Assembly: GCF_002234675.1 (NCBI RefSeq) | Contig: NC_019879.2 | Location: forward strand, 22,873,855 to 22,937,854 | DNA from: Oryzias latipes | Lineage: Eukaryota; Chordata; Actinopteri; Beloniformes; Adrianichthyidae | Direction of reading: 5' to 3' | DNA length: 64,000 nt | Shown here: positions 1 to 64,000 of the stretch, piece after piece | How the letters are laid out: each line of letters starts with the position of its first letter | How positions within the stretch are numbered: the first letter of the stretch is position 1 | Program-made: the position numbers and the translations under genes | Notes under the pieces: model-generated | Databases searched by the model: none | The model's input: the letters and a program-made list of their open reading frames with translations, nothing else | What the model was told of the DNA's origin: nothing

Positions 1-442
1 TTGTCTAGAAGAACTTAATGTTGTTTTTTCTGTCTTTTTTAGGGAGATTGGAGGTTCACTTTTCATGTCGCTATAATTTTAGTTTGTAGATCAGCTTAGT
101 GGGAAAAGATAACTCTACAACAAAAACCTTCATTGATTTTATAATTCTGTTTTGAAGTCTTTATTCATATAAAACAAAAGTGACATATTTCTTTTTTTTA
201 ATTCATGGAAGTTGATAGCACCAGTTGAAGCTTATTTTGCTCAGTTTTTAATTTAATGTTTGTATTTCCTCATGTTTGCTACTATTTTAGACTACTAACC
301 TTCACCTTCTGCTGGTGACACAAGGCAGGTAAAGGCTTATTGCACAAAGTAAAACAAAAAATTGGTTTGTGTGTGTAATGATCTTGCACTTTAGAATGAT
401 TTCTCAAAAATAACTCAAAAGGTGATTGGGTTGAGAGTCTTT

Positions 443-1059
443 AAAGACCCACACCAATCATCTTTGGATCTATTGTAAAAGCTTTCAAGTGGTCTTGTAA
501 CGGTTATACGTTTTTTTGCCAAAATCATGAAAATTCTGTGTCATTTTCTAGGATAGTTCTGCAGAACGGCAGTTTATTATAAATATGCCTCTGAGTTGTA
601 AATGGGACAGTTGGCCTGGAGTATGCCAGTCCCAAATTTTCTATCATTCCTTTGTTTGCACCCTCTCCCTCTAGCTCACAGCTTTTCAAACCTCTAACCT
701 AACATCACAGGTGCAATAAAAATGGTGAGCAATATTTGAGTTATCCAGCCGTACAGTTTTGAGCCAGATGCCAGCTCAGACTAGAAAAAAAAGATGTACA
801 GTGGCCTACAGGGATCTGTTTGTCTGCAAGTGGATGCATCAGAATGGAGCGGAGCAGGGAACTAGCCCGTCAAATGCAGCACCTAGGTCACTGCTACAGA
901 CTTTTTCCATCGGTATTTTTATGATCCGGATTCACAACAATTTGAACGAAGAAATGCTCAGAATTTCAATTTTAAGCTTATTTTTCTTGATGAATGTCTC
1001 CATCTTTAAAAAAAAATGCCACAAGAACATGTTAGAAAACACAATTTTCATCAGGGTGA
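443..1059 (+). repeat. Family-A inverted-repeat element, copy 1 (longest)
   Basis: This copy begins AAAGACCCAC and ends with a degraded match to the other terminus (near ATCAGGGTGA). The interior shares long blocks with the copies at 7818, 41887 and 47765, for example the stretch around the words TGCAAGTGGATGCATCAGAA and GAGCCAGATGCC. The inverted ends and lack of any transposase frame indicate a non-autonomous DNA transposon (MITE-like). Open frames across it are fortuitous and recur in other copies. Confidence 0.75.
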
Positions 1060-2034
1060 ATATTTATCTTTTTTTTTGGGTGATCCAACTTCCTCCCACA
1101 ATCCAAAAGAGCAAGTTTGGAGAAATTGCCTGTCTGTGTCATAATGTGAGACATTCTGATGACTTATACTGGAAGTCTCCCAAGGGCAACAGCTGGGATA
1201 AGAGCCAGCAAACACAATTAATCAGAGTATTATGTTGTAGAAAATAAATAAATGTATGATGCAACACCCCCCCCCCCCCAGGAAAAAAAACAACAAAACT
1301 ATAGATATATAAAAAAAACAATTCTGAGAACACAACCAAAGAGATAGGAGGGGGTGAAGGTGCATCTAATCTCAAAAGAAAAACAGTCCCCAGTTTCATA
1401 AGTAAAAACCTGCATTGCAGAACCTTAAACAGCGAGTTTACCGTGGCTGCTCCATGGATGTAATCTGCTCAGAACACAAGAGGCTGCAGCAGTTCAGCAG
1501 CAGGTCAAACTCGTAACTACTTAAAAATGCTGGGAAATCAGACATAAATCCTCAGAAGAGCAGGCATGATGAGCAGCATGGCTGAGATGGGACGGGGAAA
1601 TGGAAGAGTGGAGATCAGACAGTAAACAGTTGCAGGTGGGAGTTGAGCAAAGCAGAACCAGACAAGAAATCACCATGTGCACCCTTTTTTTTTAAGGGAA
1701 AATGAGAACAGACAAAGGACCGTAGGAAAAAAAAAAAAAAGAAAAAAAGTGCCTGAAGATACAGAGAAAGTTATTTGATTCGAGAAAACATTTATTTTTC
1801 AGTCAGGGGCCGATAAGATTGCAGGACAAGTGGCTAATTTACTGGATTGTGACTGTTTCACTTATAATTTGCAGATTTCACAACTCCTCCTGTTATTGCT
1901 GCTTCTCTGCCAAAAATTTTGAAATGTTAAGATTTGTTTTAGAATTTTACATGACACCACCTTCCTCACATGTGTGGTGATTCATAGTTCAAGTTTCTTC
2001 CATCACAAATTGAATTCTCCTTGGCAAAAACTTG

Positions 2035-2445
2035 AAGTTTATCTCATTAGTTATATTTGAGCATAATTATGGCAAGTACAGACCAGTTAGTGTAGGAAAT
2101 ATACTAACTGAATACTTCTTCAGACTAAATTGTAACCTTTCATCTTTACAATATAACCCTTGTGCTATCCTAGGCATTTTACCATTGGGAGTTGGGTCAT
2201 CTAGACCCACTAGACAGTGCTCTGAACCTTTTTCTTCAATGATTTGTGATCTTCACTGGTGTCCATGGATTACATGAAATCTTTCCACCTTTATCCACCT
2301 TTGTCATGGTAGGGAGAACACGTCAATGCAAGGGTGGGGTCATCTAGGATAGCACAAGGGATACAGATAGTACATAAATAGTATACTTTATACTGCCTCA
2401 CTTTTAGTATAGGTATACTTGTAAATAGACTACTTTTTGAATATC
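2035..2445. repeat. Older interspersed repeat (family D), interrupted by a TTAA-type element
   Basis: The flanks at about 2075-2150 and 2361-2440 share wording with a second copy at about 15090-15690, such as TATACTAACTGAA followed by TTCTTCAGACTAA, and a terminal ...AAATAGACTAC. The middle (2158-2360) is a separate element that landed inside it. The class is not assigned. Confidence 0.5.
2158..2360. mobile_element. Family-B short TIR element (piggyBac-like MITE), copy 1
   Basis: It starts CCCTTGTGCTATCC and ends GGATAGCACAAGGG, which is a perfect terminal inverted repeat. It is about 203 bp with no coding capacity. Sister copies at 37896 and 48673 retain full or partial flanking TTAA, the target preferred by piggyBac-type transposases; here the flank is degraded (ATAA on the left). 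It sits inside the family-D repeat, so it is the younger insertion. Confidence 0.75.
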
Positions 2446-3400
2446 TTAAAAGAGTGGCATACTGAAATAAGATAAAAGCAGCTGCTCACAATACTTTCAG
2501 GAATTACATCCTTCGGTTTAATTTCCTGATTTTTTTAATAATAAAATTTTATTTAAAAAAACATTACTAAATAAATTAAAAACACAATTTCCTGATTGTG
2601 GCTAGGAAGCTTTCAGAGCGAGTCAGCACATGACCTGAACTCTGATCTGTATTCTTTCTCTCCTTCTGTTTAAGCTTTGAGTTAAAGTATAAAAAAATTC
2701 TGCTCAACCAAACCCAACATGTACAGATTTCCATTGGGTTTATACCTTTGAAGTGCTCTCAGTGAAAAACTGGGCATTGTTTGGAACCACATGTTGGACC
2801 GGACCTTTCATGCAGGAAACCTGCAGAGATTTTCTGCCCTTCAAGGCAGCGTGGTCCAGAGACGAGAAAGCCTTTTGGGTTCCTGTGGTCTGCGATGCGA
2901 CAAAAACATGCCCTCCGGAGTCTGCAATTGTTAAGTCCGTCCACATTTTCAAAAGTGAAAGACGTCTTTAAAGGAACTACACCAGTTTATGCAATTTGTG
3001 AACAGCAAATCATCTGATTTATGACTGTCTTTTTCAACATTCTTGTAAAAACATCGGTGTTTGGGATGGAGGTCCAAGTAGAAACAGATTTTTTTAGGAT
3101 AAAGATATGATTAATATATAATTAAAGCCTTTTAACTGCTGCCTTAAATGAGGACTGCCTCTTTTATGTCTCATTACAAACTATTTGGAAGACGGTATTA
3201 AGAATTTGACAGAGCTAATAAATGTGTATGAACTTGCATCCAATTCAGCAGACATGGAAAAACTCTCAAATAATGTTGTTTTTAGACAGCAGCATAATAC
3301 CTTTGTATGTATGTAGGATCAAATACTTGTATGGAGTGGTTTTTCTTTTGTAAATGTTGAAACTATTATGAATGTTGAGGTTGGAGCAATCACAGAAAGA

Positions 3401-3489
3401 GGAAGATCAAAGAGGAAGTTCATAGATGTGGTGAAAGAGGACATGCGGATGGTTGGTGTGACTAAGGAGCATGCAGAGGAGAGGGTTAA
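3401..3489 (+). mobile_element. Scrap of a LINE (non-LTR retrotransposon) ORF 3' end
   Basis: The plus strand translates in one frame to a peptide containing KRKFIDVVKEDMRMVGVT followed by an acidic stretch and ERVK. This resembles the C-terminal tail seen at the end of many fish LINE reverse-transcriptase frames. Only about 30 codons are recognisable and nothing upstream continues the frame, so it is a short dead fragment. The exact clade cannot be named. Confidence 0.45.
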
Positions 3490-4978
3490 ATGCACTGCAA
3501 AACAGGCCCATTAGAAATAAGTCAAACATTTTTAACCCTTTGGCCAAAAAAAAAAATACTGCCTATGGAGTACGAAATGGTCTTACAAAGAATATTAATT
3601 TTAAGAAAACAATTTTTATTTCTTTATGAGATTATTTTTCTATTATTTTTTGAAACAAGAGTCTTTGTGGGGATGCTTTGTTTTTGTGACTGCTGAAAAA
3701 AGTGGCCAAAGTTTCAGAATATTAACACCTTTTATGATTGTTTCTTGTGTTTTGAGATTTTTACATTTGTTGCTACGATTTCTATTTTAAAATTCTAAAA
3801 GTTCTTCTTTCATCTCTTTCTTTTAACATGACACAATACGATTCGATAATATTCAATTTCGGACACATGATCTAAAGGAAACGTAGGACAAGAGGAACAA
3901 AAAAAATATCCGAAAGGGAGTGAGAAGAAGTCAAAGCCTTTTAAACTCTCACCTCCATGCCCTAGACCAAACTTATTACCACACCCAGTATACCCACTAT
4001 CTATTATAGTCCTGTTCCCTTTGTAATGAGTACATCTTCAGATGCCCATACACACACACACACATGTAATTAAACATATATAAATATACATAGAAACATA
4101 CATTCGACATTCATGTGTCATGTATAAACACTCATCTGGTTTCATTTAAATCATATTCCCCAACACACCCAAGTGCATCCCCCTACAGTTTGAATTTATA
4201 TACACAATATCCAATATGTATGTGTACTTATGTCTTACATATGTATTTAATGATCCTATTTTGATATTTGTCCTTAAACTCATTTGGACACATGTAAACT
4301 GGTCCTGTTCCTCAGCCTTGCTCCAAATGTTTATGCACAAAATCGTTTTTTGTTTGTGCGTGCCTTGTGTTTAATATTTTGATTTTCCCTGAAAGTATAT
4401 GTTCCCTCTCGTTTAACGAATAATGGTTGTATATATATATATATATATATATATATACTTTATAGCGATATTGTTTTCTGCTTTGAATATTATTTGAGCT
4501 GTAGATTATGCTACCAAATCATAAAGTTTGAGGGTTTTTTTCTAATTGGAAAAAGACTTGAATGACAAAATTGTAACTGTTTCACTTTTGACTTTTTCTA
4601 AGTTGAGTGTCAGAGTCCTGGCAGTAAAAAAAATCTCTCCTACTTTTGTTTTGTTTATTTGGATCTCAATAGATATTATAAAGCATCATGACTCAGATCC
4701 ATATAATGCACTTCCTCCCCCAGATCTTAAAGTATACATTTATGAATCAAAGTCCTCGTTTTTGTTGCCTAACACTAGAAATAAGTTCAAAGTTTTTCTA
4801 AGAACTAATCCAGATATTGCCATGAGTCCCACCCAAGCAGAGGTAAAAAAAAAAAGTGCAGAAAGAGAAATGTTTAAACTCAAATCAGAAAAATAAACAC
4901 TCAAAAAAGGCGGATTTCAAAGTTCTCCTTTGGGGAGTAAAGGCTTGGGCTGTTGGTTTACCCTGAGGCCCCAGCCGC

Positions 4979-5252
4979 TCTGAATAAAAGCTTTCTCCCC
5001 TCAGATAGTTTTTTTCTTCTTCTTCTCTCTCTAGTTTGCGCCGTGGCGCGCCCACGGCACATCTGAACCACTGACAGTCTCGGAGAGGACAGAGTCACGG
5101 ACGGACTTCACTCGCAGCTCAGAAGAATCAGAGACTGAGGAAGGAGAAGCAGACAGAAAACCAAGCCGGCATCGGGAAACCTCCCAAAGCTGAGCAGATC
5201 TCAGATTTCCTGCAGGAGTTTCCCCCAAACACCAGAAAGCTGCTGGTTTAGG
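4979..5252 (+). promoter_or_regulatory. Probable promoter and first non-coding exon of the GPCR gene
   Basis: A TATA-like TGAATAAAAG at about 4980 is followed by GC-richer sequence that ends at a strong splice donor (GGTTTAG then gtaagagg, junction near 5251). A second possible non-coding exon ends near 6137 (GTGTGAG then gtgagaac). The coding exon begins at a clean acceptor at 6219. This is inferred from splice-site quality and position only. Confidence 0.45.
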
Positions 5253-6254
5253 TAAGAGGAGGTCTGCGCCTCAGAGCTGGAGAAAAGACATCTGGACTTT
5301 AGTTTGTTTCAAGGAACAAGCTGTAGATTTCACAGTAATTGTAGAAGTTGTTCACATTTCGATAACATCGTCATTTTCTTCGTAATGTTGTTTTTAAAAA
5401 CATCCCCAGACGGTTTATTATAAATAATTGATAGTTTACTTAGTTTAGCGAGTCAACAAAGCGCATGTAACTTTTTTTTTAAAGAAAACTTTATTTGATT
5501 ATTCATGTAAAAATCAAGTCAGGGTAATCAGAAAAGACCATACAAGTAAAATGAAAAAATACAAAAATTAACAGACTACTTCCAATAACAAATATTTTGC
5601 AATACTTGGATACATTCTTTTTTGAAATAATCAGAACAGTACGATGGTAAACAAAGGACATATTTTTTCACATCTATGAATAAAGTAACTTTTTTGCACC
5701 TATTTCAACTGAACATTTTAAACACTATTCTTTATTAAATGATTTAAACTTTGACAAAAAGTTCCTTATTGCATTTTCTTATTGGATAACACAAAGAAGT
5801 GCTTTAAAGGCAATAGATTTTGGAAATATTCCAAAAGGGAAGTGGTTATTGTCTATCTCATCATTTACAGAATAGTGACTTACTTGTTTTCAACGCCCTC
5901 TTTAACGCTGTCATTTTTTCCATTTATGTATTTATTTGGATGATATTACGGGACATATTATAAAACTGCATTTAAAATCCTTGAAGTAGAAAAATTGTTT
6001 AATCATTTTCTTTCTTTTTGCATTCCTCTGTCCCGTTTTTTCTAAATGGATGTTGACACAAAGTTGCGGGGCACACCCAAGTCTTGCTTCCACACAGGAA
6101 GCTGGAACATCGGAACAACAGACAAATTACAGTGTGAGGTGAGAACATCGTGTTAGGAGACCAGTATTAAGTCATTTGACGTAAAGTTCAACCTTATTAC
6201 GAGGTTTTCCCTCCACAGATCAGCGGACAGTGGAGAGGCCACTTCTCTTCAACA

Positions 6255-7334
6255 ATGGCTGGCTCTGCTGAGGATTACGGAAACTACTCCTATGAGTATT
6301 ATCTGGAGAATGGCGACATTGAGGACCTTAAAGTGAACCACGAGCAAATGGAAACCATCCACATCATCTCAGTGGTCATCTACATCATATGCATTGTGAT
6401 TGGGCTCATTGGAAATGGAACGGTCATTTGGGTGACCGCATTCAAAAGCAAAAGGACAGTAAATAGTGTCTGGCTGCTCAATTTGGCCCTGGCAGACTTT
6501 GTTTTTGTGCTTTTCCTGCCCTTTTATGTCGATTACATCCTGAGGGACTTCCACTGGAACTTTGGTGTGGCCATATGCAAGATGAACTCATTTGTGTTGT
6601 CCATGAACATGTACGCCAGCGTCCTTTTCCTCACCGTTATCAGCATAGACAGATACGTGTCACTGGTGCATCTGAATTGGTCTCAGAGATGCCGCACAGT
6701 GCAGAGAGCCTGGTCCGTGTGCGGCTGCATCTGGATGCTGGCTGCCTTCCTGAGCTGCCCTGCTCTCATTTTTCGTGACACCGTGCTCTTGTATGACAAA
6801 GTCGTGTGCTTCAATAACTTCCACATACACAATTTACACACGGCTATGACGATTCACATTTCCATGGTGGTCATGCGGACGACTGTGGGCTTTTTTTTTC
6901 CGTTTACAGCTATTTGTGTGTCTGGCATTTTTCTGTCTGTCAGAGTCAGTCAGTCTGGGGGTTCAGTTTGCAAGTCCAGCTTTTCCAAAACCATCACGGC
7001 TATCATTGTGGCCTTCTTTTTGTGCTGGGCGCCTTTTCATATTTTCAACTTGCTGGAGTTGTCCATCCATTCTTCCAAGGAATTCCACAATATCCTAAAA
7101 TCCGGTTTACCACTGGTCACCAGCTTAGGGTTTTTCAACAGCTGCCTCAACCCTTTGCTTTACATGCTTCTAGGCAAAAAGGTGCGCCACATCCTGAAGC
7201 GTGCCTGTCTGGACATAACCAAGAACTCCCTCAGAGAGCTCAGCCAGTCCATCTCCGCCACAGAGATAGAGTCTGTGCCCGCTGTTCCTCTGGACGGACT
7301 CCCAGACGAGCCTGTGGCTTCATCAGAGCTGTGA
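6255..7334 (+). CDS. cmklr2: Chemerin-receptor-like rhodopsin-family GPCR (cmklr2/gpr1 type)
   Basis: This is a single-exon 359-residue seven-helix receptor expected at the plasma membrane. Visible class-A landmarks are GNGTVIW in TM1 (N53), LALAD in TM2 (D81), the C108-C185 disulfide pair, DRY at 132-134, CWAP in TM6 (257-260) and NPLLY in TM7 (299-303). The N-terminus is rich in Tyr and acidic residues, with an N-glycosylation site at N10, typical of chemoattractant and chemerin receptors. ECL2 contains RDTV followed by CFNNFH, close to GPR1 and CMKLR1. The start has a good context (CAACAATGG), 36 bases after a splice acceptor. Position beside ndufs1 and ino80d, as GPR1 lies in human 2q33, favours cmklr2 over cmklr1; it keeps DRY where human GPR1 has DHY. 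Other chemoattractant-receptor paralogs cannot be excluded. Confidence 0.75.
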   Translation: MAGSAEDYGNYSYEYYLENGDIEDLKVNHEQMETIHIISVVIYIICIVIGLIGNGTVIWVTAFKSKRTVNSVWLLNLALADFVFVLFLPFYVDYILRDFHWNFGVAICKMNSFVLSMNMYASVLFLTVISIDRYVSLVHLNWSQRCRTVQRAWSVCGCIWMLAAFLSCPALIFRDTVLLYDKVVCFNNFHIHNLHTAMTIHISMVVMRTTVGFFFPFTAICVSGIFLSVRVSQSGGSVCKSSFSKTITAIIVAFFLCWAPFHIFNLLELSIHSSKEFHNILKSGLPLVTSLGFFNSCLNPLLYMLLGKKVRHILKRACLDITKNSLRELSQSISATEIESVPAVPLDGLPDEPVASSEL

Positions 7335-9590
7335 CAGAACTCATCCTCACCCGTGTGAAGCTGTCCTTGAAAAAGAGTTTGTGGAAGATAACTGTTCCTT
7401 TATCAGCTGTGAACTGTCTCCGCTCGAAGGTCGAGATTTCTCTGCTTTGTTTCATTTTGTTTTTTTTATTTGAAAATTCATAGAAGAAAGACTGACATGT
7501 GGTCCAGTCGTCAGTCTTCATCCATTTCAGTTTTATAGGTAGAACATTTCATTTTTTTAAACTAATGAGCCACAAATGAGTTGATTTGGACATCTGTGCA
7601 AAAATCTCCATGGCAACTATTGTGTCAAGTCTTTTTTAAACTACTAATAGGATGACAAATTTTTTTGCCTCCTGATCATTAGATATTATTGATTAATGAC
7701 CATTTTAAACAGAATTTGCTATTTGTAGAATGTATATATCGCTGAAATAATTAGCACATTAAACGTATTACAAAATATTTATGCAAGTTTCTGTTTAAAA
7801 AAAAGGTTTTTAATTTTAAAGACCCACTCTGATCATCTTTTGATTAGTTTTAAAAGTGTTCCCAGTGGTCTTTTACGGTAATTATGATTATGCAGTTTTA
7901 AAAAGCAACTGTTGTTTTCTTGGACATAGTTTCTGCACAGCGGCAGGAGTTCATTAGAAATGTGCCTCTGATTTGCAATTTCCATTGCTGAGGGCACTCT
8001 GTTTACATGCTCTCCCGCTATTTTACAGCCCCTCACAACCCCAACCTAACATTACCGGTGCAACAAAAAGCACAAGGAATATTGGAGCTATCCGGCTGTA
8101 CAATTCTGATTTAGATACCTGCTCAGATAAGGAAAACGAAGACGAACATGGATCTATTTGTCTAAGTGGATGCATCTAAGGAGCGGAGCACGGAGCTTGT
8201 GTGCGTTGACATCACAAACATGCATTTTTTTCAAGCAGCATGTTTTTGTCTGATTCACCACAATTTGAACAAAGAAAAACTCAGAAATGCAGTATTTACC
8301 TACATTTTTATACATGTCCTCCATCCTCAGAAAAATGCCCCAAAAAATACTAAAAGCACAATTATATATCACAGTGGGTCTTAAATATGTTTTTGTTCCC
8401 CAAAACATTTATAGTGTTTACTTTTTAATAATAAAAAGTACTTATTTTAATCCTTTTGTTCCTTTTTCTTTGTTTTTCTGTTACATAAAATTCAACTTTA
8501 ATGTTTCATGAAGTTTCCAAAATGGAAACAAGATGTAAAGTTTTACACAAGTCAAAATGTGCAATTTCTTTATTCTCTATAAGGATCTCATTACCAATAG
8601 AGACATTTCCTGTGCTTTCTTTGAAGTTGACCCAGACCAGCAAAACTGGAATTGTTTGCTTAGCGGCTTCCATATGTGCCTGCAAAGAAAACATGAGCAG
8701 GCAGAAAGGAATTTGGGATTTTTTTGCTACAAGAAGTCAGCTTTTGTGACACATTACTGTCAATTACTGTAGAAAACATTTTTGAATAGCCGCATTGTAT
8801 TGATTTTCTTCTTTAACTGAACTAAAATATGTGGAAGAGATGACACAGATGCAGCCTTTCAGGTATAGACGGGATGTTATTAAATAAAATTTTAAGGAAT
8901 GTAAGAAATACTACTTTTAAAACTAAATCAACACAGGAATGGAAATGGAAAACAAACCCAAGACAAAAAAAAAACGGTGAAAGTTAACATGTGGAAATAA
9001 ATGAGTGATGCAATGAAGATAAGACACAAAAAACAAGAATTGTGGGAAAACAAGTGGGGGGGGGGGGGGGGGGCAATAACAGGACATATTATGTATGATA
9101 TTTCTGTGACTAATTTGTAATAAAATATACACCAAAGAATTTATATCAACTTAATATAGTGATAAAATAATATTTGTTAATAAAATCCATGAACTGATGT
9201 CTCTTAAAATAATTCTTTAAGCTTTTTAATGTGAGAATTTATCAAATGAATTCCACTTTTATCTCTACTTATACAAAGACAGCTTTTCATCATCCCCAAA
9301 AATGGCATTAAATAGAAAGTGTATTTTAAAAAAATAATATTTAATGGAGTTCTGAACTCGTGAATTGAAGTCGCATTGATTCCGTTTTTTGGGAGGGACA
9401 AAAGTTATTGGATCTTGATGTAAAGAGTTATGATTATTTTGTATTAAAAGATTGTCTAGCTCCAAGAAATATGCGTGCAGGGATAAATTATTTTATTGTA
9501 TTGTATTAAGCCTAAAGAAACGTTTTCAGTTTAAATCCTTTTACTACACTGTTAAAATGTAAATGGGAACGTGTACCTCCAATTCGGATT
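7335..9590. other. GPCR 3' UTR and AT-rich intergenic DNA
   Basis: The 3' UTR runs from the stop codon; an ATTAAA at about 7760 is a possible poly(A) signal. The rest holds family-A copy 2 (7818-8384), a G-run (about 9057-9073) and AT-rich sequence without recognisable genes. In human the equivalent interval between GPR1 and NDUFS1 contains EEF1B2, which I do not see here. Confidence 0.5.
7818..8384 (+). repeat. Family-A inverted-repeat element, copy 2
   Basis: It starts AAAGACCCACTCTGATCATC and ends ACAGTGGGTCTT, so its ends are inverted copies of each other. The length is about 567 bp. TTAA or TAAA-like bases border both ends. There is no transposase frame. It matches copies 1, 6 and 8 in the same orientation. 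Confidence 0.8.
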
Positions 9591-9672
9591 AAGGTAATCC
9601 GTGACGCAGCAGAATAGGAAGACTGCACAATCTGCGTTGTAAACACTCCGAGAACTCTGGTTAGGTAAGAAA
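9590..9672 (+). promoter_or_regulatory. Possible ndufs1 5' leader exon remnant
   Basis: A CpG-containing stretch (GTGACGCAGCAGAATAGG onward) ends at a good donor (GGTTAG then gtaagaaa, near 9665). It lies upstream of the first recognisable ndufs1 exon (10815) and could be the old promoter-proximal leader. The exon carrying the mitochondrial presequence start was not identified between here and 10815. The assignment rests on position alone. Confidence 0.3.
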
Positions 9673-11927
9673 ACCACTTCAAATAAATGTAAAGGCAGTT
9701 TGGATCATCTATAAACTAGCTTTTTATTTATCGCTAGCTAAGGTTGTAACGGTTTTTAATTTAAAGTAAAGAATATTTTACTGCAGAACCATAATATCTC
9801 TATTATTATCTCATTTTGGAAACCATATGAGCTAGCTACTTCTGTTGTTAGCCGCGTGGGTCATTCAGCTCACGGTTTTTTAGCATTTGTTGTTTTCTCC
9901 CGCGTGCATGTTTCTTGTTGCTAACGGCTGATGCTGTTGCGTTTTCAGTATGTTGCGTTTCCCTGTTGCGGGGCGCAGTCTTTTTCCAGTGGCTGTCGCC
10001 GGAGGGGGTTTGGGTTTGTCTGCATCTCATAGTAGTGGAGGTAGGGGGTGTCTGTGTTTTTATTAACAACAACTGTGCTTTACTCTGGCGAAGTTGGAAG
10101 GTTTTAGGTGCTGCTTTGCCATCCTTACTTTGTTCTACTTGATGGATTAAATGCAGGATTACAGGTTTGAAAGCTTTCACTTTGGATACCAGGCTGTTGC
10201 AGCCTAAAATGAACCGGTTAGGGCTTGTGCCGCCTCTTGGATTAGAAGGGTCTGCAGAGCCAGATTTGGTCCAGTTTCTTACCCAAATTCACAATGTCCC
10301 ACTTTATGTTTAGGTATACAGACTTTTTTTGTGGGTATTAAGTCATTAATTTAATTTATCTAAATTATACTACTATATTTTTACACAAATAACAACTTTA
10401 ATTTATTTTATTTTGACAGCAGCCCATCCAAGTTCCTTTCAAAATAAAACACATCCTGTATCAAATAAGATCCTCCTGCTTCAGCAGTTTTATTAAATTC
10501 AATAAAAGTAAAAAAGCAAGTCAAGCATGGCATTTTCTGTCATTATGGATGAATGGACAGTAGATTAAACTTTCATTAACATATTTTATACTCTAATCAA
10601 AAATGGCAAAACTTAATCAACCAAAACCACAAACCCATATTTTATTCAAATAGTTTGCTTTTTTATTCAAAGCCAAAGAAAGTCACAATAAAAACCTAAC
10701 AGAGTAGATGTAGCTCCAGAGCCTCAGATTGCAGACTCCTGGATTAGAAGGACTGAAGTGATACCAGTGTAAAATATTAAAATAAAAAGGGATCCTGTGT
10801 CTGATTCTCTGCAGCTCGCACTGCAACGGCAGCAGCAGCTGCCAGGAACCTCCTGGAGGTGTTTGTGGATGGAAAGCCTGTCATGGTGGAGCCAGGAACT
10901 ACTGTGTTGCAGGTAACGGAGGAATTTCATGGTACCCTCTAAGACGGTACGTTTTATGTACATCTCAGGTAGTTGATATTTGATTCAACTCCATCACAGG
11001 CGTGTGAAAAGGCAGTTGCTGGACGCTTGTCAGTTGCAGGAAACTGTTGGATGTGTCTTGTGGAGCAAGTTCCAAAGGTAGGTTATTTTTTTTTCCTCCT
11101 CCTGTCCAGAATGCCATGCATTGTCAAAATAAAAAAGGGGGTCTGGTTTGCTTTCTAGCCAGTTGCTGCTTGTGCAATGCCTGTTATGAAAGGCTGGAAC
11201 ATTTTAACCAATCCTGACAAAACCAGGAAGGTTTGATCATTTTAAAAATCATAAGCACCATTTTATGTAGCACAAAATGTTTGATGCTTTTAGTTGAGCT
11301 ATAAAATGTATTTTCTGTCAAATTAAATGTTTCTTTTTTTTTTTTTTTTTTTTTTACAAAGACGGTGTCATGGAGTTCCTCCTGGCTAATCATCCTTTAG
11401 ATTGTCCAATTTGCGACCGAGGGGGTGAATGCGATCTACAGGTAAATCAAAGACAGGCTTTTTAGTTTTTGTTTAGACGGACTCGGTTCTGAGGTTTAGT
11501 CTGTGTTTATGTGAAAGACCGGTCCATGCAGTTTGGCCGCTTCACAGAGGGTAAAAGAGCTGTGGAAGACAAAAACATCAGCCCTCTCGTCAAAAACATC
11601 ATGACTCGCTGTATACAGTGCACCCGCTGTGTGCGGTTGGGCCACGTTGAGTCTTAACCAAGTTGCTGTAGCGTTGTGTGACTCTGTAGGCGGAATTCTT
11701 GCTTTCTGCAGTTTTGCCAGTGAGATTGCAGGCGTGGAGGATCTTGGCACCACTGGGAAGGGCAACGACTTGCAGATTGGCACCCACGTGGAGAAGATGA
11801 TCATGTCCGCGTTGTCTGTTAACCTTATCGATATAGGCCCAGTTGGAGCCCTGACATCAAAGCCATACGCTTTCACGGCTCGCCCATGGGAGACCAGGTT
11901 TCCCTCTATAATTGTTTACAGCACATT

Positions 11928-12491
11928 AAAGACCCACTCCAATGAAAATGTTGTTTTTGGTGTTTTTATCATGTTACTGTGGCATTTTCCTGATGATGGA
12001 GGACATAAATATAGAAAACTAGGTTTCAAATTGCATTTTTTAGTATTTTTCTTTATTCAAATCATTGTGAATCGGGAAAAAGAGCTTTTTTGTGACTTGT
12101 AGATGGCTAGATTCACATACGTCTTTGTTTTCCTCTTCTGAGCTGGCATCTGGCTCACAACTGTACGGCTGGATAGCTCCAATATTGCTTACCATTTTTG
12201 TTGCACATGCAATGATAGGTTGCAGGTGTGAGGGGCTGTGAGCTAGGAAGATGGCATGGAAACTGAGAGCTCTCATTTATGGGTGATGGGAAAGGGTTGT
12301 GTGGTTGTTCTGCGCCAACAGTCCCCGCCCACAACTCAGAAGCATATTTTGAATGAACTCCTGCGGCTCTGCAGAAACTATGAGTTAGAAAACGACACAG
12401 GTCTTTTTTAATTTTGGCTGAAAACAACGTAATCATAATTAAAAGACCACTGGGAACACTTTGAAAAATCGAAAATCGGAGTGGGACTTAA
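11928..12491 (-). repeat. Family-A inverted-repeat element, copy 3 (reverse)
   Basis: It lies in an intron of the dead ndufs1. It begins AAAGACCCACTCCAATG and ends AATCGGAGTGGGACTTAAA. Relative to copies 1 and 2 it is inverted: the CTGATGATGGAGG block is near the left and the AAGACCACTGGGAAC block near the right. It is non-coding. Confidence 0.8.
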
Positions 12492-12698
12492 AACCAGAAA
12501 CATTTTATGATCGTTGTTTTCTTTTGTCTTCGGGAAGTGTGAAGAAACTGGATTCTCTAGAAAGGACTGTATTAAAAATTAGTTCGTACCCCGTCAGTTT
12601 CTTGCACACAGTAATAAATGAACAATGACTCAGAAACAGCTACTTATCTTTTTGTAGGTTTACTCCGCACAAAGAGCACAAATTTGTACGCAGGGTTA

Positions 12699-13383
12699 AG
12701 GCCCGTACACACCGGGACGAATATTCGCCAGGCGTTATTCGCCAGCGTTTTTCGCCACGTCTTTTGTGTTCACACCCAGGCGATTTTCGCTGACGATGAG
12801 CCGAGCGAACATGCAATTTCATTCCCTGACATTAGATGGCGCTTAATGTAAACAGAAATACTCCTGTACACAAGGTGGCACTGCGCAACTTTACGATTCT
12901 TAAAGTCGCTTTTCACTCAGAAGAAGAGAGCAAGTATTTACGCGCTTGTCAAAATCATACAAAGAAAACATGAATATTTCAAGCATCAGTAGCTCCAACT
13001 GGTACTTGGTAAGGGGATATTTAAGAATGTCCGTCATTATTTCTTCGCGGCAGTGTAGACGCTACTTGGCGTCTAACTTCTTCGCTGGTATGTGTGCTCA
13101 GCAAGGCAGTTTTGTGTTTGAGCGCCCCCAAGTTGTGTTTTACTGTAACTTCAGAAGCTCCAGGCACGTGTGCAAAAGCGCCATTCTCATTGGTCGAATA
13201 GATTTCGACGCGACGCGTCTAAAAAAAAAAACGAACCCGAGGCGTTTTTTTTTTTCGACGCTTTGGCGCGTGGCGTTTTTTCGCCTCGGTGTGCACACTC
13301 TCATTGGTGCCCTTTGTTTAGTCACGAGGCGTTAAACGTCGGCGAAAATCGCCGGCGAAATTCGTCCCGGTGTGAACAGGCCT
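12699..13383. mobile_element. 685-bp TIR element with TTA target duplication (Harbinger-like, non-autonomous)
   Basis: The left end AGGCCCGTACACACCGGGAC and the right end (reverse complement AGGCCTGTTCACACCGGGAC) are long imperfect inverted repeats. Both ends are flanked by TTA (12696-12698 and 13384-13386), the 3-bp target duplication typical of PIF/Harbinger elements. Subterminal parts repeat GGCGAAA and GCCAGCG words that can fold back. There is no transposase frame. It sits in an intron of the ndufs1 pseudogene. Confidence 0.7.
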
Positions 13384-15085
13384 TTACAGACAGATGAACA
13401 GGGTTGTTGCATCAGAGTCCGAACAAAGGAACTCAGAAATAGGCTTGGTATATATACCTTGCATTTGCATATTCAGAACCTCATCCGATGGTTCATGGTG
13501 TGAAAAACCCACCCCCAAGTTGTTGCAGGCTAGATGTTCGAAGGTCAGAGAGCTTAAAGTGTCAGATCTCTCTGAGGTTATCACAGACATTTGCCAGACC
13601 GCATACACCAGGACACAGAAAGATAAACGGGGAGGATAATGGAGGAATGTTACGAGACAATAGTCTTGGTTGTGCTCTGTAATATAATTTTGAGATGATA
13701 ATACATAGTGAATCAAGTTTAAACCATCAGTGTAATAAAAGTAAAAGTTAGTGTAAAAGGGAGTTTCTAACTATTCTGTTTCTAATCACTCCTAACAGGA
13801 AGACTGAATCCATTGACGTTCTGGATGCTGTGGGCAGCAACATCGTGTTGAGCACGTGGGGCGGAGAGGTCATGAGAGTTCAGCCTCGCCTTAGCGAGGA
13901 CATCAGCGAGGAGTGGATCTCGGACAAAACCAGGTCCGCTCCTTGTCACATCGCAGTTAGGTTTACGGGCTCCTGCGTCTGTCTGCCTCATATTTCAATC
14001 TCCTGTGACAGGTTTGCCTATGATGGGCTGAAGCGGCAGAGGCTGACTCAGCCGTTGGTGAAGGATGACTCAGGGCAGTTGGTGCCTGCGTCCTGGGAGG
14101 ATGTGCTTGCACAAGTGGCTGGAGCAGTAAGCGGTTTTCAACATGAAAAAATAAAAGAATGTGGTTTTTGATGCAGCTTTATTGAATGACATGTTTTGAA
14201 AGTTGCAAGGAGCTGAAGGACGGGATGTCGCTGCTATCTTCTTAACACTGGTATTGCTGGGATTGAGGAAGCTGACCTGCTGTTGCTGGTGTGCACTAAC
14301 CCGCGCAATGAGGCTCTTCTTTTCATCCGAAAAAGGTGAAAAAAAGTTTCTTTAAATGTGATATCAGTGACAAAAATGAGAAAAAGAAAGTGAAAAAATG
14401 TTGTTTTAGTGTAAACTGCTGCAGCTGGCTGCACAATGATTTACATGTGGCTCTGGTGGGAAAGCCAGTGGACCTCAGTTACACGTATGATCATCTGGGA
14501 GAATCTCCAAAAGTTCTACAAGAAATTGCTTCAGGAACCAGGTGACAGTTCAGTCTGAGTTAACATTTTCCGTGATCTAGAATGTTTCTCTAACAATGTC
14601 CAACCTGTTACAGGCTGTGGCCGAAGCGAAGCACCCTGTTGTTGTAGTTGGCAGCAGCTGCCTGCAGAGGGAGTATGGGGCTGCAGTAATGGCTGCCGTG
14701 TCCAGCATCGCTCAGAACGCTCACGTAGAAGACACGTGGAAGATTGTCAACGTGCTTCACAGGTGATGCGTTTCCAGAAATGTCAGCACCAGCATGAGGT
14801 TCAGAAGGGATTTCAGAGTAAAACATGCTATTTGCCTTTGTGATCAGGGTGGCCAGTCAGGTGGCAGCACTTGATCTTGGGTACAAGCCAGGGGTGAAGA
14901 TTATCAGGGAGAACCCACCCAAAGTTTTGTTCCTGCTCGGGGCTGATTCTGGCTGCGTTACCCGACAGGATTTCCCAGATGACATCTTGGTTATATATTA
15001 AGGTCAACTTTTTTTCTTTTTTTTTGTATCTGGTCAGTCTGTTGTCTCCAATAGGTACTGATTCCAACACGTCCGGTTCTGCACA

Positions 15086-15690
15086 CCCTTAGCAAAAAGT
15101 AGTACACGCGCAGTTTGTTTTATCAAGTATATGAGTGAAAGTATAGCAAGTCTACACTGTAGTGTAGGACGTATACTAACTGAAAATTTCTTCAGACTAA
15201 TTTGGAACATTTTAAGTTTGCAAAATTTAAATAATCCTCCTCAGTAATGCAAATGTGTCCTCTATAGAGGACATTTCTAAACCAGAATATCTTCAAACCA
15301 TCACATACTACTGAGTGAACTCCTTTTAGTATCTACCAAGAACATTTGGAGCTTTTTAATGATACCAAATGTGAAGGGGCGGGGCTCTGGGAATTGTAGT
15401 TTTTGGTGGATTTAAAAAAAAAAAAGGTTGAACAAAATTTATTTTCTCTGGTAATTAACTAGCATTTAGTCCAGCGCAGTGATATAAAACATTGGAGTTA
15501 TGTGACCGGAACTTCTTTTGTAGGTGTGCATTTTCTCTGTGGATTATCACTTTTTAATCCACATCCAGCAGCCAATCAGAATTGAGTATTCACCCGGACC
15601 GTGCTATAAAAAAGGAAACTTCAAGTATACTGACTCATTTTTATGTAAATACTAAGTATATTGGTAGTACACTTAAATAGACTACCTTTA
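15086..15690. repeat. Family-D interspersed repeat, second copy
   Basis: It shares TATACTAACTGAA, TTCTTCAGACTAA and the terminal AAATAGACTACC with the 2035-2445 copy. The left edge is near AGCAAAAAGTAGTACACGC and the right edge near CTACCTTTAGCTG. It fills most of the ndufs1-pseudogene intron between the remnants at 15001 and 15923. Its class is unresolved. Confidence 0.45.
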
Positions 15691-16616
15691 GCTGGGGACA
15701 TACAGAGTGGTGTCTCAAACCCAGGAAAATTCCCTCAGTGGAGAAGGCCAATAAACGATTTCAAAGATGTGAAAAATGGGTGAAGCTTTTTCTCCATGAC
15801 TCAACTAAAACTGAAATGAGATCAGAGTTAGGTGGAGCAACAGTTGAAGTCAATCTTTCCACTTCAGCAGCAGGAGGAATCCACAGCATCAACATTTCAA
15901 TACTTTACTTACAATTACCCAGGTCACCATGGCGACGTGGGGGCCCCAATAGCGGACATAATTCTCCCCGGCGCTGCTTATACTGAAAAATGCGGCACCT
16001 ACGTGAACACAGAGGGCCGGGCGCAGTAGACCAGAGTTGCTGTGACTCCTTAAGGCTTGGCCAGGGAGGACTGGAGGATCATCAGAGCCATTTCTGAGTT
16101 TCACTAGAAAACAGTGTCGGCATGTTACGTTCAACAAAATAGAAGGCTTGAACTTGTTGTACATTTCTAATTAAGCTTGCAGGAGTGAAACTACCATAAG
16201 ACTCTCTGGATGAGGTGCGGAACCGACTGGCAGAAGTTTCCCCAAATTTGGTTGGAAATGACAACATTGTGGAAGCCAACTGTGCTAAACAGGTTGCTGA
16301 GCTGTTTAACGTTAGCATGTACCTTACCTACACTTTACCTGCACTTCAACAGGCTGAGAAGTCAAGCACAGCTGGATGCGTTCTGTGAATTTCTCAGTCT
16401 GTCATACTTTATGTTATTGTCCGCCTGCCCCCCATCTGTTTCAGTCAACTAGGCTCTCCTAACAGAACCTATTGTTCCTCCACAGCTTACCGTGAGAGAC
16501 TTCTATATGACAGGTGGGTTTATCAGTGATCCAAACGGAGAATTAGAGGTCTTGACTTTTCATTGATACTTCTAATTTATCACATTTTTTAACATTCAGT
16601 TTCAACATTTTTCTTT

Positions 16617-17160
16617 ATAGACACACTCCAATAAAAATTAAGTTTTGGGTGTTTTTAACATGTTCTTTTGGCGTTTTTCTGATGATGGAGGACATATTCT
16701 GTATGAGCTTAATTGTGACGTTGAAAATACGAAGGGAGGGCCACAGGTTCCCTGCCCCGCTCCATTCTAATGCATGCACTTGTAGACAAATAGATCTATA
16801 TACGTCTCTGCTTTCCTCGTCTGAGCTGTGCATGGCTGAACAACTCCAATGTGGCCATTTTTATTGTATGGATAATGTTAGGTTGGGGTTGTGAGGGACT
16901 GTAAGCTAGCAGAGAGGGTAAACAGAAAGTTATCTGCAACAGGGAGAGGAATTGGGGGTGGGGGTTGCTCCATGCCAATGGTCCTGTCCACAACTCAAGA
17001 AATTGCAATGAACTACTGCCGCTCTGTGTGGAAACTATGTTCTAGAAAACAACACAGATTTTTTATATTTGGCTAAAAATGGCATGATCATAATTAAAAG
17101 ACCACTGGGAACGCTTTTACAATCGATAAAAAAATCATGGGGGAGTTCAAATCTTTAAAG
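16617..17160 (-). repeat. Family-A inverted-repeat element, copy 4 (reverse)
   Basis: It begins TAGACACACTCCAATAAAAA, carries the GATGATGGAGGACATA block near the left and AAAAGACCACTGGGAACGC near the right, and ends close to GGGAGTTCAAATCTTTAAAG. It is inserted between the last two exon remnants of the ndufs1 pseudogene, and its ends are more diverged than those of copies 2, 8 and 9. Confidence 0.75.
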
Positions 17161-17724
17161 AAAAGTCTCAAACAATGAGTGTCAGAGTAAGCATTTGGAT
17201 TTAGTACAGAGCTAACCAAACGAATTGTTTAAAATCATCTATTTACAACCTGTTTACAAAAAATAATTTCCTATCATCATAATAATATCTAGTAAATGAT
17301 TATTTTACAAGTCATGGGATGAAACTCATATTTTGCTCTAAGGACAGATGACTGACCTTAGTTTTTGATGGCACAAATATTTGTGTATGCACTTTCTTTT
17401 CCAAAAAAATAAAAAATAAATTTGATGTATTTCTCATAATTTATGTGAAGGTGTAGTAACCCAACTCACCATAAGGAGGGTTATTCTCAATGCAACACTG
17501 CACACTGATTATGAACTACTTCAATGTGTATTCATCAATGCTTTGTATATAAATATGGATTTCTTCATTTTACATATTTACAGTTCTGCCTCTTTTCAAT
17601 CGTTCCTGTCGTGTGTTTTATCTATAGATCCTGTAAGCAGAGCCTCCCAGACCATGGCCAATGTGTTAGAGCTGTTACAGAAGGAGCACAGGCTGGGATT
17701 GAGCCAGCCATGTGCTCAAGATAA

Positions 17725-18340
17725 AAGGACATCTTATTGCTGAAAGAAAAAAAAGTGTGCACAAATCAGATATTTACACGCTTATGTTAAGTATTAATTA
17801 ATTATCTTTGATTATTCATATATTTTAAGTGTAGGAATAAAACATTATAATAGTATAAAAAATTGTCACATTAGATTTGCCATACAGACAGATTTAACTT
17901 TTAAAGCTAGATAGTTATGACTTTTCTAACTTCTTAAAGTTAGAAATATTTTGTCTTTCTGTTAAAGTTCCTACATTAAAGTATATTTATTTTAGAATGA
18001 GATCAAAGTTTATATTTAAGGAACAGTTTTTTTAAATGTGAGATATTTTTGTGAAATGAACTCTTCTTTTTTTTGTTCTTCTTCTTTTCAAAATAAAATT
18101 CTAATTGTTTCTTGTGTTTTCGGTGATATAACTTGACCAAACTTTTCAGACAGGATTTGCGCTCGTCTGGTTTTTTGTTTGACACGGGCTGCCCTGTCAG
18201 TGAACAGCACGCAGCAGTCAGTGTGTGTGGCAGCAGGGCTGATAACACATCATGTGGATGACAGTCGTGCTCCAGGTGGATTTTTACACTCTTTAACATC
18301 AATCTGCCTTAATTTGTCAGTTTTCAGCGTGCACATCTGA
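17725..18340. other. Intergenic spacer between the ndufs1 remnant and ino80d
   Basis: AT-rich sequence with T-runs and no recognisable coding or repeat element apart from low-complexity tracts. The minus-strand open frame at 18003-18302 is lysine-rich and driven by A/T composition, so it is not called. Confidence 0.4.
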
Positions 18341-20108
18341 AACTGCACAGTCCTTCACAAAAACTGTAACATGCGTCCCGATCAGTTATTTACAGGATCC
18401 CGGCACACAAAAGATATTTTAACAAAGTTGAGTTTCCAATATGGTAGGAGAGGTTGTTGTTGTTGAGCGGATTGTTGTCATGTCCCCGCAGTGCCTGTAG
18501 TGGTGCTGTGATGAGTCTGCCTTGGACCCAACAAAAATCCTAGGCAGCCTACCTACTGCTTGTATTCGCTGTGGATAGTCTATTTTTACATTCACCGTTA
18601 TTTTCAAGAGAAATCCAACTCGATGAAGACCATCGCTAACAACCTATCTGGACGATCGATGCGCAAATAGCCTAGCTGATTCTGTTAGACATTTCAGCGG
18701 TCTGTCTGGAGCGAATACCTTTGGCAGCCTATACCAATTCAAGGTAAGCGAAGTAGTTCACAGCCCCGGCCTTGATTTCTGAGCGGAGCGCTCTCCGCGG
18801 GCTTCGGTCGGTAGGCGCATTTACTGGAGACCGCCGCCCCTGCTAAGTTTATAGGCCGCCCTATGCATTATTTATCTTACAGCCATACATACTTCTACAG
18901 TATCATGAGTGCCTGGTAATAAATACTCATTCGTGGCACTTCTATCTTTTATATCCCGATAATGCCTAACTGTACCCATGGTACTCGGAATTCATATCGA
19001 TTAGTGCGAAGGCCTTAGGAAATAGGCCTGAAGCCTCGAATGTATACCCTTTGTTTGAAAGTATTTGACCATAATATTATAAAAGTTGAATCGAACTAAA
19101 TATACCTTTTATTTTTTTTATTTTATGACTAATTTTGCATTTATCAATGTAAAACTAAACGGGAACTACACCTTTTATAGTGTTACCATTCGCTGATATT
19201 TCCGTTTCCTGGTTAGCTACCGCCTACCAATTTGTGTTTTTAGCTTTGCTAGCTAATTAGCAAATAGGACTTTTTGTTTTTTTCACCCACGAGATCGTTT
19301 GTTTAACTTACTAAACCTATTGCACATATACTCTTTACATAAATACAATGACGCCTGCTGGACGTATATTTGTCTAGTTTGTTATAGTAAGAACTTTCAC
19401 AGCTGTCTTTTGGTCTTAGAGCTACGCTAGCTGGCTAGCTCCCCGGAAACCAGATGTGGTCATCGGTAGCCCACGTTAGTTTACTTCATGACCCGTTCCC
19501 TCCTAAAGTTATCTAAATTACAAATGCTTATTTAAACTACACATTCCCAATGTGTCCCTTCGTATACTCATCTCCTTTCTGTGAAACTTAAAACCAAAAA
19601 GTCAAACGCAAAATGCTCACAATTCACCGCGTTTTGGTGCTGTTCATGGATTTCTGGCTTCCTGTGGAGTTTAATTAAAAAGAGCATCAATAACGCAATA
19701 AGCCATAAGTGTGACTTTTTAGCAATGCTGTGTTAACCTGGTTTATAATTACACACAAGTTTTCTGTTATTGGACCAAACAGCACACTGGTTTTCTTTTC
19801 AAGTTTGTGAAATATTAACTTAATGTCACATGTTGTTGCTACATACTTATCAATTGAATCGTAATTAATTTTCAAAATAAAAATTTATTTTCTTCATTAG
19901 CAGCCAGGTTTTTACGTTTTAGAATAGGTAAAGTAAATTTGTTGTGGTTTCAGTTCATTCAGCCAATGAATGTCCTTTTGCAGGGTAATACATTTTTTTG
20001 CATGTTTACAGAGAATAAAAATGTTTTTTTTAGCTTTATGTGATTAGTCTTGGTTACTTTGATAAAGTGAAGTTGAAAAGTTTTTAAATGTAATCTCTAT
20101 CCCATCAG
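18340..20108 (+). promoter_or_regulatory. ino80d: ino80d promoter, 5' non-coding exon and first intron
   Basis: A locally GC- and CpG-rich stretch (about 18620-18850, including GAGCGGAGCGCTCTCCGCGG) surrounds a strong splice donor (TTCAAG then gtaagcg, junction near 18745). The next acceptor is at 20108, just before the first coding exon. This fits a TATA-less housekeeping promoter with a non-coding first exon. The remaining intron is AT-rich with no repeat I can name. Boundaries are inferred. Confidence 0.45.
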
Positions 20109-20134
20109 CTGATGTCAAGGACAAGAGTCACGTG

Positions 20135-23100
20135 ATGTATGAAGGCAAACACATACACTTCTCAGAGGTGGACAATAAGCCGTTGTGCTCATATAGTCCG
20201 AAGCTGTGCAAACAGCGCAGACTAAATGGGTACGCGTTCTGCATCCGCCATGTTCTGGAGGACAAGACGGCTCCCTTCAAGCAGTGTGAATATGTGGCAA
20301 AGTACAACAGCCAGCGGTGTACCAACCCCATCCCAAAGTCTGAGGATCGCAGGTTTGTGTGTAAACAGCACTAAGTTGAACTTATACAACTTTGCACTTT
20401 CATCTTATGGTGTCTCCATCTTTTTCAGGTACTGCAATAGCCACCTGCAGGTTCTTGGCTTTATACCGAAGAAGGAGCGGAAAAAGAAGCACGATGCTTT
20501 GGAGGAGATGCGCCCTCGAGCGCACTTGGAGTCAGTAGCTCTAAACATAACTGTTCCCTCTTTAGTTCTGAAAGCTCCCAATGGCATTGAGGACCTTCCA
20601 CCATCTCCCCCCTGTGCACGTCTGTTACCCCTCCCCGACGGGGAGTTACTGGACCCTTTTGCCTTTTACGAGGATGATACAGATGGGGACGAAGTGGGCC
20701 CTGCTCGAAAGGGCAGTGCTTTGAAGAAAAAACTACAGAGTCGGCTGATGCACAATCAGAAACTCTGTCAAGACGCCAATTTCCAGCCACCTCCTGAGCA
20801 CTTTACTCCCTCCCCCATCCCCCGGGCGCAACCCTCGTCCCCTCTCAACACTCATCTCCCGAGGCATCAACCAGGTCTTCTCCAGCAGTGTCAGCACTCC
20901 AGCGCAACTTCCTTCACCTTCCCAGGGCAGCAGCAGGGTTTATTATGCAATCCACCACCACCTCAGACGGTCAACTTTCTGCCTCCAGGGGTGCCTGCGA
21001 ACGCAGCGCCCAGTCCAGGGCAACACGCCGGACCATCGCTCGGCAGGAAAACGCCTTTCACCGCAACACAGTTGCCCAACTGCAAGGATGACGGCAGCAA
21101 CAATCAGCAGCATGTGGTCGTCATGCGTCCAAAGGCCTTCACACCTCCGGTCAGCTGCCTGGTCAGGCTGCAACACCTGGTGCAGATCTGTGCCAAGAGA
21201 CATCGAGAGCATGGAGACCTCTTTCCTCATCTCGGTGAATTCTAAAAAAAAAATCTCTTCATACCTTTAGAACTTGGACATGTATTCAAGGATGAGATGG
21301 AGGAGCGACTCTAACAAGCTGTTTTCCAGGGTTGGACTGGTCGGAGGACAGTGGAGATGATGACATCGAAGAAGCAGAGGGATTCACTCCTTCTCAGGTG
21401 TTCAGGCCGCCAAACGGGTTTGTATCAATATGCATAATGGGTTTGACATGAAATCCCCATTTCTCATCATGACGGCCGCTGTGTTCTTCCTGCGCAGGTT
21501 GGATGAAGACGGCGGGTGCTCGCGGAGAACGCGACTCCTGCGGCTTTGCTCGTACCTCCAGGAGAAATACAAGCACATGTGCCGGCAGGAGAGGGTGCGC
21601 ATTCGCCAGAAGAGATACCGTTACGTCTTTCGCAAAGCCCTGCTGCACGCCGCCAGCAGCAACCCGGACTGTGCGGGGCAGCTGATGCAGGAGTTGAACG
21701 GTGGATCTCAAACCTCTACATGGTATGCCAACATCTGTCCCAATCACCTCAGAGTAGGGATGGATACTGTTTTTATCCAGTGCTGAACTGGAACTTTTGA
21801 AACCGTTTTGGTACCTATATGGGGCTTGAACCGGTGCTTCAAAACTCAAAAAAACCAACAATTTTTCCTAAAGAATGTAAGTATGATGAAGTGATGTCAC
21901 AGGATGAAGGAGAGCGCTTGAATGTGCCTAGGATGCTTTATAGAAAGACCTACTCCGAACATCTTTTGTCCTATTGCAGAAGCATTCCCAGTGGTCTTTT
22001 TGATTATAATTATGCCGTTTTTGGCCAAAATACATTAACGTAGACAAAAACAGAAATTTTATTTTTTTTAATTCAGAGCAATAGACTGTACCAGAGTGTA
22101 CTTGATGACACACATTAGGACTGTCACATGTCTCTCTGCCTTAAAACCAAGAGTTTTAAGGCTTCTTTCAGAAGAGGCCGGTTTCATCCGTATTAATCAT
22201 CTGCTCCGGATGATAATTACTCTCCGCGATTATCTTCTACAGCGTTTCGAGATATTTTGCGGCTGCTTCTGAGTCAGCTGATGCCATTTCTCCATTCAGG
22301 GGCACAAACTTGAGTTATAGTGATTCAGGAAGCAGTTGAAACAAATGTGAAATATTCTTTAGCAGCCGGCAAGGAAGCTGACTCTTCTCCATCAAGTCGC
22401 TGAATTAGAATCTTTTTCCGGGAAGTTCAGCCAAACTTTTGCTCGCTTCACCTTCAACATTTTGACCGAATCTCCGCCCTCCCTCATGGCCTCACCCATT
22501 CTTATATGAGCCTGCCCACAATCGCTGGAAAGGGAAAATGAATTGAATTTAAGTAATTGACGTGTCCAATATGACACGCAGAAGTCCAGTTGTACCAGCA
22601 CCGAGTTTCAGTACCAATCCCTACCTGAGTGCAATATGTCTTTATTGAAATGTGAGTCTGAAATGTAAAAGAGTAGCGTGTTCACGTCTGGATCTTCTTC
22701 ATGTTTTCAGTCTGTCTCCAACGAAGCGGCAGAGCTCAGATCCAGGGACTTGCACCGGCAACACCAAAGGCCACACCTGCAGCAACAGAGCTCTGCCCTT
22801 CACTCAACACTGCTTTCAGCGTATCTTTTCCACCATTTACAAAAAAAAAAGCCTCTTTTTTTTTACTCTTCACCCCATTTTTTAATCCAACCTGTTGAGT
22901 TATGTCCTTCATCAATCTGTAGATATTCTGTCGAATCGTTCCCAGCAGCTCTTTGCGAGCTGCACAGCCAAGTTTGCGGATGGTCAGCAGTGCTCCATAC
23001 CCGTGTTTGACATCACGCATCAGACCCCCCTCTGTGAAGAGCATGCCAAAAAGATGGTGACTATTTTCTTTTTTTTTTTTTTTAACAAACACTTTTGTCT

Positions 23101-24811
23101 TGAACGTTTCATTTGTGTGTCTTTGATCGACAGATTTCACAACTACAGTTACTTTAAAAAGCATTTTTCTGCTAATTTCCGTTAGTTTTGTCGGCAGCTC
23201 CATAAGAGGTCTCATGGGGTGCATGTTTTGAATCCCTGTCCCTCCCTGCCTGCAGGATAACTTCCTCCGAGGTGATGGAAACCGGCGAGTGCAACACCAG
23301 CAGCAACAGCGAAAGCCACGGAAAAAGACCAAACCGCCAGCACTCACCAAAAAACACAAAAAGAAGAGGAGGAGAGGGCCCCGGAGGCCCCAGAAGCCCA
23401 TCCCCCCAGCGCTGCCCCAGAACCTTGGAATGCCCTTGTCGAGTCTGGCGATGCCCTCGCACACCAGCGTCAGGTCTGCGTCTCGGCGTGCATGAAGTCT
23501 GGTGGGCGACACCCAACAGCATCAAAGTGTTCTACTTCTTTTACCATTGTCTGTCCTGTTTCCGGCAGGAGTCCTTCAACTCCGGACCTGAGTGCGGACG
23601 AGCTTCCTGATGATATCACCAATGACATCACAGACATTCCAAATGACCTCGAGCTAAACCACGAGGATTTCTCCGACGTGCTGCCGAGACTACCTGATGA
23701 CCTGCAGGACTTTGATCTGTTCGAAGGTTCATTTCTCGGCCTGTTTTGGAAAAACATGTTGGCTCTTTTTGGGATCAACTTTGCAAATGTCTTTGCAGGT
23801 AAGAACGGGGAGCTGCTGCCCACCACGGAGGAAGCAGAGGAGTTGGTACGAGCTCTGCAGGCAATGGGCTCCTACCCGGACTCGCTGGTGTGCCTGACCT
23901 CCATCGGAGATCTTGCGGCGGCGGCCGAAGGCGTGGACCACAGAGCAATGCCTGTGTTCCCCGGGCCGGTGCAGCAAGGAGGCATCGGTGATCTGCTCCA
24001 CAGCCGCATCCCCGCCGAGAACTTCACCGCCCTCGAGTTGGAGGACAATCTCCTGCAGTCGACTGGCGACCACTTTCCCCCATCGCCGCCATCTCAACCC
24101 CCCAACCACCCCCCGACCATGTGCTCCAGCCTTACCTCCTCTTCCCCTGCCATCGCCCCCTCCACCACCTCCCTGCTCACCCAGACCTCGCTAACGGAAC
24201 AAACGTTTTCTCGGACAAAAGCATCCCACGTCCTGGCGAAACCGGAAACCTCCACCTCCTCCCCGCAAGGCAGTCACTACAGCGGGGAGCACGTGTCGCC
24301 CCCCCCCAGTGACCACATCTCTTCCCCCCATACCGGCTCCTTCCAGACAGACGCCCCGCTTCTGCTGGAGGTCCCTCTCAGCGGCGTACCGGGGCCCCCG
24401 CGGTCAATGTGGAACAACCTCCCCCTCCCCCTCACCGATCCCACCCAGTTTGGCAGCCTCATCTCCACTGCTCTGTCCACCCCCCCTGCAACCAGCCACT
24501 CTGTGGCGCTGCAGCCCATGCCTGCCCTCTCAGCGATGCCCCAGAGTGCCATGACAGGTCTAACAGCCCCCCCCACGCCTTCGTCCTCACTCCCATCCTC
24601 CTCGCACGACCTGCTGACCTCCACGCAGCCCAAGCAGCAGCTCCCTCAGTTCAGCGCGGCCTTTGGCCATCAACTGGCCTCCCACAGTGGCATCCCAAAA
24701 GACGTTCAGCCCAGCCATAGCTCCACGGCGCCGCCTGCTGGCTTCTCCATCGTTGGCGCCACCGCTGCAAGTGCCAACAACGCCACACCGCCCTTCACAC
24801 AAAGCAAATGA
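20135..24811 (+). CDS. ino80d: INO80 chromatin-remodelling complex subunit D
   Basis: Nine coding exons, with all junctions matching consensus splice sites, give 989 residues: 20135-20352, 20429-21234, 21330-21417, 21498-21722, 22711-22820, 22923-23056, 23256-23473, 23569-23726 and 23799-24811. The protein begins MYEGKHIHFSEV as in mammals. It has two cysteine/histidine-rich potential DNA-binding (C3HC3H-type) modules, one near the N-terminus (CSYSPKLCKQRR to CNSHL) and one mid-protein (TCSNRALPFTQHC to PLCEEHAKKM). A highly basic nuclear-localisation stretch follows (RKPRKKTK, KKHKKKRRRG), then the acidic ADELPDD to DLQDFD segment and a long Ser/Pro-rich tail ending near GFSIVGATAAS. INO80D is a metazoan-specific accessory subunit of the nuclear INO80 nucleosome remodeller. 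The ATG at 20135 is preferred because the family starts there. The intron at 21723-22710 carries a hAT-like insertion. The gene looks intact. Confidence 0.95.
21755..22623. mobile_element. hAT-like TIR element in an ino80d intron, carrying a nested family-A fragment
   Basis: The left end TAGGGATGGATACTG and the right end (reverse complement TAGGGATTGGTACTG) form inverted repeats. The 8-bp flanks CCTCAGAG and CCTGAGTG match at 6 of 8 positions, consistent with an aged hAT-type target duplication. No transposase frame was seen. A piece of the family-A repeat lies within it at 21944-22033. Confidence 0.6.
21944..22033 (+). repeat. Family-A fragment (copy 5, left end only)
   Basis: It starts AAAGACCTACTCCGAACATC and runs through AAGCATTCCCAGTGGTCTTT and TTATGCCGTTTTTGGCC, matching the left 90 bases of plus-orientation family-A copies. 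The match stops abruptly. It lies within the hAT-like element of the same intron. Confidence 0.7.
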
Positions 24812-27045
24812 GGACGGCGAGGCGTTGCAGCGTGGACCCAACAATCCAGCAGCGTGCCTCCGACTCCGACCGTGTGCGCAGCGTGGTTCCGGTGCACTAT
24901 GTGACAATGAGTTTGCACAACGTTCCTCAACATTTTCCACTTGTTTTCCCCTCCGCACCCTTTTTCCCAGTCGGAGCGAGCTCACCTGTTCGGAGCCCTG
25001 CGTGTTGGCCGGCGTGGTGGAAAATCCCCGGAGGGACCCCAGCGAGACCACGCAGTTCCTCAGAGATCATAGAAACCTGGAATCATTGGAAAGACGTCAG
25101 CTGAACCATGCCTTGCTCAGATTTTTAAAAAGTGTTCGTTTCACCACCCGCTTCACAAACTGTTGGGACATTTTTGTAACCCCCCCTCCTCCCCTCCCCC
25201 ATAAATGTTTTAAAGCTGTATACCTGTTATCATAATATAGAGTCAAGATTTCAGCCGTATGAATTTACCAAAATACTTTTAAACAGCCAATTTTATATTC
25301 TATGTGGTGTAAGTGCTCATTTATCGTCAAAAATCTCAGACCTCACCATTGCTTGTGGCCCTCTGAGCAGCCTAGTAGACACTTGAAGGTAAATCTACGT
25401 TCTTAAAGCAATAAACACACCATCCTAGAGTATTGTGAGGCGTCATCACACGCTGAAACCAGCCGCTCTCCCTTATTGGCCGCTCTGATTTTTTTCACTC
25501 AGACCGACCCCCTCCCTTCCTCACGCCAGCAGACTTTTGGTTTTTTTTATTTTGTTTTTTTTCTTAGAAATGCAGAATGAGCTTCAGTGTTACGGTGAGG
25601 ACGGCGGTGGCACAAGTGCAGGGATGTTTTCAGTGTCTACTCTCAAAGGTGCTCTGTGCTCCACACGTACAATGGTTTCTCAGTGGCTTACATGTTAAAA
25701 AAAGCTCAGTCAACCCGAGGAGGCGGGGCTTAAGCTGTTGCTTGGAAGTATATATTTTAACTCATGCTATAAACTGGTGGGTTTTTTTGTTTTTTTTTGC
25801 ACGTCTGAAGTAAAGCACTGTCTCTTTTTTAAGCTCACTTCTAAAGTGATTGTTTTTTTAAGCTACATGAAGCAAATCTGGGGTCTTTAACTTAGGGAAG
25901 CGAGGCTCCTCCTAACTCGCACAGCAGTACAACCATGGCTTTTGATAGACATTAGACAGATCATAAGACGATGTTGAATATTAGATATATAGAATAGAAG
26001 TCTCTATCTTGGGGTTTGTTGGTGATTTCTTGAGTAGCGATGGGTTGAAATTGTTTTTTTCTTCTTCAATGTAATCAGTGGAACCCGCGTCTTGTTGGAT
26101 GGATCTGTTTTTTTTAATGGCTATCAAGTGATTGTCGGAAGGATCACTGTTTGTTTGTTTGTTTGTTTGTGTGTTGTTTCTCTTTGTCCTTAATATTATT
26201 ATTCTGTGGGACGAGTTTTTTTTTTTTTTGATAGCCATTAAAGAAGACTTGGGAGACGGCATGGCACAGCACCCGTGTGTGTGTGAGAGTGTTTTTATCT
26301 GAAAACATCATGGTTACTGACCTGTTTCTCGTTTTATTTTGGAAGCTACACTGATCAGTATGACTTTTTGGATCTAGTTTTGCACAGGAGTGGAAGAGGC
26401 TGCTGATGTTTCACATGCCCCATGTTTGATTTGCCTTTTTTTTTTTTTTTTTTGACCCCCGTCTGGATGGACTCACATTTGACGAACAGCTGCCATCATT
26501 ACTAGCTCTAAGCATGCCCCCTCCGCCCATCTCCAGCTGTTCGGAGGCCCGGTTCTGTTTCTCCCAAAGGAGAAAACAGAAGTGCAGACCTATGGCTCCA
26601 CAGGAAGAGGCGGGGCTTCTTACTTGCTGCAGCGCTATTGGAATAAACAGTGAAGAGACTGGAAAGGGATGTTTGAGATGAGGCAATACTGCTGTAAGTC
26701 ACTGCACCAGTTTGAACCCCCTCCCCCAAAGAACAAAAGCTCACAGGGCTCATAGGCACAGGTCACTGCTTAAGAGATGGCTAACAAATTCCTATACTCA
26801 TTGAATGTACTGTATTAGTGTTTTTAAGGATAGGATGAGCTAACCGAGTCACCTTTTGTTATCTGGTCCTTGTTTATTTGTCTAAGGTATTTTTTGTATA
26901 CAAAAGTTTACATTTTTATGTATATTTTTCTTGTGTACAAATTATGTAATAAGTGTACAAACACTGTACGTAATATCTGTATATAGTGTGAGAAAATTGA
27001 TCTTTTGTTTTTGGATGTATAAATAAAAACTTGCTGTGAGGTAAT
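24812..27045 (+). other. ino80d: ino80d 3' UTR
   Basis: About 2.2 kb follow the stop codon without recognisable genes. The UTR contains T-runs, a GTTT microsatellite (about 26151-26169) and a GT tract (about 26275-26284), and ends at an AATAAA at 27022-27027 before the DNA changes character. An inverted pair of GATAGCCATTAA-like and TTAATGGCTATCAA-like words at about 26117 and 26229 could form a hairpin in the transcript. Confidence 0.6.
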
Positions 27046-27575
27046 GAATTCTTTCATCGGATATTCTCCTTCACAGTAACAGAAGAGGGGTTTTGACATT
27101 TACGTTTAGTTACTACCAAAACTGTAAATTCAGGAAATGTCTGAACTATGGCAAGCCATGAGGGTCAAAAACAGCTAAGTCTGTAGTGATGGAAAAAAGG
27201 AGAATCACTGCATTCAATCTTTGCATTAGGGTGTGGAAAAAAAGCAAAACGCAATATTTCCAGATTTGTTATGAAGTTGGAAAATTTTATAATAAGTCCA
27301 GTATGGCTCAGAAATATCGTAACCCTTTTGCTATCCTAGGCACTTTACCATTGGGAGTTGGGTCATCTAGACCCAATAGACAGTGCGCTGATCCTTTTTT
27401 CTTCAATGATTTGTGATCTTCACTGGTGTCCATGGATGACATTAATACAATTGCCGTTACCCAAAATGAACAAACGTATAAAAAACATCAATTTAACTTT
27501 AGAAGGCCAGAAAAAACTGCACTTGGGTTCTCCAGGGTTAAATTAAAAAAATGATAAACCAGACAAAAAAAGTTC
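27046..27575. other. Tail-to-tail intergenic interval between ino80d and stk24
   Basis: Only about 0.5 kb separates the plus-strand poly(A) signal of ino80d (27022) from a minus-strand AATAAA (27590-27595) that probably ends stk24. It contains the family-B element at 27323. This interval is the join between a gpr1-ndufs1-ino80d block and an stk24-slc15a1-dock9 block. Confidence 0.5.
27323..27537. mobile_element. Family-B short TIR element, copy 2 (diverged)
   Basis: It opens AACCCTTTTGCTATCCTAGG and shares the diagnostic GGGAGTTGGGTCATCTAGAC and CAATGATTTGTGATCTTCAC words with copies 1, 3 and 4. The right half is replaced or diverged, but it ends CCAGGGTTAAAT, keeping a GGG-TTAA border. Confidence 0.65.
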
Positions 27576-30500
27576 AAAGTTGTCAAATCTTTATTTTTGT
27601 TTGCATTTCAATCCAATAGCAATGCCTGAATTCAACAATCATGTGACTGGCATGCGATGACTAAAAAGAGAAACTGAAAGTAAAAGTTAAAAGGCAAACT
27701 TTGCCCCCGTGACACGGTAATACTGCTGTGTGAGGGTATTAAGATGGTCCGATTGAAAACACTCCAGCTTCTTCCCAGAATTCCAGACAGTGTTCTTTTG
27801 TGGCATTAAAGGCAAGGCAATAAAACCTGTGTTCTTTTCGGAACCTGCAGCAAAAAAAGGCACAACAAAAAGCTTCTGCTTTGTTCTAAACTCCAGAGAA
27901 AAATCACAAGTGCAACCAAAACAAAACAAACCTCGACTTGATTTGATTTCACAAGCTCATAATTTAATTCACCATTTAAAGTGTTTTTCCTCTCCAAGTT
28001 TCTATTCAAAACCAATTTTATTTTGAAATGAAAAACACATTTTTACATAACTAGTGATTTAACCTGAACAACTGGTGGCAGTTCTTCATTAAAACCATAA
28101 TTTCTTACCAAAAAATTGAACTAAAATCAGCTCTATTTCCGGAAAATACCATTTATTCAATGAAAACCAATTTGTAGATTTACTAAATCAATATCGATCA
28201 TAAAAGAATCATTTTAATATTTTAACATTAGACTTTGTCAAATGTGCAAATTGTCCTGAAAAGGATAAATGGAGTGTTTTCACAAGGCATTTCCTAAAAG
28301 ATTCATTTTTCACTGAGCAGCCTTTTAAGACCAGTTTTCGATGATCCGCAGTCTCTCTTAAAGTTCTTTATCGGTAAAGCGTATGTTATGTTACAAGCTA
28401 TTTTAAATCAAAAATAGATGCAAACCGTTTGTTTAGCTTTAAATGTAAAATAATCAGGAATGAAATGGCAGAGTTATTCACCTGACTGAAGCTAAATACT
28501 TGAAAGGCAACAAATTTAAAAAGAAAAATGAACATTTTTGGAATTTTTTTCCAGAAAAACAATCAGTTTTATTAGAAGGAAAACTATATTTTGACTCATT
28601 GATATGCAGCGATGCACTGGTGTAAATCACTATAAAAGTGTAAAATGACAAACATTTGTGCTTTTTTTAAATCACAGAACTAATTAAACAATTAATATAA
28701 ACGAAAAGGCCTCATCTGGTAGATTATATAGCGATTCACAAGTCCAGTTCTTTTCCTAAACTGATAAACAATTGCCTTCTAAAGGGAAACCGTTTGTGCT
28801 CGTGTCAGGAAACAAATGAAAGGATTGTCACACGCCGCCAGGTTTTCTACAAAAGTGCATTTTCTGGACAGAAAACAACAAAAACAGAATCAGAGCTAAC
28901 GCACTGAAACTCTTTTAAAGCTAATTTAACTCCATTCATTTAACAAAAACCCTGATTATCTGTGTTTATCCCTCTAAAGTATGCTACAACACATACAGCT
29001 CAGCATCAGGCCTCATGCACATTCTCTTTAAGGTACCGTTGGATGCAGCAGTGCAGATAAACTCATGTTCTCATTAGGTTTACATCACACTTAAAAAAAA
29101 AAAATAAAACTCCTCAAAACAGTTGGAGTGTTCAGGTTGATGTAACGCATACATCTGCAAAATACTGCAACCTTTATGCTACTTTTATATGGCTAGCTCT
29201 TTTTTATGCATCAGTCAAAGACATTCACATTCAGAGTGCAAGTTTGTCAAGGTGCAGCTACAGTGGAGAGACTGACCGGATCGAAAGGCCAGTTTAAGAC
29301 TAACAAAAAGATCTTTCAGACAACAGAGTTAAAGACAAACAGCAGGCAGGACTTTTCCTTCACAGGGAACAACAGAAATCCAGACAAAAACAGATGAAAA
29401 ACACAAAGGCCATCTCATTTGTGGTCATTTTGTCACAATCATTTGCTTTACATGGGTTTTTTTGAACACAGTGGTCCACATGTCATTTTAATCAATCAGT
29501 AGAATTTTCTAGAAGACGCCATCATCTGCCGAAGAACTAGGTTCTGTCTCCCACAGACTCACATGATCAAACCAAAACGAGGGAAAACTCATCAAGAGTT
29601 TCAGCTCTAAGAAAGGAAAGTGTTCAGATGAAGGAACCTCATCCATCAGATTCCTCTCCTCCACCACTTCCTTCTTCAGTCAGGTTCCAGCATGCACTGC
29701 AGGCCGGCAGCCTGCCCGAGTCGGCTTTCAGCAGAAAGGATGAAGATCTTCTGGGAAACTTCCTCTCTGCTCGTGTGGAGCTCAAAGTTTGAAAAACTGC
29801 CTCCAGGATGGAAAAGTGGGAGAGCTGGGCGTTGGTTCCTTCACAGAGCAGCAGCAGCATGAAGCCCAGAAAACCTGACCGACATCCAAGGAGAAGAAAG
29901 TTCATGTTTCCAGCTCTACATGACGCACCACTTTCCATCAAAAATGGCGTTCTCTTTCATAGAATGCACATTTTTTAGAAGGTTTTCGTTCTAAAAAAAG
30001 TCAGGTTTGGATTAGAAGAAAGAACTCTTCAGCTAACCTTTATTTTAACTTTGAAATTTTACATTTCCATCTTAAATCTTGAGCTGCTTTTCATTGACAG
30101 CTTTCAACTGCAACTCTAAAACACAAAAATGTCAGATCCAATCATGAGCCTGCTATTATTTGAATTCTAAAATGTATCATTATTAATCCATCCCGGCTGT
30201 AAAGAACAGAAAGCCAACTTTGGAGTGACACTAATGGGATTTTTCATAATATTCTTGATGTTTGCACAGAGGGGCAGACTGTACGCAAAGGAAAACGTTT
30301 TAACATTTCCCACTGGCTCTCCTAAATGTGACACATTTACCACATTTTTGAAGAGGACAAAGTTTAGCTTTCAAATAATGAAGAACTAACTAGGAAAACA
30401 AACTCTGAAGAACTCAAACGAGAGCCAAACATGCTGGTGAGAATGGAAGCAGACAAAAATAAGTGAAATGCTACAGTCACACCAGCCTCAGCAACGCGAA

Positions 30501-31439
30501 TTCAAGCGACCACTCTTAATGAAAAGTCTTTGGGCTTACATGTTCAACATTCTAGCAATGCAGGTTTTGAAGTCCTTTTTTGGTCTTTTTGTACAAAGTG
30601 TGCGACCATTGAACGTGCCTTCAAAGATAAACCAGTTGAACTTTTACCTATCAGGGACTTGGACTTGCTAGCGGCGTATGGGTGACGCCCTTCTTAATTC
30701 ACAAAAAAAGCCAATTGGTCATGGAAGAGAAATCCAAATATCTTCCCTACCCCTCTGGCTCCTCCCTGTTGCTCCAATTTTATGCACATTTGAAGCTGTA
30801 GTGGTGTCCGAAAGTGTTTTTGTTTTTTTTAACGGGGAGCCGTGGAAACATAGGGCTGGCTATCCCTCCACCGGTAGGGTGATCTGCAAAGCGCTTGTGG
30901 CGTGGAGGAGACACGCAATTCTTCACGCAGGTGTGCTCTGAAGCACAGAAATTTACGTACTGAGTTTTAGTTTTTGCATGACTTTTTAAAACCGTTAAAC
31001 CAATTTTGTTTTTCATTTTCTGAGCGCTTGCAGCTAAGCGCAAATGTAGACGACTGGCAACTATCGATGACGTCATTGAGCTGATTTAAAGACACTATTT
31101 TTTTTTAATCGTTCCGCTTGGAGGGATAAATGTAGGGCTAGGGGGAAGCTGTTGGGGTAGGGGAAGCCCAAGTCTTTCATATATCGGGATGGAGCTGGGA
31201 AATAAAAAGCCTGGAGCAAGATTCACAAGATTTACACTGCTTCGACATTTCACACCAAGCCTCCTCAAACTGAGTCCATGCGTTATAGTATCGGGTAACG
31301 ACAGTCCAGGGTGAACACTGCATGCTAAAAACCAGTTCTTGAACGTGCGTCACATGCATGGTGGGAATGTAGCATTACACATTTCTGGAAACCTCAGGAA
31401 AAATGAAGTAATGCGGTTAAAGAAGTGAGCTTCACTGAC
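27575..31439 (-). other. stk24: Probable 3' UTR and terminal region of stk24
   Basis: A minus-strand AATAAA at 27590-27595 is a plausible transcript end. AT-rich sequence up to about 29.97 kb fits a long 3' UTR. A candidate terminal coding exon lies at 29975-29990: a T-rich tract and acceptor precede A-ACG-AAA-ACC-TTC-TAA, which is in phase with the preceding exon and would give a 419-residue kinase. An unrelated repeat-like stretch occupies about 30460-31330. The minus-strand open frame 29639-29941 has no family motif and is not called. Confidence 0.4.
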
Positions 31440-34400
31440 CTCTGGAGTCTCTGCAGCAGCTCAGCCACCAGGGAGTCACAGATCCCCGGATGTTTGTCCT
31501 CCGCGTTGAAGAACTCCTTCTTCAGCTCCTCTGCAGCTTCTGCCTTTCCGTTGCTGGTTCCACCTTTGGCTTTTAACTGCAGAAAAACAAAAAGAAACCT
31601 CATCGAAATACAGGGGCCTGTTGCACAAAAGTAGGATAAGGGATTAAGCCAGGATATCTTGGTGATCCTGGCTCAATTGATCCCCAATCCGGTTGCACTA
31701 AAGCTGGATAGGGGGCAGGAGGATATGTTGTGGTATAAATTACCATGGAGATTTATTCTGTGGAGCTAGCCTGCTCCAGACCAGGCTAAATTCCAGGATC
31801 TATTTAATCTCATCCCTAATGTCAGTCAGCAGTCGCCACAAATGGAAACCAATAGTTATTTCATTGCTCACTATACATTGTTATCACATATAACTAGACC
31901 CACTGTCATTATTTAAACGTTTGTGATCATTAATTTCAATCATTTTGGATAAATAATGAGTTTTAGATGATGTTGCTATCATTAGATAATTTACAGTTTC
32001 CCATAGACTATAAGGCTATATGTAAAATAATAGAATATTAGGGCCACAGAGGGGAAAAAAAGACAAGTCATAATATTGTAACCAGTTGTTTTAAAGGAGG
32101 ATAGTTGTTAAAATGACAGATGTGGGGCATTTCGTGAAATTGTACCTCAGTATGGTTTCATAAACGAAGACATGCTGATTTGCCAGAATATGAAGTATCA
32201 CATTTTCATAACTATCAAAACTGTAAAAAGAATATGTTGCTTTTCTGCAGAAAGAACCAGTCTCATAAATTTATGACTTTATCCTTTTTCCTCAGTGGGG
32301 CCCTAGTACTCTGTCATACAAAATAATACACATTCCATTAAAATATGAAAACACAATGTGTAACATTATGTTCCTTTATTGAATAAGGATAAAAAAAAAA
32401 AAAGCAGGTAAACTACACTCAAAAAACGTTCACTTTGAATGAACATAAAAAAATTATGGAAATGATTTCCACATGATTAGACAGCGTTACTTGAACAAAA
32501 ATGAATCATATTGGTCCTACTTAATGTACTTAGGTTCAAACTAATAAATTTAAGTTGATTCAATCTAAATACTGCAGTTGGACCCAACTTTAAATTAATA
32601 TTGTTGCTCACTCTCAAAAGATGAAAGTTGATCCAACTTAATTGAATCACTCCAATTGGTCACACCTCATTAAATGAAGTTTATTCAACTTAAATTTGTA
32701 TGACTACCTAACACAATTTATGTTAATATTACTTAATTTTTTGCTTTAATTTTATTTATACATCTGACAATGATAAGGTATTCCAAAGTTTCAACCAATG
32801 GGTCTTTTAATTTTCACATCAAAGACATGAAATGCGCAGTAATGTCCCACATGACAAGACAGGAGTTCAAATAATGCAAATTCTGTTTTAAGTTACATGA
32901 ACAGTTTACCGCACAAGGGGTTTCGTCATCATCCTCTCCCACACTCTAACTCATGGTGCAGAAAAGAAATAAAACATATCAGTTTAAATCACTAGTTAAA
33001 ACAGAGTAAAACAGCTAGACAATAAAACCCATGGACAAAAACTCACACTTAGACCCCAATCTGCCCAGATAGACAAAGAAAATGGAATCCCACAATTCCT
33101 TGCGATTACTAATGTATCCAATTCAACGATATCATGTTGGATCAACATGATTGAAATTAGTAACCTTTAAATGGATTATTTTTATGTACGATCGACATGA
33201 TTCATTCACGTAAGATTAACAAATATAACATTTTCTGGTTGAAATGACAACTTACATTTTCATAAAATTAATTGGCTGGTAATTTAATTTAAAAAAAAAA
33301 TCTTGAGTGTGCTTTATCACTGTGGTGGTGTTGCCTTTCTTCTTAATTATATCTTTTACCTCCTCGTATACCTCCATGAGGATTTGTGCTTCCGACGGGG
33401 AAAGGTACGCGGCTCTAGTTGCCATGGTAAATCAGTTTATCTGTGATCTGTGGAGGGGTCTGTTTGAGTGAGCCGTGAGCGCGCACCTATCCAGGATTGG
33501 TTACACCTGGCTTGATGAATCCGTGTCTGCTCATCCTGGCTTGGTCTTTGTGCAACCAATTAAGCCTGGACGCACATGTTTTGGATTCATTGAGCTCAGC
33601 TCAGTCATTTATCCCGGATGTCTTAATTCTACTTTTGTGCAACAGGCCCCTGGTTCTGATTGTTAAATGTAAACACTGATGGAGAGCACCAAATGTAACC
33701 CAGTTACTGTCACAGCTTTGTTTTCAGTCATACTTGGATTAAAACAAATCTGGAGTAGATTAGCCAGATTAGCTGTTACCTCTAAAAACAGTGGAGAGAA
33801 GATAGTTGCCAGGCTTTGTGACAGATGCCGTTTTGGACTCTCCTGCTGCCAGAAATGCAAAAAAAGTAAAGAGCCTTTGAAGAGAGATACCAATAAGGCA
33901 GTTCTTTGACTTTGCTCCTTAGTAGTCACGTAGGATTACCTGATTTACTGAGTCAGCAGGTCGTTCTAGTCCATTCTGACGCTTGTCTGGACCCGGGAGA
34001 GTAATAGGGAATGAAAAGTCACCGCTGCCGCCCGCAGACGCCCTGTTGTCCAGCTCCCTATGGTCAAACACAACAGTCAGAAAACAAAGCGGCGTGTTTC
34101 TGTCTGAGCGGCGTGAACGCCGGCTTACTCATCCGAGTCGTCTGAGCTGGATTTATCTCTGGACCGCTGAGTTTTCCATCGTTTGTGTCTGTCAATCAGC
34201 TCCGTCAGGAAGGTTGTCCTTTTGGCGTGCTTCACAATATATCTGTGTTTCAGCAGTTCTTTGGCAGTTGGTCTCTGTAAATGAAAGACAGCCAAACTGG
34301 AATCGCTCAATAATTTCAGATTTTGGGGAAAATGATGTAAAAAATCATTAAAATGTTGTTTCTAAAGCTTCTTTTATACTTACAAAGCTTGGATCTTTGT

Positions 34401-37400
34401 TCAAACAGGCTTCGATGAATTCTTTCAGTGCCTTGCTGTAGTTTCCTTCCAGTGTCGGTGGATTATTCTTTGGGATGAGGAACAGTACTTTCATGGGGTG
34501 CAGGTCAGAGTGGGGGGGCTCTCCTTTAGCCAGTTCTATGGCTGTAATTCCTAATGACCAGATGTCTGCCTGCCGTTAGAAATGAAGACATTTGAGACGA
34601 ACAAGCGTCCCTAAAACAACAGAAAAGCTTGAGCTCAGGGAGAGTTGACGTTTTAAGCCGTGGCTGGATCCTCACGATGCGTTCGAGGAAGCTCTGCAGA
34701 CAAGTGACTGACATAGTGGCTCTGTCAACAATCCACACAGAGTCATGTTGTGGTTGTTCTAAAAATACACACATTCAAAACTTGAATAATTGTTGAGCTC
34801 CAACTCAAAACATCATTGATATTAACTGAGGGTGAGTATCTCTCGCATGATTCGATACACATCTCAATACATGCTCCACAAATCAATACAGAAAACATTC
34901 CACTCACTTTGAGAAGATACAATACAATCCGATTCTTTACCCTAAATTGATACAACCTAGATATTTATTATTCATTTAAACTATAAATGATAATATCTTT
35001 TAATGGAGAAACTCTGTTTTTGTTGCTGGTACTTCTTATTTTAAGCAACAAAAACTAAATATCTGACCTAACAGCTTCAAACATAAAAACCTGGCATTTT
35101 GGATTTTTTTAGACTGTTTTGTTGTCGTTTTAATTTATTTAAGGATTGTTTCATATGTTTAGTGACCATAACATGCATCTCTTGTTGTAGTTAACCTTCA
35201 GCCAATTGACAACACTTGGTAGAAGCGAGTTTGTTTTTGTTTATTGCATCACATGTACACAAAAAGGCAAAGACAGCAGAGACACAACAGGAAGAGAAAC
35301 TGACAAAGTTTGACAGAAATCGATTATTTACTTCCTAAATGATTTTGAGCGTCTGGAGGGCTCAGTCGGCTGTGTGATGAACTTCATCCAGTGTGGGCCC
35401 TTGGGCAAGACCCTTTGCGCTACTAGCCAACTATGCAGCCACCAAAGGGCCTATATCTGAGTCTCCCTGTGCTCGTCCCCAGCCCGTGTCTGGAAGAGGA
35501 TCTAGTGTAAAAATCTCTACCAGAACACCTGTGCGAATCAGTGAAAACCGATTCACTGTGCCGAAAGGTGAACAACAACAACTTCAACTGATTTATTTGA
35601 TACCTTTTTATCAAAATAATCTTGTTTAAATGTGCGCTTTTCAACTCATACTGCTGTTATTCTCATAACTAGATTATATTTTTTTGACACGCATCTACCG
35701 TATAATCCCTAATATTCAATTTTCAGACCTAATTAATGAAAACAGGATTGCAGAATAGATTAGATTTTATTAAAAGGTTTTTTATAATTGAATAAAGACC
35801 AACAAAATCTGAAATGTTTTCTTAAAAACACAACTGCTAAGCATCACCTAAAAGCCTTCATTTTGTTCAGACGGTGTGCCTTATAATCCAGAGCGCTTAA
35901 TGTATGAATGAATTTTGGTTGTTTACTGATGTTGAAGTGATTCTGAGAGGTGCCCAGTGCTCCGTCAAAATGTCAGGGTTTTTTTTTTTTTTTTGAGTTG
36001 CAAACAAGGTTGGTTGTCGTTGTGAAGACGCCAACGCGGCTAATGTGTCGGAATGTCTTTTTTTTTTTTTTAAGTGTTACCAACAAGGTTGAGAGTTAGC
36101 ATACTCACAGTAATGCTTGTTTAAGGAAGACTGGGAGTTCCAGGTATTGTGACTGTGCTACCGAGGCTAAACAGTTTGTAGAATTACTGTTAAAGTCTGA
36201 CTGACTGAAGGACTTATCTCTGACTCTTGTCTCGCTTAATGCGCCTTTTATGACATAAGTTTAAAAATAGATCATTCATTAATGATGCACATTTGAATCC
36301 AGTGCGCCCTATAGTGAAGAAAACTGTATATAAAATCCCCCTACAACAACTCAAATGCCCTGATCTGATGTTAAATAAATGCCTTCTTACAGGATTTTTG
36401 TCATTTATTATTCCAGTTGTCTGGATCTTCAGCCTTTAGAGATGAAATATGCTTCATCATTTTGTTATATCAGAAAAACGATTAGAACGATAACTAACCT
36501 TTGAGTCGTAGGACGATTGCTTTATGACCTCAGGGGCCATCCAGAATGGCGTTCCTACAAAAGTGTTCCTCTTGATTTGTGTGTCTGTCAGCTGGCCCGC
36601 CACGCCGAAGTCTGCGAGTTTTACCTCGCCTTGTTCCGACAGCAACACGTTAGCAGCTGAGAGAGCACAGGAACAGCAGGAAACTTCACGATTGTTCAGA
36701 TTTGTCAAAACTCCTGCCAAGCAAACGCCAAAAAATGTGTCCTTTACCTTTGATATCTCGATGGATTTTCTTTTCAGAGTGTAAATACTCAAGACCTTTA
36801 AGGATTTCTCTTAGGATTGTGGCAATCTGGGTTTCATCCAGAGGACCTGGTTCCAGCTGGAGGAGCAGAATAAAAATCCTCAAAACTAAGCTGCCACATT
36901 AAAAAGCCCAAAAGAGTCCAAAGCAAACATGTGCATCACTGTTATTTGAGTACAACTTCTTTCAAAGACACTTACTAAATCTAGAGCTGATCCTCCACCC
37001 AAATATTCCATAATGATCCACAACTTTGTACTCTGAAAAAGAAAGAAATACCTTCAGTCATACAGAAAATATGACTAAAATAACAACAAAATATGTACCA
37101 GTTTACTTTTATATTAAAAAAAGTGTTTTTTTATTTTTATTTTGAGAAAAGAGTTCAACTGTTAGTGAACTACCCTCCAAGTTTTAGGATTTTATTAGTA
37201 TCACAAAGAGCTTTGTTGGAATTCTCCCACAGATGTTTGATAAAAATTCATTTGGCTAATGGAAACTCCCGAAAGGTTTCAGTGAAAGAACAGTTTTAAA
37301 CTAAAGGAGGAACAACAACAGCACAGCTTCATGGATCCACTCATCTGCAGAAAACGGCCGTTTGACTTTTGAAAATCCCTTCTTATTTTGAGAGTATTGC

Positions 37401-40400
37401 ACATGATTGTCAACAGAAATGTTTACACAACATTCAAGAAAACAACAAGAAAAAAAAGATACTAAAAATAACAAAAGTGCACACACACACACAGACACAC
37501 AAACATATATGTCCATCATTCCTCTGCTAATACTCAGTGTAACACTTTCAAATATAAGATGAAATTGGAAAACTGTGCATGTAATACATAAAAACACATT
37601 TCTTTATGTTTCAATATCTTCCATAAACATCTACATGTTGTGGTATTTTTTTCTTGCTAATAGATGCACTTAATACTGCATAATCTAAAAGTTTCAACTT
37701 TTAAAGGAGATATTTAAAAAAAGCTGCATGTACCTGTTTTTGTAGTAAAAACGTTCTCACTGAAGGTTTTACCAACATTTTGTTGGTTCAGTATAAGATT
37801 ACCGCTTCCCTATATTGATCGGTTTAGTTCAGTTTTATTTGAGTCTATTAGTTTGTTGCTGGTTTCCTGTAAACCAAAAAAATTAAGACTTTTAACCCTT
37901 GTGCTATCCTAGGCATTGGGAGTTGGGTCATGCAGACCCACTAGACAGTGCTCTGAACCTTTTTTCTTCAATGATTTGTGATCTTCACTGGTGGATTACA
38001 ATGGATTAAATGAAATCTTTCGACCTTTGTCATGGCAGGGAGAACGCGTCAATGTAAAGGCGGGATCATCTAAGGTAGCACAAGGGTTAAAGAGCATCTG
38101 TCACAGACAAGCTCAGGTCCATCTTTTTTCAAAATGCTTTTTGATTAAGTGCCAGAGTCTTCCTCTTTAGATTTAAGTGTCAATTTATCGCCTCAAACCA
38201 TAAAAGTGCAGAGATGCATAATAGTAGAAAAGTTTATGTGGTTTCCTGCAATGTAGATTCCAATACCACAGTATTTTGAAAGCACAATGTACAATGATGC
38301 ATAACCCCAACAGGGAATAACCTTTAAACTGCATTCTCCAAAAATGCAATTTATTGTGATAGTTATTGAGGAAAAATATAATAAAGTCGGTCACATTTGT
38401 AATGATCTGCAGTAGTAAATTTAGTTGAGAAGTTATAGGAGGACAAACATTCTGTCCATTTGTCCTGGTATTAACAAAAACTACACAACTACACACTACA
38501 CTACAACAACCCAGAAGGAACAAAGTACACTGCTATTTTTACAAATAAAAAAGGTTTAATTGAATTCTATACAGACTTAGTCTCTACTCTACCCTTACCT
38601 TGAGGTAAGAGCCAAAGTACTTGGTGATGAAAGGACTGTGACACTGGCTCAGAACTGTGATCTCCTGCTGAATGTCCTCTATTTCATCCTCTGCCTCCTC
38701 CAGATCAATGATTTTGATAGCCACAACTTTCTGGGTCCGATTGTCGATGCCTTTGAAGACTTCTCCGAAGGAGCCTTTCCCGATCCTGTCCAGTTTAGTG
38801 AACATCTCCTCTGGATCAGCGTTGGCATTCTGAGAGGCAGAAGGAGCACAGAGGTTCATTTAGCTCATGCAAAACCACACTCAAGCCACAAGATAACACT
38901 TGATCCAAATATCTATAGAAAGAAAGAAAATACACAAAACTCACTGTAAAATGGGAAAAGTCTCGTAGAGAAAGCAAAGTACTGCTTTATATTAGAATAA
39001 AGATGTAGAATTATTATTTGCCCTTGACTTTTCAAGTTTAGAGCACATCACATAAGCATCATCAAGACAGGTCCAAAAATTTTGGAAATTCAAAATAATT
39101 GATTTACACGTTTTATATTGAGACAGACATATTTGTATGTTAGAAAACATTTTAATTAGTGAAAACCTTACTATTTTACTGAAGCTCCTCCCCTCCGCTC
39201 GAAGAATGCACTTTTCTGCTTATACTTGTTTTTATTTGCTTTTTTAAAACCATTAAATTGTTTACTTTTTCTTTTTACACCACATCTATCTTATGATTAA
39301 CTTTTCACAACAAACCACTGTTGGCCTAAAACAGCATCTCCATCTCTTGTGTGACATCATAGACTAAGAGGAAAGCTGACTGCACAGAAGTGGAGGTAAA
39401 CGTGGGAATGAAAGGGCCTTGCCATTGATTCAGCAGAGCAGAGATGGGCGAGCTGAAACACAGCTAAAAGGCTCAGATAACACAATCAACAGAGAGCCGG
39501 TCTCTGTAGACAACAAGAAAGCACTGAGTGAAAATCCTCCCTGGATTTGTCTTTGTGTACAGCCAAAAGGTAAATCATGTCTCCCAGAAACCACAGGGCG
39601 TATCGTGAGCTAGACACCGCGAACTGAGGTCGATGCTGAGACCGATCGTCCTCCATGACCCGCCAGTCAGAGAACCTCCTTTATTGTGTAAATGCAGGAC
39701 AGGACAGCTGTAAATGAGGTTAAAGTCAAACCTCCAACTGTTTGGAACACTTTTCTACCAACAGGATTAAATGATGCGTCCCAACAACAACCGACGGTTC
39801 TGAAACCATTGACCAGAAATCGTTGGTAAGCAGTGAGTCAACGTTTCTATGGTAACCACTCCCACTCTCGCCAATCAGCAATGAGCTTGTTGGAAGTCCA
39901 TGTCCCTACCACTTAAAAGCGGCCCACAAAAAAATCTGTCAAACGCTTCGAATGTTTCACGTGAGAACACATACTTTAATGGAGGCATCTGATAGGTCAG
40001 TTTCTAACTTGAATAACTTGCACTACAGAAAAAAAAATCATTAAAAATCAATCTGAATTAGCGAGAACTTGTTTAAAAAAAGCGGTAGAGCGAAAATGGT
40101 TATTCTGACAAACAGAATGACAGTAATAGTGGTTTATTTCTCAATAGAAGTCTATGAAATTTCAGCTTTCAACAGAAGTCCTGAATGCAGCTGTATATAT
40201 CAGTGGAGCTGTAGAATCCATGAGAAGATGAGAAGAAGGGTTAAGCAGCCTGCTGTCCATAATTGCGCTGACAGCAAACTGCATTTTATTAACAACTTTT
40301 GCATTTTTTTTAAAGCAATCATATTCAGTCTAAACAAGTCAGGAGTGAAACTGTTGGACCTATTTTCCTTTGTGCTTTGCACAAAAGCCTCATCTCAGAG

Positions 40401-43400
40401 GGAAGACAAAACAAAGCTCAGTGGAAACACAGGGACGTTGCTGCCTCTGCCCACCCAAAACACACACCTGAAGGAAGAAATTATTCAAATAAACTTTAAA
40501 GGCAAGATAAAACCCCCTACAACCTTTGTCAAAACCCCTTAAACCCACAACAAGCCATCAACCTTCCTCCCCGGGCTTAGATCTAACCACCCAATCAAAT
40601 GTCCTTTTGTGCTCTGCCATGTCAACTTTTGTCTCTGCCAAACACATGAAAATTTAACCCAGCCTGTGAAGAAACTTAATTTTTAAAGCTTGTAACCATC
40701 ACCATTCTGGTCACAGATTGTGGTAGTAGATGAAGGTAGAAACTGCCTTGACAACCCCTCTCATGTGTGAGGGTTTGACACCCACTAATGACCACAGCTC
40801 TGGACAGCCACCAAAAAATAATTTAAGCTCATTTTCCCTTCATCTGAGAACAGATGAAGCGCTTCTTATAATGGCAGTTAAAGATCTGTCTGACTGGTTC
40901 TTGTGTCAGACATTCCTAGCAGACTCTACACATTTGGACCAAAATGTTAGGGTACCAGGTCTTTCTAGTGCTCTCCAAAAACTCAAAAAACACTGGATAC
41001 CCTCTACTGATAAATCCGTCAAGACCATTTTGCAGACCTAAGGAGACGGGGAAGCTAACATTTTAACCAAAACTCCTCCAATTTCTTGGTTCCATGTTTT
41101 TTTTTGCCTCTAATTATGAGTAACTCCAGAAAAGAATGAACTCTGGCCAAAAAGAATGAACTCTGACCATCTCACGAAGACTAGTTCCAGGACCCTAGAC
41201 CATTAAACTCTTTCAGCTAAAGTCATTGAGCGATAAATCCTAACACGGTGAAGCAGCAAAACACAGATATGGCTGTGGCTTAATGACACGCACCATAAAG
41301 GGGAAACAGAAAATGATGGACAACACACTGAATTATTGACAGAGCTAAATGGATTTGTTTCCCTGAAGAGAACCAGGAAGGAAAAGAAGAGGTATCAAGA
41401 AAGAATGTTAAACATTACTAATTATATAAAAGGCAATTATTTTTAGGAAAAATTTAAAGCTGAGAATTTTCTTTGCAAAATTGATTAACAATAACCTTTA
41501 AATATTGGCTAACATTTTCTGCTTCAATCTTCGGCAAACTGTTTTAAAGAAAACTTAACAACATCAAGAGACATAAAGACAGAGTGTGCAACCAAAAGAC
41601 TCAGTCAGTCAAAGGTGTAAAATGTATTACGTTGATATTGATATTATTTGCCAGAAGCATGATTGTGGGAAGTAAAACTGCATAAATCTCACTTTGAAGT
41701 ACAGCCTAATGCTTGTGGTCTTTACTCACCACAGTGTCAGGAGGCAGGGGTCTATGGGCAGACCGATCCAGAAAGTAAAGAGTCATTTAATAGCAGCATG
41801 CTGAGGCCATCCCACCATACCTTAAAAAATGACTATTATAGTGCATCTGCTACAATACTTGGACCATAGGACAAAACTGTTTCAATGGTCCCACTCCAAT
41901 CATCCTTTGATCCATTGTAAAAGCGTTCCCAGTGATCTTTCAATTATGATTATGCCTTTATTAGATTAATCGCAAAAAATCTGTTTGTTTTCTAGGACAT
42001 AGTTTCTGCAGAGCAGCAGGAGTTCATTGGAAATTTGCTTCCGAGTTGTGGGCGGAACTGCTGGCACAGAGTAAGCCGGCCTCATTTCCCATCATCCATC
42101 GGTTTAAACTCTGTCCCCCGACCTAATAGGTACAACAAAAATGGCGAGCAATATTGGAACTTTCCAGCCTTACAGTTTTGAGCCAGATGCCGGACCAGAC
42201 GAGGGAAACAAAGACGTACATGAATCTATTTGTCTGCAAGTGGATGCATCAGAATGGTCAAATAGCATGTTTTTGCTAGTCTAAACCAGTGTTTTTCAAC
42301 CTTTTCTGAGCCACGGCACACTTTAACCTTAAAAAAATCCCGCGGCACACCAGCATGCAAAAATTAAAAAAAAAAGGAGAAACTCATAGTCTGTATTTAT
42401 CTACAGCCCCTCCGCAATCTCACATGCATTTTTGAGATAATTGTTGCAGAAAAAAACTGGAAACTGCAGCTGTTTTTTTCTAAAAGATGCAATAAAAGAT
42501 AAGTTAGAAGATTTAAAAACAGTTTGATGTGTGTTCGTTGGTTTCAAGATGTTTAACAACAGATCTCCGTATGCGCTGTCACTCTCACAACCCAATGCAT
42601 CATGGGAGATGTAGTGCATAAAACGGCCGGAGATTGCTTTTCGAAACTTCATTGTTTTGTTCACTTGTTCCACGGTCTGATACCGGATTCTGTGGAAAGC
42701 TACACCGCTATAGACGAGCTTTAGCTGCTATTTTTTTTTAGAACTGAGCGACTTGACGAGCTAAATCGGGACAAGGAAGTGAAGACTTTAACCACTTCTG
42801 ATTGGTCAGACTGATAACATGTGATTAAGCCTTCAAGAATGATTGGTGGAGACAGTTAAAGGGACGGGACGTTTCCAAAATACAGCCGAAGGTGCAGCTG
42901 AATCGCGGTACCTTATCAAAATGTCTTTAAAAAAAATAAAATAAACGCAAAGAAAAAGTATTTTATGATCTTTTATATTCCTAACTCCTCAGTGTTTTAT
43001 CAGGGCCTGTTTGGATGAACAGAGAGCTGAAATCATGGAGATGGAAAATTTTTTTAGATCAGTTAATGAGGGCAATTTCCCACGGCACACTTGACCATCT
43101 CTCATGGCACACTAGTGTGCCGCGGCACACTGGTTGAAAAACACTGGTCTAAACCATATCCGTCTCTATTTTGGGCTAATTTACTTAATTCTAGTCATAA
43201 CATTAAATAATAGTAAAAGAATAAAAAAAAAGGGAATGGCTAGATGAAAAAAGAAAGTAAGGCAAAATTCCATTAAAATACATTGAAACTGAGTTTTAGC
43301 AGTAAGACTGCTGTTTAATCTCTTATCTTCCTGTAGGAAAGTGAACTTAGATCTAAGATAACAAGTAAAACGTTTATGCAAGTGAACGATTAACTTTCTA

Positions 43401-43728
43401 AAGGACGAAAAACATGAACAAGAGCCTTTTAAAGTTCGTAAGAAGAATAGAATTTAATTAAAATGTGATAATTGCTTCACATGCAATAATTGGTCCGTTC
43501 AATGAGGACCACAATCAATAGAATAGAAACGAAAAGAAAAATATAATGACTATGAATGAAAGATGGATTATTTTTTCTTTTTTAAATTTATCTGCTGAAG
43601 TTAAAGTGTGCATTTAAACAGATAAAACCATTTCGTGGCTATAATAATCGTCACGTGACACGAAGCAGCAGAACAGTCCATTTTTTATTTACCTGAATCC
43701 CCGGGACTCCGCTCGGGATTTGAGCCAT
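29975..43728 (-). CDS. stk24: STE20-family GCKIII kinase, STK24 (MST3) type
   Basis: Ten coding exons with consensus junctions are read from high to low coordinates: 43693-43728, 38599-38829, 36976-37032, 36748-36856, 36499-36656, 34384-34569, 34129-34274, 33940-34057, 33780-33845 and 31440-31576, plus a candidate last exon 29975-29990 (419 residues in total; MST kinases are about 416-443). The kinase shows [11 protein letters not shown] (29-39), catalytic K51, HRDIKAANV (catalytic D142), DFGVAG (160-165), and the activation loop [15 protein letters not shown] with the regulatory Thr at about 176. The tail has an acidic Ser patch ([10 protein letters not shown]) and a helical end ([21 protein letters not shown]) like the region that binds CCM3/PDCD10. 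It is a cytosolic Ser/Thr kinase of cell polarity and stress. Next to slc15a1 and dock9, as in human 13q32, it is stk24; stk25 and stk26 are close alternatives. Confidence 0.88.
30460..31330. repeat. Possible unclassified interspersed repeat in the last stk24 intron
   Basis: This stretch differs from its AT-rich surroundings (CAACGCGAATTCAAGCGACC, CTAGCGGCGTATGGGTGACG) and contains loosely inverted blocks: CTTCCCTACCCCTCTGG near 30740 and GGGGTAGGGGAAG near 31155. The pattern suggests a foldback DNA element with diverged ends. No transposase frame or target duplication is visible. Confidence 0.35.
31611..33652 (-). mobile_element. Harbinger-type TIR element with Myb/SANT gene remnant, interrupted by another insertion
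   Basis: Perfect 24-bp terminal inverted repeats begin CAGGGGCCTGTTGCACAAAA at both ends (31611 and, on the minus strand, 33652). On the minus strand from about 33424 a short frame reads [20 protein letters not shown] followed by [13 protein letters not shown], which resembles the start of the Myb/SANT-like DNA-binding protein of PIF/Harbinger elements. The frame stops at about 33312, where a second sequence with CACTCAA ends begins (to about 32408). No transposase frame survives. It lies in the stk24 intron between 31577 and 33779. I see no clear 3-bp target duplication. Confidence 0.65.
32408..33314. repeat. Insertion with CACTCAA-type ends nested in the Harbinger-type element
   Basis: The left border reads ACACTCAAAAAACG and the right border TTGAGTGTGC, an inverted pair. 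The interior is AT-rich with repeated TTCAACTTAAATT- and AAGTTGATTCAA-like words. It splits the Myb/SANT remnant. The superfamily is unassigned. Confidence 0.45.
34800..36480. other. stk24 intron with SINE-like and low-complexity sequence
   Basis: This intron between coding exons 36499-36656 and 34384-34569 holds a SINE-like segment (35350-35585) and T-runs (about 35984 and 36060). The rest is AT-rich and unassigned. Confidence 0.4.
35350..35585 (+). repeat. SINE-like interspersed repeat
   Basis: The words GGCCCTTGGGCAAGACCCTT, GTGCGAATCAGTGAAAACCG and the closing CGAAAGGTGAACAACAACAA are typical of a widespread fish short interspersed repeat. No convincing target duplication or intact internal promoter box was identified, so the family is not named. 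Confidence 0.4.
37896..38086. mobile_element. Family-B short TIR element, copy 3 with full TTAA flanks
   Basis: It begins CCCTTGTGCTATCCTAGGCA and ends AAGGTAGCACAAGGG, and both sides carry TTAA (37892-37895 and 38087-38090). It is about 191 bp and non-coding. This is the clearest copy for the TTAA target duplication. It lies in the stk24 intron between exons 36976-37032 and 38599-38829. Confidence 0.85.
38830..41886. other. stk24: Part of the first stk24 intron, no gene recognised
   Basis: AT-rich intron. The plus-strand open frame at 40069-40542 has no recognisable domain and lies opposite the gene's strand; it is treated as chance. A lineage-specific regulatory element could be present but none is evident. 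Confidence 0.4.
41887..42278 (+). repeat. Family-A inverted-repeat element, copy 6, interrupted by a hAT-type insertion
   Basis: It starts GTCCCACTCCAATCATCC and follows family A through GAGCCAGATGCC and GTGGATGCATCAGAATGG to GCATGTTTTTGCTAGTCTAA. There it is cut by the element at 42287. The expected right part of family A is not clearly resumed after 43154, so it was already truncated or has diverged. Confidence 0.75.
42287..43146. mobile_element. 860-bp hAT-type element with perfect 8-bp target duplication
   Basis: The ends are CAGTGTTTTTCAACC and its exact inverse GGTTGAAAAACACTG. The direct repeat GTCTAAAC flanks both sides (42279-42286 and 43147-43154), an 8-bp target duplication as made by hAT transposases. 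The subterminal GCCACGGCACAC and GTGCCGCGGCACAC blocks also mirror each other. No transposase frame is present, so it is non-autonomous. The perfect duplication implies recent insertion relative to its surroundings. It is in stk24 intron 1. Confidence 0.9.
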
Positions 43729-44190
43729 GGCGTTAAAAAGTGAAGACGACGCCTCTCCTCCTGTCTGTCTTCAGCTTCCTTTGAGGGGTAACGGTACTCT
43801 TCAGTCGGACCAGACTTACGGTTACTTAAAGTCTCAAACGTGAACAGAAAAATAAACACAAAACATAAAAGAAAAAGAAAAAAAACGCACTTGTCTTGAC
43901 TTGCCGAATTGTCTTTGGGCGCCTTTACTTTTTCTAGTTAAAGATGGCTAACATTGATTTAGACTTTTAAACATGAACTTCGGCGGTTAGCGTAGCCGTA
44001 GCGCCTCGACATTCCCTTCGCCCGGAATCCTTTAGTGGGCAATAGTTGAACAGCGCAGAGGAAAAAACACTCCTCTGTCCGGTGTTTCCTCCGTTCCATC
44101 ACTTGACTACATGTCCCAGCGCCATCTTTACCAATGCCATTTTAATTAGGGAGACGTCACAAAACGTCATGACGACGTCATCGGTACAGG
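43729..44190 (-). promoter_or_regulatory. stk24: stk24 5' UTR and promoter with a cluster of CRE-like sites
   Basis: Upstream of the ATG (43728) the DNA becomes CpG-containing. At 44151-44183 it has three closely spaced CRE/ATF-like motifs (GACGTCAC, ACGTCATGACG and GACGTCAT). A YY1-like AAGATGGCGC (minus strand, about 44120-44129) lies nearby. There is no TATA box. This fits a TATA-less broad promoter reading leftward; factor binding is inference. Confidence 0.5.
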
Positions 44191-46500
44191 AAGGGCGTCA
44201 ACATTAAGGTAGCATTCTAAAATATTTAGCGTTTATTGTTTTACAGACATTAAATCATAATCATGTTTATATAATTGCTAAATTGGAATATGCAAACCTA
44301 CGATGTAGATAAACTCAGTTTATTCAGATTCCCAGCTTTTTGCCACAGTGATTTAAAAAAAATGACATTCCGATGCACATAGGCTTTAAAGTTAACAAAT
44401 TATTATAAATGTTAGTATGAAGTCATAATTGTAAATGTACACATATATTAAACTGAATCTTCATTAAAAGACATGAAATCATGTTTTTGATGTTCCCATG
44501 CATTCTCTTATGATGGAGGACGTATTTAAAGAACTTTAGGCTTAAACTTGTGTTTTTAAGTATGCCTTTATTCAAATCATTGTGCATCAGGAGCAGATGG
44601 GAAAAAAAGCTTGTATTTGTGAAAATTACACTGGGCGGCCCACAAGCTCCATGCTCTGCTCCATTCTGATGCATCCACTTGTAGTCGAGTAGATCCATGT
44701 ACGTTTTTCGAATGAACTCCTGCTGCTCTGCAGAAATTATTTCCTTGAAAACGACATACGTAATTTTTTGTTTTTTCATTTTGGCTAAAAACAGCATTAT
44801 TGTAATTTAAAGACCAATGCTTTAAAAAAAGATCAAAAGAAGATCAGATTGGGATATTAAATACAACATCTAAATGATTAATGAATGGATGAGTGGTGAA
44901 ATGTTTCAAGAAATAGGATTTGAGCTTTTTAAAAAACTTTATAGAATTAACACTTTTACAAAACAGATAACGAGTGCATCTAAAACAAAGCAATGACCAT
45001 GGAATATCTAATATAAAAATAATTACAGCATGGGACACGTGAAAACTGTCCATTGGTAGCAAGTAGTAAACGGAGAAAAATTAACAAGAGAAAAAAAAGT
45101 TCCACACTATGGTACGCTTTAGGAGTATGAATATTTTTAAGAGGATTATAAAATTGATCAAATTCAGTAATAAATAAAAAATCTTTTCTGCTCTACAATT
45201 ATGTATAGAAAATTTATTTTGAAGAAGGAAAAAATGTAACAGTATTTTCTATATATTTTTTATCAAAGCAAAAATAGGTATTTACATATTTAAAGTCTAT
45301 GATGCTATTAAGTTTTTATTTACAAATCATTCCAACTGGTTCCAGAGCGCAACAATCACATTTAGTAAAGGTGAAGTACAGATTCAGGAGGGTGATTTCA
45401 AAAGCTACAGTTATAAATTTTTGTAAATTTGGGGATGCACTATTGTTGAATGAATATTGTGCAGGACTTTTTAATGTATTTCCTTGGCTATTATTTTAAT
45501 GCCGGTGTTTTTATGGTACTACCCATGGTTTACCCTAATAAATATTACTTTGGAATTTTCCAAAAAATTACACCTCTATGATGCTCCTTTTTCACACATT
45601 GTGTTTATTTTTGCTTTTTTTTTAATTTAAGATATGGATTCCTTTAATCATTAAAGAAGGGGAAAGAAGATTTTAAGTCCAGTTGGCAGGACTCAACTTC
45701 AACACTTCATCACCTGGACAACTAAGAACTTTTGCTAACTAAATGATCCATAATAAGAAATCTAAAAGTTATTTTACACCTACATGTTATTTGTTAAATC
45801 TATAGCCAATCTAAATCTGAATGCTATGACCTTGAGGTTAGATTGAATTTTTTTGCATTTTTATTTGCATTTATTGTATATATTTAACATCCACTTTAAT
45901 CATTGAAATCCACATGCTTGTAGCTGACACTCTGGAGTTAAAAGTAATTAAAAAAAGAGGCAAATTCGTAAAAAATGGGCTAAATCTAACAATAAGTATG
46001 AGTTAAATTTAACAAGCAGTACTTCATATTGGGCAATAGCTTATATTCCATACAGTTTAGGCTAAGAACATAAGCCTATACTGTATGGAGCAAATATTTT
46101 ATGACTGTGGCAGCAGCTTTATTTACCTTACGGAGTAAAAAGAGGGCAGGAAGGGGAAGATGTCTTAAGACTTTTATTCTTGTTTTGGCATTTAAAAAAG
46201 AACAACTTTTACTTGTTTGTATAATTTCCAAATAAATTGTTAAAAAAGGTGGGATTGCCCTGATATAAATGCTGAGTCAAATAACGTCCTAAAGACAGAG
46301 ATAAGTCAAACTGTAGTTGTTCTTGTTTTTTGCACTTCCCATTACCGGTAAACTATTGTAAAAAGCTCTTAAACTTGGATACAGCTTCATAAAAATACAG
46401 TTTAAAATAAAAAGAAAGAAGAACAAGTACCTGTACCAATTTAGTTTGAAGTACTGGTGTATATGGGTAAATGAATCACAGGAGTCAGGGGCGCAGAAAA
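44191..46500. other. AT-rich intergenic region between stk24 and slc15a1
   Basis: It contains family-A copy 7 (44465-44859). The remainder is AT-rich, with no gene or classified repeat that I can support. Confidence 0.45.
44465..44859 (-). repeat. Family-A inverted-repeat element, copy 7 (reverse, shortened)
   Basis: It keeps the TTATGATGGAGGACGTATTT block near the left, the CATTCTGATGCATCCACTTG block mid-way and GATCAGATTGGGATATTAA at the right, in reverse orientation. At about 395 bp it is shorter than full copies (about 520-620 bp), having an internal deletion. Confidence 0.7.
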
Positions 46501-47016
46501 CTCCGTATATAAAAAGTGTTTTTATTTACAGTTGACACATTTAAGAAGAATGAGCACAAATGTGGAAAATTCAATTGTATTAAAAAATATTAAAGAGAAA
46601 GAAAGGAAGAAAAAAGGCTAAACACAGATGGTGATTCGGGGGCTGATGAGTCCTGTAGAAACAGTCAGGACATATTAGGGGGAAACAAGGAGTTGATAAA
46701 AAATTTACGACGAATAAACGTTAAAACTTCAGGCATGGAAGACTAGAAGCTACATACAAACTCAACTGCATAAGGGCTAATAGAGGCTAAGGGGACAAAA
46801 GAAAATCAACTACTACAAGCAGGGAAAATAAAATATTTGTTGCATTCTTCAACATCCCTTAGTAGAGATACAAAAAGTCAATTTTAGAAATGTTTAGCTC
46901 TGAAAACTGAAAAATTTCATGAGTGTGCTTCGCTCACAATGCTTTTGTCAACTTAAGTTTAAAATAATTTAAACAAACATAGTAAGATGAGATTTTGGGT
47001 GGTGGAGTTCTGTTTA

Positions 47017-50000
47017 TTACATTTTTGACAGTTTGAAAGCATTGTCACTGTCATTACTTTTAACTGAGCCTCTCTTCGTCACATGCTCTTCAGTTTTCCT
47101 CATCTTGTCTTTTTCATCCTCATCCTCCTCATCCTTCTCCTGCGAGAACTGGGCTTCAATCTCCGTGGGGTCGATGTACGTGTAGAAATAAGCCATAATG
47201 GAGAAGATGACACAGACTGCCACCAGCAGAGAAGCAAAAAGGAAGAACTCTGCCCACTTGAGGATGGAAGGAGAAACAGAACATGTTATAGATGACTTAG
47301 CAAACATGTTTAAAGTTATCCTGGACGGTTCTCTTTGTTCCCATTTTACCTTTTTAGGAAGCTTTGCAATCTCTGCAACAATCAGGACAATAAAGTTACC
47401 GACTGCAACCGTCAACAGCCAGCCCGCCTGCAGCACTGCTTTCATGTTACTGGGGGCCTTTGGTGATCAAAGACAAAAGATTCAGAGGGGAGATCAAAAG
47501 GACTGATATTCCAGAATACATTGATAAATTTACCTGTGAGTATGAGAACTCCAAACCGGTGACAGAAAACATCACTTCACCTGCAGTGATTAGAAAGTAC
47601 TGAGGGATCTGGAGAGCCATGTGAACTGAGTTCGGCTTTATTTCCTCAACTTCTGTGACAGATTCCTGACACTAGAAAAGGAAAAAAGGAAAACACATCT
47701 TACAAAACCTCTTTTTTTTCTGTTTATACACCTTTTGTGTGTTTTTCTGTATTTCTGTGTGTGCAAAGTCCCACTCCGATCATCTTTTGATCAACTTTGA
47801 AAGCATTCCCAGTGGTCTTTTAATTATAATTATGCAGTTTTTAGCCAAAAAAAAACCAAAACATGTAGTTTTCTAGGACACCGTTTTTGCAGAGCATCAG
47901 CAGTTCATCAGAGATTCACCTCTGAGTTGACTGTTGATGCTGAATAAGCTCATGCCATTTCCCATCATCCCTCTGTTTACACTCTCTCCCATTAGCTTAC
48001 AGCCCCTCACATCCCTAACCTAACCTTACAGATGCGACAAAAATGGCAATTTCAGATCTAGTCGTCTGTAAGTGGATGCCGCCAATTGTAGCTTCTACAT
48101 CACAGCTACAAGCTTTTTTCAATAACATTTTTAGTCTTCTCCTTTATCACAATAATTTCAATAAAGAAATACTCGGAAACGCAATTTGAGCTTAATTTTC
48201 CTTCTATATATCCTCCATCATGAGAAAAATGCCACAAGAACATGTTAAAAACAACAAAAACATAATTTTTATCAGAGTGGGTCTTTGAACCTTAGATTGT
48301 TTCTCAGCATAGAATTCTACATAAGCTGCAAATACTTAAAAACGGGTCACAAAACAATTGTTATTCCATTCTAAGTAGGTTAGTGTTGCAGGTGGGCAGT
48401 TATTATCAGCAAGCTTCATTTTTTAAGAAATGATTTGTGTCTAAAAATAACAATCTGCAGCATATAAATCCACACTGTCAGCTGGTGGTGAACATACCTC
48501 CTCGCACACTCAGTATTTGTATTCTTCCTACTCCTGATGTTTTCAAACTACTGGATTTCTGCTTGCTATTAAGTGTTCATCCTAGGAACAGAGTGGGTCT
48601 TTAAGTATGCTGCAAATGTCGCTGCAGGTGAGCCACAAACAGGTGTTAGTGACCCATCTAATGTACTTGTAACCCTTGGGCTATCCTGGGCACTTTAACA
48701 TTGGGAATTGGGTCATCTAGACCCAGTAGACAGTGCGCTGAACCTTTTTTCTTCAATGATTTGTGATTTTCACTGGTGTCCATGGATTACATGAAATCTT
48801 TCCACCTTTATCCACCTTTGTCATGGTAGGGAGAACACGTCAATGCAAGGGTGGAGTCATCTAAGATAGCACAAGGGTTAATGCAGAATGTAAGAACTTT
48901 AAAGAAGAATTTTTGTTTGTTTCAATTGCGATTACTGCTGTTATTATTCAAGTCTCACTTGGCTTTATTTCAAGATGTTTTCTTGTGTTCTGTATTGATG
49001 GTCTCTTTTTCATCTTTGCTTTTTTAAATAGCTGTTCTGTAAAAATATATGATCCTGTATAATGTCAATCTTCTAAAATAATGGCTTAAGTGTTGGTTTA
49101 AGTAGAACAATAAGTTAGGAATTTCATTCCAAACCAAAAAATAATGTAGATTCTCATTATTCTTATTTCTGGAGTATTTGTTGCATGTCTACCCAGAGTC
49201 AGAAAATTAATTTAAAGCCAGCAACCGTCAAAGCGTACAGAATTCCATTAACTATCAAAAAATACATCTTCCTAAAGGAGATTCATGCAAATATGAGCTA
49301 TAAAGGATGTGGGAGACTCACATTTGGTCCAAAAGTGAAAGTGCTGGGAATGAAGATAGTGTATGAACTCCCGAATCCAAATTTGATGGTGTATTCACAT
49401 GACTGTGAACCACTCTTCAAGCTGAATGTGTGTCTGGTCATAAGAAAATCCAATGATATTTGTGAAGTGCAGACAAACATAAAATTACAGGAGATGCAAA
49501 ACAATTCTTACTTTCCATTTTTCAACAGTGAATAGTTTGATGAAGTTAATGGCTCAATTATTCCAAAGTTGACCGCAGCGGTTGAGACGTTAAGGTCGGT
49601 GGCCAGTCCATTCACAAATCTGCAATAGAGATGTTTTGAACACAGGATCTATTTCCAACACTTTAAATGAGCCTCTAAATTTATCACTGTTGGTTTCACT
49701 TTAAAATACATTTCCAGGTTCGGTTGCAGCTTCTAAAAACAGAGGACATCAATGTTTGCAGCAGTTGAAGCAGTCATAACCAATTTACCGGATTGCATTG
49801 TTTCCCTCTTCTGGCTTGGAGGTTAAATCATCAATCTGGAGGAATAAAACAAGGAATTATAATCATATTAATACATAATCATCATAATACTAGGTTCATG
49901 TTACTCACCAGCACCCATTCTTCCCTGATGGTTGGGGGAATAAGAAGTGTTTGACGTTTTCCTTTGACTAAGGGAATAGTTTCTGTCACTGGAGGGTTGC

Positions 50001-53000
50001 CTATTGAAATGCTAACTTCTTGTTCTTTATATGTGAAATATTCCTCACTTGCCTGCAGAAAAAGTACACGATGAAACAGAGCAAACATTTAGACAAACAC
50101 TGGTTTAGATTTAATACATCTTTTTTTTATCTTTGAAGCAACAGATCCTTCAAAAATTCATGAGTTAGAAAGGAAAACTAACTTGAGCTGGAGGAAGATG
50201 CACAGTGAAATTATTCGGCAAATGGACCTCAAGTTGATTGTTGCCCATGTTGAGAAGTTTAAGTTGACTTTCAGAGGTGGAGGGGAAGATGGGTAATGTT
50301 TTCTGAAAACAAAACAAAGCATTTTTGCCTTATTTTTCTGCATTTACTGCCCAAAATTCTGTTCTTATTCTTGAATTAAAGTTTTTAACAAAGTCAGAAA
50401 AAAAATACTTTTACTCACATCTATTTGAAGCTGGACCACACCGGCGCAAACAAAAGCAAGAGCCGCTAGGAACATTCCCACTGTCATTCTTTTTAGAGGT
50501 CTGGTAAATAGACAAAATGTTATTTAGTTGCTTTTTCATTCATTCATTCATTCATTCATTCATCTTCTTAACCGTTTATTCCCTTTCGGGGTCACGGGGT
50601 TGCCGGAGCCTATCCCGGCCACTTGGGCGTAGGCAAGGGATGCCCTGGACTGGTCGCCAGTCTGTCGCAGGGTGGAATATCCTCAATCACACATCCATTC
50701 ACTCACACCTTTGGACAATTTAGAGTTGCCAATCAACCTATGTAGCATGTTTTTGGACGGTGGGAGGAAGCCGGAGATCCCGGAGAGAACCCACGCATGC
50801 ACGGGGAGAACATGCAAACTCCACACAGAAAGGTCCCCCATTGATGTTGTGTTTTTCATGTCCCCCAGCCGGGACTTGAACCGGGGGCCTTCTTGCTGTG
50901 AGGCAAGAGCGCTAACCACTGCGCCACCGTGCAGCCTTAGTTGCTTTTATTGAATAAATAAGCAGCCTTTTTAGGCTTCTAGAACCAACATTTTTATGTT
51001 TGATATGTACAAGAATGTGGTGCTGTGGTGATCTCTGTAGCTTTGAGCTCCTCCTTTGCAGTATAAAGACCCACTCTGATGAAAATCTTGTTTTTGTTGT
51101 TTTTAACATGTTCTTTTGGCCTTTTTCTGATGATGTAGGACACATATAAAGAAAATTAGGCTCAAAATTGCATTTGTGATAATTCATTTCATTCACATCA
51201 CTGTGAACCAGGAGCAGACGGAAAAATGTATTCGAAAAAGAGCTTATTTGTGATGTACAGTGGGCAGGCCACAAGCTCCCTGCCCTGCTCCATTCTGATG
51301 CAAATAGAACCATGTATGTCTTTGTTTTCCTCATCTAAGCTGGCATCTGGCTCAATGTGTGTGTGAGGGGTTGTTAGCTAATGGGAGAGTGTAAACAGAG
51401 AACTCTCGGTTATGGGTGACGGGACTTGAGGACAGGGTTTCTCCACGCCAACAGTCCCCCTTACAACTCTAATGAACTCCTGCCATTCTGCAAAAAACCA
51501 TGTTCTAGAAAACGACACAGGTTTTTGGATTTTGGCAAAAAAATGGCATAAACATGATTAAAATCCCACTGGGAATGATTTTACATTACATCAAAAGACA
51601 ATCGGAGTGGTTCTTTAAATAAAGCCTTCAAACTATACTCATCAATTCACAGCACCCACTGAGATCTATTCTTTTCCCTCCTTTTCCAGGTGCAGCCACT
51701 GTGGTTTCATTTATTAAAACCTTCGAGTTCCTCCTTACATGAATCCCCTTTAGGCCACATGAATAAAGGGGCTTGTGTTTAATTTACCAGCGCTAGGTAT
51801 TTGTCATCTGGATTTGTCCCCCAGGATCCTTTGAGTCCCCTACCAATCAGATTATGTGTCAAGCTAAAAACACAAACCTGGAACTTCTGCTCAAATGTGT
51901 GTATTTTTGCATATGAAATGCATTATTACACCTGTGCAATCCTTTGAGCAAAAACATTGTTTCTTGAGAAATTCCCTCACAGATGGCCATCATGAGTGGC
52001 AGTACCTTTATTATTCTCGAGGTTTCTAGAAAGTGTTTTAACGGCTTCTTCACTGTCTCATTTAGAGGACAGGAAAAACATTGAAATCTGACACGATATC
52101 ATCATTTTATGGCGACAAAATTGCAAGGCAATGAAAGAATGAAATCAACAGACTAATTCTTTGTTATATAGTCCTCTGTATCAGTACTACAGTACTTAGA
52201 GATGACACAATTGTAGTTTGTTTACTCAAAATGCATAGTGGGAAGTCTGTTTTCTACCATTTCCAATTTAGGTGATAAGCTAAAATTTTCAGTTAGTGTG
52301 TGAAAAATAGCTCAATTCTGTTCCCACTAATATTTTTCTGTTTACTCGTCTGTGGCGTTATACCAAAAGCTATTTTTTTTATTGTTCATGTTAAAAACTG
52401 ATTTGAATTAAAAATGCAGAAATATCCTTTCAAAATGGTCTCACTTACGTGAAGTTAAAGCCACATTTCTTGATCAGGGGGTACACCACACTTTCCATGA
52501 TTGGAACCAGAGTCAGGATCAGGATGGGATTGAAAGTCTATAATAACATTTCCTAGTAAGTAATTTTTTTGAATTATCTATCAGGAACTTGATGTGATAA
52601 AGTTCCTTGCACTTACTTGCATCTGATCAGGCTGTATAACAAGTTGCCCCTGCAAGAACGAGAAATGGCAAATTTAAATACAACTTTATTAAAAAGCCAT
52701 AGAAATAGCTGTTGGATTCATCAACAAACTTACAAAATTTCCATCCATTGTGGTGGCCTGAAGAGTCCACCTTGAACCCTGAAATACAAATGATAAATTC
52801 AGTCACTTTGACTTAAAGACAGCTGTCTGAAGGAAAAACCTAGAAAGTACCTTCTGATCAAACAGAGTCCAGAACATGGGCAGTGGGATGTACAAAAAGA
52901 GGACCTTCAGCACCATCTTGATTTGAGCAATTAGGAGTCTCTGCAGCACAGATTGACAGAGAATAAACATGTGTTATTCCAATAATTAAAGCGATTCTCT

Positions 53001-56000
53001 ATAATCCTTCAAAGTCAACCTTACATCATATTTTTCCTCTGCCCAGTCCATCCAGTGTTTCCTCTTGGGGTATGCCTTGCTTCTGTGCCTATAGCGGTTT
53101 TTAATGGCAAACTGATTGAAGAAAATAAAAAACACAAGATTTAATTTAATGAAATTCTGACCAATCAACTGACCTTGAACCACACTGTCCAGTTTATTTT
53201 CTTCTTTTATAACAAACTACTACATATAATCAGCTTTTTTCTGTTCTGGGGTTTCAAGGTGTTGGCAGGTTTTGTTGAGAAAAATCAAAAGTGAGCTCTC
53301 CAAATAAAAATAACAAATAAAACCCTTTTTTTCCTTCTCGGTACTTGTATCCATCACAAAACTCAACTCAGTTCTGAAAAAACAAAAACAATTGCATGGT
53401 TTAGTGAAAACCTCACAAGCTGCAAAAAAGCCAGCATCATTGTAGTTACTGTAAAGCTTCATACATCCCCAATTTGTGCCTTTATGAACTGTTTTCATAT
53501 TAAGATATAAAGAAGGAGTGAGCGATCACATTTAACATTAACTCTAAATTCTTCCTATTTAGCTTCAGATATAGCTAACACTTGAGGAAAGTCAGATATA
53601 ATTATAGATTTTCAAAGAGCATGCATTAAGTACAAAAACTGACCTACCCCAATACATTTACACACAGACAGCATGATGTTTCCCTCTGGTTTAGCTTTGT
53701 AGTACATCCCACTCCCAACGATAAACACCACTGTTAAAGAACAGCATGGACATCACTGCACAGTTCAGAAGATAGATTTGCACATTTTTTACTTGATGCA
53801 TTTAAACATGTCTCAGTGTTTTTTGTATACAGACCGAGCGAAACGACCATGAGGGCAGCAGGGACACCAAAGGCCAGAGCATAGCACTTCTGCTGAGAGT
53901 AGATGCCACAGGTTTGACCTGCAAAAATGCAACAATCAATGAACCGCCTTTACGATACTGTTTAATCTCTTAATGGTGGCATGTTTACCTCTGAGGATCG
54001 GGGTAATGATGGTTGACAGGAGACTCCCACCATTGATGCAAAGATAGAAAACAGAGAAGAAAGTTCTTCTTTGCTTTTCCTGTATAGAAGCACATTTGAT
54101 TCAGTGAAATGCAAAGTGAGTAAGGTTTATTTACCACTGATATGCATTTCAAGCAATTGCATAGGGAAACTTTCATTAATGCAAAAAGCAAGGTTAAACA
54201 TTAGTTAACTGCCAACTAATGCTGTAATAATACACAAATCAATGCAAAGTAATGCATAAAAGTGTCTGTTAACACGTTATTTAATATTTAAATGGTGCTA
54301 ATAGTGTTAGGGACCCTCATGGTAAAGTGTAACCTTATCGGGAAATTGAGCAGTTGGTGTTTATGTTATCATTACTGCAACAACAGTGACTCAGGCTGTC
54401 ACGCACGCACTGCCACAAATCAATCTGACTAGGAAGTTTTTTCTTTTTATCTTGCTGAAATCCATCCAACAATCTGCTTTGCTCCTTAAACAGGTGTTGT
54501 GTGGGAATAAAGGTCTATAAATATTTAACAAAGTGCCACAATCAGAAAACCGACATGAGAACTGCTGGGATCGCAGTTCAGTTGCAGATAAAAGGCCATG
54601 TGAAAGTAGGGAGGTATCACATGCTCTAAAACACTTGACCCCTGGATTAATATTTTTGTGATAAGTTACCTGAAGCCAAAGGTCGAACACGAGAAACTTT
54701 AGATGGGAGCTAAGGACAGGAAAACGTCTCACCTGGTGATCATCAAACTGGTCTCCACCGAACGCCGCCACGCACGGCTTGATGCCACCAGTCCCCAGAG
54801 CGATGAGGAAGAGACCCACCATGGAAAGAACACTGGAGGAGAAAGCAGAAGGGTGTTTTAGAAAAAAAAGTCACATCCTGGACTCTGAGTTAATTATCTA
54901 AATTCAATGCAGAATTAAACCCACACATGAAAGGTCATGTTGTTTGGCGTCCCATCTCTGTCTGAATCGGTGATGTCATGGATTGCACTGACCGCCATCG
55001 CCACCTGGCCAATGGCATAGACAATGGACAGGTAGATGATAGTTCTGTAAGAGAAATGCAAAAAAAACCCACCACAGTAAACTTTGTGTTTCTTAGGCAA
55101 ACATACTCCAACCAAATCATACGCCCCACGTTGTTCTGCACAACAAAAGGATATTTTCAAGAAAATTAAGTGTTTCATGTCAAATCTGTGAAACTTTAAC
55201 CACACACTTGAATTTTCCAAGCCAGGAATCGGCCACGATAGCCCCCAGGATAGGAGTGAGGTAGCAGAGAGCCACAAATGTGTGGTATATGGATGTGGCC
55301 AGGTCATCATCCCATTGCAAGAAGTACTTGAAGTACAGCACCAGCACAGCTGTGGAGAAGCAGCAAAAACAACTTCAGCTGGGAAAGAGACACTAAATCC
55401 AACATGTTTTTTATTTACTTAAAGGTAAGAGAAAGTACATTGAGTCCGCAATGAAAAAAATAAAATTGTGATGGGGTAACTTCAAAGTAAAATTTCCTCA
55501 GAATTAGACAAATTGTTTGATAAAATATAACTTTTGTTTTTTAATCTTTCAGGTTTTATTGATAGCAGACCCCATATATACCCAATCTCAGATATATATA
55601 TATAAAATCCTATATCTAAACATAATTTAATATATATTTTTAAGAAAAATAAATCTGAAATGGTTTTGAGGGGTTTCAACAGTTTTAACATTGTGAATTT
55701 TAAAATAACTGATATTAACAGTTATTAACGGATACTGATTTTCTGATAAAAATAAATAAATAAATAAATAAACCAAATCAAATCAACCTTTTACCTCAGC
55801 AGCAGATTCTCTGTCTGTTGATGGTCACCCACACTGAATCTCAGCACATGTTTGCATTTATGAAACAGAACTAGTATCTCACCTCGCATTCCATAGTAGG
55901 AGAACCTCTCACAGAACTCATTCACAACTATGAAGAAAATGCTGATGGGATAGCCACACACCACTTTGCTCTGTTCAGAAAAACAAAACAAAAAAGTTTC

Positions 56001-57433
56001 TATACTGTTCCACCACTTCACATATTGTAGTTCTGAATTCATCATATAAATATATAGAAGTGTAAGTATCAATGACTCAAATATAAAGTGGAAATAAACA
56101 GATTGTCCCTCTGCAGGGTTGACTCCGTCAATGACACTTTAAAAAATAAAAGTACACGTTTACTTCGGTGTATTTGTCCTTTTTGTTTGGTTCAGGTTGA
56201 AGATATTTTCTTTTAAGCTGCTAGTTTAATGTAATAAATAAATAAAAATAATAAAAAAACAAAAACAAAAAGGGGCTTATACAAATATACACCCTGGCTA
56301 CCCGAAGATACTTAACCCCCTTATCGTAATATTAAAGCCTACCCAACACAAAAGGCCTTCAGCTCTCTTCTGTTTGCTCAGTTGTTGGACAGGACAAGTT
56401 AAATTATAATAATAATAATAATGATAATAAACTGCTAGTTTCGTGAGGTCCTATGCTTTGGTTGAAATGTTTGATTGTCTCTTTGTCTTTTCTTAAATAA
56501 ACCAATTTGTTTGACTATTTCTTTCTCTTTTTTTTAGACAAAACAAATTGATTGTTTCTTTGAATCTTTTATTTTATTTTATAAAACAATACGTTTAATT
56601 ATTTCTTTGCGTTTTTCAATCAAACACGTTTTTGATTGTTTTTTTTTTGTATTTTTTAATAAAACAATTTAATTGATTATCTTTTTTTAAATGAAACAAT
56701 GAAAACAAAAATGACACTACTACAAATAAATTTGACCAAAAACGTATTGGTTTTTTATTTACTCAAATATTTAAAGCTACAACACATTTCCACACGTCCT
56801 TTTTCAGAAAGATGCTGCAAGGGGCCATATGTTTAACTTTATGATAAGAACTGATTTGTTTTTTTCTGATATCAAAGCCCAGCTTGTTTGCAGGAATATT
56901 TTTTCCAATTAATTATTCTAGAAATGTTTCATTTGTTTCACAAAACTGAAAAACAAGTCCATTTGTGTCATCCAAATGTATTATCTTTCACAGAATAATA
57001 GTAAATCTAAACCCTCCTTTGTAAACGACACAATCCGATACAAATTGATTATACGAAGAGTGTTTGTTTAAGGAGCCTGTTATATTTAGATGCAGCTGTA
57101 ACATTAACATATAGAGAAATCCATTATACTGCAGGTGGGATCCAGGTTATTTTATTTTATCTTTATCTTAGCATGTTCAGTTAAAGTCAGTATTTTACCT
57201 TTCCTTTGCCCTTTTTCTCTTTTTTTAGATCTTCTTTGTCTGTGAGAAAAAAACACATTAAAAAAAACAGACATTTCACTTTTTTTATTATTTGGTTTCA
57301 GATACATGAAAGTGGAAAACAGCTCTCTTTTCTTTAACATTTTCTACAGATAAACAAAAACTTGTATCAGAACAGCTTTTGCTGAAATCTGTTTGGATAT
57401 GTAAAATAAAGTTTTATTCATCTCACCTGTCAT
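47017..57433 (-). CDS. slc15a1: Peptide transporter 1 (PepT1), proton-coupled di/tripeptide uptake
   Basis: 23 coding exons with consensus junctions give 732 residues. The exons, high to low, are 57427-57433, 57199-57239, 55883-55970, 55208-55349, 54925-55044, 54733-54832, 53989-54079, 53835-53918, 53648-53730, 53025-53111, 52851-52940, 52734-52778, 52617-52649, 52449-52537, 50419-50500, 50183-50302, 49909-50052, 49789-49835, 49512-49619, 49322-49433, 47534-47671, 47350-47457 and 47017-47256. The protein has the ERFSYYGMR helix-1 motif (from E37), proton-coupling histidine H68 in SIYHTF (human H57), the [17 protein letters not shown] signature, and [13 protein letters not shown] around the helix-7 region. 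A large variable extracellular domain (about residues 395-590) and the final helices ([10 protein letters not shown]) precede an acidic-basic cytosolic tail. Human PepT1 has 708 residues. It acts at the intestinal brush border. The teleost a or b paralog is not assigned. No damage was seen. Confidence 0.96.
47765..48286 (+). repeat. Family-A inverted-repeat element, copy 8
   Basis: It starts CAAAGTCCCACTCCGATCAT and ends ATCAGAGTGGGTCTTTG, which are clear inverted ends. The interior follows copy 1. It lies in an slc15a1 intron (47672-49321). An isolated CAGAGTGGGTCTTTAA at about 48588-48604 may be the terminus of another degraded copy. Confidence 0.8.
48673..48877. mobile_element. Family-B short TIR element, copy 4
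   Basis: It starts CCCTTGGGCTATCCTGGGCA and ends AAGATAGCACAAGGG followed by TTAA; the left flank is degraded (GTAA). It is about 205 bp, shares the GGGTCATCTAGACCCA core with the other three copies, and lies in the same slc15a1 intron as family-A copy 8. Confidence 0.8.
50536..50936 (-). mobile_element. tRNA-type SINE with 12-bp target duplication
   Basis: Read on the minus strand, the head GGCTGCACGGTGGCGCAGTG contains an A-box-like TGGTTAGCGC and a B-box-like GGTTCAAGTCC. A body with the common fish LINE-related motif (GGGGAGAACATGCAAACTCC) follows, and it ends in a GAATG repeat tail (plus strand CATT repeats at 50537-50560). The direct repeat TTAGTTGCTTTT flanks it at 50524-50535 and 50937-50948, marking target-primed insertion. 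It is in the slc15a1 intron 50501-52448. The tail implies mobilisation by an L2-like LINE, which is inference. Confidence 0.85.
51065..51617 (-). repeat. Family-A inverted-repeat element, copy 9 (reverse)
   Basis: It starts AAAGACCCACTCTGATGAAA and ends ATCGGAGTGGTTCTTTAA, about 553 bp, in the same slc15a1 intron as the SINE. It is in reverse orientation relative to copies 1, 2, 6 and 8. The ends are well preserved, making it one of the better copies for defining family termini. Confidence 0.8.
55971..57198. other. slc15a1: slc15a1 intron, AT-rich, no further feature
   Basis: Long T- and A-rich intron with a short ATA triplet run (about 56405-56430). I see no gene or classifiable repeat in it. 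The preceding intron carries an AAATA-type microsatellite at about 55749-55772. Confidence 0.4.
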
Positions 57434-58597
57434 GGTGCCTTTTAGTAGTTGCTTCCTAATTCCTGTTAAAACTGGATGATTCGCAGGTAAATCAGGTGAG
57501 GATGCAGAGTTCACTAACAAACATGGGGAAACTTTTGTGTAATATCACCTCTTATCAATCCCATGAGTGCTGACAGTGTTTGATGGGCGGGACTATCAGG
57601 CACTGGAGATAGCAAGAGGCCTCAACATTTCATCAAAAACAGTTTAAACTGCAGCCAAGACAAAATCAACGAGATTCAAGAGCTCGAGTGCAGAGAGATG
57701 AGTGTTTTTATTTAAAAGATAAACATTAGGGAGCATCCGTTTACAGCAGAACAGTGTCTTTTGTGTTAAATATATTTATAAAAAAAACAAAGAAATGCTG
57801 CTCAAATATAAGACAGTTTCATTTCTATTAACACAAAATGGTATCTTTTCCACAGTGAGTTCTTTTTATTTGCCCCACACCTCATCTCTTTGGCAAGGTG
57901 AACAACGTTCTTACAGTGTATAATCCCCACACAAGATCATTTGCAAATATTGCACAAAGTCCTTTTTATATAAACGAATAAACAAATGAATTTGAATCTA
58001 TTTTTTATGCAGTGGCTTTAAATATTAAAAAAAAAATCCTCCCCCTCTAAGACATTAAAGTGATGTATGCGCAAATGCAAAGGTATGGGACATTTGTCTT
58101 TAGCAAAAAAAAAAATTACCTTTTGAGGAAATATAATTTGATTTACATAAAATGAAAGCATCATTGAACACAGCATAAATGGTTCCTTGAGACAACAGTA
58201 CTGTGGCTTATAAAAGTAGAATGCTGTACATAAAAACACATTGCAAATTATTATTAAAAAAACAAAACAAAAATGGGCATTGAAAGAAGGTTGCTTTTGT
58301 GACATGCAAGTTAAAAATCCCTAAAAAATGTCTCTGATAAAAACACTGCTCTGTCTTCTGGTAGAAACAGGTAAAAACCTCCAGTTTTCTCTCATAAAAT
58401 GTCCCTCTTGTCTCCACAACCCATCCCCCGACAAAGCACAACGCCCCATTTTTACATGAGTCCAGGGGCTCATTGAGTTTGACCCCAACATTTTTGGTTT
58501 CTTCCTGCATTTTTCTCATGAAGCTGAGGGAATCAAGCTGAGAAACAAATTTATGGCATCTCCAAAAAGCCACATCGGGCTCTTAAGCGGATCAGGA
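57434..58597 (-). other. slc15a1 upstream region and dock9 3' UTR
   Basis: Only 1.16 kb separates the slc15a1 start codon from the dock9 stop codon, both on the minus strand. Minus-strand AATAAA words at about 57708 and 57867 are possible dock9 poly(A) signals, leaving at most a few hundred bases for the slc15a1 promoter. No TATA box is clear. Confidence 0.45.
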
Positions 58598-61500
58598 TCA
58601 CGCCACGGAGGATGAGTTGGGGATGCCCTGGATGGTGGCACTGGTTGGTGTGCCGCTGATTGCATTAAAGATGTGGAGCGAGTCTGGGAGGACGCTCTTC
58701 ATGCTGTCTTCCACTGGACTGATCTGGAAGAAAAAATGATCATAGGGAACTTAAGGTCACAATAAGGTCGTCTTAAAGAGACCGGAGCTGTAGTCCAACT
58801 ACAGTTAAGGAAAAGTCTGAGATTTGAGGAAGAACACAGCCAATAACACACTTTATTCAGAACCTTTGCAAACATTTCAAGATATTTTTGCTGTTTGTCA
58901 CCACCAGTCATTGTCCAGTGAGCCTTAGGTTGTGTCTGAAATCCCTCACTATTTACTATTTAGTGCACTAGATTGGGCATAAGCCAATGCTGTCATGGTG
59001 TTCAAATCCACAATTCCAAAATCTAGTGCCCTGGAAATTTCCCAGACATCACTATGAAAAACCAGTGTGCATCAATGCTCACTAGATTGGCAAATATAGC
59101 CCACAATGCATTGGGTTTGAACGATTTATCATTTGAAAAAAATGTATTTAAGTTTATTTTTTATAAATCATCCAAGTTTTAATCATCAGAACACAATGGA
59201 TTCATTCATAGTCTTTATAAAATATTTATTTGTTATGTTTTTACTTTGTTAAAAAGATGACATCATATTTGGCATATAAAAAAAATTAGGAAGTAGTGAG
59301 CATGTGTCTGAATTGCGTAAAAATTCAGGGCACTGATAGTCCCACACTATATAGTCCTTTGGGATCAGGGAGTAGTGACGGAGTTTCTGAACTGACCTTT
59401 ATATTTTTGGAAACAGTATTTAGACAGATTTTAAACAACTTAAATCAATTATCTCTATTTAAAACCAAAAATATTTTTTGGTACTATATGCTTCCTTGCA
59501 ATATTGCAGCTAAGCTTTTGCGGTCTTGCTGTTTTACGGATTTTGCACGCTTTTTAAAATGTGTTATTAATGCACAGCACACTGTGCTCCGCGTTCATGT
59601 TGGGTGTGGACTTTGTCAGTCAGTCTCCTCTGTGCCATGTCTCCTTTAGAGAATGTGTTCAGTTTGCCAAATCTACATGAATCTTTGATCACGAGCAGAT
59701 CTTTGTTTTGTTCTGTAATAGTGAACTTATTCTATATTCTCCATATTTCTATGAAGGTTTGAGAGTTCAAACAAACAGGAGACAAGTGTGAAAAAGTCTA
59801 TGCCCTTCTGATAAAAGCAAATAAAACTTTTACAGTCTTAAAACATGTATAATCCTACTTTGTGGATTTCACTTATTGCAGGGTATTTATGGAACGTATC
59901 CGCTGCGATAAACGAGGGAACTTTGTACTGTGAATACATTTTATGTATTTGAATGGATACTTCACAGTTAACTAGTCACTAAAACCTGTTTTAGGTTTCA
60001 AATTTTGTATATCAGAACTGATATTTGTCCTTCAGTCTTATAATTTATTACAGCTAGAGTTGTATGATTGATAAAAATCAAAAGTTGGTTTCAAATGAAA
60101 AATATCAAATACCGTATTTTCAATACACACACAGCAAAATCAATCCAAATAGCAGCCAAAGAATATTATAAGCTATTACATGTATACACACCCGTGACCC
60201 CGAAAGGGGCAACACGGGTTTAGAAGATAAATGAATGAATGTATACACAATAACAAAAGTTTTTTTTTGAAGAACTCACATTAAGATGCATGCATTTCTG
60301 TGTCCTACACAGAAGTGCAGACGTCTTTCTGATGTGCAAAAAATAAAATAAAATAAAATACAAAATCAGTGGCAGTTGGTCCAGCCAGAAGGACAGTTGG
60401 TTTACTCTGAAGGTAATGATCACCGACAAAATTTAAAATATGATTGTTTTTCCTCTTGTGCTGCAGCACTGATACGAATGCACATTTATGAAGACAAAAC
60501 AAGATGATTTTCACTTTTTATAGAAAATATAATCTAAACTTTATTGAGACCAGTGTTACTCTCAGACATGATCACAGGGAGCAAGGTTTCATGTAGGCAC
60601 ATAGCTCATGTGCATCTTTTTAAGTGCAGGGATCTTTGGAAAAACCAATATAATGGGAACTTAATCAAATAACTTTATTCAGAGCTTTGAGGTAAAGTAG
60701 TTTTAGGATTGCTAAACCAACTGAACTAGTTTTACTGTTCAAATTTTAACTGTCTGGCTGGACCACCAACTCCATCTGTTCATTCCACGCTGATGTTTCT
60801 TGCTTTACCATCAAACCTGCGCGTCAGCATGGAGGACAAACAGAAAATGCCATTATCAGAGAGCGCGTTATCACTCAATCATAGGCTATATTTGACCTCC
60901 TATTTTTTTAAGTCGTTGTGGAGTGGCTTCCAATCAGATTAAAGGTGCACCATTACGGTGCTTGAGACACAGACCTGGAATTGTGCAACAGCAGCAGGAC
61001 TTACTTGCTCACGCATGATGATGGACAACTCTCTGACCAAATCTCTGTAGTTGGCTTTCATCTCGTCGTGGTACTCCTGCTGATCCTCTTTGATCAGTCG
61101 CTCGTTAACCCCTAGACCATGACCACATGCCTCCACGAAGTCCCTGCTCACAAGAACAGTCGTGTTGATGGCAGGTTACACTGCCAGGATATCTAACTTT
61201 ATTTGTCAAACTCACCTGAAGACCTCTTTGAGCTGTTTGACCTTGTTATCCGGATACTTCTTGGCACTTGAATCATCCAGAAAAGCTCTGGCATATGCAA
61301 GCGGGCCAGCGTTCACCTTTAACATCACAACACAATGACACGTCAGCTGTTTTGGACTCATTTTGCGTGCGTGTGCTTTTGTGAGACGTAGAGCAGCCAC
61401 CTGGACACTGATGCTGCCCTGCAGTTTGAGCTGCAGACGGATCATGTCCACCTCGCTGGAGGAGCACAGTTGCCTAATCTCCGCCACTTTCCTGCTCATC

Positions 61501-62679
61501 TCGTCGATGGCCACCTCGATGGGGCTCAGATCAGTGTGGTGCTGGTACATTACTGCTATACGCTTCTTCACGTAGGGAAAGCAGTGTGTGGCTGTCGGAG
61601 GGGTGTAAAAAAAAACAGAGACATAAGATTAGATTACTGGTCTTCCTGTAGGTGTCCTTTTCCGTTTTACAGCTTGATTTGGACTCGCTTATAGATAAAG
61701 AGATAAGGTTGTACTTTTACGCCGTAAATCTTGCGTCTGTGATTAGGCTTTGGAAAAAGCTGGGACAAACAGCTGATGTGTTCAAAAGCTAATCAATGAG
61801 CAGAAACATTTTTCTGACTATTGCAGTGATTGAGCAACAACAAAGGAAAGGCTTTTAAAGAAAAGTAAACTTTTTTTTTTCATCTTTCAGCAGCATGTCA
61901 AATAGTAGCTGTAACAGAAGCCTATTTTATTAGGATTACAGCCATTTAAGGTATTGGTAGAAATGTATTCCTTTCTTTTCATTTATTATTTTGAATTTGG
62001 TATATTTTTCAATCAATTAAGCTGCTTTTTAAAGAACTGTTGGATCCCAGCACCTGGTATAGTTATTGTTCCCACGTGTGACAATCTTTTTTATTTACTC
62101 AAAAAAGTTTTTGAGAAATAGTTAACACACTTTTCCCTTTGGCATCTCAGTAAAAAAATTACATTTAGATTTTAACAGACACATTTGTGTTCATTTAAGT
62201 TGAGCTTTGCTAATAGGTCAGTATAGATGTGGTCATTTACTGGTCAGGATGGTCCTGCGTTTGCACTGCTCCTCCACTCCGCCTTGCTTTTTGCCTGATA
62301 TTGTAAAAGGCATCTCAAACACGAATCGTCGGATGTTGTGGCTCTTCTCAAAGTCAGTTTTCCTGTCCACTAGCTCCTTCTCCTCCAGGTATGGAGTCAC
62401 GTGGGTCACTTGGATGTATGCATACTTAGAGTCCAGATCTTTAGGGTTGATCTGCAGGAGATTAAAAAAACGATTGATGCTGTAATGTTGAACAAAGACC
62501 TCATCACAAACTAAACACAAAGTGAGTCTCACCCGTCCAGAGTCTTGAATCATCTTGACGTTCTCCTGTCCAAACTTCTCAGAGTAGAGCTTTAGGAGCC
62601 TCTGGGAAATCTCAGACAGAGGGGTGAATTTAGGCTCCTTGTAAATGTACTCCTTACCATCTTCATCCTCAAAGAAGCC
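58598..62679 (-). CDS. dock9: DOCK9 (zizimin-1) C-terminus, partial
   Basis: The last six coding exons are present: 62533-62679, 62241-62451, 61401-61591, 61216-61316, 61005-61143 and 58598-58723 (304 residues plus stop). Upstream exons lie beyond the window, so the 5' boundary is incomplete. The sequence begins [20 protein letters not shown] and covers the C-terminal part of the DHR-2 domain, including the RRTILTT to FPYVKKR segment, IEVAIDEM and [17 protein letters not shown], where the family places its nucleotide-sensor valine. It ends with the DOCK9-type tail [23 protein letters not shown]9 is a cytosolic guanine-nucleotide exchange factor for CDC42. The ending and the position beside slc15a1 and stk24 (as in human 13q32) favour dock9 over dock10 or dock11. 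No damage was seen in the part present. Confidence 0.93.
58930..59395. repeat. TIR-ended repeat in the last dock9 intron
   Basis: The left end (GTGTCTGAAATCCCTCACTA) and the reverse complement of the right end (GTTCAGAAACTCCGTCACTA) are imperfect inverted repeats. Inner blocks around TTAGTGCACTAGATTGG and CACTAGATTGGCAAATATAG also recur. It is a non-coding DNA-transposon-like element; the superfamily is not assigned. Confidence 0.5.
60190..60241 (+). repeat. 3' fragment of the tRNA-type SINE family
   Basis: CCCGTGACCCCGAAAGGGG followed by AGAAGATAAATGAATGAATG matches the tail end of the full SINE at 50536-50936, in the opposite orientation. Only about 50 bases remain, as expected of a 5'-truncated copy. 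Confidence 0.7.
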
Positions 62680-64000
62680 CTGAGGAGGAACAAACATCCA
62701 GAGTTATTCTAGTGGGACAACAATCTCAGTCACATAAATCAATATGCGAGAATCATCTAAGTGAATAAAAAAAAAACTTTTTCGGGACTCCAAAATACTT
62801 AAGCTCTACCTACAAACCATTACAGTTAAACTGATTTGTAAGATTTACTTAAGGTGGTGACACAGACTTCATTAGACCTGTTAGATTTGGTAATGACTGT
62901 ATTAAAAAAGCCTAGAAGCTCTGGAAGTTGGAATAAATGGGGAGTTAAACTGGTAAAGCAAAGCACTACACACTGCATTAGTGAGGGAGCACAGCACAGC
63001 CTAACACATCACTGCAGCCCCGGCTGGAGTGCTGGCTTTCATCCTAATTTACCTCTGCGTCTGAGTGAGAAAACTGGTACTGCTATCAGAGTGAGGGAAA
63101 CACACATACACATGTAAACCGTTATTGCAAAACAACCATAAAGCTCTATGCATCTCAAACATGAAGACAAACGTGGATTGGCAAGAGTCACATAACCCCA
63201 CACAAGGCCAAAAAGACTCAGCTGGAAGCAACCACACAGGACAGAAAACTCATTAAAAATGTCATCAAGCACAGTCAGTACTTGAACTTCACAAATATGC
63301 TGGATGTGGTGTTTAAATGAGTGACTGCCATGCTGCACAATCTTCCAAACACAAAGCAGTTGTGTTAACTGAGTGTTAGTTTAGTACTTTAATCGGAGTT
63401 TACCAATTGATTTTTTTTATCCATTTGTCTGATTTTTTTCTGGTTAAATTATGGAGAGTTTAAAATTGCAAGTTAAAAATAAAATTAAAAACATGGGTTG
63501 AATATTTTTCACAATAAGTCAGATTAGAGTTTTTATTCAACTTTACCCAGATATTTACAAAAATCCTTCAGACTGGACACTTTTATTTCAAAGACAGTTT
63601 TTAAAATGAATCTTAATCATTTTAAAGAAACCTGTTGCTGTAACTTAGTTTTCTGATTCTAATTGTTTTAATAATTTAATGATCTTAATTATTTTATTTT
63701 TTATACTGTCTTGCCTGGGTAAATAAAGATTAAATAAATAAAAAATAAATGACAAGAACTGTTTAAAAGTCCAAACAAGCTGCTACGAAGTGTGGCATTG
63801 TTTTTTTTATAAACATGCACTTTAGCATTTAGACATTTAGACTAGACTTTTAGTAAATTCAGAAACAATTTCTTACCTTAAAAAGGTTATATGAATTATT
63901 AAAATCGCTCTTTGTCATATTTAGGTGGCTAAATGTTTTATTTTATTGGAAATAATGATCACTTGTGCAGAGAATTACATCACCATACAATTTTACACTT
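62680..64000 (-). other. dock9: dock9 intron running off the window
   Basis: The family's preceding exon would end in a segment like YRVAFFGQ, and I find no such coding on the minus strand here. The interval is therefore read as intron. It is AT-rich with T- and A-runs. A donor-like AACCTTTTTAAG-gtaag at about 63881 lacks a matching coding frame. Confidence 0.5.

Follow-up and report, generated by a model that had tools for sequence, protein, structure and literature searches.

Unprocessed pseudogenes of duplicated genes, left behind in their neighbourhood, keep introns and colinear exons, carry stops and frame breaks along with lost splice sites, and lie between lesion-free neighbours. The locus described here, in a 64-kb window (the whole stretch of Oryzias latipes DNA that was analysed), has the same properties (for the neighbours, in the parts read) and is a recent unprocessed pseudogene of this familiar kind, with no essential difference; the gene concerned is ndufs1, which encodes a core complex I subunit essential in vertebrates, and its presumed living copy would lie elsewhere. 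Loss of a copy from the teleost genome duplication is comparable in that one copy dies in position and the function is assumed elsewhere; most such losses are old, whereas decay of the ndufs1 remnant is recent. A copy may also take the place of its parent gene, a further known route, termed an 'orphan retrogene' when the replacing copy is a retrogene, and it shares with this locus an intron-bearing parent dead in place, the retrogene being hypothetical here. Within the open-licence PMC literature, judged by titles and the opening parts of abstracts, no report of an ndufs1 pseudogene in teleosts was found. In passages from two papers, the complex I genes named were ndufs5 and ndufa13 (PMC12617070) and ndufs5 (PMC5819677), and the former paper reports two protein matches for some mitochondrial genes owing to the teleost duplication.

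Ordered remnants of NDUFS1 (complex I 75 kDa subunit) exons, separated by introns, occupy positions 10815-17724 of the + strand. Searching the 64-kb window by tblastn with NDUFS1 returned a single colinear exon series (+ strand, 10847-17715; E-values of 2e-177 for the main exon set and of 7e-11 and 1e-5 for the final parts) and no intact copy. When stitched together, the remnant matched mammalian NDUFS1 with an E-value of 1e-299 and was identical to the human protein at 489 of 644 aligned residues; this similarity to the 75 kDa subunit, together with the Pfam domains recovered in exons 7 and 8, places it in the NDUFS1/NuoG family. The preliminary description had given the extent as 10815..17724; 16 remnants were indeed located there, and the start was corrected, since the first coding exon, which carries the ATG and spans 9950-10040, had been missed. 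In total, 17 coding-exon remnants and 16 introns were counted, GT being kept at 15 of the 16 donors (exon boundaries placed by eye). The 16 introns rule out a retrocopy, and the introns, colinear exons, stops and frame breaks bear out the earlier reading of an ndufs1 pseudogene in place. Features of the locus and its surroundings are as follows.

6255..7334, + strand: gpr1 (chemerin-like receptor 2), 359 codons in an open frame
9300..9949, + strand: probable promoter plus 5' UTR region belonging to the pseudogene, function inferred; CpG observed/expected 1.06 (window mean 0.47), GC 34%
9950..10040, + strand: coding exon 1, ATG and presequence; donor GTAGGG
10815..10912, + strand: exon 2 remnant, open
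11000..11077, + strand: exon 3 remnant; 8-codon loss removing position Cys64, another 2-codon loss, Arg76 replaced by Trp
11159..11230, + strand: exon 4 remnant; 3' end 2 codons short
11362..11441, + strand: exon 5 remnant; in-frame acceptor gone, closest AG out of frame
11518..11635, + strand: exon 6 remnant; in-frame acceptor gone, 4-codon loss
11712..11897, + strand: exon 7 remnant, open; Cys226 position replaced by Gly; match to Pfam PF22117
12699..13383, no strand assigned: 685-bp element in intron 7 with inverted termini and TTA duplication; ends set by eye
13799..13933, + strand: exon 8 remnant, open; match to Pfam PF22151
14012..14126, + strand: exon 9 remnant, open
14203..14335, + strand: exon 10 remnant, perhaps a deletion fusion of two ancestral exons; 44-codon loss and frame break, then 3-codon loss
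14425..14541, + strand: exon 11 remnant; frame broken by a loss at the 3' end
14614..14762, + strand: exon 12 remnant; human has 4 codons more
14848..15002, + strand: exon 13 remnant; codon 569 is a stop
15923..16098, + strand: exon 14 remnant; donor gone, codons 605 and 613 are stops
16176..16310, + strand: exon 15 remnant; codon 636 is a stop
16445..16513, + strand: exon 16 remnant; frame break at the 5' border, stop at codon 677
17628..17724, + strand: last exon remnant; frame broken at codon 709
20135..24811, + strand: ino80d, read exon by exon; exons read without a stop

Frameshift-aware alignment recovered all of the five in-frame stops (human codons 569, 605, 613, 636 and 677), the frameshifts and the 44-codon loss that had been listed before. 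Frame breaks were placed at human codons 114, 140, 384, 463, 673 and 709, two of the six coinciding with the lost splice acceptors of exons 5 and 6; the donor of exon 14 is also lost. Smaller lesions comprise the 8-codon loss that includes Cys64, the Cys226 to Gly replacement and losses of 1-4 codons, part of which may be normal fish variation. Positions Cys64 and Cys226 are, we assume, Fe-S ligands, and with stops, frame breaks and the loss of both positions neither an intact reading frame nor a full set of cluster ligands is left; with splicing as found, translation ends after 125 codons. Eleven lesions were counted in 2,004 bases, against none in ~3.8 kb of neighbouring coding sequence, and the disabling lesions thus exceed the local error rate. 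All five stops are confined to the last fifth of the gene, a clustering that plain neutral decay predicts poorly and that counts against the explanation preferred below. A further candidate lesion between TRC and FASEIAG was dropped, 11636-11711 being an ordinary short intron. For exons 8-9, relatives were sought in viral contigs, where seven stretches fitted the pattern and none encoded a relative.

The flanking genes had been called intact, which holds for the gpr1 frame and for the ino80d exons read (together the ~3.8 kb free of lesions), ino80d being compared at the level of its exons. Assignment of the pseudogene to the ancestral location agrees with the human order, which we take to be INO80D-NDUFS1-EEF1B2-GPR1. 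The human neighbour of NDUFS1 in this presumed order, eef1b2, had no match anywhere in the window (E up to 1) when an approximate query was used. Upstream of exon 1, two of 15 minus-strand open stretches were tried for a divergent gene, and neither matched Pfam with E up to 1; Rfam, run over the whole window at gathering thresholds, gave no match either. A promoter/terminator scan of 9200-10100 was disregarded, as it is built for bacteria and is meaningless for fish.

The extent of decay was estimated in two ways. At columns invariant in NuoG and human, 8 of 96 are changed in the remnant, giving d of ~0.04, or 0.02 if half of the eight changes are normal, several of them (R200K, N282S, A322V) being mild; the five stops give d of 0.07-0.085, with a 95% range of ~0.02-0.20. 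Decay therefore amounts to roughly 0.04-0.08 neutral substitutions per site, with wide limits, the reference being NuoG and human, so that some counted changes may be normal in fish. Where 75 bacterial NuoG share an invariant column, only the remnant deviates in eight cases and only human in one (two-sided sign test, ~0.04, by hand), which argues with modest strength for loss of selective constraint in a comparison against human and bacterial sequences.

These observations are best explained by an intron-bearing ndufs1 that is dead in place and recently unconstrained, with another working copy elsewhere in the genome, and we hold this with high confidence. Because NDUFS1 is essential, we infer that the working copy exists. 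The locus still has a start codon, a presequence, a promoter-like region and the majority of its splice sites, but a 75 kDa subunit can no longer be made from it. Normal constraint would have acted until fairly recently, followed by decay without selection, and the death of the gene would have been allowed by the other copy. This survivor may be the partner from the genome duplication, retained until a late date, or else a duplicate or relocated copy of newer origin.

The teleost genome duplication is dated to three hundred million years ago (PMC7161988). Decay as slight as 0.04-0.08 places the death of the gene far later, and a copy dead ever since the duplication was rejected on this ground, ~300 million years being far too long. 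An origin by genome duplication, suggested in the preliminary description, accordingly stands only if both copies worked through most of teleost history and the present one died lately; failing this, a recent duplication or relocation is needed. Survival of the other duplication copy is suggested by the intron-bearing copy adjoining gpr1 and ino80d and by an ino80db entry in a zebrafish gene list, which indicates that the block was probably duplicated (PMC9748118). The list also carries ndufs1 without an a/b suffix, a weak hint of one copy in zebrafish (PMC9748118), and the slight decay demands very long two-copy retention with late loss; we regard this origin as a real possibility that falls somewhat short of an even chance. 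A small-scale duplicate of recent date, or else a relocated copy of segmental or retroposed kind, after which the original died, fits the slight decay and comes close to an even chance. The narrower proposal that essential ndufs1 was recently relocated within this fish lineage, a new copy, perhaps an intronless retrogene, taking over and leaving the ancestral gene dead in its conserved position, appears rather unlikely.

It is very unlikely that the locus still yields a non-coding RNA or a short product of at most 125 codons, comprising the presequence and a portion of the 2Fe-2S domain: the ATG, presequence and exons 1-4 are open and CpG observed/expected is 1.06 over 9300-9950, but position Cys64 is gone, other N-terminal invariant residues are replaced, and the premature stop would probably trigger mRNA decay. 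A living gene whose stops and frame breaks merely reflect faulty sequencing or assembly is highly improbable, since the ~3.8 kb of neighbouring coding sequence is free of lesions; the window also contains no N, and read errors do not typically remove several codons at once, abolish splice sites or replace invariant residues, as has happened here. A species truly without NDUFS1 function would account for a 64-kb window without an intact copy, but the subunit is vertebrate-essential, and this reading is practically out of the question.

The value of the locus is mainly annotational, as automatic pipelines may annotate a spurious ndufs1 at this place or conclude that an essential gene is missing. 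If death was as recent as the decay suggests, the locus of the living gene may differ between sister species, and if ndufs1 was relocated, the working gene could sit at different loci in close relatives, a difference that alone could cause hybrid inviability. When lineages lose different copies of an essential gene, hybrid breakdown is a textbook consequence. The 685-bp element of intron 7 is presumably of the PIF/Harbinger-like class.

Matches to NDUFS1, the complex I 75 kDa subunit, formed a single colinear exon series in the window (10847-17715, + strand; tblastn), with E values of 2e-177 (main exon set) and, for the final segments, 7e-11 and 1e-5; no second ndufs1 was found within the window by tblastn, the two further hits both having E > 2. 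Exon 8 by itself matched mammalian NDUFS1 (E 4e-17), exons 7 and 8 hit the Pfam families Fer4_Nqo3 and Fer4_NDSU1, and the stitched read-through matched the NDUFS1 chains of solved complex I structures at E 1e-299. The preliminary description placed the pseudogene at 10815-17724; its later exons were recovered, and its start, at exon 2, proved too late, with coding exon 1 lying upstream:

9950-10040, + strand, coding exon 1: ATG, MLRFPVAGRS..., donor GTAGGG, in-frame junction to exon 2

This exon was spotted by eye, is absent from the tblastn output, and shares 10 of 20 aligned residues, and no more, with human NDUFS1, whose N-terminus we take to be MLRIPVRKAL. The remnant comprises 17 coding-exon remnants and 16 introns, with GT at 15 of 16 donors and AG at 16 of 16 acceptors (boundaries placed by eye); the exon 14 donor is lost, and at exons 5 and 6 the AG is present but out of frame.

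Exons as found (2,004 bases) were aligned to the 727-residue human protein using a frameshift-aware method, and 489 of 644 aligned residues were identical. The five in-frame stops, the frameshifts and the 44-codon loss previously claimed were all seen in this alignment, the stops at human codons 569, 605, 613, 636 and 677 and six frame breaks at codons 114, 140, 384, 463, 673 and 709, of which 114 and 140 fall where exons 5 and 6 have lost their acceptors. Shorter losses span 8, 2, 2, 4, 3, 4, 4 and 1 codons, and some of them, e.g. the 4 codons missing from exon 12, might reflect variation that is normal among fish. Position Cys64 falls within the 8-codon loss, and Cys226 is replaced by Gly; both are presumably cluster ligands. 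Spliced as found, the remnant is translated for 125 codons, ending in exon 5. Complex I needs the NDUFS1 subunit, and a working copy elsewhere in the genome is therefore predicted with near certainty.

Both neighbours had been described as intact, and this held for gpr1 (6255-7334, + strand), a 359-codon open frame matched best, in its top six hits, by structures of chemerin-like receptor 2 (GPR1), and, within the exons read, for ino80d (20135-24811, + strand), where they are open (judged exon by exon, with piece 22935-23056 resting on one reading). Eleven lesions in 2,004 bases of remnant, versus none in ~3.8 kb of neighbouring coding sequence, rejected equal error rates (Poisson 6e-10, Fisher 7e-6; 3,879 neighbour bases were used for 3,780, 99 being counted twice, with the outcome unchanged), which makes sequence artefact an unlikely source of the lesions. 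An approximate eef1b2 query found no match in window 1-64000; in human, we take eef1b2 to lie between NDUFS1 and GPR1. Pfam matches further along the window were Pkinase, PTR2 and DHR-2, presumably from stk24-, slc15a1- and dock9-like genes. The genes present point to a teleost, and a dispersed repeat in the window is reminiscent of medaka sequence.

All five stops lie within human codons 569-677 (window 15001-16452), the last fifth of the gene, whereas frame breaks and losses are scattered along its whole length. From codon 569 onward, where stop opportunity amounts to only 50 of 248 units, clustering gave p = 3e-4 with the boundary chosen afterwards; by our own estimate, a cluster that narrow would occur anywhere in the gene in about 0.7% of cases. 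Residue identity is equal before and after codon 569 (374/493 and 115/151), which gives no support for a better-kept 5' part. Possible explanations are chance, a 3' part that died first, or a 5' part overwritten through gene conversion by a living copy.

Decay was gauged against 75 of 80 fetched loci of NuoG, the bacterial counterpart, most labelled Alphaproteobacteria. Across 102 NuoG-invariant columns with a fish letter, there were 13 differences in the remnant and 5 in human, 4 being common to both; after the fish difference at position 66, a product of the deletion, was dropped, 8 were fish-only and 1 human-only. Looser columns gave the same picture (fish-only 11, 2 of them in the deletion, versus human-only 2 for n=159; 17, 3 in the deletion, versus 2 for n=197). 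Where NuoG and human agree, the remnant was changed at 8 of 96 columns, which translates into a neutral divergence of ~0.04 substitutions per site, or 0.02 should half of these changes be normal in fish; the five stops gave 0.07-0.085, with a wide range of ~0.02-0.20. By every decay figure the copy is judged, in relative terms, to have become a pseudogene long after the teleost duplication, because unconstrained sequence that old should be past recognition. That duplication is put at three hundred million years in PMC7161988. Two histories fit: of the two copies from the genome duplication, one was lost late, or ndufs1 was recently relocated or duplicated on a small scale. Against late loss, one zebrafish gene list names ino80db but carries ndufs1 without a suffix (PMC9748118), a naming that weakly hints at a single ndufs1 copy in zebrafish.

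Upstream of the dead gene, 9300-9950 has a CpG observed/expected of ~1.06 at 34% GC (window mean 0.47). This would allow a promoter recently or still active, and only allows it, because other stretches of the window likewise keep high CpG (~12401-13600, 18601-19400, 42601-44400 and 56401). On the minus strand within 7335-9950, a 76-residue open stretch, preceded by an AG-type acceptor and containing AATAAA, had no Pfam match and could be the terminal exon of another transcript. Intron 7 contains a CpG-rich 685-bp element (12699-13383; ends set by eye), which has inverted termini, shows a duplicated TTA target and is presumably PIF/Harbinger-like. A dispersed repeat occurs three times around and inside the dead gene (7832-8164, 11926-12467 and 16615-17138), with one copy inverted and the copies 75-85% alike over matched pieces.
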